Virus record (IMG/VR): IMGVR_UViG_3300011113_000767
Location: 1-40,207 of that record
Length of the DNA: 40,207 nt
Strand: one strand, 5' to 3'
Source: a virus
The position numbers and the translations under genes are program-made. The notes under the pieces are model-generated. The model was not told where the DNA came from and made no database searches. It saw nothing but the letters and a program-made list of their open reading frames with translations. Shown here piece after piece: positions 1 through 40,207 of this stretch (position 1 is the stretch's first letter; every line of letters begins with the position of its first letter).

Positions 1-194
1 CACCACGTAAGTTGGTAAATGTACTGTGGGGAGATGCCGGTCGTCTTCGTGTTGAAGATGTCACCACCGACGAAGATGTGGTCAACCTTGTTCTTCTTAC
101 AGTCTTCAACAAATGCCGTAAAAACTTCACGGTACTCATCGTGACGACTTAAACCCCGCCAGTGAATATCTGCAGTATGAGCTAATTTTACCAT
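1..194 (-). CDS. SbcD/Mre11-like (T4 gp47-like) nuclease subunit, partial
   Basis: This gene runs off the left edge of the window; only its first 64 or so residues are present, starting at ATG 194. The protein begins MVKLAHTADIHWRG and continues to VGGDIFNTK. The D-x-H pair (ADIH, residues 8-11) and the GGD motif (about residues 43-45) are the first two metal-binding motifs of calcineurin-like phosphoesterases, in the arrangement seen in SbcD, Mre11 and T4 gp47. Those proteins pair with an SbcC/gp46 ATPase and process DNA ends in recombination-dependent replication. Sitting next to a primase and a RuvC-like nuclease fits that role. The SbcC/gp46 partner is not in the window. Another metallophosphoesterase is possible, but the motif order and context favour gp47. 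Confidence 0.8.
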   Translation of the reverse strand, partial: MVKLAHTADIHWRGLSRHDEYREVFTAFVEDCKKNKVDHIFVGGDIFNTKTTGISPQYIYQLTW

Positions 195-239
195 CTAATA
201 AATTAGTTTTAATACACAATAGTCTGTTGTTCAACTTCG

Positions 240-1211
240 TTAAAATTGAAAGTTTTTTGACACTGTCTTGTTTAGTTTATTGAGGAATAAGTCATTCCAG
301 CCTAGAGGTCTTGCACACGAAAGAGCGTCTGAGAATTGTTGCTTAGTCATGCTACCAGGGTCACCCCACTGTCTCACATCAACAACTATTACATCTACGT
401 CATATTCTTGCAATTTCTTAACTATCTTTGGCATCTTTGAACTCCACATGTCGCCGTCTAATGCTAGCGCAATTGGTGTATTGTGCAATAGTATCTTATT
501 AAACAGTTCGTGCCTTTCATCGAGGTCAGATCCTAACATTGCTGTTGAATTTTCTGGGCATTTGACGAGGTCAAATGGGCCTTCACAAAGTACCAGTCTT
601 TTTGACCAATCTATGTTTATGTCATTGAAGACGATAGGATTCTTGTCAACGTCAGGATTGTCATACTTAGGTTTTCTATTTGCATCAATGGCTCTAGCAA
701 CAAAATAGTTTAATCTACCGAAACGATCAAATGAGGGCATTAGGACTCTCCTCTTCCATCTCGGATCATTAGAAAAACCAAATTTAAAATACCAGGCATC
801 TTTTTCTTCAAGGCCGCGGCCGTAAACATATCTCCAGAGTGCCTTAACATCAGGATCGCTTGTATTGCCGAGAGACAATAAACAGAAGTCCTTGGGCAAT
901 TCGATCTTCTTCTCTTCTTCTGCATCTACGACAATAAGATCGTTATTAATTCCTAGCTGTTGTTTGTAATTTGCAACCTGCTCTTGTGTGCCATATTTTC
1001 TAAGAAGAGGAAGCAGGCTTCTTGACTTCCATCCGCACGTCCAACAATGATTTGCATCATCAGTTGTGCGAATTGCAAGTTTTTTCTTAGAAGGGTCTGA
1101 AGGAGCGCAAATAGGACAGCGGACATCAAAGTTGTTTCCGTTGCCGGACAGGCGGCCGCGGCCGAAAAGAGACTCATAAAATTTGACTTTATCAGTCAGA
1201 GATAATACCAC
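240..1211 (-). CDS. DNA primase (zinc finger plus TOPRIM, T4 gp61-like)
   Basis: The 323-residue protein has an N-terminal zinc-binding motif with Cys32, Cys35, Cys56 and Cys59, as in DnaG-type and T4 gp61 primases. A TOPRIM-like segment follows, with Glu210-Gly211 in LVLCEGPFD and the acidic pair Asp252/Asp254 in ALDGD. It would make RNA primers for lagging-strand synthesis together with the replicative helicase. The length is close to gp61 (about 340 residues) and much shorter than bacterial DnaG, which also carries a helicase-binding tail. The only suitable start is GTG at 1211, and no clear Shine-Dalgarno sequence precedes it. It lies between the RuvC-like gene and the gp47-like gene on the same strand, consistent with a replication operon. 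Confidence 0.88.
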   Translation of the reverse strand: MVLSLTDKVKFYESLFGRGRLSGNGNNFDVRCPICAPSDPSKKKLAIRTTDDANHCWTCGWKSRSLLPLLRKYGTQEQVANYKQQLGINNDLIVVDAEEEKKIELPKDFCLLSLGNTSDPDVKALWRYVYGRGLEEKDAWYFKFGFSNDPRWKRRVLMPSFDRFGRLNYFVARAIDANRKPKYDNPDVDKNPIVFNDINIDWSKRLVLCEGPFDLVKCPENSTAMLGSDLDERHELFNKILLHNTPIALALDGDMWSSKMPKIVKKLQEYDVDVIVVDVRQWGDPGSMTKQQFSDALSCARPLGWNDLFLNKLNKTVSKNFQF

Positions 1212-1229
1212 AACGTAACTGTAACACGC

Positions 1230-1802
1230 TCACGTGCGAGTGTTCACAGTCTCAATTGAGGCAGCTCTAGCTATCACATATGAATCAGTTGCATCTCGAC
1301 TCCAGTCAACTGGGTCTCCATTCTTTTTAGTCGGCCATTTCACATGAGACAAATCATTTTCTTGCATGTACTTAAAGACTTGCTCTTTTCCATTGATTCC
1401 AGCGACTGAGGTCCTCTGCATCTTTATCCCACAGATCTTTCTTGCGTGAGACGATGCAATATATTCAGGATCTACTTTAAACATATCTCTTGCGATATAC
1501 GACACAATACCATTAAATCGCATAAGTGTTGTAATGGTTGCAGCAGAAGACATACCTGCACGAAATCCCATCAAGGGTTCTTCAAGGACGACTCTGTAAT
1601 TACCTGGGTATTTTTTAAGAAGCGTATCAAACTCCAAAGCTATTAGATCTGCTTTGTCCCAAAAAGTCTTGCACTTCTTAAATTCTACACGATCTAAATG
1701 TAAAATATGTTTACCGTTGTCGTGTGACCTGGCAGCTGCATCCAAGATGCATATACCAGTAACGGAGGTAGAAACATCAAGGCCTAAGATTAATTCATTC
1801 AC
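1230..1802 (-). CDS. RuvC-like Holliday-junction nuclease (RNase H fold)
   Basis: The 190-residue protein opens with LGLDVSTSVTG, the first strand of the RNase H fold with catalytic Asp9. VVLEEP carries Glu74/75, and the segment RDATDSYVIA carries Asp170 and Asp173, completing the usual DEDD metal-binding set of RuvC-type resolvases. The length matches RuvC (about 170-190 residues). In a phage it would resolve branched DNA before packaging, a role T4 gives to the unrelated endonuclease VII. The start is GTG at 1802; a nearby ATG at 1798 is in another frame. No strong ribosome-binding site is visible. Some phage RuvC-like proteins are general structure-specific nucleases, so the exact substrate is inferred. 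Confidence 0.85.
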   Translation of the reverse strand: MNELILGLDVSTSVTGICILDAAARSHDNGKHILHLDRVEFKKCKTFWDKADLIALEFDTLLKKYPGNYRVVLEEPLMGFRAGMSSAATITTLMRFNGIVSYIARDMFKVDPEYIASSHARKICGIKMQRTSVAGINGKEQVFKYMQENDLSHVKWPTKKNGDPVDWSRDATDSYVIARAASIETVNTRT

Positions 1803-1841
1803 GCTGTAATTGTTGACAATAGATGATTCGTGTAAATTCTG

Positions 1842-2234
1842 TTAAATCAAACCCATATTCTTTAATTCTAATTCTGTCAATATAACGTAAGTGGCACCGT
1901 TGCTTATACACCATTGGTCTGCTGCTGCCGCCTTCTTCTTGACAGCAGCTTGACACAGCTTTCTCTTTTGTTTAATTTCAACAAGCTTCTTCGTGCCATC
2001 CTTGAAAATGATGAAAAAGTCTGGATAGTACTTTCTAATCTTCTTAGTTTTTTGATTAGACACGTACTCAATCACTATCTTTTCATACGACCAAGAATCG
2101 ACGTCGGGACTAGCATCAAGATGAATCATGTACTTCTGTTCCCAAGACGATCGAAATTTACACGCGCCGGCGAGAGGTGACTCGTATAAACCTCGATGAT
2201 ATCTGCTTTTCTTCTTGCGCTTTTTCTTCTTCAT
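1842..2234 (-). CDS. Head-completion protein, T4 gp4-like (TnsA-type nuclease fold)
   Basis: After a very basic N-terminus (KKKKRKKK) the protein shows FRSSWEQKY, then KYYPDFF and LVEIKQK. The spaced Glu32, Asp72 and Glu86-x-Lys88 make a PD-(D/E)XK nuclease core of the TnsA N-terminal type. T4 gp4 and its marine relatives, which act in head completion and DNA stabilisation, have the same motif order. ATG 2234 is taken as the start because it forms a TGATG stop/start overlap with the upstream structural gene, which suggests translational coupling; an in-frame TTG lies one codon earlier at 2237. Its place at the end of the virion operon supports a head role over a replication role, but a different small endonuclease cannot be ruled out. 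Confidence 0.68.
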   Translation of the reverse strand: MKKKKRKKKSRYHRGLYESPLAGACKFRSSWEQKYMIHLDASPDVDSWSYEKIVIEYVSNQKTKKIRKYYPDFFIIFKDGTKKLVEIKQKRKLCQAAVKKKAAAADQWCISNGATYVILTELELKNMGLI

Positions 2235-4780
2235 CAATAATCTATTGCAATTTTGAACAAGACTTTATCAGAAAAGCGCTTGATGATGGGCTGTGCTAGT
2301 TTTACCTTGGCAACAACGTTCATATTTTCATCGTGTAAATTAACAGTTGAGATGTACACAAACACGTCCTTGTCGATAGGATCTCCGGATGCTCTCATCG
2401 CACTTTTCTCAAGCGCATATGTTGGATTAGAAGAAGAGTTAAGCTGACCTGAACCTGCTAAAATCTCGTATTTTGATGAGAATATGTTGCTTACGCCCTT
2501 GAAAGAAACTTCATACTGCTGCTTGCCAAAGAAGAATAGATGAGGATTCTTTATAACGACTATGCCCTCGTCATAGAAGATATTTCCTATTGAATTTTGA
2601 GTGTAATGGGAAGTGTCAGAATCGGCTCTGTACAGATTTCCCAGGCTGTCATCTTTAATAGTTATCTTAACAGCACCTTGAGAGCCGGATATTCCTGTGT
2701 CAGTTAGCGTAAAGCTGCCTGGCAATATTCTTCTACCGTAGAAGATGTTGCTGATGTTAAATATCGTGACTTGATTGGACGACGGATCTCTCAAGCTCTC
2801 ATAAATTGGTAAAGGCATTCCCTTAAAGATGCCTCTGTTAAAACTCGCATCACTTGTTGAATTTAAGAGCTCAGCATCAACAGAATTAAAGAAATTTTGT
2901 AACTTTGAACCAATAGAGACGCCTGGTTGACTTGGAGTTGGTCCATATAGATCTTGGCTCCAGTCAATAAATGTCTGAAGATTTGGGTCTTTATTATTTG
3001 AGATCCCTTGTGCAGATACAAGATCATCTAGATAAATGGCACTCCAGTCAAGAAAGCTACCAGAAATAGTTCTATACTTGTCGATGTATCGCTCTGACTT
3101 AAGAATTTCAAAGTTCGGTTCAAAATTTCCATTATCACACGGCAAGATGGTTAAATTTCTCTTTGCCACATTGTTCATTTGATAAAGAACTTTGTTAGCA
3201 TTAGCTGTTGTTTGTCCGTTGATTGACTGTGCTGATCCTGTTAAGTTTATTAGTCTTGGATATTGAGAGTTTGTAAAGTCTCTTGTAAAATTTTCAAGAT
3301 TAATATAATGACCATTTACACCGAATGCCATGGCAACATTAAAAGGATCATCAGTTGTTCCGCTAATAACGTGGTAGGGTGTCTGTAAAACCCCACCCTG
3401 GGTAGTTTTATGCTTTCTTCTAATTGCAGATTCTTGTGTAAAGAAAGGAGGCAAATAAAATGCTAGATCGTTAGTGTCAGCTGATAATGAACCAATTCCA
3501 GACGAACCTGATGCGCTTATTTCATCATCAGAAACGTAGTATCTCTTGATCATCAAATCGTGAAGTTCTGCTTTTAGAGGATGATTAAATGCATATGCAG
3601 TCGGCTCATCTAAAGACGATAGAGTTGCGGTTAAAAGAGGCGTCACACCATTAGCTCTTGATACGTCATAAGCAAAAAATCTATTTTGTGACGCATCGCC
3701 TGCATTAGTTCCTTCATAGAAATTACCAATGCATAACGCGTCAGGGTTGCTCTTTGCATTTGATGTATTGACATTTATCGTTCCGGAAGGAACTACGAAG
3801 TAACCTCTCTCTACACCATCAATCACAAACGAACCTGTGCCATCATTGACTGTATTAGTGCCCCATCGCACTGCAACATGGTGCCATTTATTCCATTCTA
3901 AGCTATTGTCATCAGATACGAATACAAGATCAGAAGGATAAGAACCTTGATTAACAAGTGAAGGTGAAATATCAGCGCTGTGACTTAGCTGCAACTGCAG
4001 TCTAAATCCGCTGGGTAGACCAGTTGGATCTTTGGATGATCCTGTTATAAGGGACAGTGCATAACTTGACGACAAATGAAAGATTGTTCCTGCCTTAAAA
4101 TGGCCTGCATCCAATCCGTCAGCCTGATATCTTGGATTAATATGAAACTCAAATGAGAAAGCACCAGATAAACAGTAAGTACCAGAAGCAAATCCAGTTT
4201 GAATAGGAAGTAAGCTATTCTGCACATTAGGATAAAGTAGAACTGATGCTGTAGGAATAGTCTGCGACGTCTTTGAAATTGTAAAAAAGTTTAGTGAATG
4301 ATAATTTGTGTATGACCAATTTGCATTCGGATATTGTGCCCTATAGTAGGGCATCAAGATGTCTTTGATTGTATTCTTAGACAGCGTGTATCGACTAACA
4401 GTGCTTTCATCAGAATAGAAGTCAAGAGGTGAAAATCTCTGAATTGAAGATGTGTAATTTGTCTTTACACTTACATCACCAACGACACTAAAGTACGAAT
4501 TTAAAGAATTAGATGAGTCTCTAGTTGAAGATTCTATTCTTCTCTGCCTGACGTCTTTATTTAAAATTTCATATGTATTTATAAAATTTTTATCTTTAAA
4601 GTTGCCCTGTTCAAAAACGTCCAAAACCTCTTTTTGATTAGTAGAATATCTTGGGTAAATTTTAATTGAACCGGTGACTCTCTGTCCATAAGACCCAGAA
4701 GAAAAAGTGAATGTTCTTCTAGGCGTTGTGACTATAGTGAAATTTTCTACGTCATCTTTCGTAACAGGTATAATCGCCAT
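2234..4780 (-). CDS. Virion structural protein with LamG/concanavalin-like domain
   Basis: This 848-residue protein has no signal peptide or membrane segment and is rich in Ser, Asn and Thr, as virion proteins often are. Residues of about 205-360 look like a LamG/concanavalin-A-like sandwich: FSFEFHINPRY, a long run of hydrophobic strands, WNKWHHVAVRWG and GTGSFVIDG are the usual landmarks. Such domains often bind sugars. The last 170 residues or so contain FYGRRILPGSF, IFYDEGIVVI and SSNPTY and resemble the C-terminus of the next gene upstream (4802-6088), so the two probably share an assembly or docking module. It could be a tail, baseplate or fibre protein; the exact location is unknown. 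Translation of the head-completion gene is probably coupled to its stop. Confidence 0.7.
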   Translation of the reverse strand: MAIIPVTKDDVENFTIVTTPRRTFTFSSGSYGQRVTGSIKIYPRYSTNQKEVLDVFEQGNFKDKNFINTYEILNKDVRQRRIESSTRDSSNSLNSYFSVVGDVSVKTNYTSSIQRFSPLDFYSDESTVSRYTLSKNTIKDILMPYYRAQYPNANWSYTNYHSLNFFTISKTSQTIPTASVLLYPNVQNSLLPIQTGFASGTYCLSGAFSFEFHINPRYQADGLDAGHFKAGTIFHLSSSYALSLITGSSKDPTGLPSGFRLQLQLSHSADISPSLVNQGSYPSDLVFVSDDNSLEWNKWHHVAVRWGTNTVNDGTGSFVIDGVERGYFVVPSGTINVNTSNAKSNPDALCIGNFYEGTNAGDASQNRFFAYDVSRANGVTPLLTATLSSLDEPTAYAFNHPLKAELHDLMIKRYYVSDDEISASGSSGIGSLSADTNDLAFYLPPFFTQESAIRRKHKTTQGGVLQTPYHVISGTTDDPFNVAMAFGVNGHYINLENFTRDFTNSQYPRLINLTGSAQSINGQTTANANKVLYQMNNVAKRNLTILPCDNGNFEPNFEILKSERYIDKYRTISGSFLDWSAIYLDDLVSAQGISNNKDPNLQTFIDWSQDLYGPTPSQPGVSIGSKLQNFFNSVDAELLNSTSDASFNRGIFKGMPLPIYESLRDPSSNQVTIFNISNIFYGRRILPGSFTLTDTGISGSQGAVKITIKDDSLGNLYRADSDTSHYTQNSIGNIFYDEGIVVIKNPHLFFFGKQQYEVSFKGVSNIFSSKYEILAGSGQLNSSSNPTYALEKSAMRASGDPIDKDVFVYISTVNLHDENMNVVAKVKLAQPIIKRFSDKVLFKIAIDY

Positions 4781-4801
4781 AACTTAAACTTGCACATTAC
4801 G

Positions 4802-6088
4802 TCAGAAGTCAAGTCTCACGCGGAACGTCAAGTCTCTACCTGCGCTTTTTTCAACAGGTCTACTTAATTTAGCAACTGCTAAAAGGCCTCCTGATGCATC
4901 ATAGAGACCGATCGTTGTCACGTATGCAAAAGTCTCTTGGACTTCATCAGGTAATGCAGGATCGTATATCACGAGTCTTCCCTCATTAGTTGTTCCTGCA
5001 GCTTCAACATACGTTGGATTTGATGAAAAATTAAAGTCATCTGGAAGTGCTCTGCAGAATATTAGTGAGGAGTTGATGTTTGTTATATTCTGAAAGGTTA
5101 CTGCAGTGTTGGACGTGCTTCCAAAACGAGAATAACAGAAATGATCTACTATATTATCAATGCTTGCAGAAGTCATGAGATCAGGGACAAGCTTGGCTTT
5201 TAGACCGGTGTCTGTGCCCGATGCTCCAAGAATAAGCTGACCTGTTGGAGTCATAGCATCAATTGTTCCTGACATAAACTGGGTACCAGAAGTCACTTTC
5301 TCAATATCAAGAACGACTATTCCATGATCATAATAAATTCTACCAACTGCCTGAGTAGTGTTTGAAGCATCAACAAGATAACCAAATTGTCCACCCACGC
5401 TGAAGAATTTTTGATCAGCTGCACCTACATCTGTGAATATAGTTGATCCGCTAGGAGATGTGACGTATAGATTAGTTCTTCCGCCGGCTCCGCCCAAGTA
5501 TGTATCAGGAATTGACTGTGCTGAGCCTGTCGTTGTAAAAGACGCAGACTTAAACATCTTCATTGCAAACGTTTCTCTCTTGATTTGGTCTCTAGTAAAG
5601 AGTCGTTTAAATGCTAGAAATAATCCTGCATCAATTTCTGTTGTTGTCGTGCTTGTTGAAGTTGTTGAAGCATCAACAGGTAAAGTGAAGACTTCAGTTC
5701 TGTCACCAAGAAGTATCTGAGCAAATTGGCTGTATAGATCTGTCTTCTCTCTCATCATAAGAGAGCTGCTTGGATACAGATATTTCCCACCTGAGTCTTG
5801 AGCTGTCGTTGTCAGAGCTGCAACACCGTCAGACTTAGCATCAGGCGGAGCAAGTCCTACTGTGATATCAAAAACTGGGTTCGCTGTTTGCAAAGTAAAA
5901 TCTTGGTCATATACAGTCTGAAAGAGAGACGATGTAACACCAGGACCAATACCACCAGTGACAAAGACTTGATATTTTCTTCTAGAGACGGACGCTGAAA
6001 TGTCTTCTTGAAGAACGTCAATTAGCTGATTAAGAAATGATCTAGTAGTCTTTTTGTCGCCGGCACCGATCTGTTTTGATAAGGGCAT
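4802..6088 (-). CDS. Virion structural protein, paralogous C-terminal module
   Basis: I do not recognise a named family. The 428-residue protein starts MPLSKQIGAGDKK at an ATG with a good ribosome-binding site (AGAGGAAAA just upstream). Its C-terminal part has GRIYYDHGIVVLD, FNFSSNPTYVE, TFAYVTTIGLYD and VAKLSRPVEK. These match in order the C-terminus of the 848-residue protein downstream (IFYDEGIVV, SSNPTY, VFVYISTVNLHD, VKLAQPIIK). The middle has a short Ser/Thr-rich linker (STTSTSTTTT, around residue 145). The location among the large virion genes and the shared module imply a structural role, perhaps as a smaller partner of the LamG-bearing protein at the same position in the particle. 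Confidence 0.62.
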   Translation of the reverse strand: MPLSKQIGAGDKKTTRSFLNQLIDVLQEDISASVSRRKYQVFVTGGIGPGVTSSLFQTVYDQDFTLQTANPVFDITVGLAPPDAKSDGVAALTTTAQDSGGKYLYPSSSLMMREKTDLYSQFAQILLGDRTEVFTLPVDASTTSTSTTTTEIDAGLFLAFKRLFTRDQIKRETFAMKMFKSASFTTTGSAQSIPDTYLGGAGGRTNLYVTSPSGSTIFTDVGAADQKFFSVGGQFGYLVDASNTTQAVGRIYYDHGIVVLDIEKVTSGTQFMSGTIDAMTPTGQLILGASGTDTGLKAKLVPDLMTSASIDNIVDHFCYSRFGSTSNTAVTFQNITNINSSLIFCRALPDDFNFSSNPTYVEAAGTTNEGRLVIYDPALPDEVQETFAYVTTIGLYDASGGLLAVAKLSRPVEKSAGRDLTFRVRLDF

Positions 6089-6098
6089 TTTTCCTCTT

Positions 6099-6107
6099 TA
6101 AAATTAT
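6099..6107 (-). promoter_or_regulatory. ATAATTTTA leader element
   Basis: ATAATTTTA lies 11 bases before the ATG at 6088 and is followed by AGAGGAAAA. It overlaps the stop codon of the gene at 6104-6853, so it could be coding-sequence coincidence rather than a promoter. Confidence 0.2.
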
Positions 6108-6853
6108 GCAAGAAGTGTATAAGTTACAGGAAGCTCTAACGTCACACCGTGTCTATTACCTATCACTGTGATGTTAGATGTGATTGTTCTTTCAGTTGCG
6201 CTTGTCTTTTTGCCATAGATTGTTGCTGTAGTTGTGTCAATTGATCTTGCCGACACAGTAAATCCTATTGGCTGGGTTGGGTCAGTTGCTAGTAAAGTAT
6301 ATGTTGCCATTCTAGATGGATCGCTAGGTAAAATTGTTGTCGCAGCAGAATCAACTGATGACAAAGAGCCATTGATCGGATTACTTAAGGTAAAGAATCT
6401 ATCGGATACTTTAATACTATACGCTGTCTGTACGACATCAACAATATCTGTAGGATTACTGTTACCCTTGTACTTTAAAGTGAGCGTAACTTGCTTTGAC
6501 ACCGTATTGTCATTATTTGTCTTTGTTAGGCTCACTGATGCTGGGCTTGATGTCAAGACCGGAAGAAATATTTGAGAGACAGCGGCACCACCGCTTTCTT
6601 TTCCAATTAGACGATATTTGACAGCTATTGAAGGATTAGTTAGAGCTTCAAAGATGGGAGTATTTTTTTCAATTTTGTCTTTGCCTACAGCTCTTCCATA
6701 TCTCTTAATAGCTCTATAATCCACTTCATCATCTGCCAAAGAAAAATGTGTAATATTGAAGCTGTTATTTGAGAGAGACAGCTGCTGTCTACCGTAATCA
6801 GTTAAGACTGCATCTAAGATTATGTTGTTTGTTGAGTGATCAAGCCATCCCAT
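6104..6853 (-). CDS. Virion structural protein with MGxLD N-terminal module and Ig-like C-terminus
   Basis: The 249-residue protein begins MGWLDHSTNNIILDAVLT and continues with GRQQL and ADDEVDY. The same pattern (MGxLD, DxxLTxxGRxQ, DxExxY) opens the 509-residue protein at 16030-17559, so the first 60 residues form a repeated module, probably an attachment domain. A stretch reading VGKDKIEKNTPIFEALTN follows. From about residue 100 the sequence alternates short Thr/Ser/Val-rich strands without cysteines and reads as one Ig-like beta-sandwich. I recall similar N-termini in environmental T4-like phages, but no function is established. The start is supported by AGGAA eight bases upstream of the ATG. 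Confidence 0.6.
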   Translation of the reverse strand: MGWLDHSTNNIILDAVLTDYGRQQLSLSNNSFNITHFSLADDEVDYRAIKRYGRAVGKDKIEKNTPIFEALTNPSIAVKYRLIGKESGGAAVSQIFLPVLTSSPASVSLTKTNNDNTVSKQVTLTLKYKGNSNPTDIVDVVQTAYSIKVSDRFFTLSNPINGSLSSVDSAATTILPSDPSRMATYTLLATDPTQPIGFTVSARSIDTTTATIYGKKTSATERTITSNITVIGNRHGVTLELPVTYTLLA

Positions 6854-6869
6854 GGTTAAGTTCCTGTGT

Positions 6870-6878
6870 TAAATTATA
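6870..6878 (-). promoter_or_regulatory. TATAATTTA candidate late-type promoter element
   Basis: TATAATTTA lies in the 79-base gap before the structural gene at 6104-6853, followed by AGGAA and the ATG. It resembles the TATAAATA late promoter of T4-like phages in composition and position, and this is one of the larger gaps in the virion block. Confidence 0.3.
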
Positions 6879-6932
6879 GTACATCAAAAATATTGTCTTG
6901 CTTGTGATAGTTTCCAATTTAATTTTTTATCC

Positions 6933-8885
6933 TCATGTTACAAGGTCTTGCCAGATGTCAGGAGGCTCTATTTCAGGAGGAACATCTTGAATTATTGTAA
7001 TTGTATCTTGAGGTGGTGGCGGCGGTTGTTCTATATTTATTCTAAGCACTTGTGTTTTACTATTGTCTAGATTAATCATCTGGAATTGGTAAAACGGCTT
7101 CTCATCATCAGTCTGAGAATTTGGTTTTTGTATTGAGACAACATTAAACTCAGTTCCTTGTTCATCTAAGACATTAAAATACTCCGGTGTGAAATAGATC
7201 TCTAAGTTTTTTAGTTTCATTCCAGTAGTATTGATTGAATCTTTGAATGTATCCGAACGTAGATTCATATTTGGATAAGTTCTAGGACTACCTTCGTCAC
7301 AAACCATCTCAGTAATTAGGCTATTTTTAAAGAAGTCATAAGTTATTCTGTACTGAGAAGAGTAGTTAGATATCATTCCGTGTGCATCAATAGCACACAT
7401 AGCATAAATGTATGAAGTTGACTCAAAAAATTCATTATCGACAACAAAGTCTTCGTCAACATGCTTATAAACGGGTAGATCAGAGTCCTTGACTAGATAT
7501 CTTAATGATGGATCCATATTTTCAATATTGTTAGCATCAACTCTTTCACCAGTCGTATATTTTTTGTTACTTATCTGAGAAGCATCATTCGGTGAATATG
7601 GCATACCTTCAAAATTAAGAGATCCTTCAAATTCAGAAGTCAAAATAGGCGCTGTTATGTAGTCCGTAAGAGATCGATCAAAACCATACTGAGCGATTAG
7701 TTCAAATGGGTGATCAAAAGATTTTCTTCTAAAAACTTGAAATTGCCTTATGTCTGACTGCGGGTTGACCGGGAAGTCCCAAGTCATAGCAACATTTCTT
7801 TTAATATAATCAAAGTAAAATTTAATATCAGTAGGAGGAGGTGGAGGCTTAAACTCAAAGCATGAAATATTGAAAAGAGACAGGCGAGACTCAATATTTA
7901 TTGTTAAAGTGTCAGTACCAGATGGATTATTATTGCTACCTATCTTATTTGCTAAAATATCTATTTCTGCAACAACGCTAACAGCATAAACATAATTGCC
8001 ACCATAAACAACCCCAGAATCGTTAAAAGAAGTTGCTTGTGGATTATTAAGATATTTGACAAGCTCTTCTGTTAGATTTCCATCTTGTCCATATCGATAT
8101 CTTCTAATCAGAAAGCCCTTAAGCCTTGGCGTAGAATTTTCACCCACTTTTATCTCTGAAGCTTGTAGAACAATATCGTCGCTATTATTTACATTTATCT
8201 TGTAATTAGCAAATTTGTCAAGCTCTATTTTTGATATCTCAGCATTTGATAGAAGATCTTGAATTACGTACTTATGTAGTTTAACATTGAGTGAAAGAGA
8301 AGATGTTAAAGTTTTAAATAAATTTTGCTTATCAATTACATTACCTTCTGCATCAACTACATCCAAGCCTAAAGTCTGTGAAGGCAAATCTGTTAATGCA
8401 TCATAAGCATCATGAAGATGTTTTAAGTTTTGCTCAAGTCTTGATCTTTCTTGTGGGTTCAAACTTGCATTAGACTCAATAAAGTCTTTAATAATTTTTT
8501 GTTTTTTATCTAGCAAGCTGTTAAAATAAAAAAAGTCGGAAAAACCATAATAGTTTTTTAATTGCAAAGCAGCCTGCTTAACATCGGTAACTTCAGAAAA
8601 ATTTCTAGATAAGTAGTTAGAAGAAAATGAGCTATCTTCGGTTACTAATTTTTCTAGAAGCTGATTTGTTGTTTCTTTTCCTACGACATACTGATAATTC
8701 TCATATTTAGGCGGTGCCACCCAAGAAAGAGAAACATATCTTGGTGCTAAATTTGCATTAAGACCATTTGTGGCTGAAACTCTCTCATTCTTAGTATAAA
8801 AATTATAGACAAAGTCTCCCGAAAGTTGTAAAACTTCAGGAACATTAACTACGTATGAAGATTTTGATACCTTTGATGTGGTCAT
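6933..8885 (-). CDS. Large virion protein with proline hinges and fibronectin-III-like domain
   Basis: The 650-residue protein has no recognised name. A helical segment at about residues 120-170 has coiled-coil character. A proline run, PPPPPTD (near residue 348), leads into a fibronectin-III-like sandwich with VAMTWDFPVNP and FQVFRRKSFDHPFELI. A second proline run (QPPPPPQD) lies near residue 622 and is followed by an acidic tail ending in IWQDLVT. An earlier segment, VSLSWVAPPKYENYQYVV (about residues 50-70), looks like another Fn3 start. Such hinged beta-sandwich proteins are common on tails and baseplates. Only four bases separate it from the 1545-residue gene upstream, so the two are likely co-translated and may interact. 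Confidence 0.6.
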   Translation of the reverse strand: MTTSKVSKSSYVVNVPEVLQLSGDFVYNFYTKNERVSATNGLNANLAPRYVSLSWVAPPKYENYQYVVGKETTNQLLEKLVTEDSSFSSNYLSRNFSEVTDVKQAALQLKNYYGFSDFFYFNSLLDKKQKIIKDFIESNASLNPQERSRLEQNLKHLHDAYDALTDLPSQTLGLDVVDAEGNVIDKQNLFKTLTSSLSLNVKLHKYVIQDLLSNAEISKIELDKFANYKINVNNSDDIVLQASEIKVGENSTPRLKGFLIRRYRYGQDGNLTEELVKYLNNPQATSFNDSGVVYGGNYVYAVSVVAEIDILANKIGSNNNPSGTDTLTINIESRLSLFNISCFEFKPPPPPTDIKFYFDYIKRNVAMTWDFPVNPQSDIRQFQVFRRKSFDHPFELIAQYGFDRSLTDYITAPILTSEFEGSLNFEGMPYSPNDASQISNKKYTTGERVDANNIENMDPSLRYLVKDSDLPVYKHVDEDFVVDNEFFESTSYIYAMCAIDAHGMISNYSSQYRITYDFFKNSLITEMVCDEGSPRTYPNMNLRSDTFKDSINTTGMKLKNLEIYFTPEYFNVLDEQGTEFNVVSIQKPNSQTDDEKPFYQFQMINLDNSKTQVLRINIEQPPPPPQDTITIIQDVPPEIEPPDIWQDLVT

Positions 8886-8889
8886 AATT

Positions 8890-11800
8890 TTAGGTCAACC
8901 CTGGCAATTCTGATTCTAGTGCTGGTTCTATTTCTACCCAATATTCATCAACGTAAATTTCACTAGGTAAAGTAATATCTGAAGATTTTTTAACTATTCC
9001 ATTTTCATCTGCAACTAACTTACCTTCACTGATGTATTTTTCTGCCAGCTCTTGCTGTTTTGTATCATCAAACTGAGTTTGATCAATTTCAAACTCATCG
9101 GAATCAACTGCAACTGTAAAGACTCTATCAAATTTTTTAGGTAAGAATATGCGCTTTCTAATTTCGTCAGATGACATGAAAAATGTTTCATTCATAAAAT
9201 ATCTCTTTATGGTCTCTTCAGACTGCTTAACAACTCTAAGTCTTTCATTAGCTGGAACAGACTGTAAAAAGTCATCTGGTAGATTTGACTCATTAAATTG
9301 TAGGTTAGTTGTCGACAGGTAGTTATTAAACTGCGATTCCATATTCTTCATTGTTGCGTCTAGGTTGACATAATGATAATAGTAAGATTCATCTAGCCTC
9401 GCCCGAGTAAACATATTTACATATTCTTCTAGTAAAAAGCTCTCAACGTGATTATTGTATAAGCTTTTAAAATCAATTGCTGTATTCTTTCCTACGACAG
9501 CAGAATATTCTGAAACAGCATAATTTCTTGCAAAGAGACCATTTTCAGTAATTTGCTGCTTTATAATAGTTTGATCTAAAAAGCTATTAGGAATATGTAC
9601 TTTTGTTGGAATAGACGCAATCAAGTCGTCAAGACTTCCATTAATATCAACTTCTTTATAGAGAGCAAGATCTCTTGTTGGAAATCGGTACATGTCAAAA
9701 ACAAACGTCTTTGGTTTATAGTAGATACCGGGTGTGTTCAAAACGTCGTTCTTATAAACTTTAATCTTAATTAAATTCTTAAGAACTGAACTCGAATAAT
9801 TTAGACTTGTTTGCAAAGCAGGTGTTTTATTTAAATTTCTCACCATTCTTGGCGGTATTCCAATAGACAAAATTCTTCTATTGTTAGTATTGATACTGGT
9901 GAATTTGTCGTTCTTTATGAAGAATTGTCTTACCAGTGGATTATAAGCAAACTGGTCTGTAGCATTGAGAGAAATAAATTCAGAGATTCCAATCACAGCT
10001 GGCTTATCGGAAATGGTGAACTCCTGTGTCTGAAACAGAGATCCTTTCTCGCTGTAAAATCCTGGTTTTAAATTGACTACAGCACTATAGAACGAATTTA
10101 GATCTAGATCTGTCCTTCTTTTAATTTCATCTCCTATATTTCTTGACAGCAAAAGTTGTTCTTGTGCAAAGCCGCTAGAAACAAGAAATCTTTTTAACGA
10201 GCTACGTGAAGCATCGTCCGGCAATGAAGATACTTCTGAGTTTGCAGCTGAATTTAATTCATTATAGTATTTTTTCACATCTGCAATTGGTGACTTTAAG
10301 AAGTTAATAAAGTTTGAAACTCGATTTTCAAGCACAGAAAGGTAAAGTGTAAGTCTAGAAAAATGGTCTGAGCAAACTTTTTGCTGTTCAATAAAAGAAT
10401 TAATTACAGGATCGATTGTGTCTCTGTAGTTTAGTTTAGTATTCCAAAAACTATAAGATCCTTTAGTTTCGTTAGGACTGTCGGTTTCATTTATATATTT
10501 AAAGCTTTGATCAATTCCAAGATTATAACCAAATTCAGTTACGTAACTAACGGTATTGATATCATCCTTTGAGTCATAAGTAGAAAAATCAAGAACACCT
10601 ATTAGAGACTCAGGAGTAACTCTTCTTATAGCATCAACTATTAATAAAAAATAATTCCAAAGCATCACAGAGGCATCAATATCACCATAACACGTAGTGA
10701 CACGTCCTGCAAGAAGATTAGAATTATCTGCCCCCGCGGTTCTAAATGGAGATCTATCCTTAACAGCTAAGTGAAATTTTGATAAGAGCTCGGCAATTTT
10801 ATCGAGAAGAAAATTTTTCTTTCCGAGGCCATTTGTACCATTTAAATCGCTGTAAACGACTAAATTGTGAAAATAGCTTTCTCCTTTTAGCAAAAGAGAG
10901 TTTGCAGCTGCATTCTTAAGAAGCGGGGTCTGAGAAGTAAAACTTACCTTGGGCGTTTTTCTAGTCTCTAAGTCCCAAAATGTTGCAGAAGACGCTTCAG
11001 CTTTATCTTTAAAAACTTTAAAGATTTCAGGATTTGAAAAAATTATGGCATCTATTGCCATGGCTGGGCTAATAGCGTTACCAGTTGTGTCAATTAGAGT
11101 TTGAAAAAATAGACCTCTATTTGAATGAGAAAACTCTTTCTTTAACTCAGGAGATGCATTTGAAAAATTAGGTGTAACAAATTGAATTTCTCCGAGCCCA
11201 AGATTGGCAACTTCTATCTTAAATTTTGGTTTAAATTTTTCAAATCCATTACTTGAAATCGCACCATGATTAGTTTTGCCGTCTTCTCCCATACCAATAT
11301 GATACATTCTTCTTAAAACAATTGAAAAGATAGCTTTTAGTAAATTCTCACCCACAGACTTTTTCTTGACATCAAGGTATGATGAGTCGTAAATTAAAGA
11401 CCATGCCCTAGAAATAAGTGATGCAAGAACTCTGCTTACAAAACCATTTTTGCCGATTGCAGCTACGCTAGTATTGTAAATTTCTTTAGTTTTTTGATCT
11501 TCAGGAATCTCTGAAAAGTTTTTAGATGATTGTGCTACTATTTTTATCTTTGACTCATAAAATTTAACTAGATCGGATGTGGCAATTTCTCTATAGGCTC
11601 TGGTAATAGATTCTCTATACTCGCTTAATTGCTGCAGCTGAAATAAAGTAGAATCTTCTTCTTCTATTTTAGCTCTGTGCAAGTACTTAATTGCGTTAAT
11701 AGACTTTCTTGCATCTTGAATTTTTGTTAGTAGCTGACTAGCTTTAGCAGTATCAGGAAGAATGTCTCCCTGAGAATTTGCTTGTCCTGTTAATGCTGAG

Positions 11801-13527
11801 TCAATATAGTAAAGTGCGCCTGGGGTTAATGTTTCTCCTGCACCAAAATCTAAGTTTGTCTCTTCTATTGTAAGAATTCGATAGACATTTTCTGTCGATG
11901 GATCACTTAGCTGACTACTATCGGCATTGATAACTTGTTTAGTAAATCTTGCTAGTGAAGGAGCTGAAGTTGCGTTATTTGTCAATAAAGCATCTTCATT
12001 CGTAAAATCAGTTACTTCTCTAGTTAGTTCTCCAATAAGAACATTCCATATGTCATAATTAGCTGCAGTTGAATCTTGAGTTATTGTAGGAAGATAACCA
12101 CCAAAATTTTTAGAAAGATAATTTCTTATTGGTGTATTTCTACAAGATGAAGAGAATAGTATTTCTTTAAAAAGAAGAAAAGATAATAGACCAAAATATT
12201 TTGTGAAGTCAATTCCAGCGTGTGGTACCAATAGGTCGCCGCCTACACTTGACTTAAATGAATTGACTGTTAAATTTCTTAAAATATTGTCAATACCATT
12301 ATTAAACTGCGGAATACCAGAAAATGATTTTTTAATGCCTATGTTACCCGAGCCATTTGTAACTAAAATATCGCTTAATCCGCCAATATGACGAGCATTG
12401 ACTAAACCGATAGCTGCAATATCTGCTAGTGAGACGTCTGTCTGAAAGGTTTTTTGTCTATTTAAGACGAAATGTTTGTCAAAATAATTTTGAATTATTT
12501 TATTTGCACCACCAGGGAGAACTAATTGTTCAGGAAAAGAGTCTGTTTGATTTAAAATTTTAAAAGATAGACTATTGGTTCTTATGCTTTCATTAAGCGA
12601 TAGTTTAGCTTCCGGCAAAAGTATTGATGTTAGATCTGTTGCAAGAGAATGTGTATAAATTTCTTTCTTTATGATTGAAAGAAGGCTATTAAAAGACGTA
12701 GTGTTGATAAAAGGTGAAGATAAAACACATTTTTCTTGTGTAAAAATATTAGAGAAACCTTTAGGATAGTCTTGAGACTCATCAAGAACTTTTTGAGGAT
12801 TTAATACGCTGATAACATCTACAAGATTTTGCAAGATCAATGAAGATCCTTTAGCTTGTGTAACAGATAATTCAGAAAATTTATTTTTACTATCTAAAAT
12901 TTTTCCTGCTGTTTTTGCTGAATGAGATTTATTTTTTAAGAATGTATTTTGTGCCGTCGACAAGATGAGATCTTCACATTCTTTTTTAAGAATTAAAGAG
13001 AAGTCTCTGTCATATGAAGTATCGACTCCAATACCTTCGAAGTCAGATCCGCCAAAGTCTAAAAGTTTTAAAGTAAAGTTTGTATCACTAACTGGCAATA
13101 CTTCTATTGAGCTTATGATCAATGGCTCGTCGGAGGGTATAGCAGTAAGCGCCGTATAAATTCTAGACTTATTTGTTGATTTTGTGGCCCAAGGGTTATA
13201 TTGACTAGAATTTTTATTTATAAGCTTATCATTTGGATCAAGAATTTTTGATGTCGTAGAGTTTGTTAATAAGTCTGAATTTACTAATGCAGAAGTTATT
13301 TGTGAATAATTAATCGACTCAGAATTAACTACGGGCGGATTTGAACCCTGTCCAGACTTAAACTCAAATTGAATGCCGCTTAACTGATCTGAGACTTTGG
13401 TATCAATACTACTTGCAACTTGAGAAGCAACCGTGGTGTTAAATGAAAATATTTGAGAAAAGCCTCCATCGCCAGAATTATAGCCTCTAGTCGTAACTGC
13501 TGATTTTACTGTCGCTCTCTTTCCCAT
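8890..13527 (-). CDS. Giant virion protein of unknown family (1545 residues)
   Basis: This is the largest gene in the window and I recognise no domain in it. It lacks a signal peptide and clear membrane segments. It is rich in Asn, Ser and Lys. The region of about residues 600-720 contains long charged helices (DSTLFQLQQLSEYRES, REIATSDLVKFYESK), and the C-terminal 100 residues are acidic and Glu/Asp-rich (DSDEFEIDQTQFDD, EIEPALESELPGLT). The position between two Fn3-bearing structural genes, with gaps of four and five bases, makes a tail, baseplate or internal head protein likely. A tape-measure role is less likely, because long uninterrupted helical heptads do not dominate. A packaged enzyme cannot be excluded. 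Confidence 0.5.
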   Translation of the reverse strand: MGKRATVKSAVTTRGYNSGDGGFSQIFSFNTTVASQVASSIDTKVSDQLSGIQFEFKSGQGSNPPVVNSESINYSQITSALVNSDLLTNSTTSKILDPNDKLINKNSSQYNPWATKSTNKSRIYTALTAIPSDEPLIISSIEVLPVSDTNFTLKLLDFGGSDFEGIGVDTSYDRDFSLILKKECEDLILSTAQNTFLKNKSHSAKTAGKILDSKNKFSELSVTQAKGSSLILQNLVDVISVLNPQKVLDESQDYPKGFSNIFTQEKCVLSSPFINTTSFNSLLSIIKKEIYTHSLATDLTSILLPEAKLSLNESIRTNSLSFKILNQTDSFPEQLVLPGGANKIIQNYFDKHFVLNRQKTFQTDVSLADIAAIGLVNARHIGGLSDILVTNGSGNIGIKKSFSGIPQFNNGIDNILRNLTVNSFKSSVGGDLLVPHAGIDFTKYFGLLSFLLFKEILFSSSCRNTPIRNYLSKNFGGYLPTITQDSTAANYDIWNVLIGELTREVTDFTNEDALLTNNATSAPSLARFTKQVINADSSQLSDPSTENVYRILTIEETNLDFGAGETLTPGALYYIDSALTGQANSQGDILPDTAKASQLLTKIQDARKSINAIKYLHRAKIEEEDSTLFQLQQLSEYRESITRAYREIATSDLVKFYESKIKIVAQSSKNFSEIPEDQKTKEIYNTSVAAIGKNGFVSRVLASLISRAWSLIYDSSYLDVKKKSVGENLLKAIFSIVLRRMYHIGMGEDGKTNHGAISSNGFEKFKPKFKIEVANLGLGEIQFVTPNFSNASPELKKEFSHSNRGLFFQTLIDTTGNAISPAMAIDAIIFSNPEIFKVFKDKAEASSATFWDLETRKTPKVSFTSQTPLLKNAAANSLLLKGESYFHNLVVYSDLNGTNGLGKKNFLLDKIAELLSKFHLAVKDRSPFRTAGADNSNLLAGRVTTCYGDIDASVMLWNYFLLIVDAIRRVTPESLIGVLDFSTYDSKDDINTVSYVTEFGYNLGIDQSFKYINETDSPNETKGSYSFWNTKLNYRDTIDPVINSFIEQQKVCSDHFSRLTLYLSVLENRVSNFINFLKSPIADVKKYYNELNSAANSEVSSLPDDASRSSLKRFLVSSGFAQEQLLLSRNIGDEIKRRTDLDLNSFYSAVVNLKPGFYSEKGSLFQTQEFTISDKPAVIGISEFISLNATDQFAYNPLVRQFFIKNDKFTSINTNNRRILSIGIPPRMVRNLNKTPALQTSLNYSSSVLKNLIKIKVYKNDVLNTPGIYYKPKTFVFDMYRFPTRDLALYKEVDINGSLDDLIASIPTKVHIPNSFLDQTIIKQQITENGLFARNYAVSEYSAVVGKNTAIDFKSLYNNHVESFLLEEYVNMFTRARLDESYYYHYVNLDATMKNMESQFNNYLSTTNLQFNESNLPDDFLQSVPANERLRVVKQSEETIKRYFMNETFFMSSDEIRKRIFLPKKFDRVFTVAVDSDEFEIDQTQFDDTKQQELAEKYISEGKLVADENGIVKKSSDITLPSEIYVDEYWVEIEPALESELPGLT

Positions 13528-13532
13528 ATTCT

Positions 13533-16028
13533 CTAAAATTTTCCTTCAAGATTTTGAGTTATTATCAAAGGATTGCTCATATGCGTCTGTAGAATAACAT
13601 AGTCATTGCTGACAGGAGTTACTTCATAAAACAGCGTACCTAAATCTTCTTCATTATCTAAAGCATGATATAAATAAGGATCAGAAGTAATACCAAGAAT
13701 GCTTTTTTTGCCATTGACAACTTTGCACACAATAAAGCTATCAAATTGATCAATTAAATTTTGCATCAAATTCCATGAAATTTTTATGTTTGTCAATGAA
13801 GCTCTTGTAGCAGCGACATTTGAAATTTGAAGATCTCTTCTATTGATCGAGAAATTAATGTCATTTACCATAAAAGTTCCAATAAAATCTGACATGAAAG
13901 TTTCTTCATGAGACTCATTAAAAGAATTTTCATTCTCTTCAAGCAATGTTCCTGTATTTAAGACTCGTGGATGCATCCATTTAGAAGGTCTATAGAACCA
14001 CGTTTTATTTTCTATATTTGTATTACCAACTACTAAAAAGTCTTTAGTAATAGTAATTGGGTCTCTTTTAAAAGACTCAATCATGTACTTGTAGCTTCTA
14101 CCAGTTATTGGGTCTGAAATTGACATTCTTTTTCTTGTCTCGGGGCTGTCTTCAAATGTTCCATCAGTTACTAGGCTGAAAGTTTCTCTCTTATTTGTCA
14201 CTGTGTCTATTCTAGTGATTTTATGATAAGCAGTTATAGGATAATCGTTTGGATTAGAGGAAACTTCTTGAGTGGGGGTCACATTTATTCTTAATTTATC
14301 TAGTTGCTGTTTTAATAAGTTTGCAGATGTATCTAATTTTTGTATATCAGTCTGGATTGAAAACAGAACAGTATCAGGAGTTATAGACACGTTTGATACG
14401 CTGACAGAAAAAGAAGCTGGATCGTTAATAAATCTGACGTTTATCAACTTTGGTTCTGAAGATTTTATTACATTTTCGTATTGATCAATTAATTCGACGT
14501 AATACTCGTAAAAATTATTGACTAAGATATTTTCATCATTTAAAACTTGTTTTGATGAAGATGAATCAGACAAATATTCTATAGAAAAAATACCAAATGG
14601 TGCGTCTGAAGAAAGAGTACAGTTTCTCTTGTAGATTTTTATCTTTCTAATTTGGTTTGAAATATTTTCGTTATCATATGAGATTTCTAACTCAACACTG
14701 TTTGATGAAATTTGTCGAACATTAAAGAACGTAAAATTATCTGCTTCAAACAATGTTTTTTCACCTTTGACTGATTTAACAACACAGTCAGAAAAAACAT
14801 AAGACTCACCAAAATAAGTGACAGGTTTAACTCTGTAGCAAAGCGAATAAGAGTCATTAGCTTGCTGAGAAACATAAGAACTATTCTTTTCTAAGCTTGT
14901 AAGAAATGAAAATTTACTATTGTCTTGACTCAATAAATTTTTGACGTAAAGATTATAACTTAATATTTTCTTTTCATCTTCTTGTTGGCAAGAAAAACTT
15001 AATGTATTTTCATTAACTAAAGCATTTAATTGTCTTGATGTACAGTCGATATTGATAGATTTAATAGACTTATAGTAGACATCAAAAAATCTAGTAAAGT
15101 CAAGATTTATTAGTCTAGTTAGACCAGGATTGTCAGGAGAATCTTTGGAGAAAAGATCAAATTTAAGAGTCAAGCTTTTATTAGTGTATGATCTTCTTAA
15201 TTTAAACTCAGTAGATAAATCTAGCTTATTAAGAAATTTTCTAGATCTTTGCTTTGTATAGTAATTTAAATTGCTTAAATTTCTTCTGTCAAGCTTATTT
15301 GCGCTATGTATTAGGTAGTCAATTATCAGCTTTTCATTTAAATTTTGTGTATCATCTACAGCAGTCTGTGTTGATTTACTAATAAGCTTGCTAATAGTAG
15401 TCTTTGAATTGACTATATCTTGAAAAATTTTAAGATCTGGAGAATTTGAAACACGTTCAGTTAATAGACTTTTATCTTGAGAAATATTAATAAAGTCTGG
15501 GAGAATAATGTCAGTAAAATCAACAGCTGTTTTTAAAGCAGAGACTACTTTTTGATCTATATAAACTGTCTGTGATGTTATTGTTGAATTATCACCTATG
15601 GTATTTTTTACAGACTGAACTATGGTTCTGTACTTATTATATTTAATTTGAGACTCTAGCGATATGTTTTCATTAGATAAAAATCTTTTATTGAAGCTTA
15701 AGTCTTGGGACAATTTTGACTCATCTGTGCCAATTTGTGCAACTGTATTCTTTCCAAGAATATTCTTTTTAATAAAAGAATTATTATCTTCAAAATTATT
15801 ATTTTTAAAAGGTGTGGTCAAAGAATTTCTTTGAGCATCAGTTAAAATTGATATATTGACTTTTTTATATAAAAGCGGATTATATGACTTATCATTGAGT
15901 CTAACAGAAAAATAGACTTTTAAAGTAACATACTGTGGATCAACATCAATTACTTCGCCAACTAAGCTTGAATCAATTATTAGTGCTGACTCAGGTATTC
16001 TATTTGCTAAATCTAATTTAATTGGCAT
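13533..16028 (-). CDS. Large virion protein with fibronectin-III-like repeats
   Basis: The protein has about 831 residues if it starts at ATG 16028 (MPIKLDLANRIPESAL). That start is preferred over ATG 16049, because AGGAGAGG sits at a suitable distance upstream and it lies one base after the stop of the preceding gene. The N-terminal part has GEVIDVDPQYVTLKVYFSV, a small beta domain. From about residue 330 onward there are several segments of Fn3 type, for example LSYNLYVKNL, YSLCYRVKPVTYFGES, IRKIKIYKRN, FYEYYVELIDQYEN and the C-terminal LFYEVTPVSNDY. The repeated Fn3-like build resembles the 650-residue protein at 6933-8885, from which it is separated only by the 1545-residue gene. A long tail or baseplate appendage is the likeliest role. 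Confidence 0.57.
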   Translation of the reverse strand: MPIKLDLANRIPESALIIDSSLVGEVIDVDPQYVTLKVYFSVRLNDKSYNPLLYKKVNISILTDAQRNSLTTPFKNNNFEDNNSFIKKNILGKNTVAQIGTDESKLSQDLSFNKRFLSNENISLESQIKYNKYRTIVQSVKNTIGDNSTITSQTVYIDQKVVSALKTAVDFTDIILPDFINISQDKSLLTERVSNSPDLKIFQDIVNSKTTISKLISKSTQTAVDDTQNLNEKLIIDYLIHSANKLDRRNLSNLNYYTKQRSRKFLNKLDLSTEFKLRRSYTNKSLTLKFDLFSKDSPDNPGLTRLINLDFTRFFDVYYKSIKSINIDCTSRQLNALVNENTLSFSCQQEDEKKILSYNLYVKNLLSQDNSKFSFLTSLEKNSSYVSQQANDSYSLCYRVKPVTYFGESYVFSDCVVKSVKGEKTLFEADNFTFFNVRQISSNSVELEISYDNENISNQIRKIKIYKRNCTLSSDAPFGIFSIEYLSDSSSSKQVLNDENILVNNFYEYYVELIDQYENVIKSSEPKLINVRFINDPASFSVSVSNVSITPDTVLFSIQTDIQKLDTSANLLKQQLDKLRINVTPTQEVSSNPNDYPITAYHKITRIDTVTNKRETFSLVTDGTFEDSPETRKRMSISDPITGRSYKYMIESFKRDPITITKDFLVVGNTNIENKTWFYRPSKWMHPRVLNTGTLLEENENSFNESHEETFMSDFIGTFMVNDINFSINRRDLQISNVAATRASLTNIKISWNLMQNLIDQFDSFIVCKVVNGKKSILGITSDPYLYHALDNEEDLGTLFYEVTPVSNDYVILQTHMSNPLIITQNLEGKF

Positions 16029-16029
16029 A

Positions 16030-17559
16030 CTAATCTTCCTCTCCTGCATCTTGTGAGAAAATTAGAGTAAAGATGTTTAAAAAACAGGCAGTGCCTCTGT
16101 CGTCTAAAAATACTTTGCCAACAAAATAAACTCTTTTTTGCAAAATAGATCCCGGTTCTTGTTGAATAAATCCATGGTCAATAATGTCAAGTTTTTGGAC
16201 AGAGCCTTTTGAAACTTCAAATAGCTGACAAAGAAGGTTATTGCTTCTAGTAGTTTTTTCAAAATTAATTTTTCTTTGAATAGCAAATCCGCCAGACTGT
16301 TTTATTTCATCGATTAGTTGTGAATAACTTAATGGCTTAAGATTTGAGCCAAGAGGTTTAAAGTTAGCTAGCTGATATTGAGTTGTTAATGTTGAGTCTG
16401 TTTTATTTGTTAAAACTGCGTCACTAGTCTTGACTATTGGAGGAAGATACTTGAAATTAAGGGTATTAGAGAGTTTATCATCAGAAAATAAAGAATCGAC
16501 TGAATTAAGGGTCGGTTTTTGCTCAATCAGCTGCTTGTTCGTGAGTTGATTAATATCAAAACTAATTTCTTCAGGAAAAATTTGAAAGCTTTCTTCTAAG
16601 AAGATAGGATCGATTGTTGATATCATTCCTAGCTCTGAAAAATTGTCAAATGATGATGTAAGAATTCCCTGTATTTGTGATGCAAAATCTGCATTAGGAA
16701 GCTCTACAACATCTTTTCTTCCACCAAGAAAAGCATCTTCAATTACAAACGGGTGTATTTCTGTGTCTGTATTAATCACATAATTTCCCGACCCTGTTAG
16801 CAAGCTTATAACAACTTTGTCGTGACTTCCACTTAGATCAGTTATATAAATGTTATTGTCTCTATCAACTGGCTCAACGTGGGGCCCAGGAGATCTTCCA
16901 CCTGGATAAGTTGGCTGAACAATAGATGCAGATAAAATTGTTGCCTGTACTAGAGTAGTCAAATCTCTTGCGTTAAGACCGCCCTTGACTCCGATATAAT
17001 AAGAGCTACTTGTTATAGTTGCACTCTTGTAGGATGATGAAACAGTTCCAACAAATTTACTCGGATCTAGTATAAAATTTGCTTTGCTTCCAAAGCTATC
17101 AATAACAGAAAAGCCTACACCCATTCCGTCAGAAACAAATTTACCTAATACAGAACCTGTTATTGCTGGGTCTATTCCTGGCTTTCTAACCTGTACTCGC
17201 GGACCAAAATTTAATTGATAGGCAGTAGCTTTACCTTGAGAAAAGAAAATTTCTAATGGTTTTGGCAACAGTGGAATTGAGTCAAGTTTATCAAAAGTAA
17301 TTCTATCATCTCTAAAAGAGATAATATTGCCGTCATCATTGGCTTCAAATATGATCTGATCTTGCGGTAAGTTGCATGCTTCTAAGTAAATTTTACCAAC
17401 TGGGTCTATGTGCCCATCTGTATCATCAGCCTTGTAACCAACTTCTCTATCTGAAAAAGTTGCGAATGATACTCTAAATGTACCTTCCGCCATCTGCCTT
17501 CTGCCCTCAGAAGTCAAAATGACATCCATAATTCTAGACTTACTATCGAGTATTCCCAT
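16030..17559 (-). CDS. Virion structural protein with MGxLD N-terminal module (509 residues)
   Basis: The N-terminus MGILDSKSRIMDVILTSEGR matches the start of the 249-residue protein at 6104-6853 in the order MGxLD, DxxLTxxGRxQ and DxExxY. The rest has no domain that I recognise. It is mostly short strands and loops, with a glycine-rich middle (YPGGRSPGP near residue 220) and a Gln/Leu-rich stretch around 330-360. It is the first gene of the minus-strand virion block, next to the PhoH gene, and its stop is followed after one base by the next start. A TATAATTTTA element lies upstream of the start and may drive the block. A structural role is inferred from position and the shared module. Confidence 0.6.
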   Translation of the reverse strand: MGILDSKSRIMDVILTSEGRRQMAEGTFRVSFATFSDREVGYKADDTDGHIDPVGKIYLEACNLPQDQIIFEANDDGNIISFRDDRITFDKLDSIPLLPKPLEIFFSQGKATAYQLNFGPRVQVRKPGIDPAITGSVLGKFVSDGMGVGFSVIDSFGSKANFILDPSKFVGTVSSSYKSATITSSSYYIGVKGGLNARDLTTLVQATILSASIVQPTYPGGRSPGPHVEPVDRDNNIYITDLSGSHDKVVISLLTGSGNYVINTDTEIHPFVIEDAFLGGRKDVVELPNADFASQIQGILTSSFDNFSELGMISTIDPIFLEESFQIFPEEISFDINQLTNKQLIEQKPTLNSVDSLFSDDKLSNTLNFKYLPPIVKTSDAVLTNKTDSTLTTQYQLANFKPLGSNLKPLSYSQLIDEIKQSGGFAIQRKINFEKTTRSNNLLCQLFEVSKGSVQKLDIIDHGFIQQEPGSILQKRVYFVGKVFLDDRGTACFLNIFTLIFSQDAGEED

Positions 17560-17576
17560 TCTCTAGCTTCTTCATC

Positions 17577-17586
17577 TAAAATTATA
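17577..17586 (-). promoter_or_regulatory. TATAATTTTA candidate late-type promoter element
   Basis: TATAATTTTA lies in the 53-base gap between the PhoH stop and the first structural gene (start 17559). This is where a promoter for the virion block would be expected. It matches the elements before the genes at 6088 and 6853. Confidence 0.32.
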
Positions 17587-17612
17587 CGACAACTGAAGTA
17601 TGCAACCTAACT

Positions 17613-18986
17613 TTATAAAATCTTTGAAGCCAAAGTTGCTAATTCACTTCTCTCTCCCTTTAGAAGAGTAACGTGGCCTGAAATGTCATAGTCTTTAAAC
17701 TTCTCAATAGCATGTGTCAGACCGTTCGTAAATGAGTCAACATGAACATTATCAATCTGCTCGAGATCTCCGGTCAGAACTATCTTAGTTCCTTCGCCGG
17801 CTCGAGTGATGATTGTCTTTAATTCGTGAGTAGTTAAATTCTGTGCTTCATCAATGATAATGAATGCATTTGGAATAGATCTACCTCTGATGTAAGTTAT
17901 CGCTTCAATCTCAATGAGACCTTTTTGTTGCATCAGCTCAAGATACGGGTCATTAAAGAGATTCTGAGAATCTTCTGGCTTCTTGCTTCTTGTTCTTGTT
18001 AACTTTTTATTAGAAGTAGCATTAAGAAGATACTCGAGATTATCTCTGACAGGTGCTACCCACGGTTCCATCTTCTCGGCCAGCGTGCCTGGCAAGAATC
18101 CTATGTCTTTACCCACAGGGTGAATAGGTCTAGACACAATTAGCTTCTGATAAGTTGGATGTGAACCAATAGAGTCTAGCTGTGCTAAACCTGCTGCTAA
18201 CGCCAATAGTGTCTTACCGCAGCCTGCTCTACCTGTAAGGGTCAACAGTTTAACTGCAGGATTCATCAGAAGGTCAAAAGAAAAATTCTGTTCTTTATTC
18301 CTAGGTTTTATACCAAAGACATTATCGAATTTTTGTAGCTGTAATAGTTGACCATTCTGGCTCGATCTACAAAGTGCAGAGGCCATCGTAGAGTCAGAGG
18401 ACTTAAGAACAAACAGCTGATTGGGATACGTTACATCAGATGTAATTTCTTTGATGTTTACCTCATCTCCACCATAGAACCTATTAATTACATCGTTGGG
18501 TGCAGTTAAAACTTTTACGCCCGTATATAGAGCGTCGAAACTATCAGATGCTCTCATGCTCAGATAGTCTTGAGCCTGAATAGCCAGTGAAGAACACTTT
18601 ATTCTAACATTGATATCTTTAGAGACCAAGAAAACTTTATCAGGGTGTTTCTTTGAATACTCCAGTGCAAAGTTGATGATCATATTGTCAACAATTGTTG
18701 AGTCAAGATCACTCTTCTTAGACTTCTTTTCAGAAGAAGTCATGACTCTGAGAGTGCCACCAGAAGGTAACTGAACACCATCTTTTAAAGAACTTGTTTT
18801 AGATAGCTCATCCAGCGTTCTAGTTACTTCACGACAGTTACGACCCACTTCGTCTGAACGAGATTTATGTCTGTCCAGTTCTTCTAAGACAAGCATGGGA
18901 ATTATCAAGTCATTGTCTTTAAAGTTGTTGAAACAGTGTGGATCACTCAGAAGCACGTTTGTGTCAAGTATGTAAGTTTTTCTCAT
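17613..18986 (-). CDS. PIN-PhoH ATPase/ribonuclease-like protein
   Basis: The 457-residue protein joins an N-terminal PIN domain to a C-terminal PhoH ATPase, the layout of bacterial YlaK/PhoH2. The PIN part begins RKTYILDTNVLLSDP with catalytic Asp8, followed by LVLEELDRH (Glu36) and a late acidic site in VSKDINVR. The ATPase has Walker A GRAGCGKT at residues 252-259 and Walker B IIIDEAQN at about 376-383, followed by the PhoH sensor region LTGDLEQID. PhoH2 proteins act on RNA and can unwind it. PhoH genes are very common in marine phages, but their role in infection is unsettled. It is divergent from the sigma-like gene at 19052. Confidence 0.92.
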   Translation of the reverse strand: MRKTYILDTNVLLSDPHCFNNFKDNDLIIPMLVLEELDRHKSRSDEVGRNCREVTRTLDELSKTSSLKDGVQLPSGGTLRVMTSSEKKSKKSDLDSTIVDNMIINFALEYSKKHPDKVFLVSKDINVRIKCSSLAIQAQDYLSMRASDSFDALYTGVKVLTAPNDVINRFYGGDEVNIKEITSDVTYPNQLFVLKSSDSTMASALCRSSQNGQLLQLQKFDNVFGIKPRNKEQNFSFDLLMNPAVKLLTLTGRAGCGKTLLALAAGLAQLDSIGSHPTYQKLIVSRPIHPVGKDIGFLPGTLAEKMEPWVAPVRDNLEYLLNATSNKKLTRTRSKKPEDSQNLFNDPYLELMQQKGLIEIEAITYIRGRSIPNAFIIIDEAQNLTTHELKTIITRAGEGTKIVLTGDLEQIDNVHVDSFTNGLTHAIEKFKDYDISGHVTLLKGERSELATLASKIL

Positions 18987-19001
18987 GAATTTATCAGGAT
19001 T

Positions 19002-19029
19002 TTGTACAAGACCCTGTCTAAGATAAAAT
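19002..19029 (+). promoter_or_regulatory. Candidate promoter for the sigma-like gene
   Basis: TTGTAC and TAAAAT are separated by 16 bases, a plausible sigma-70 pair, and lie 22 bases before the ATG at 19052. This 65-base gap separates divergent genes, so the plus-strand gene needs its own promoter. This is a consensus match only. Confidence 0.35.
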
Positions 19030-19051
19030 ATACTGTTTAAGAGAAGATGTC

Positions 19052-19330
19052 ATGTCAAACGCTACAATAAAAAAAAGATTACCAATTATTGCTAAAGAAC
19101 AGACCTGTTTTGATCTAGTTGAAGCAGCTGCATTTAACTGTCAAAAGACAGAATGCAAACAATGGATTCCATATCAGGATGGAAAAAATTGTGTTCTAGT
19201 GACAACAAGAAAAGGTCCCCTAACCCTTAGAGAGATAGGGGACATATATGGTCTGACTAGAATGAGAATCTGCCAGATTGAAAAGAAAATTTATAAAAAG
19301 ATAAGAGATCACATTGTTGCAGTCATGTGA
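19052..19330 (+). CDS. Small sigma-70 region-4-like transcription regulator
   Basis: The C-terminal half of this 92-residue protein, GPLTLREIGDIYGLTRMRIC followed by QIEKKIYKKIR (residues 55-85), is a close match to the helix-turn-helix of sigma-70 region 4, which contacts the promoter -35 element. Regions 1 to 3 are absent, so it cannot act as a full sigma factor alone. The N-terminal half has four cysteines (19, 30, 35, 47) around FNCQKTECKQW; metal binding is possible. I recall similar short proteins in other environmental phages. It is the only plus-strand gene in its neighbourhood, with a GAGAAG ribosome-binding site and its own candidate promoter. It converges tail to tail with the 95-residue gene. 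A role in switching phage promoter classes is an inference. Confidence 0.8.
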   Translation: MSNATIKKRLPIIAKEQTCFDLVEAAAFNCQKTECKQWIPYQDGKNCVLVTTRKGPLTLREIGDIYGLTRMRICQIEKKIYKKIRDHIVAVM

Positions 19331-19335
19331 TCAGT

Positions 19336-19623
19336 CTATTTTTCCTGCTTTTGTTTTGGCTTGACGGGTTTTTTCTTCTTGGAAGCTACTTCTGCTGTCT
19401 TTTCTTCAGCAGAAATATCTTCAGAGGCTTGAAAGTCTACAGAGACTACAGATAAGTCAACTTTTTCTTCAGTTGATGCATCCAAAGTACTTGTAGTTTC
19501 TGATGAGGTAGACTCATTTTCAGTGAGTTGAACAAACTTACCATTGACAAACTCAAATGGTTTTTTGGGATCAACGCCGTCTCTTGCCATTTGCTGTAAG
19601 ATTCTTATTTGCTGCTTACTCAT
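19336..19623 (-). CDS. Small conserved-type protein, unknown function
   Basis: I do not recognise this 95-residue protein. It starts MSKQQIRILQQMARDGVDPK, a short helix followed by KPFEFVNGKFVQL, then a low-complexity Ser/Thr/Glu-rich acidic stretch (about residues 35-78), and ends in a lysine-rich tail (KKKKPVKPKQKQEK). The split acidic and basic low-complexity halves suggest a flexible protein that touches nucleic acid or the neighbouring histone-like protein. It lies nine bases after that gene and is probably transcribed from the same promoter. The reading frame is supported by ATG 19623 and its fit between adjacent genes. Confidence 0.55.
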   Translation of the reverse strand: MSKQQIRILQQMARDGVDPKKPFEFVNGKFVQLTENESTSSETTSTLDASTEEKVDLSVVSVDFQASEDISAEEKTAEVASKKKKPVKPKQKQEK

Positions 19624-19632
19624 AGCAAATGA

Positions 19633-19836
19633 TCATTCCTCTGTCTTCTTTGTCTTGTCGCTCTCAAGAGTGAGCTTAACGAGCTCCTTCGAAGATGCAG
19701 CGACTTGTCTAAGACCTTTTCGAACTCTCACGCCTGCAGCTGCGACTCCTCGAGCATTCTTAGCAACATCCACTTCAAGCGCTTCAACTAATGCCTTTAA
19801 TTCATTCCATTTGGCTAAAACTGTTTCTGATGACAT
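19633..19836 (-). CDS. Histone H1-like (Hc1-type) DNA-binding protein
   Basis: The 67-residue protein is helical and charged: KWNELKALVEALEVDVAKNA, then GVRVRKGLRQVAAS and a lysine-rich end. The pattern of an acidic first helix, Ala/Gly-rich turn with RxRKxL, then a basic helix resembles the N-terminal domain of bacterial histone H1-like proteins (Hc1 family), which bind DNA without sequence preference. In a phage it could compact its own DNA or interfere with host nucleoid organisation. It has the strongest ribosome-binding site in the window (AGGAGGT) and a promoter-like pair just upstream, so high expression is likely. The family assignment rests on pattern similarity in a short protein. 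Confidence 0.62.
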   Translation of the reverse strand: MSSETVLAKWNELKALVEALEVDVAKNARGVAAAGVRVRKGLRQVAASSKELVKLTLESDKTKKTEE

Positions 19837-19845
19837 TGTATATCA

Positions 19846-19852
19846 ACCTCCT
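19846..19852 (-). promoter_or_regulatory. Strong Shine-Dalgarno site of the histone-like gene
   Basis: AGGAGGT on the minus strand lies nine bases before the ATG at 19836. It is the best anti-16S match I saw in the window and confirms that start. Confidence 0.7.
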
Positions 19853-19860
19853 AGATGGTC

Positions 19861-19888
19861 AATATAACTTCTTCATCATCTGTGTAAA
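19861..19888 (-). promoter_or_regulatory. Candidate sigma-70 promoter for the histone-like gene pair
   Basis: On the minus strand, TTTACA (19888-19883) and TATATT (19866-19861) are 16 bases apart, in the 52-base gap between the helicase stop and the histone-like start. This is one of the larger gaps in the minus-strand block. It would also serve the 95-residue gene downstream. Confidence 0.4.
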
Positions 19889-21547
19889 TTATGAGTGAAT
19901 CTTTCCAATATGGCCTTCAAACATTTTCTTATTTTTTGAATAGAACATTGACCAGTCAGCGTCTAGAATATAGGACTCCGCATAATCTGTCTCGTTTCTA
20001 ATTGATCTACCAAGTGACTGTATTAAAGACTTGGCAGTTGAATATGCATACCAGCCTTCATTTTTTTCAAGCCGTTTTTTGACAACAGCATCCCCCAGGT
20101 ATGGAAATGGAACTTTACAGATAATTTGAAATCTGCTTAATTCATCAGAAAGATCAACTCCTTCCATCATTGATGGGCTTACAAGAACTGTAGGTCTATC
20201 TGACAGCGTGTGCTCTTTTAATACTTTGTCACGATTTGAAGAATCGTGTGTTAGTATTCTGTCAGACTTTAAATTTTGCATAATGTAGTTAGCAATTTTA
20301 TAGTTGACAGTATGAATAATTCCCTTGTCTTCTCTGTGTTTATCAAGCAGCATTTTTATTGCTTCAATTAGAATGGGAAGACTAGCATCAATCTTATTCT
20401 TAGACATACTACCAACAGGCATAAAGTGCACTGGTCTATTTGACTCAGAGAATGGACTATGGCGCTTCATATAAGCTACTTGGTCAGTATTGAGACCAAT
20501 AGAATCGCAGAAAACATCTTTGTCAACTATTGTAGCTGACATCATTAGAATTCTTGTTGCTTTCGAAAAGAGATGCTTTTCGCAATACGGAGAGACATCA
20601 ACAGTTTTAAACTCAAACCGGTGCATAATATTAGTCTTATTTCCTTGACCATACAGCTTCTTTTCGACATTCATCACCCAGCTCTTGGGATCATAAACCT
20701 CAATAAATTTTTCAACTTTTTCTAAGTGCTTCTGAATCATCTCGTAGTTCTTTGAAGCATCCATGCACTTATTTAAAGAAGAAGAATTTTTCTTGAGAGT
20801 TGACTCAAGTTTCACAGAATACTTCTTTAATGAGCTTAGATAATCAGATTTAATCCAGTTGAATACATTATTCTGATCTTGATGTTTCGGCGTCTTAACT
20901 TTTAAGATGTCATTAGAAAACTTCTCAGAAAAACTTAATTCAATAAATCGACCTACTTCTGACTCCGTGTTGTGTGCCTCATCTATGACCAAAAGGGCTC
21001 TAGGTGATAGTTTACCTGAATAAGATGTCTCAGCAAGAAAATAAGAAAAATTGGTTATGGAAATGGATGAGTCAATAAATTCTTGTTTTTCTTGACTGTA
21101 TTTACACTGTTTGGTACAGTGGTCTTGAAACTCTGTTCCCTTTAAATTCTTCGCTAAGCGGCTTAAGAGCATCTTTGACTCTGCGCACGTCTGATCGTCA
21201 TAGAAAGAACACGTATAGTTTGAAGATGACTTAATCGTCCTTAGTACGGGTAATTTAGTATTTGGGCCAAAATCTCTGACGTACTGTTCTTGTAGAATCT
21301 TTTGAGTGGTGAGAACATATGCACCTGACATTGCCTCCCCGTTCTCGTCAGTCTGACAAGCAAAGTGATCATTTAAATACCGGGAAATTGTTATGCCTAT
21401 CGCAGATTTACCTGTACCTGTGCCTAATTCTAATAAGACATATCTTTTTCCTGACTCGTATGAGTCAATGGCAAATTCAATGGCTTCCTTCTGTTCCTTT
21501 CTCATTTCTTTAAAAGGAAAGTAGTGTCTGTATTCATGTAGAGGCAT
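19889..21547 (-). CDS. DinG/XPD-type iron-sulfur DNA helicase
   Basis: The 552-residue protein is a superfamily 2 helicase. Walker A is GTGTGKSA (residues 42-49) and the DEAH box is at 189-192. Four cysteines at 113, 121, 144 and 148 sit between them, where XPD and DinG proteins hold a 4Fe-4S cluster. The C-terminal RecA domain has SPSMMEGVDL and the arginine-finger motif QSLGRSIRN. The family unwinds DNA 5' to 3' and removes R-loops or other structures. It is shorter than E. coli DinG (about 716 residues), with the Fe-S domain kept. In this phage it may serve replication or recombination. It lies downstream of clpP on the same strand, with a 44-base gap. Confidence 0.9.
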   Translation of the reverse strand: MPLHEYRHYFPFKEMRKEQKEAIEFAIDSYESGKRYVLLELGTGTGKSAIGITISRYLNDHFACQTDENGEAMSGAYVLTTQKILQEQYVRDFGPNTKLPVLRTIKSSSNYTCSFYDDQTCAESKMLLSRLAKNLKGTEFQDHCTKQCKYSQEKQEFIDSSISITNFSYFLAETSYSGKLSPRALLVIDEAHNTESEVGRFIELSFSEKFSNDILKVKTPKHQDQNNVFNWIKSDYLSSLKKYSVKLESTLKKNSSSLNKCMDASKNYEMIQKHLEKVEKFIEVYDPKSWVMNVEKKLYGQGNKTNIMHRFEFKTVDVSPYCEKHLFSKATRILMMSATIVDKDVFCDSIGLNTDQVAYMKRHSPFSESNRPVHFMPVGSMSKNKIDASLPILIEAIKMLLDKHREDKGIIHTVNYKIANYIMQNLKSDRILTHDSSNRDKVLKEHTLSDRPTVLVSPSMMEGVDLSDELSRFQIICKVPFPYLGDAVVKKRLEKNEGWYAYSTAKSLIQSLGRSIRNETDYAESYILDADWSMFYSKNKKMFEGHIGKIHS

Positions 21548-21591
21548 TCAAGTCTACACAATACAAAGCAAAGTTCTATATTACAAAAATA

Positions 21592-22194
21592 CTAATCACC
21601 AATAATCTTATCGACAATTCCCATTTCGATAGCTTCTTGCGGCAACAAATAGACGTCATGCCCGCGCTTCATGATCTTTTCAATTTCTTCTTTAGATAAC
21701 TTTGTCTCTTTGGAGATTGCAGACGCCATTTGCTCTTGAAGACGCTTACTTTCTTCTACGTCATTCATTATCTCAAAGATATTGCCAGATGCTCCACCTG
21801 ATATAGGGTGCATCATAATTCTAGCTGAACGTCCGATCATTCTTGTGCCTTTCTCACCAGACGCTAACAAAAGAACACCCGCAGACATGACTTTTCCTAG
21901 TGCTATAGTGTGAACTGGGCATGGTAGAAACTTGATAGTGTCATACAATGTGAACATCTCATCGACGGATCCTCCATAAGTTGATATCACTAAGTGTATG
22001 GGCTTGTGATTCTGGCTAGCCAGATGAAGCATCTGCATCATCACGGTCGATATCGACTGCTCGTTGACATCACAATGAAGAACTACAAGTCGAGAACTAT
22101 CACCGACGTGTATGTGTACTCCTGATGACTCATACGCATAGTTTCCTCTTCTAGAAGAATCTTTATGATTGCTGACTACGTAAGATCTACCCAT
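21592..22194 (-). CDS. clpP: ClpP-type serine protease
   Basis: The 200-residue protein aligns by eye with ClpP over its whole length. The nucleophile is Ser104 in GKVMSAGVLLLASG, the His is His129 in MMHPISGG (25 residues on, the same spacing as Ser97 and His122 in E. coli), and Asp180 in GHDVYLLPQEA falls at the position of Asp171 after a two-residue insertion. The triad therefore looks complete. ClpP forms two stacked seven-membered rings that degrade proteins delivered by ClpX or ClpA. No Clp ATPase is in the window, so it may work with the host's ATPase or alone, for instance in head maturation or turnover of host proteins. The start overlaps the upstream gene by eight bases. Confidence 0.9.
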   Translation of the reverse strand: MGRSYVVSNHKDSSRRGNYAYESSGVHIHVGDSSRLVVLHCDVNEQSISTVMMQMLHLASQNHKPIHLVISTYGGSVDEMFTLYDTIKFLPCPVHTIALGKVMSAGVLLLASGEKGTRMIGRSARIMMHPISGGASGNIFEIMNDVEESKRLQEQMASAISKETKLSKEEIEKIMKRGHDVYLLPQEAIEMGIVDKIIGD

Positions 22195-22465
22195 TTTGTT
22201 TTACTTCTTCCTCGACCCAATTGTCTTCATCTTGACTATACAACTTAGACACAAAAATTTCTTTTTCTTTTTTGCTTTTTATAAAAGCAATCATGTCTTT
22301 CATGTCTTGAATGTTTTCAAGTTCAAGACTGAGAAGATGAAGAATCATCCATCGCTGTCTGTCATTAATACCAAATTTATTGATTTCTGAGACAATTTCT
22401 AAAGCAATTTTTTTGTCTTCAGCAATTTTCTCAGTCTGCAGCTGACCGTAAAGAGAATTTTCCAT
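22187..22465 (-). CDS. Small phage protein upstream of clpP, unknown function
   Basis: I cannot assign a function to this 92-residue protein. It is helical and highly charged: MENSLYGQLQTEKIAEDKKI, then EINKFGINDRQRWMILHLLS, an amphipathic block (ENIQDMKDMIAFIKSKK), and an acidic end. I recall similar small proteins with the 'GINDRQRWMI' segment in environmental T4-like phages, but cannot verify it here. The start at ATG 22465 is backed by GAGG four bases upstream. Its last eight bases overlap the start of clpP, so the two are probably co-translated and it may be an accessory factor of the protease; that is an inference from position only. Confidence 0.6.
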   Translation of the reverse strand: MENSLYGQLQTEKIAEDKKIALEIVSEINKFGINDRQRWMILHLLSLELENIQDMKDMIAFIKSKKEKEIFVSKLYSQDEDNWVEEEVKQNG

Positions 22466-22471
22466 TATGCC

Positions 22472-22999
22472 TCATGCGCTAACAAATTCATCTCTAGAAA
22501 AGTTTTCCACTTTAAAGAAAGACTCTCCTAATATTCTAACGTATTTCCCTTGCTTTGTGTCCCCGTCATCTTCTTGCTCGAGAATAATAAAGTCTCCCCA
22601 TCTTTTATTCTCGACTATAAATCTCGCTTGTTCCCAAGATGGGATTTCAAGTCGATATTTTTCAAGAATATACGTCAAGTCTCTAGGCAATGATAGCTTG
22701 ATATCATCGATTGTCAAAATAGAAGAAGAGTTTTCTTTGCCTGGTTGAATTTCAGACTTACATATGTCTACTATTTTATGAATCAATCCGCAATTATTGC
22801 ACTGAGAATATTTGACTTCAACTACGTCGTTCTCGTCAACTATTGAAAAAACAACGAATTTATGTTTAAGTGGATCTTTTCTATTCTTGAACTGAGGGAG
22901 AACACAACGACACTCTATCAAGTGTCTAAATCCCCGTTTGGTCTGAACAGAGAGATTAGAATCTTTTTTAACTTCTTCAGAGGACTTTTTCTTGGCCAC
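22472..22999 (-). CDS. Conserved phage protein with putative zinc site
   Basis: The function of this 175-residue protein is unknown. After a lysine-rich start it has GFRHLIECRCVLPQF, then HKFVVFSIVDENDVVEVKY and SQCNNCGLIHKI. The paired CxC and CxxC motifs (about residues 30-32 and 67-70) could hold a zinc ion in a beta-rich N-terminal half. The C-terminal half contains LPRDLTYILEKYRLEIPSWEQ and is helical. I recall relatives in other marine phages, always uncharacterised. The start is GTG 22999, as no ATG fits; a ribosome-binding site is not evident. It lies six bases upstream of the 92-residue gene in the same operon. Confidence 0.6.
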   Translation of the reverse strand: MAKKKSSEEVKKDSNLSVQTKRGFRHLIECRCVLPQFKNRKDPLKHKFVVFSIVDENDVVEVKYSQCNNCGLIHKIVDICKSEIQPGKENSSSILTIDDIKLSLPRDLTYILEKYRLEIPSWEQARFIVENKRWGDFIILEQEDDGDTKQGKYVRILGESFFKVENFSRDEFVSA

Positions 23000-23002
23000 A
23001 AT

Positions 23003-23260
23003 TCACTTTTTATTAGTTTTTTTTGAAGATGCCAACTCAATTTCTGCATTTATCTTGCTGTGCAAGCTTGAAAAAACAGTTTGATATGAATTCTCTAAAG
23101 AAGTTTTAAGGAGTACCAAAACTGTCTGCATATCTTTCTCAGACAGAGACAAAGTACCCTTAGAATTTTCATTAACTAAAAGACTTTGCAGTTGATCTTT
23201 GGAAAAAGAAACAAGATTTAGAATTTCTTTGCAAATTTTATCAGCGTGATTCATGACCAC
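23003..23260 (-). CDS. Small hypothetical protein
   Basis: I do not recognise this 85-residue protein. It is predicted to be mostly helical and contains KICKEILNLVSFSKDQLQSL and MQTVLVLLKTSLENSYQTVF, ending in a basic KKTNKK tail; it has no membrane segment. The frame opens with GTG at 23260, with an in-frame ATG two codons later (23254) that is an equally good start; neither has a clear ribosome-binding site. The gene fits tightly between the chaperonin-like gene and the zinc-site gene (three bases to the latter), which argues that it is real. Confidence 0.5.
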   Translation of the reverse strand: MVMNHADKICKEILNLVSFSKDQLQSLLVNENSKGTLSLSEKDMQTVLVLLKTSLENSYQTVFSSLHSKINAEIELASSKKTNKK

Positions 23261-23290
23261 ATCATACTTTTAAAAGCTAACAAGTAAAGG

Positions 23291-24418
23291 TCAGACTGTG
23301 TCTGCAATACTTTTTAAAGTCTTTTCTAGCACTTCGTAGTACAGAGAAATAGCTTGATCGAGCATAAAACTTTTATTCATTATTGACAAAATCAGTCGAA
23401 TTCCTTCGTCTAATTCTTTTGATCTCGAAAAAAAGTTTATGTCGTCTGGAATTGCAATTTCAATGCTATTTGATGAAAGACCTCTCATTCTCTTGTGTAT
23501 AAACTCTTTTTCTATTTCATTGCAGTCAGTTAGTTTCTTCTTCAAGCTAGCAACATGCAAAGCTACAGACTTTTTCGTAGATCTACTCTTAATAGAGATA
23601 CCAGTGTTAGTTACTGAAATACTTTCAACAATAGAAGATTTGTCCAGCTTAATAGAAGAGATTAGATCTCCCTTTAAGCTGGATGTGACATCTACGCCAC
23701 ATGCTACAGCTAAGTCGACTAAAATGTTGACATTTTCAACTGTAAAATCAATCTTAAAAAGATAACACCTGAAAGCATTTCTAGTATTGTTAACATTAAT
23801 AGTGCTTATGACGTCGTTAGATGCACCTCTGCAGAATAAAATAAAAGGTGTGCTCTGTTCCTCGGAAGAGAAATGATGAAGTATGTGATGTACCTCGGAA
23901 ACGCTTTCAATGAATCCATCAATGACAAAAACTTTACAATTTTTGTCAAGATTTTTTTTAACAGCTGCTATTGGCGTTACACTAAACTGGTAATCATTTG
24001 AAATTTCTACATAAGATTTTTGATTAATAGACTTAGTTAGCTTTATTTTTGTTTCTGAATTGCAAAAATCTAATATTTCTGTCAATATAGATGTTGAAAA
24101 TTTGCTAAGATTTAACTTCTCAATCTGATCGATCACTGTTCTTTTATTGCATGGACTTTCATCAATATTGATATCGATACCAGAAAATTTCTTTAAGAGA
24201 AGAATTCCTGCACGCGGGCAGGACCTCTCTGCTCTTTCAGCATGATCTAAGACTATCTCAAAAATCTTTTGCTTACTTCCAAAAAAACGTTTAGAAAAAA
24301 TGTGCTGCAGGTTTCTCTGCGTACGTAATTTTTGATCGTCAAATTTTAGTGACTTCTCAACTTGGGAGTTTTTATTAAGAAATTTCTTTATTGAATTTAT
24401 GTCACTCTCAACAGACAT
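23291..24418 (-). CDS. GroEL apical-domain-like protein lacking the ATPase domain
   Basis: The 375-residue protein resembles the apical and intermediate domains of GroEL in order. Residues 161-183 (CKVFVIDGFIESVSEV) match the GroEL stretch before the second apical helix (PFILLADKKISNI). Residues 190-213 (TPFILFCRGASNDVI) match KPLLIIAEDVEGEAL. Residues 231-246 (NILVDLAVACGVDV) match the MLQDIATLTGGTVI region. Residues 305-323 (IHKRMRGLSSNSIEIAI) match LQERVAKLAGGVAVIKV. The nucleotide-binding GPKG motif of the N-terminal equatorial domain and the C-terminal equatorial half are absent (375 against about 545 residues). It is therefore unlikely to be a working ATP-driven chaperonin. It could cap, modify or compete with host GroEL or bind phage proteins directly. 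The call rests on hydrophobic patterns and spacing with low identity. Confidence 0.55.
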   Translation of the reverse strand: MSVESDINSIKKFLNKNSQVEKSLKFDDQKLRTQRNLQHIFSKRFFGSKQKIFEIVLDHAERAERSCPRAGILLLKKFSGIDINIDESPCNKRTVIDQIEKLNLSKFSTSILTEILDFCNSETKIKLTKSINQKSYVEISNDYQFSVTPIAAVKKNLDKNCKVFVIDGFIESVSEVHHILHHFSSEEQSTPFILFCRGASNDVISTINVNNTRNAFRCYLFKIDFTVENVNILVDLAVACGVDVTSSLKGDLISSIKLDKSSIVESISVTNTGISIKSRSTKKSVALHVASLKKKLTDCNEIEKEFIHKRMRGLSSNSIEIAIPDDINFFSRSKELDEGIRLILSIMNKSFMLDQAISLYYEVLEKTLKSIADTV

Positions 24419-24441
24419 GCGTCAATTATTACATGTCTCAG

Positions 24442-24458
24442 TTTAGTTTATAACTAAA
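24442..24458. repeat. Short perfect palindrome spanning a stop codon
   Basis: TTTAGTTTATAACTAAA has seven-base arms and a three-base centre, and contains the stop codon of the gene at 24454-24981. It consists almost only of A and T, so a strong hairpin is unlikely. It might be an operator or chance. Confidence 0.4.
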
Positions 24459-24981
24459 TTTTTGTTTCTATCCACTTGAATAAAAGCGTTAGAGATCCAC
24501 CAGCCAGCGCGACTAAAATCCATCTTACGACAGCGCTAATTGTATTTTTATTCTTGACAAGATCTTCAACGTTCTTTTGTATCGATTGAACTTTTACCGC
24601 AGTCTCTTCAAGCTCGACCTCTGATCTTTCGTCCTCTTTGTCTCTCTGCTTTTTCCACTCAGATATCTCAATTATTTTCTGTTCTGTTTCATTTATTTTT
24701 TGTGAGTTTTTTGCATTCGAATCGCTGATCTTTGAGAAAATCCCATCATTGGGGTCATAGATCGCGTCGTGAATCTTATCAAGCTTGTCTACAAGTTGCT
24801 CTTGATTCTGTTCGATCTTTTCAATCTTGAACATCAAAATATCAAAACCGCCATTTAAAGCAGCGCTGCTAATAATTTTTTTATGAATGTCTTGAAGAAC
24901 AACTTGCTGTGTTTCAACAGGTTTTTTGCTTCTCTGTGACTTTGGGCTTGAAACTTTAAAACCTTCATTTTTTTTTGCCAT
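24454..24981 (-). CDS. Coiled-coil protein with C-terminal membrane anchor (XhlA-like build)
   Basis: The protein has a basic N-terminus (MAKKNEGFKVSSPKSQRSKK), then a long charged coiled coil (roughly residues 45-145, with IEKIEQNQEQLVDKLDKIHD and ISEWKKQRDKEDERSEVEL), and a single hydrophobic helix WILVALAGGSLTLLFKWI near the C-terminus. This coil-then-anchor layout is that of XhlA-type hemolysin/holin-associated proteins, which assist phage lysis at the membrane. No endolysin or holin is visible nearby, so a lysis role is only a suggestion. ATG 24981 is preferred to the TTG two codons earlier, with AGAG nearby. It is the first gene of the minus-strand block and is divergent from the glycan operon. 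Confidence 0.58.
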   Translation of the reverse strand: MAKKNEGFKVSSPKSQRSKKPVETQQVVLQDIHKKIISSAALNGGFDILMFKIEKIEQNQEQLVDKLDKIHDAIYDPNDGIFSKISDSNAKNSQKINETEQKIIEISEWKKQRDKEDERSEVELEETAVKVQSIQKNVEDLVKNKNTISAVVRWILVALAGGSLTLLFKWIETKI

Positions 24982-25017
24982 ATACAAAGCTCTAAGAACA
25001 GTTATTTTTGTCTATAA

Positions 25018-25059
25018 CTATCTAGCTTAGTAAAAGCTATTAAGCTATCTAACTGCTTA
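25018..25059. repeat. Imperfect direct repeat in the divergent intergenic region
   Basis: CTATCTAGCTTA (25018-25029) recurs as CTATCTAACTGCTTA (25045-25059). The gap also holds an inverted repeat, TAGCTTA (25023-25029) and TAAGCTA (25041-25047). It sits where the minus-strand block and the plus-strand glycan operon diverge, a natural place for regulator binding. No clear -10/-35 pair was found. Confidence 0.4.
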
Positions 25060-25069
25060 TTAAGAGGTT

Positions 25070-26983
25070 ATGGTGACAGATTTTAAAGAAGCTATATTTG
25101 TTAATCCAAATGCTCAGCTAGATCCAGACACACAAATTATATTTGTTGCTGATTTATTTGTAGAAGATTATGTCGGTGGCGCAGAACTCACTAGCGAAGC
25201 TCTAATAGAAGCTTCTCCTCTTAAGATACAAAAAGTTCACTCATCAAAAGTTAATCTGTCAACCTTGACACAGGGCGCACAGAAGCATTGGATCTTTGGA
25301 AATTTTGCACAACTCAATCCAGAGCTTATACCAAGCATTGTTGCAAATCTAAAGTATTCAATACTTGAATATGATTATAAATTCTGTCGATTTCGATCGC
25401 CAGAGAAACACGAGGCAGCGACTAGTCAACCCTGCGATTGTCATGACAAGATTAATGGTAAATTAATATCGGCATTCTACTACGGCGCCCAGTCTCTCTG
25501 GTGGATGTCTGAGAAGCAAAAACAGCGATATCACACGCTGTTCCCCTTTTTGTCAGAAAAAGACAATGTAGTATTATCCAGTGTTTTTTCGAAAACTACT
25601 CTAGACTACATAGACCATCTCTCTAAGTTAACTAAGAAAAACTCTGTCGACAGAAAAGGCTGGATAGTCCTTGGGTCGGATTCATGGGTTAAGGGTGCAC
25701 AAGCAGCTAAAGAATGGTGCGAGAACAATCAGAAGACGTTTGAAGTAGTTTGGAATTTATCCTATGATAAACTTCTTGAAAAACTTTCACAATCTGAGGG
25801 TTTCGTTTATCTTCCTGCAGGAGCCGATACATGCCCACGGATGGTTATTGAAGCAAAGCTTTTAGGATGTAAGTTGCAACTCAATGATAACGTTCAGCAC
25901 GCTTCAGAAGAATGGTTTAGTACTGATGATATAAGTTCAATCAATGAGTATCTTTCTACTGCACCTTCACTTTTTTGGAAGTGCATTGAAAAAGTCATTA
26001 ATCATGTTCCCAAGATTAGTGGTTATACAACCGCTTACAATTGCATCAAGCAAGATTATCCATTTATTGAGTGTATTGAGTCAATGCTTCGTTTCTGTGA
26101 CGAAGTTTGTGTAGTTGATGGTGGGTCAACAGACGGCACTTGGGAAAAACTAAATGATTTGTCACAAAACAATGAAAAATTAAAAGTCAAACAAGTCGTG
26201 AGAGACTGGTCGCATCAGCGACATGCTGTTTTTGATGGAGCACAAAAGGCAGAAGCAAGATCAATGTGCACCGGTGACTTCTGTTGGCAAATGGATTCTG
26301 ATGAAATTGTGCATGAAGATGATGCAACTAAGATCATTGAACTGTGCAAGAAGATACCTTCAAAGGTTGATATAGTGTCTTTGCCTGTCATTGAATATTG
26401 GGGAGGACCTGATAAAGTAAGGTGCGACATTCAGCCATGGAAGTGGAGACTCAGTAGAAATCTCTCGCACATTACGCACGGCATACCAGTTGATCTTCGT
26501 AAATTTGATGAGAATGGCCAGCTATATGCCGCAGAGGGTACTGATGGCTGTGATATGATTCACAATGAGACGGGTGAAAGATTGCCTCATGTAACTTTTC
26601 ACACACCGGATTCAGAGAGGATGAGACAGTCAGCATGTACGGGTGAGCCATCAGCTTTATTGCAGTATAGAACATGGTTTAATTCTGTCATCAAGAGCCT
26701 GCCAGGAGTACATCATTACTCGTGGTACGACATCTCAAGAAAGATGAAGCTTTACAAGAATTACTGGACAAAACACTGGAATTCTCTGTATAATAAATCT
26801 CTTGAAGATTCTGCTGATACAAATATGATGTTTGACTTACCATGGTCTCAAGTTACAGATGAGATGATAGAAGCACGAGCAAAAGAACTAAAGGACTCAA
26901 CAGGAGGCTGGATCTGGCATAGAAAATGGCAAGGTCAAAGAACTCCTCATATTACTGTTGACGTTTCGGAGCCAAAGAAATGA
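25070..26983 (+). CDS. Bifunctional glycosyltransferase (GT-B-like half fused to GT2 half)
   Basis: The 637-residue protein looks like two glycosyltransferases in one chain. The first half (to about residue 310) is GT-B-like: VADLFVEDYVGGAEL at the start, RKGWIVLGSDSWVKGA, and the donor-site segment LPAGADTCPRMVIEAKLLG. The second half (from about residue 315) is a GT2/GT-A fold: TAYNCIKQDYPFIECI, VVDGGSTDGTW and the metal-binding WQMDSDEIVHED (Asp409-Ser-Asp411). It would transfer two sugars in series or act as transferase and partner domain. It is the first gene of the plus-strand operon. GTG at 25073 may be the real start, because AAGAGG ends only two bases before ATG 25070 and five bases before that GTG. 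Confidence 0.78.
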   Translation: MVTDFKEAIFVNPNAQLDPDTQIIFVADLFVEDYVGGAELTSEALIEASPLKIQKVHSSKVNLSTLTQGAQKHWIFGNFAQLNPELIPSIVANLKYSILEYDYKFCRFRSPEKHEAATSQPCDCHDKINGKLISAFYYGAQSLWWMSEKQKQRYHTLFPFLSEKDNVVLSSVFSKTTLDYIDHLSKLTKKNSVDRKGWIVLGSDSWVKGAQAAKEWCENNQKTFEVVWNLSYDKLLEKLSQSEGFVYLPAGADTCPRMVIEAKLLGCKLQLNDNVQHASEEWFSTDDISSINEYLSTAPSLFWKCIEKVINHVPKISGYTTAYNCIKQDYPFIECIESMLRFCDEVCVVDGGSTDGTWEKLNDLSQNNEKLKVKQVVRDWSHQRHAVFDGAQKAEARSMCTGDFCWQMDSDEIVHEDDATKIIELCKKIPSKVDIVSLPVIEYWGGPDKVRCDIQPWKWRLSRNLSHITHGIPVDLRKFDENGQLYAAEGTDGCDMIHNETGERLPHVTFHTPDSERMRQSACTGEPSALLQYRTWFNSVIKSLPGVHHYSWYDISRKMKLYKNYWTKHWNSLYNKSLEDSADTNMMFDLPWSQVTDEMIEARAKELKDSTGGWIWHRKWQGQRTPHITVDVSEPKK

Positions 26984-27342
26984 AAGATAACAAGCTTCAC
27001 GAGACAATCTCGACTTTAATAACTGATCGTCTAGCGAGACGCAAGGGCGAAAAATTAAATACTTCTGTCTGTAGTGAGATTTATCAAGATATATTTTTTT
27101 CTTTGACAGAAATTTTTAAAGAAGCACAAACACCGCTTTGCAATGAGTCAGTTAATTTTCTAGCTCAAATGTACTATGATGCCGTTACAATTAACGGTAA
27201 TCAACAGCTTGATCCAAGCATCTTTACACAAAGAGCTAAACTAAATAATCTTGAAACAAAAGAACTAGCTCTTCTTGCAACCATGATGAACGGCACTCCA
27301 TTTGCCTCTCCTTTCATTGGGGAGATAAAGAGAAGATCGTGA
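26980..27342 (+). CDS. Small helical protein between glycosyltransferases, unknown
   Basis: I do not recognise this 120-residue protein. It is mostly helical, with ISTLITDRLARRKGEKLN, YQDIFFSLTEIFKEAQ and FLAQMYYDAVTINGNQQLD; no signal or membrane segment and no catalytic motif is seen. Its ATG overlaps the stop of the large fusion glycosyltransferase (ATGA at 26980-26983), and its stop overlaps the GTG start of the GT2 gene, so it is translated within the glycan operon. It could be a scaffold or regulator of the neighbouring transferases; nothing in the sequence decides. Confidence 0.55.
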   Translation: MKDNKLHETISTLITDRLARRKGEKLNTSVCSEIYQDIFFSLTEIFKEAQTPLCNESVNFLAQMYYDAVTINGNQQLDPSIFTQRAKLNNLETKELALLATMMNGTPFASPFIGEIKRRS

Positions 27343-28013
27343 TATCTGTAGTCATACCGGTCAGAAATGCTGCCAGTACTGTGCAGGAATCAATACGATC
27401 AGTATTAACTCAAGAAATACAAGATCTAGAAATTCTCTGTATTGTCAATGGAACAACTGATAACACAGAAGAAGTTATTCAAGATATAAAAGATGATAGG
27501 ATCAAAATTCTCCGTTCTGAACCAGGAATAGTTCCTGCACTCAATATGGGTCTAAGAAATTGCAAAGGTGACTTTATTGCCCGTCAAGATGCAGACGATG
27601 TTTGGCTTTCAAATAAACTAAAAAAGCAATTAGAATTCTTTGACAAGAATTCTGATGTTGACATTGTAGGTACTCAATTAAATGTTGTCGATGCTAATAA
27701 CAAGTTTATAAGAACGACCAATTATCCGATTGAGCATAGTCACATAATCTCTAGTCTTCTTTCCGGAGAAAATTCAATTGGGCACCCTAGCGTGGTCTTT
27801 AAGAAAAAGATTTTAGATAAATGTGCTGGATACTTCGATCTCTTTCCATTTGCCGAAGATTTGGACCTATGGTCTAGATCAATACCGTGGTATAAGTTTG
27901 CTAATCTAGACGAGCCGCTGGTCAGATATAAACACGTCCCAAATCCAAATTATAACCCTAGCGTACCAAAAATTGTGTCAGCGTGGTATAGAATGGTATA
28001 TGGAGTCAAATGA
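27339..28013 (+). CDS. Family 2 glycosyltransferase
   Basis: The 224-residue protein is a standard GT-A fold enzyme. It begins ISVVIPVRNAASTVQESIRS, has IVNGTTDNTEEVI for nucleotide binding and RQDADDVW (Asp84-Ala-Asp86-Asp87) as the metal-binding motif. FPFAEDLDLWSR, about two thirds along, is the usual acidic acceptor-site region of GT2 enzymes. It would transfer a sugar from a nucleotide donor to a growing glycan; the donor cannot be told. It starts at GTG 27339, in a GTGA overlap with the preceding stop, and its own stop overlaps the next ATG. Confidence 0.9.
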   Translation: MISVVIPVRNAASTVQESIRSVLTQEIQDLEILCIVNGTTDNTEEVIQDIKDDRIKILRSEPGIVPALNMGLRNCKGDFIARQDADDVWLSNKLKKQLEFFDKNSDVDIVGTQLNVVDANNKFIRTTNYPIEHSHIISSLLSGENSIGHPSVVFKKKILDKCAGYFDLFPFAEDLDLWSRSIPWYKFANLDEPLVRYKHVPNPNYNPSVPKIVSAWYRMVYGVK

Positions 28014-28771
28014 TAACTTACTCACAGCTTGGTAAAAATGGTAGACTTGGAAACCAGATGTTTCAGTACGCGACTTTATTTTCTGTAGGATTCACAAGAG
28101 GATATCAGATTGGAATTCCAAAAGATCAGAAGATAACACAAGTTTTTAACATTGATAGTGCAACTAAGCTAGACGAAGTAAAAAGCAAGTCTGTTTATAA
28201 AGAGCAAAATTTTGCTTTTGACCCAAGCGTTTTTTTGATCCCTGATGACACCGATCTATACGGTTATTTTCAGTCAGGTAATTATTTTAATCATTGCGAA
28301 GAAGCTCTTAGAAAAGAATTTCAATTTTCTCAAGAAGTTACTCAAAAAGTAAATGACTTACTATCAAAATATGGTAATACTCCTCTATGTGCTGTTCATG
28401 TTCGCAGAGGAGATTATGCAAACCTTTCGCACTATCATACCAATTTAGGTTCTGACTATTATGTCCCAGCTTGCACGTTAGTCCACCAGAATGTGCCAAA
28501 TATTAAATTTTTAGTCTTTTCTGACGATCCTGAATGGTGTAGAAATGCATTTAAAGATGAAAAATTTGACGTCATTGACACAGGTGACGAAGCACTTGAT
28601 CTCTGCATCATGTCAAGATGTCCTGTACACGTAATTGCAAATTCATCTTTTAGCTGGTGGGGCGCATGGTTGAGTAAGTCAACTGCAGTTGTTGCACCTA
28701 AGCAGTGGTTTGGACCAGCGGGACCTAAAGAGTGGAATTCTGTATACCAGCAGGGTTGGGTCTTAGTATGA
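28010..28771 (+). CDS. GT11 alpha-1,2-fucosyltransferase-like enzyme
   Basis: The 253-residue protein has all the landmarks of GT11: GRLGNQMFQYA at residues 11-21, YGYFQSGNYF (84-93), the GDP-fucose-binding HVRRGDY at residues 130-136 and SSFSWWGAWLS near residue 220. GT11 enzymes add fucose alpha-1,2 to galactose, in bacterial O-antigens among others. The length is typical of bacterial members. The following gene is a GT6, whose family uses the fucosylated product as acceptor in ABO-type synthesis. No genes for making GDP-fucose (gmd, fcl) are in the window, so the donor would come from the host or from outside the window. Its ATG shares the ATGA overlap with the preceding stop. Confidence 0.9.
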   Translation: MITYSQLGKNGRLGNQMFQYATLFSVGFTRGYQIGIPKDQKITQVFNIDSATKLDEVKSKSVYKEQNFAFDPSVFLIPDDTDLYGYFQSGNYFNHCEEALRKEFQFSQEVTQKVNDLLSKYGNTPLCAVHVRRGDYANLSHYHTNLGSDYYVPACTLVHQNVPNIKFLVFSDDPEWCRNAFKDEKFDVIDTGDEALDLCIMSRCPVHVIANSSFSWWGAWLSKSTAVVAPKQWFGPAGPKEWNSVYQQGWVLV

Positions 28772-29493
28772 CAATCGCCATCATCTTTATTGGTACAGCA
28801 AAATACAAACAATTCTTTGATGGTTACTATGAAGGAATAACAAAGAATTTTCTACCAAATAAGCAGAAGACTATCTTTGCTTTTACTGACGATCCGGATG
28901 ATCCCATCTTTAATAAATCGGATGTTATCACAAAGAGGATAGAACATCTGAAGTGGCCCTTCATCACACTGTATAGATTTAAATTCATGAGAAGCATCAA
29001 ACAAGATCTACAAAAGTTTGATAACATCTTCTTCATCGATGCTGATTTATGGGCTACAAATCCTGTCAGCGAGGATGAATTACCCTTAGATAAAGAACTC
29101 ATAGGTGTGCAACACCCAGGCTTTGTTGGTAGAATCGGTACATTTGAGACAGACACGCGTTCCAAAGCTAATATCTTTGACGGTAAGTACGATGTGAAGC
29201 AATACAGACAAGGATGTTTCTGGGGCGGTAAGAGCAAAGAAGTTCTTAGCATGGTAGAAACTGCAGACGACTGGGTTGAAGAAGATCTACACAATAAAAT
29301 TGTAGCCGTCTGGCACGATGAGTCACACATGAACAAGTACTTCTTGCTCAATGCTTCCAAGGTGCACACACTGCATGCAGGTTTTGCTCAACCTCAGTTT
29401 GGTTATGACGACGTTAGAAAGACGTGCCCAACAAAGTTTGTGCATCTTCACAAAGAGATGAATGAGTTTCCAAGATTCGCAGGTGTCAAATGA
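28768..29493 (+). CDS. GT6 (ABO/alpha-1,3-galactosyltransferase family) glycosyltransferase
   Basis: Starting at ATG 28768 in an ATGA overlap with the fucosyltransferase stop, the protein has 241 residues. It shows the GT6 set: FFIDADLW with Asp91-Ala-Asp93, GVQHPGFVG (113-121), YRQGCFWGG (146-154) and the family signature WHDESHMNKYF (182-192). GT6 enzymes retain the anomeric configuration and add Gal or GalNAc alpha-1,3, in the ABO case onto fucosylated galactose. The protein has the catalytic part only, with no membrane stem, like bacterial members. The metal-binding DxD is kept; as I recall, most bacterial GT6 proteins have NxN there. The donor sugar is not predictable. An in-frame ATG at 28732 lies inside the preceding gene and was rejected. 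Confidence 0.9.
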   Translation: MTIAIIFIGTAKYKQFFDGYYEGITKNFLPNKQKTIFAFTDDPDDPIFNKSDVITKRIEHLKWPFITLYRFKFMRSIKQDLQKFDNIFFIDADLWATNPVSEDELPLDKELIGVQHPGFVGRIGTFETDTRSKANIFDGKYDVKQYRQGCFWGGKSKEVLSMVETADDWVEEDLHNKIVAVWHDESHMNKYFLLNASKVHTLHAGFAQPQFGYDDVRKTCPTKFVHLHKEMNEFPRFAGVK

Positions 29494-30437
29494 AGATTTG
29501 TATCGTAGGACCAGGAACTATGCCCATCCCACCAAAGGGTTGGGGTGCCGTAGAAATTCTTATTGATGACTATAGAAAGACGTTAATTGATTTAGGGCAC
29601 CAAGTTGAGATAGTAAACACTAGAAATCCTAATTTAATTGCCGGATTAGCAAATGCATTAAACCCCGACTTTGTTCACGTACAGTATGATGAACACGTCA
29701 ATGTGATTCCTCACCTTAACTGTAAAAATGTCGCTATAACAAGTCATTATGGTTATCTAGAACAACCACATCGATGGGACCCAAGCTACAGAAATATCTT
29801 CTGGGGGTTTGTCAATACGACGGCAAAGATCTTCTGCTTATCTCCTGGTATAAGAGATGTTTATTCTAAAGCAGGAATACCGGACGAGCGTCTCTACGTC
29901 GTTCCTAACGGTGTCAGAACTGACTTGTTTAAGTTTGAGACAGAGTGCAAGTACCCAGATAGAACACTTTATCTTGCGAAAGTCGACCCACGCAAACGAC
30001 AAGCAAAACTTCAAAATATAGATGGTTTGTACTTTGCCGGAAACTGTGTAGATAATGAATTTAATACAAATAGTCCAAGATATCTCGGAGAGTGGAACAA
30101 AGATAAGCTGTACAATAATCTAACAGAGTATGCAAACTTAGCTCTACTATCAGATGGTGAAGCACATCCTCTCGTCTGTCTTGAAGCAATGTCAGCAGGT
30201 CTAGGACTTGTTCTATCGGAATGTGCGACTGCAAATCTTGACCTTAATAAATCATTCGTCGACGTAATTCCTGAAGCAAAGATTGGAGATGCCGAATTTA
30301 TTACCAGCGTCTTAGAAGAGAATAGAAAGAAGTCTGTGTCTCAAAGAGACAAGATTAGAGAGTATGCAAAAGAGTTTGACTGGAAAAATATTATAACTAA
30401 GAATTATCTTGCATCAGTACAAAGGATATTAACATGA
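29490..30437 (+). CDS. GT4-type (GT-B) glycosyltransferase
   Basis: The 315-residue protein has the GT-B layout: an N-terminal Rossmann half with CIVGPGTMPIPPKGWGAVE, a link with LYVVPNGVRTDLF (about residue 145), and a C-terminal donor half with SDGEAHPLVCLEAMSAG. That last segment is the usual nucleotide-sugar-binding EAMSxG motif of GT4 family enzymes. It would add a sugar from a nucleotide donor to the glycan. It is somewhat short for GT4 (usually 350-400 residues). It overlaps both neighbours by ATGA and is part of the same translational unit. Confidence 0.85.
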   Translation: MKICIVGPGTMPIPPKGWGAVEILIDDYRKTLIDLGHQVEIVNTRNPNLIAGLANALNPDFVHVQYDEHVNVIPHLNCKNVAITSHYGYLEQPHRWDPSYRNIFWGFVNTTAKIFCLSPGIRDVYSKAGIPDERLYVVPNGVRTDLFKFETECKYPDRTLYLAKVDPRKRQAKLQNIDGLYFAGNCVDNEFNTNSPRYLGEWNKDKLYNNLTEYANLALLSDGEAHPLVCLEAMSAGLGLVLSECATANLDLNKSFVDVIPEAKIGDAEFITSVLEENRKKSVSQRDKIREYAKEFDWKNIITKNYLASVQRILT

Positions 30438-31249
30438 ATGCAACTGTAGTAACTGCGCTATACGACATTGGAAGAGAGAAAATTGATGGAAGAGGAATGA
30501 ATCAATACTACGACTGGTTTAAGAAAACTCTTCTTTTGCAATGCCCAATGGTGATTTATTGTGAAAGTAGTCATATAGATTTTATTCAAAAGAATAGACC
30601 TAATAATCTACAAACAAAAATTGTAGTGCAAGAGCTTGTTGATATTCCATATTATCACTTAAAAAATAAAATGGATGAAGTTCTATTAAATGAAGACTAT
30701 CAAAAAAAAGTCTCAGACCCCAATAGAATAGAATGTAAAACAAGTCTATATTCTATAATTCAATACTCAAAGTTTCCATGGGTTCTTAGTGCAGCTAGAG
30801 AGAACTATTTTAATAGTGACTACTTCTTCTGGCTGGATGCAGGCGCATCTCGATTTATCCCAGACTTGGATATTTCTTCTCTAAGATTTCCGGGAGAAAA
30901 TTTCATGAATCAAGTTAAGATGTACCCAGGAAAAATACTGTACCAGATGTACTTATTTCCATATACAGATCTCTCGCTTAAAAGTGAAGATATAACGCAT
31001 GATTATCTTTATGACAACAGATCTTATGTGTGGGGAGGCATGTTTGGAGTAGATGCATCGTCAATTGAAAGATTAGCTAGTCTTATTGACATCGTTCTAA
31101 AGCAAGAAATGCTTGAAAAAAACCTTTTAAATAATGAACAAATTGCTATTGGATTTTTGTTAAAAGATCACAAAGATAAATTTCTAATTCTAAAAAATGA
31201 TAGTAGAATTCATAGAAATTTTGAGTTGATTTATCAATCATTTGTGTGA
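30434..31249 (+). CDS. HtrL/YibB-type putative glycosyltransferase
   Basis: The 271-residue protein resembles the HtrL/YibB family, found in bacterial surface-glycan clusters: ATVVTALYDIGREKIDGRG at the N-terminus, YYDWFKKTLLLQCPMVIYCE, then FPWVLSAARENYFNSDYFFW with LDAGASRF. The LDAG segment sits where GT-A enzymes hold their DxD, although only one Asp is present, so metal dependence may differ. A glycosyltransferase activity is generally assumed for the family; I know of no settled reaction. It ends the run of ATGA-coupled genes; 22 bases separate it from the next gene. Confidence 0.7.
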   Translation: MNATVVTALYDIGREKIDGRGMNQYYDWFKKTLLLQCPMVIYCESSHIDFIQKNRPNNLQTKIVVQELVDIPYYHLKNKMDEVLLNEDYQKKVSDPNRIECKTSLYSIIQYSKFPWVLSAARENYFNSDYFFWLDAGASRFIPDLDISSLRFPGENFMNQVKMYPGKILYQMYLFPYTDLSLKSEDITHDYLYDNRSYVWGGMFGVDASSIERLASLIDIVLKQEMLEKNLLNNEQIAIGFLLKDHKDKFLILKNDSRIHRNFELIYQSFV

Positions 31250-31271
31250 ACGAAGTACTGTATAAACTAAT

Positions 31272-31628
31272 ATGAAAATTTTAAGAATTTGTTTTGATAT
31301 TGATAAAACTCTTGTTACATCTCCAAATGTTGAGGGAGACTATTCTACTGTTAAACCAATTTATAAGAATATTGAATTTGTAAGACTGGTAAAATCTTTG
31401 GGGCACACAGTTATTCTTTATACTGCGAGAAAAATGGGAACTTATTCAGGCAACTCTGGTCGGGCTCTAGCTGAAATTGGTAAAATAACTTTTGAAACTT
31501 TAGAAAAATTTAATATACCCTATGACGAAATTTATTTCGGCAAACCTAGCGCAGATTTTTACATTGATGATAAAGCAGTCTATGCTTTTGATAATCTTGA
31601 ACGTGCAACAGGTATAAAAAATAATTAA
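31272..31628 (+). CDS. Small HAD-family phosphatase, capsule-cluster type
   Basis: The 118-residue protein has the HAD core: nucleophile Asp9 and acid/base Asp11 in CFDIDKTLV, the second motif in YTARKM (Thr51), Lys91 in FGKPSAD and Asp99-Asp100 in YIDDKAV. There is no cap domain, and the length is small even for the family, as in the short phosphatases of capsule clusters that act on sugar phosphates. A sugar-phosphate substrate is an inference from position. A second small HAD protein lies at 37183. No Shine-Dalgarno site is seen; the ATG directly follows TATAAACTAAT. Confidence 0.82.
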   Translation: MKILRICFDIDKTLVTSPNVEGDYSTVKPIYKNIEFVRLVKSLGHTVILYTARKMGTYSGNSGRALAEIGKITFETLEKFNIPYDEIYFGKPSADFYIDDKAVYAFDNLERATGIKNN

Positions 31629-31636
31629 TAATTTAA
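31628..31636 (+). promoter_or_regulatory. ATAATTTAA leader element
   Basis: ATAATTTAA is followed by AAGGAAAA and the ATG at 31650. Similar elements precede the genes at 6088, 6853 and 17559 on the other strand. It may be a late-promoter-like sequence or simply an A+T-rich leader. Confidence 0.25.
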
Positions 31637-31649
31637 TAAGGAAAAATGT

Positions 31650-32318
31650 ATGGACTACAAGAGAGATAAAAATTTCCCTATTTCTTGGACAGAGTGGGAT
31701 GAATGTCAAAAATATGAATTAGACTCGTGGAGTTATAACTTAAACAATAAAGAACTTTTCTTAGGAATTGAAAATCATATCTTTATAGGCGGTTTTATGG
31801 GTCTTGAATTTGAAGATAAAAAAGTCTCAAATGCAAGAGGAAAAAGAATTATTGAATATGGCGCCGGAGTTGTTGGTTATACTGTTAGATCAGACAAACT
31901 TGGTCCATCATTTGCTGTTGAGCCGCTTGACATGCCACAATGGGTGAGAGATAGATACGAAGAAAATAATATAAAGTTTATACAAGCTCCTGGGGAGCTA
32001 GTCAATCTAGAATTTTTAGGTCTTACTGAGAAACTTGATGAGGCATGGATGGCCGGTGTTCTTCAACACGTCTTGGATCCCATTGCAATTTTAGAGAATA
32101 TGGCAAATGTAGCTAACTTAGTAAGAATTAGTGAATGGGTTGATCTACCTCCGCACGAAGGTCACCCATGGACAGTAACTCAAGAAATGATTACATCAAC
32201 TTTAGACAAGTATGGCTCTAGAATAAAAGTTGAAAAAATTTATGTCGACCAGATGTGTCATACACAACTAAAAGGTTGGCTAGTGAATGCAATTTATGAC
32301 ACATCAAGTGCGAAATAA
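31650..32318 (+). CDS. Class I SAM-dependent methyltransferase-like protein
   Basis: In this 222-residue protein, RIIEYGAGVVGY (about residues 66-77) is a motif I-like SAM-binding loop, with FAVEPLDMP following as the acidic motif II strand. DEAWMAGVLQHVLDP (about 130-144) fits motif IV and the following helix. The methyl acceptor could be a sugar hydroxyl, given the surrounding genes. GLEFEDKKVSNARGKR, just before motif I, is unusual and gives the protein a longer entry segment. An AAGGA ribosome-binding site lies upstream of the ATG. The methyltransferase fold is likely; the substrate is unknown. Confidence 0.72.
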   Translation: MDYKRDKNFPISWTEWDECQKYELDSWSYNLNNKELFLGIENHIFIGGFMGLEFEDKKVSNARGKRIIEYGAGVVGYTVRSDKLGPSFAVEPLDMPQWVRDRYEENNIKFIQAPGELVNLEFLGLTEKLDEAWMAGVLQHVLDPIAILENMANVANLVRISEWVDLPPHEGHPWTVTQEMITSTLDKYGSRIKVEKIYVDQMCHTQLKGWLVNAIYDTSSAK

Positions 32319-32324
32319 AGATTT

Positions 32325-33353
32325 GTGTTTATAGAGGAAAAATTGAATTTAAAGTATAAAAAAGTAATAGTTTGGGGATATCCTCTTCATACACACACAC
32401 AGTCTTACACACATGCCATGTGGCATAGAGTTTTTAGACATCTTGGATTTAGTTCATTCTGGTTTGATGACGAAAATTATCCTAAAGACTTTGACTACAG
32501 TAATTCTATTTTTATCACAGAAGGGTGGGGCGATAAGAACATTCCTGTAAATGACTCTAGCATATATTTCGTTAATTTTGGAATTAATCCAAAGAAATAC
32601 CTTGACCGAGGAGCAAAATTTGTTGACATTAGGCTGAACGTTGATCATATCAATGATTTAAACTATTCATATGAATTGGACAGAAACAAAACAGAAAAAT
32701 TGGGAGAGTGCGCATTTTTTCTAAAGAATGCTAATGACTCCGCCATATCTGAGCAATTTAGAACAGGAGTTGAAAACTACAGCGCTGTTTATCTTTCTTG
32801 GGCAACTGACAAGCTTCCTCATGAGTTCAACTTTGATGACAGGTTTATTAGTCGTGAAAATGTCTGCTTTTATATTGGATCAGTTGGAGAAAATAACGTT
32901 AATCAAATAATGTTATTTAATAAAGCCCTTCAAGAGTTTGGAGTACCTCTTTATCATGTAGATCCATGGAAATCACCTGTATCTTTTGAAGATGCAATTA
33001 AATTAACACAGAGGTCTTTTATAGCACCTGACATAAGAGGTAGTTTTTTAAGAAAGAATGTTAACGGAAAGCCTGATACAGGGGTTGATCATAAAAAAAT
33101 TGGCTACATACCTTGTAGAACTTTTAAAAATATTAGTTATGGGCAAGTTGGAGCAACTAACTCTAAAGCAGTCAAAGATTTATTTGGAGAATTGATCTTA
33201 TACAGTGATAATGAGTATGAAATGGCTTACATGGCAAAAGAAAAGTCAAAAGACTACGACTATGTTTTAGAACAAATGAAATATGTTCAAGCTAATCATA
33301 CATTTGTGAATAGAGCTGAAGCTTTACTTCAAGTCATAGAAAGGATTCAGTAG
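32325..33353 (+). CDS. Putative GT-B-like glycosyltransferase
   Basis: I do not recognise a definite family. The 342-residue protein begins a Rossmann-like strand at KKVIVWGYPLHTHTQSYTHA, has FFLKNANDS and VCFYIGSVGENNVNQIMLFN in the middle, and GYIPCRTFKNISYGQVGATN with VKDLFGELILYSD toward the end. The late segment resembles the donor-site region of GT-B enzymes that end in a helix and a glutamate-rich turn, and the context supports a transferase. The listed start is GTG 32325; TTG 32343 has a better ribosome-binding site (GAGG six bases upstream) and gives MNLKYKKVIVWG, which may be the real one. Confidence 0.55.
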   Translation: MFIEEKLNLKYKKVIVWGYPLHTHTQSYTHAMWHRVFRHLGFSSFWFDDENYPKDFDYSNSIFITEGWGDKNIPVNDSSIYFVNFGINPKKYLDRGAKFVDIRLNVDHINDLNYSYELDRNKTEKLGECAFFLKNANDSAISEQFRTGVENYSAVYLSWATDKLPHEFNFDDRFISRENVCFYIGSVGENNVNQIMLFNKALQEFGVPLYHVDPWKSPVSFEDAIKLTQRSFIAPDIRGSFLRKNVNGKPDTGVDHKKIGYIPCRTFKNISYGQVGATNSKAVKDLFGELILYSDNEYEMAYMAKEKSKDYDYVLEQMKYVQANHTFVNRAEALLQVIERIQ

Positions 33354-33357
33354 ATAT

Positions 33358-34119
33358 ATGACAGATCTAGGTATGTTCTTTACAGCCTACAAAGAAGGTA
33401 AAGCTGTAGATTTTTCTATAAGCACATTTTATGAGTTTTATCCCAATAGACCTGCATTTATCTACTCTGAGGGAGACGATTTTTCATACCTACAAGAGAA
33501 GTACAGTAGTCTAACATGTAAAGTTGTAGATGACGCCATGGCCAGCTGGCTTGTGAGAAATGTCAATTCTAACAATTTTAGACAAGTAGAAATTCAAAAA
33601 AAAATTGAAGACTATCTTGATATTGTAATTTCAAGGCACGTAGAAGCAACTATTAAGTGCAATACAGAATACATGTTATGCTCACAACCTGACGTTATGC
33701 TTCGTGGAAAATTAACTATCCCAAATAGTGTTTCTATGTTGCAGCCGCACGTTAATCATTACGCGTCTAGACCCGATGGAAGCTGTATTCAAAAATTTTT
33801 AAGTAAAATACCGGGATCAGCAAATTTTGAATGGTGGGGATATCCACAAATTTTTTCTTCAAAATCTTTTTTAAAAGGTGTTGATGTTGTCTATAAAAAT
33901 AAAGAACTATTTCATGATCTTCTCATGACAGATGAAAGAGTACATCATAGTGATATTTGGCTACCAGTATTTTTAGCTGCAGCCGGATATCATTCTGTTC
34001 ATAATCCAGAAGTTGTCGAATGTTTGCGCGATTCAAGCTGGAGAACTAGCAGTCACAAGCTTGTTCATCAGTTTAGAGACTACTATCCAAAATCTGGCTA
34101 TAATGGATTTCATGCGTAG
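33358..34119 (+). CDS. Putative GT-A-like glycosyltransferase
   Basis: I cannot name this 253-residue protein. MFFTAYKEGKAVDFSISTFY and FYPNRPAFIYSEGD at the N-terminus, and TEYMLCSQPDVMLRGKL around residue 110, follow the beta-strand and acidic-loop order of GT-A enzymes, with QPDVM where a DxD would be; the match is loose. Later FEWWGYPQIFSS and HHSDIWLPVFLAAAGY read like acceptor-site segments. It follows the GT-B-like gene after five bases and is overlapped at its end by the next gene, so it belongs to the operon. A non-catalytic sugar-binding role is possible. Confidence 0.45.
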   Translation: MTDLGMFFTAYKEGKAVDFSISTFYEFYPNRPAFIYSEGDDFSYLQEKYSSLTCKVVDDAMASWLVRNVNSNNFRQVEIQKKIEDYLDIVISRHVEATIKCNTEYMLCSQPDVMLRGKLTIPNSVSMLQPHVNHYASRPDGSCIQKFLSKIPGSANFEWWGYPQIFSSKSFLKGVDVVYKNKELFHDLLMTDERVHHSDIWLPVFLAAAGYHSVHNPEVVECLRDSSWRTSSHKLVHQFRDYYPKSGYNGFHA

Positions 34120-34897
34120 CAGTCTATTTAAAAATAACTTAATAATTGGTGAAAGCTCTCAGCTATCCAATTACATGTCCCCAGAACTAGTAAGAGTATC
34201 TTCTAGAAATATACCCAATCATATTTATCAGGCTAATTGGGAAAGAGTTTATATCTGTTTTGCAGAACAAAGAACAGTACATGCGCATGATATAGCTTTT
34301 AAAGAAGAGTTTAATAGAATTAATGTTGACTTAACACTAGAAGTTGCAAAAAAAATTAATGCAAAAGAAATTGTATATTTTTCAACTGTAGAACTTTGGA
34401 GTAATTGTTCCGGAGCTATTAGCTTAAATACGGACTTTAACTTTGAAGAAAACTATTACACTATTTCAAAATACAAAGCTGCTAAAATTTTAAAAGAAAT
34501 AGAAAATGTAATAATTTTATATCCTTTCAATTTTAATTCAAGATACAGAAGTTCTAATTTCTTAATGGGTAAGATTTTTCAGTCATTGCTTTGTAAAAAA
34601 AAGATAGAAGTTGGAAATCTAGACTGGAATAGAGATATTTTGCACGCTAAATGGGTTGCTAGTCAAGCTGAAATTACAAAACAATCACAGATTATAGGAT
34701 CCGGTACCTATTTTAATGTCAGAGAGTATGCTAAAGATCTCTATAAAAAATTTAATATGAACTATGAAGAATATGTCACTGAGTCTAGACAAAGCTCTCA
34801 AAAAAAATTAACGTATCTTAGCTCAGAAAAAATTCTTTATTCATACGATCAACTTCTCTCTGATACATTACTAGACTTAAAACAGTCTTATCTCTAA
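34103..34897 (+). CDS. Degenerate SDR/NAD-dependent epimerase-like protein
   Basis: The protein is about 264 residues from ATG 34103 (MDFMRSSLFKNN); ATG 34112 is equally likely, and an upstream in-frame ATG at 34013 would overlap the previous gene by over 100 bases. It resembles an extended short-chain dehydrogenase: EIVYFSTVELWS (about 89-100), the Tyr119-x-x-x-Lys123 pair in YYTISKYKAAKIL, then IILYPFNFNSRY. The usual GxxGxxG dinucleotide loop is reduced to LIIGESSQLS near the N-terminus, so NAD binding may be weak or altered. It could epimerise or reduce a nucleotide sugar, or act as a structural relic. Its gene overlaps the previous one by 17 bases. Confidence 0.58.
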   Translation: MDFMRSSLFKNNLIIGESSQLSNYMSPELVRVSSRNIPNHIYQANWERVYICFAEQRTVHAHDIAFKEEFNRINVDLTLEVAKKINAKEIVYFSTVELWSNCSGAISLNTDFNFEENYYTISKYKAAKILKEIENVIILYPFNFNSRYRSSNFLMGKIFQSLLCKKKIEVGNLDWNRDILHAKWVASQAEITKQSQIIGSGTYFNVREYAKDLYKKFNMNYEEYVTESRQSSQKKLTYLSSEKILYSYDQLLSDTLLDLKQSYL

Positions 34898-34934
34898 TAC
34901 ACTTTCTATCTAACTTGTTATATTCAAGAAAAAC

Positions 34935-35336
34935 ATGAATAGAAGATATCTGCCTACACTATCAGAGCTAATTGATAGACTCTCAATTCTTCAGCTAAAA
35001 GAAGTCTTTATTACTGAACATAAAAAAGAATATTCAGAAGAAATTAAAGACATTGTTTATGACATACAACAATGCTTAAATGATTCAAATATAGTCCTCT
35101 CTGCAGAAGACGTTAGAGCTATTGTTGTACTTTCACAAATGAATCTTCACATATGGCATAATGAGTCAAACTATAGAAAAGGCATTAAAGATGGTAATAA
35201 TCTAGAGCTTACTCATGGTCTTAATGGAATACGAAATACAGCCAAGAATAAGATTCAAGAGTCGGCAGGCGGAAGAAAAGATTATAAAATTGACTGTTTA
35301 GCAGCAGACTTTAAAGACTGGGAGGTAAGCTGGTGA
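34935..35336 (+). CDS. Conserved-type helical protein in the glycan operon, unknown
   Basis: The function of this 133-residue protein is unknown to me. It starts MNRRYLPTLSELIDRLSILQLKEVF, is helical with an acidic middle (EHKKEYSEEIKDIVYDIQQ), has VRAIVVLSQMNLHIWHNESN and a glycine-bearing basic stretch (SAGGRKDYK), and ends CLAADFKDWEVSW. No metal or catalytic motif is obvious. Its stop overlaps the GTG start of the methyltransferase that follows (GTGA), which has GGAGG inside this gene, so the two are coupled. I recall similar proteins in other phage glycan regions but cannot verify this. Confidence 0.55.
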   Translation: MNRRYLPTLSELIDRLSILQLKEVFITEHKKEYSEEIKDIVYDIQQCLNDSNIVLSAEDVRAIVVLSQMNLHIWHNESNYRKGIKDGNNLELTHGLNGIRNTAKNKIQESAGGRKDYKIDCLAADFKDWEVSW

Positions 35337-35980
35337 CTATTACATTAAAAGACAAGATTTTAGAAAGACTAAACTTTTACTCCGATAGATTTTATCAAGA
35401 AGGATCTTGTGGAGCTAGACCGAATGGATGTCATTCTATAGAATGTGCTAATAGAAAAAGGCATTATACTGACAAAAATCTATACCACTCTTATGGTGAA
35501 TTTTACGCAAGCCTAATAACAAATTTACTTGGAAGTCAAAAAGAAGAAGACTTTTCAATAATGGAGCTAGGAACATATTTTGGCGGATCAGTTGCTGCGT
35601 GGTGTGAATCATTACCACAAGCTTTTATTTGCGGTGTTGACCAAAATTTAGATCGATTATGGATAGATCCAAGCAACTATCCTAACTTAAAACTAATTTC
35701 AGGCAATCATGAAAGTCTACTAACATATGAGCCACTAGGAAGTAGAAAATTTGATCTTATAATCGACGATGGCTCACACATAGCCGATAATCAAATTAGT
35801 AACTTTTCTATACTCAAGAGCAAACTAAAACCAGGCGGCGTCTATGTTATTGAAGACATTTATCCTGAAAACGTCTATCCTGAAAATTTTTTAAATCAAT
35901 TTGAGAGAGTTGATTTCTCTAAAGACTCTGGTAGGGGAGACGATACGCTACTTGTTTACAAACACGATGAGGGAAAATGA
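35333..35980 (+). CDS. Class I methyltransferase, sugar/antibiotic-modifying type
   Basis: The 215-residue protein has SIMELGTYFGGSVAAW (75-90) as SAM-binding motif I, ICGVDQNLDR (99-108) as motif II and the metal-linked segment LIIDDGSHIADN (142-153), followed by KPGGVYVIEDI (166-176). This set, with IDDGSH, is that of MycF-like sugar O-methyltransferases and related capsule methyltransferases, which use a metal ion. It probably methylates a sugar hydroxyl of the glycan. The protein begins at GTG 35333, with a GGAGG ribosome-binding site seven bases upstream. Four bases overlap with each neighbour. Confidence 0.85.
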   Translation: MTITLKDKILERLNFYSDRFYQEGSCGARPNGCHSIECANRKRHYTDKNLYHSYGEFYASLITNLLGSQKEEDFSIMELGTYFGGSVAAWCESLPQAFICGVDQNLDRLWIDPSNYPNLKLISGNHESLLTYEPLGSRKFDLIIDDGSHIADNQISNFSILKSKLKPGGVYVIEDIYPENVYPENFLNQFERVDFSKDSGRGDDTLLVYKHDEGK

Positions 35981-36504
35981 ATAAAAAAGCATTAATATTG
36001 ACATATGAAAGTTATCAAGACCATGAGGTCATCTATCCATACTATCGACTAACAGAAGATGAGTATGATGTTGAAATTATGTCTAACAAACAAGGAAGAT
36101 TTTATGGCATATTAGGAACGTACATGAACGGAACTCATCTGCTAAGTGATCTGTCTGATGCAAGCAAAAGAGAAAACTTTTTAAAGTATGACTTACTTGT
36201 AATTCCTGGTGGAGTCAAGGCTCTAGAGTATCTTAGACAAGAAAAAGATGTCCTAGACTTTATTAATGAGTGGGATAAGAGAAAAAAAGTCATAGCTTGT
36301 ATTTGTCATGGTGCTCAACTTTTAATTTCTTCAAAAGTTGTTGAGGGAAGACAGATCTCTGGGTACTATAGTATTAAGGATGATATTAACAATGCAGGAG
36401 CAATATACGTTGATGCGCCCTTTGTTGTCTCTAACAATATTGTTACATCTCCGCATTATAAACACATGGGACCTTGGATGAAAAAAGCGATCAGCATGGT
36501 GTGA
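35977..36504 (+). CDS. DJ-1/PfpI-family protein
   Basis: The 175-residue protein is a clear PfpI-type member of the DJ-1 superfamily: HEVIYPYYRLTEDEYDVEI (16-34) with the conserved Glu17, LLVIPGG (73-79), nucleophile elbow CICHGAQLL with Cys110-His111, and YSIKDDINNAGAIYVD near the end. The family includes deglycase/glyoxalase-like enzymes and proteases of debated activity. Key residues are intact. Its presence in a sugar cluster is odd; it might handle reactive dicarbonyls or act on a sugar intermediate. It overlaps the previous gene by ATGA. Confidence 0.88.
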   Translation: MNKKALILTYESYQDHEVIYPYYRLTEDEYDVEIMSNKQGRFYGILGTYMNGTHLLSDLSDASKRENFLKYDLLVIPGGVKALEYLRQEKDVLDFINEWDKRKKVIACICHGAQLLISSKVVEGRQISGYYSIKDDINNAGAIYVDAPFVVSNNIVTSPHYKHMGPWMKKAISMV

Positions 36505-36505
36505 G

Positions 36506-37180
36506 ATGAGTTATAAGACGAATATTGTTAAGAAACCATGGGGCTATGAATATCTAGTATATGAAAATGAAAATGTAGCTTTATGGTTTCTTAGTATTTT
36601 AAGGGACCAAAAAACTTCAATGCACTGTCACCCAAATAAAACTACGGGCCTGATGGTAATTGATGGAGATGCAGAAGTTTCTTTCTTATCTAATAAGTTA
36701 AGTCTATCTACAAAAGAAAAGACAATGATAAGAAAAGGACTTTTTCATTCTACACATGCAATTGGTTCTAATTTATGCATATTCGAAATTGAAACACCTG
36801 TCAATAAGCACGATCTTGTTAGACTTGAAGACAAATATGGAAGAACAGGTCAGCCTTATGAAGATGAGTCAAATGAATTACCAAAAGCAAGTGAATGTAT
36901 TTGGATCGATGAACCAGTCAAAGGATTGAGTAATTTCTATAATCTTGGTGGAAAAAAAATAGCTGTTCATCACATTGATAGCATGCAACATATGCAAAGA
37001 CTATTAGAACAAACTGATTCACACATTATGTTTTTAAGAGGAGGCCTCTTAACAGAGTATGACATTAATGTTGCAGGTCCCGGCGATATTGTAACCAAAG
37101 ATGTCTTAAAAAAATTGTTAAAAGTTTTTTCTAATATGTCTAATAACACGATTGTTTTAACTCATGAAGGTAACTTTTAA
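36506..37180 (+). CDS. Cupin protein, mannose-6-phosphate-isomerase-like
   Basis: The 224-residue protein opens with IVKKPWGYEYLVYEN, the KPWGxE start of type II phosphomannose isomerases and related cupins. The metal-binding cupin motif is SMHCHPNKTTG (His40, His42) with GDAEV, then GLFHSTHA (His81, His84). PVNKHDLVRLEDKYGR (98-113) is also typical of that group. The second half does not show a second cupin motif and is less conserved. It could isomerise a sugar phosphate feeding GDP-mannose or GDP-fucose, which would fit the GT11, but the substrate is not shown. It begins one base after the preceding stop. Confidence 0.75.
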   Translation: MSYKTNIVKKPWGYEYLVYENENVALWFLSILRDQKTSMHCHPNKTTGLMVIDGDAEVSFLSNKLSLSTKEKTMIRKGLFHSTHAIGSNLCIFEIETPVNKHDLVRLEDKYGRTGQPYEDESNELPKASECIWIDEPVKGLSNFYNLGGKKIAVHHIDSMQHMQRLLEQTDSHIMFLRGGLLTEYDINVAGPGDIVTKDVLKKLLKVFSNMSNNTIVLTHEGNF

Positions 37181-37182
37181 TT

Positions 37183-37569
37183 ATGAAAGATTTCCCGCCA
37201 GGATTTGAAAATGAGTCAAACAATATCGCAATTGACTTTGATGGTGTAATACACGATTTTAGTAAAGGTTTTCATGATGGAACATGCTACGGAGAACCCT
37301 TGCCCGGTGCAATTGAGTCAGTCAAGAAACTATCTAAAAAGTTCAATATTGTTATTTTTACTGCAAAAGCTAAACCAAACAGACCTCTTATTCAAGGTAA
37401 AACAGGAAAAGAGCATGTAGAAGATTGGCTTAAAAAGTATGAAATATTTTCTCTAGTAAAAGAAGTAACATCTGAAAAACCAAGAGCTTTTCTGTACATT
37501 GATGATAAAGGTTATAGATTTAGCAACTGGAATGATGCCTTGCTTTTTATAGAAAAGAATTATGAGTGA
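37183..37569 (+). CDS. Small HAD-family hydrolase
   Basis: The 128-residue protein has the HAD catalytic pair Asp18/Asp20 in IAIDFDGVIHDF, the second motif in VIFTAKAK (Thr60), Lys99 in SEKPRAF and Asp107-Asp108 in YIDDKGYRF. It is capless and similar in build to the HAD protein at 31272, though the sequences differ apart from these motifs. A phosphosugar or nucleotide phosphatase is likely. It begins three bases after the cupin stop, and its end overlaps the E1 alpha start by eight bases, tying it to the thiamine-diphosphate pair. Confidence 0.8.
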   Translation: MKDFPPGFENESNNIAIDFDGVIHDFSKGFHDGTCYGEPLPGAIESVKKLSKKFNIVIFTAKAKPNRPLIQGKTGKEHVEDWLKKYEIFSLVKEVTSEKPRAFLYIDDKGYRFSNWNDALLFIEKNYE

Positions 37570-38395
37570 ATACAGACTAAATGTATTTAAGCGAGCTTCG
37601 CTTTGCAGAAATTTTGAGAAAAAAGTTTTTGATCTTATAAAACTTAATACTTTTAAATTTCCAATTTATCTGTCTGCAGGCCAAGAATATATTGCAGCTT
37701 CAATTGCTGAATGTTTATCTTTAGCAAAGATTAATCCTAATATCTTTATTCAACACAGAGGACATTCAACTTATCTGTCTTTTGAAGCGCCTATAGAAGA
37801 ATTAATTGATGAACTTTTAGGAAGAAAAACAGGTTGTTCAAATGGCATGGGTGGATCTGCTTCAATTCAGTCTAGGCCTAAAAATATTTATGGTCACGAT
37901 GGCCTGATGGGAAGTCAAGTCCCAATCTCAGTTGGGCACTGTTATTCAACAAAAAAACCTACTATAGTTTTTATGGGTGATGCCTCTGCAGAAGAAGACT
38001 ATGTTTTAGGCGCACTTGGCTGGGCAGCTACTAAAAAACTACCAATATTATTTGTTGTTGAGGATAACAATCTTTCAATTCTCACAGAGAAAAAAGTTAG
38101 AAGAAGCTGGGAGATGGATGATGTTGCTAAATCGTTTGGAATGAGTGCGTTTAATATAAATGATGATCCGCACGAGATTCAAGAAGCTTTGACATCTGTG
38201 TTTGCTAGCCCGTTGCTTATAAATGTCAATACTCATAGAAAATATTGGCACGCTGGTGCAGGTATTGATGACGAAACTATCTATGACCGCTATGAAAATG
38301 AAATGAAGATATTAGGCATCAAGGCACAAGAAATACATGAAAGAACACATCTACATGTAGAGGAATTATGGCAAAGAACGTTAGAGAAACAATAA
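37562..38395 (+). CDS. Thiamine-diphosphate enzyme, E1 alpha-type subunit
   Basis: The 277-residue protein is the alpha half of a pyruvate-dehydrogenase-E1/transketolase-like enzyme. HRGHSTYL (65-72) and NGMGGSASIQ (94-103) are the usual E1 alpha segments, and the thiamine-diphosphate-binding motif is GDASAEED (139-146), ending in EDNN (167-170). The length is slightly short for E1 alpha (about 320-360 residues). It needs the beta subunit encoded next, whose gene starts 28 bases before this one ends. Such pairs normally decarboxylate 2-oxo acids and pass on an acyl or ketol unit. No lipoyl E2 or E3 gene is present, so transfer to a sugar or another carbonyl is more likely than a dehydrogenase complex. 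Confidence 0.88.
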   Translation: MSEYRLNVFKRASLCRNFEKKVFDLIKLNTFKFPIYLSAGQEYIAASIAECLSLAKINPNIFIQHRGHSTYLSFEAPIEELIDELLGRKTGCSNGMGGSASIQSRPKNIYGHDGLMGSQVPISVGHCYSTKKPTIVFMGDASAEEDYVLGALGWAATKKLPILFVVEDNNLSILTEKKVRRSWEMDDVAKSFGMSAFNINDDPHEIQEALTSVFASPLLINVNTHRKYWHAGAGIDDETIYDRYENEMKILGIKAQEIHERTHLHVEELWQRTLEKQ

Positions 38396-39279
38396 AGTCT
38401 CTTACTAAGAAACATCTAGAAAGTGGAAAAAGATGTTTTGGACAGTGTCTAACAGCTGTTGGATGGGTTGGCGGAACACTACCAGAGCTCTATGAGAAAG
38501 ACGGAATGGTTGAACTTTCGATGGCTGACGTCGCCGGAGGTTCTATTGTTACAGGAATTGCACTTGCAGGTGAAAGACCAATTTACGTTGTTAGATATCA
38601 GGGATTTCAGTGGTATAATGCACCTTCAATTGTTAACTACGCTGCCAAGTCAAAAGAAATTTGGGGAATACCCTGCCCCATCTTTGTCAGAAGTATTGCA
38701 ATGGAGGGCGGCGTAGGTCCAGTTGCAGGTTCATCACATCATTCGTTATATGATAGAATGCCAGGTTTAAAAATTGCTGCACCCATGACCCCAATTGAGT
38801 ATGAAAAAGTTTATGACTCTTTCATGAAAGATGACGTACCATATTACGTCTCAGAGCATAGAAAAAGTTATGATAATTGTGAAGAACTTGAAGATGAAAT
38901 ACATGAAAATTCCGACATAGTATTATTTCCAATATCAATTACAAGATTTTCAGCAAAAGATGCAAAACTAAAATTAGAAGAGCTTGGATACACTGTAAGT
39001 ATCGTTCATCAATTATGGATAAAACCTTTTACTGGGAAGCAAAAATCGGTAGATGCATTAAAAAACTCAAAAGCAGGTTTAGTAATTGATGATGACTACG
39101 CTCAAGGAGTTGCCACAAATATCGCTCATCAGCTTATGTTATCATCTAAAAAGACAGTCGATGTTTTAGGATTAGAAGAAAGAACAGCAGGTTTTCATCC
39201 AAGCGTTGACTTATTTCCACCAAGCTCTGAAAAAATAATCAATAAATGTCTAGAGTTACTATCGACTAAATTAACATGA
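38368..39279 (+). CDS. Thiamine-diphosphate enzyme, E1 beta-type subunit
   Basis: The 303-residue protein matches the transketolase pyrimidine-binding and C-terminal domains of E1 beta. FGQCLTAVGWVGGT and VELSMADVAGGSIVTGIALA form the N-terminal part, GVGPVAGSSHHSLYDRMPGL is the His-rich loop of E1 beta, IAAPMTPIEYEKVYDSFM follows, and the C-terminal domain has VSIVHQLWIKPF. The catalytic Glu of E1 beta, which activates the cofactor, would lie near MADVAGG, where the usual Glu is not obvious; activity may therefore be altered. The ATG lies inside the alpha gene, giving a 28-base overlap. The pair is translated together. Confidence 0.85.
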   Translation: MAKNVRETIKSLTKKHLESGKRCFGQCLTAVGWVGGTLPELYEKDGMVELSMADVAGGSIVTGIALAGERPIYVVRYQGFQWYNAPSIVNYAAKSKEIWGIPCPIFVRSIAMEGGVGPVAGSSHHSLYDRMPGLKIAAPMTPIEYEKVYDSFMKDDVPYYVSEHRKSYDNCEELEDEIHENSDIVLFPISITRFSAKDAKLKLEELGYTVSIVHQLWIKPFTGKQKSVDALKNSKAGLVIDDDYAQGVATNIAHQLMLSSKKTVDVLGLEERTAGFHPSVDLFPPSSEKIINKCLELLSTKLT

Positions 39280-39758
39280 TATTTTCTGATGTCAAAGAGT
39301 ATGAAGCAAGTTATTACAGTGACTACAGAGGAGACTTGTGGACTCTGTGGAAAGAGGATGAAACATATCCGTCTATTAAATTTAATCATGACAAAGTTTC
39401 AACATCAAGAAAGAATGTGCTAAGAGGCATTCATGGCGATTTTAAGTCAACTAAATTGGTAACGTGCCTGTTTGGCGAAATTTATTTTGTAGTTGTCGAC
39501 AATCGCCCAGACTCACCCACATTTAAAAAGTGGGACTGGGTTATGTTGAGTGACAAAAATAAGAAGTCTATATTACTTCCGCCTGGTTTCGGTAATGGAT
39601 TCCTTGTAATGAGTAAACAGTCTGTGTTTCATTATAAGTGGTCTTACGAGGGCACATATCCCGATGTTGATGAACAATTTACTATTAAATGGAATGATTC
39701 TACTATCGGAATTGACTGGCCGATTTTAAATCCAATTTTACAAAAAAGAGACAAGTGA
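39276..39758 (+). CDS. RmlC-like dTDP-sugar 3,5-epimerase or isomerase
   Basis: The 160-residue protein has the RmlC cupin core: STSRKNVLRGIHGD with His53, TKLVTCLFGEIYFVVVD, then NRPDSPTFKKW and LLPPGFGNGFLV, and ends in a TIGIDWPI tail typical of RmlC. The usual partner residue after RGxH is changed (RGIHGD rather than RGLHFQ), and the length is short against RmlC (about 180 residues). It likely epimerises or isomerises a 4-keto-6-deoxy nucleotide sugar. The lack of rmlA, rmlB and rmlD in the window means that the substrate is not necessarily dTDP-rhamnose precursor. It starts in an ATGA overlap with the E1 beta stop. Confidence 0.82.
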   Translation: MIFSDVKEYEASYYSDYRGDLWTLWKEDETYPSIKFNHDKVSTSRKNVLRGIHGDFKSTKLVTCLFGEIYFVVVDNRPDSPTFKKWDWVMLSDKNKKSILLPPGFGNGFLVMSKQSVFHYKWSYEGTYPDVDEQFTIKWNDSTIGIDWPILNPILQKRDK

Positions 39759-39762
39759 CAAT

Positions 39763-40207
39763 ATGCAAAACTTCAAATGGCCTCTAATCAATGACAACGT
39801 GTCAGACAGTGATAAAAAAGCTTTAATAAAATTTCTTTCTGAGCCTGGTGTGAGGCTGACGCAAGGAAAAAAGGTACAAGAGTTTGAGAATAAATGGTCC
39901 GAGTGGCTCGGCGTTTCTTATAGCGTATTTGTTAACTCGGGCGCTTCCGCAAACTACATTATGACTGCAATTTGCCGAGACGTAAAAGGTGCAGGCGAGA
40001 TAATTGTACCTCCTCTTGGTTGGGTCTCTGATATCGCTGCCGTCGTAAATCTCGGCATGACTCCCGTGTTTGTTGACGTCTCAATGGAAAATTTAGCAAT
40101 TACTGCTGAAAATATTGAAGAGGCAATAACAGAAAATACAAAAGCACTAGTTTTAGTTCATACGCTAGGATTTAATGGCATAAATAATAAAATTATTGAA
40201 CTTGCAA
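39763..40207 (+). CDS. DegT/DnrJ/EryC1-type PLP sugar enzyme, partial (N-terminus)
   Basis: The gene starts at ATG 39763, five bases after the RmlC-like stop, and runs off the right edge, leaving 148 residues. It shows the DegT fold: LTQGKKVQEFENKWSEWLG, FVNSGASANYI (about 56-66) for PLP phosphate, IIVPPLGWVSD, and MTPVFVDVSMENLAI. LVHTLGFNG (131-139) is closer to the HTLGNP segment of RfbH/ColD-type 3-dehydrases than to the HxYG of most aminotransferases. The catalytic Lys (or His in RfbH) lies beyond the window, so aminotransferase and dehydrase are both open. It would modify a 4-keto-6-deoxy nucleotide sugar. Confidence 0.85.
   Translation, partial: MQNFKWPLINDNVSDSDKKALIKFLSEPGVRLTQGKKVQEFENKWSEWLGVSYSVFVNSGASANYIMTAICRDVKGAGEIIVPPLGWVSDIAAVVNLGMTPVFVDVSMENLAITAENIEEAITENTKALVLVHTLGFNGINNKIIELA

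Follow-up and report, generated by a model that had tools for sequence, protein, structure and literature searches.

A split thiamine-diphosphate enzyme in a sugar-gene module shared by phages and bacteria: a candidate branching system on a probable GDP-heptose line

What might a virus do with both subunits of an E1-type thiamine-diphosphate (ThDP) enzyme placed among sugar genes? The question is raised by the window analyzed here, a virus-record fragment of 40,207 nucleotides from a marine phage. Its minus strand carries primase, RuvC, PhoH, helicase and head-maturation-protease-like genes, together with three large genes that have no PHROG match. On the plus strand, a sugar-gene island, which includes a GT11-family (fucosyltransferase-type) glycosyltransferase, runs from position 25070 to the right end. 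The last seven genes encode, in order, a DJ-1/PfpI-family protein, a cupin, a small HAD-like protein, E1 alpha, E1 beta, an RmlC-like protein and a DegT-family protein (Table 1); no two neighbours lie more than 4 bases apart, and the largest overlap is 28 bases.

Table 1. Positions of the cassette genes and of other features discussed, numbered along the window.
Feature	Position	Strand	Length	Basis or remark
Large gene	6933-8885	-	650 aa	
Large gene	8890-13527	-	1545 aa	
Large gene	13533-16049	-	838 aa	
GT11-family glycosyltransferase	28010-28771	+		
DJ-1/PfpI-family protein	35977..36504	+	175 aa	Pfam DJ-1_PfpI, E 6.6e-35
PMI/ManC-type cupin	36506..37180	+	224 aa	Pfam MannoseP_isomer, E 1.9e-6
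Small HAD-like protein, predicted phosphatase	37183..37569	+	128 aa	DFDGV motif as read
E1-type alpha subunit, ThDP pyrophosphate domain	37562..38395	+	277 aa	Pfam E1_dh, E 5.7e-20
E1-type beta subunit, pyrimidine domain	38368..39279	+	303 aa	Transket_pyr, E 5.7e-11
RmlC-like epimerase	39276..39758	+	160 aa	E 6.4e-39
DegT family, contig ends	39763..40206	+	first 148 aa only	Pfam DegT, E 7.6e-27

The E1 alpha and E1 beta genes are genuine and not chance reading frames. A check of open reading frames and Pfam matches returned exactly the coordinates and the 28-base overlap that the first-pass annotation had reported, with the RmlC-like gene next, and silent differences between the window and its relatives far outnumber amino-acid changes. 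The exact overlap recurs at 40 of 69 distinct viral and 23 of 46 distinct bacterial loci (distinct loci are counted as distinct E1 beta proteins). E1 alpha carries the ThDP motif G139-D140-X28-N169, which fits the general GDX25-30N rule (PMC2831816). The Pfam hits, this motif and a fold match to 1w85_B and 3exe_B identify the pair as E1 alpha and beta; the E1 beta model (pLDDT 88.9) has pyruvate dehydrogenase (PDH) E1 beta as its nearest fold. In family alignments, GDX28N and the active-site neighbours are invariant in both subunits.

In a sequence alignment that is ungapped over the 16 residues to a shared RP motif, Asp54 of E1 beta appears to fall on Glu59 of the human protein, which is the catalytic glutamate conserved in PYR domains (PMC2831816). 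Asp occupies this column in 160 of 160 family rows (about 115 of them distinct), and Glu is found there in the human protein and in five canonical E1 pairs from the same bacterial clusters. The catalytic glutamate of a 2-oxoacid dehydrogenase E1 thus seems to be replaced by Asp, a change that could mean different chemistry. A limited literature search found no published report of a family-wide Asp at this position. Second, canonical E1 pairs that keep Glu lie in bacterial clusters that also hold the Asp-type (D-type) pair, for example at L150:918-1886 and 3088-4143, at L142:13947-16245, in L160 and at the left ends of L116 and L119.

We find that the genes around the pair form a conserved module. 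The first-pass annotation was right to place the pair in a sugar cluster, and it did not mention the most constant partners, which are the DJ-1/PfpI protein and the cupin. Within five genes of E1 beta, DJ-1 is present at 66/69 viral and 36/46 bacterial distinct loci, the cupin at 63/69 and 37/46, and DegT at 57/69 and 15/46. Glu17 and Cys110 of the DJ-1/PfpI protein are invariant in 22 relatives, and His40, His42 and His81 of the cupin are invariant in its alignment. The cupin model (pLDDT 92.3) has a cupin fold, and its first domain matches phosphomannose isomerase and KdgF. The small HAD-like protein has no Pfam or NCBIfam match; its slot holds HAD or HADc22 at 49 of 69 viral loci, and other relatives carry a different HAD there. 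Fusions with E1 alpha tie the cupin and HAD to the pair: a cupin-E1 alpha fusion is found in three Omnitrophota records, and a viral protein (L079:1147-2538) joins an MDP-1-like HAD domain to E1 alpha. Often adjoining the module, at 14 of the first 36 related loci, is a B12-binding radical SAM protein (cluster c13, for example L025:10628-12148) that may act as a C-methyltransferase on the same sugar.

The module is common to phages and bacteria and is not phage-only. Among viral contigs, E1 alpha as the query gave 35 relatives and the E1 beta alignment gave 80 that were kept, many on contigs shared with the E1 alpha set; the order DJ-1, cupin, (HAD), E1 alpha, E1 beta repeats in most of them. 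A scan of species genomes found 48 loci that are at most 68% identical. Counted as distinct E1 beta proteins, the conserved module has 69 viral and 46 bacterial relatives, and its bacterial carriers include SAR11, SAR116, Thiothrix single cells, Burkholderiales, Omnitrophota, Verrucomicrobia and candidate-phylum bacteria (CPR). In a quick tree of E1 beta, viral and bacterial sequences are intermixed within a single clade that has full support and is set off from canonical E1 beta by a long branch; therefore, the module has moved between phages and bacteria. Among 50,697 phage records the closest E1 relatives are 22-26% identical, and plasmids yielded just distant E1 pairs, none above 29% identity. 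Several of the phage-record matches, unannotated and only 1.5-4 kb long, bear the names of Staphylococcus, Listeria and Enterococcus phages and may be host DNA, as may very short unannotated “phage” records with E1 subunit genes (OR850426.1, OR847274.1, PQ520092.1). Literature searches of open-licence papers returned nothing on the module in phages or SAR11.

The DegT-family gene had been labelled DegT/RfbH in the first-pass annotation, a label that our comparison replaces with ColD-type. The diagnostic position lies outside the truncated window copy, and the assignment is made through the cassette DegT genes, including the full-length one of a near-identical sister phage (L002:10202-11383). 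The nearest match of that protein is ColD, the GDP-4-keto-6-deoxymannose 3-dehydratase (2gms, E 6.5e-59), which it resembles in length, in having His (at 188) in place of the catalytic Lys and in having no Fe-S motif; ColD also outscores 3bcx. Of 136 aligned DegT rows (ColD included), 132 have His where the catalytic Lys would stand, and the four exceptions are other DegT proteins. A [2Fe-2S] cysteine pattern, which we take to be that of RfbH-type enzymes, occurs in 4 of 135 DegT genes, all on the opposite strand and none of them a cassette gene. An RfbH/E1-type 3-dehydratase is therefore ruled out by the missing Fe-S motif and the best score to ColD. ColD itself needs no iron-sulfur cluster to produce a 3-deoxy-4-keto GDP-sugar (PMC8987622); the cassette enzyme differs from it in that its substrate is probably a heptose. 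Two loci (L031:15643-16821 and L034:13688-14998, both minus) have, near the cassette and on the opposite strand, an additional DegT gene that does contain the Fe-S cysteines and probably encodes a true RfbH-type dehydratase.

What sugar does the cassette act on? The best solved structure for the RmlC-like protein is the Campylobacter GDP-D-glycero-4-keto-D-lyxo-heptose 3,5-epimerase (8db5, E 5.1e-49), and the dTDP-4-dehydrorhamnose epimerase matches at 2e-25 only. We therefore dropped a dTDP-rhamnose RmlC identity, and the protein is probably a GDP-4-keto-heptose 3,5- or 5-epimerase. The window ends before any 4,6-dehydratase gene. In sister phages such a gene is found on 18 distinct viral contigs; the encoded proteins are at least 71% identical to each other and nearest to GDP-D-glycero-D-manno-heptose 4,6-dehydratase (7us5, E 1.9e-115). 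The sister phages also carry HldE-like kinase and nucleotidyltransferase genes and, after DegT, short-chain dehydrogenases/reductases (SDRs) like fucose synthase and GDP-mannose epimerase. From these matches, the sugar line of the cassette is probably GDP-heptose. Taken with the ColD-type dehydratase, the predicted activities correspond to the published GDP-3,6-dideoxy-heptose pathway of Campylobacter jejuni (PMC10440746).

Two further observations bear on the role of the pair. First, the absence of E2 noted in the first-pass annotation is borne out: a 2-oxoacid dehydrogenase E2 (PF00198) is found in 0 of 33 related viral records, all of them fragments, using a search that recovered E2 in 10 of 14 reference genomes as a control. 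Second, the pair co-occurs with the dehydratase in bacteria. D-type E1 beta is present in 12 of 197 SAR11-family genomes, and a close ColD-like gene is found in 10 of the 12 genomes with the pair versus 14 of the 185 without it (Fisher p 5.8e-9, which is only a guide because these genomes are related and partly incomplete). Of 22 bacterial genomes, picked mostly because the dehydratase was not near the module, 17 contain a gene matching DegT, and in 16 of the 17 it has the His motif. The fourteen SAR11-family genomes with a close ColD-like dehydratase and no D-type E1 beta include G093, G116 and G103.

We propose that the cassette serves specifically to build a rare surface sugar and that its E1 pair attaches an acyl unit to GDP-3,6-dideoxy-4-keto-heptose at the C4 ketone, and we give this reading a probability of about 0.5. 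Branching at the C4 ketone is the best reading because E2 is absent, because the pair runs with a PLP 3-dehydratase and a 3,5-epimerase, and because of the co-occurrence in SAR11. The acceptor, donor, product and branching reaction that we infer are as follows. The GDP-heptose 4,6-dehydratase seen in sister phages would make GDP-4-keto-6-deoxy-heptose, the ColD-type DegT protein would take off the C3 hydroxyl, and the RmlC-like protein would epimerise C5 or C3/C5. The E1 alpha/beta pair would then form an acyl anion on ThDP and add it to the C4 ketone, replacing the usual C4 reduction and giving a C4-branched 3,6-dideoxyheptose. SDRs would reduce the branched product, and glycosyltransferases would place the sugar on the host envelope or the virion; DJ-1, the cupin and HAD may serve in donor supply or product processing. 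The first-pass annotation had already suggested sugar branching by such a pair, an outline that remains sound as the best reading; it is amended by the GDP-heptose line, the ColD-type dehydratase, the sharing with bacteria and the fact that pairs of this kind are already known.

Against branching stand DJ-1 and the cupin, the most constant partners, which are not needed for pyruvate-based branching, and the Asp at the Glu column, with the different chemistry that it may bring. It is possible, if doubtful, that the pair forms a sub-pathway of its own with the cupin, HAD and DJ-1, carrying out a transketolase- or ketol-type transfer that runs parallel to the GDP-heptose intermediate instead of acting on it, with an unusual free or phosphorylated sugar or acid as the product. 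The constancy of DJ-1 and the cupin also where DegT is distant, the fusions of cupin or HAD to E1 alpha and the resemblance of the cupin to phosphomannose isomerase and KdgF all point this way. Canonical E1 genes directly flank the ColD-like gene in L150, and a canonical pair lies beside it in L160, so the D-type pair there may act otherwise. However, such a sub-pathway fits poorly with the strong co-occurrence with the ColD-like dehydratase in SAR11 and with a DegT gene that is directly adjacent in most phages. The company of DJ-1, cupin and HAD and the canonical pairs of L150 and L160 favour a special donor or a separate reaction of the D-type pair. A bolder version of the branching proposal, which we offer tentatively, is that the pair belongs to an undescribed E1-fold ThDP family that uses the invariant Asp as its activating acid. 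Together with the cupin, DJ-1 and HAD phosphatase, it might add a non-pyruvate acyl unit to GDP-3,6-dideoxy-4-keto-heptose to give a branched nine- or ten-carbon surface sugar, with the genes exchanged between phages and marine bacteria.

A second alternative is that the cassette yields plain 3,6-dideoxyheptose, as in Campylobacter jejuni HS:5, and that the E1 pair belongs to a different pathway carried by the same island. The GDP-3,6-dideoxy-heptose pathway of C. jejuni HS:5/HS:11 uses a 4,6-dehydratase, a ColD-family PLP C3-dehydratase (62-67% identical to ColD-type enzymes), an RmlC-like epimerase and an SDR reductase, but as described it has no ThDP enzyme, DJ-1 or cupin (PMC10440746). The plain sugar is conceivable because C4-reductase-like SDRs are also present: the 4,6-dehydratase, ColD-type dehydratase, epimerase and fucose-synthase-like SDRs all occur in sister phages. 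Nonetheless, the E1 pair sits inside the run, overlapping its neighbours, and tracks the dehydratase in bacteria, and we regard this alternative as unlikely.

It is more improbable still that the Glu to Asp change has cost the pair its ordinary ThDP catalysis and left it as a scaffold or binding partner. That all relatives carry Asp at the catalytic Glu column would agree with such a loss, but the Asp is itself invariant, as are the motif and active-site neighbours in both subunits, silent changes dominate, and glyoxylate carboligases are working enzymes with Val in place of this Glu family-wide (PMC3534367). Least probable of all is an ordinary pyruvate or acetoin dehydrogenase E1 supplying acetyl units to the infected cell: the best general profile matches of the pair are PDH E1 alpha and beta, but the score of 109 bits falls far below the curated PDH cut-off of 393.85, and the absence of E2, the sugar genes around the pair throughout, the long branch that sets its clade apart from canonical E1 beta and the apparent Asp at the Glu column put such a role out of consideration.

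How does C4 branching by the pair compare with known systems? For avilamycin, paulomycin, aldgamycin and kibdelomycin, sugar branching has been either proposed or demonstrated to be the work of E1-type pairs (PMC4425429, PMC12247030), and pairs that attach a two-carbon branch are already known. The alphaKADH2 pairs AviB1/AviB2 (avilamycin), Pau11/Pau12 (paulomycin), EvdU5/EvdS3 (everninomicin) and KbDH-alpha/beta (kibdelomycin) resemble the cassette pair, by layout and description, in having separate E1 alpha and beta genes in a sugar cluster with no E2, the layout that we also find here, and they are proposed to transfer an acyl unit to a keto sugar (PMC4425429, PMC10338323, PMC12247030). They differ in belonging to Gram-positive antibiotic clusters, none of them reported with a DJ-1, cupin or ColD-type gene, and in acting on TDP- or UDP-hexoses or pentoses or on an already attached sugar. 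YerE of the yersiniose pathway also depends on ThDP and puts a branch on a 3,6-dideoxy-4-keto sugar at C4, but it is a single-chain flavoprotein of the acetolactate-synthase type with an unrelated subunit layout, and the two-gene E1-type layout and fold exclude a YerE-type enzyme here. Marine phage sugar islands are known from T4-like phages with nucleotide-sugar genes (Synechococcus phages ACG-2014f and S-SCSM1). Unlike the cassette, these islands have no E1 pair; the ACG-2014f DegT, which lies beside two epimerases, is 37% identical to the sister-phage (L002) protein. Because E1-type sugar branching is already known from AviB1/AviB2, the interpretation in the first-pass annotation is less new than it seemed. 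What is new, as far as we found, is the conserved phage and bacterial module, its probable GDP-heptose context and the apparently invariant Asp.

The ThDP-activating glutamate is described as conserved, and the named exception in the literature we consulted is glyoxylate carboligase, with Val; a whole clade with Asp would be a natural test of how important that glutamate is. SAR11-type cells and their phages would be expected from the module to carry a branched heptose. Surface sugars there likely govern phage recognition, and the module names the genes to express for finding this sugar.
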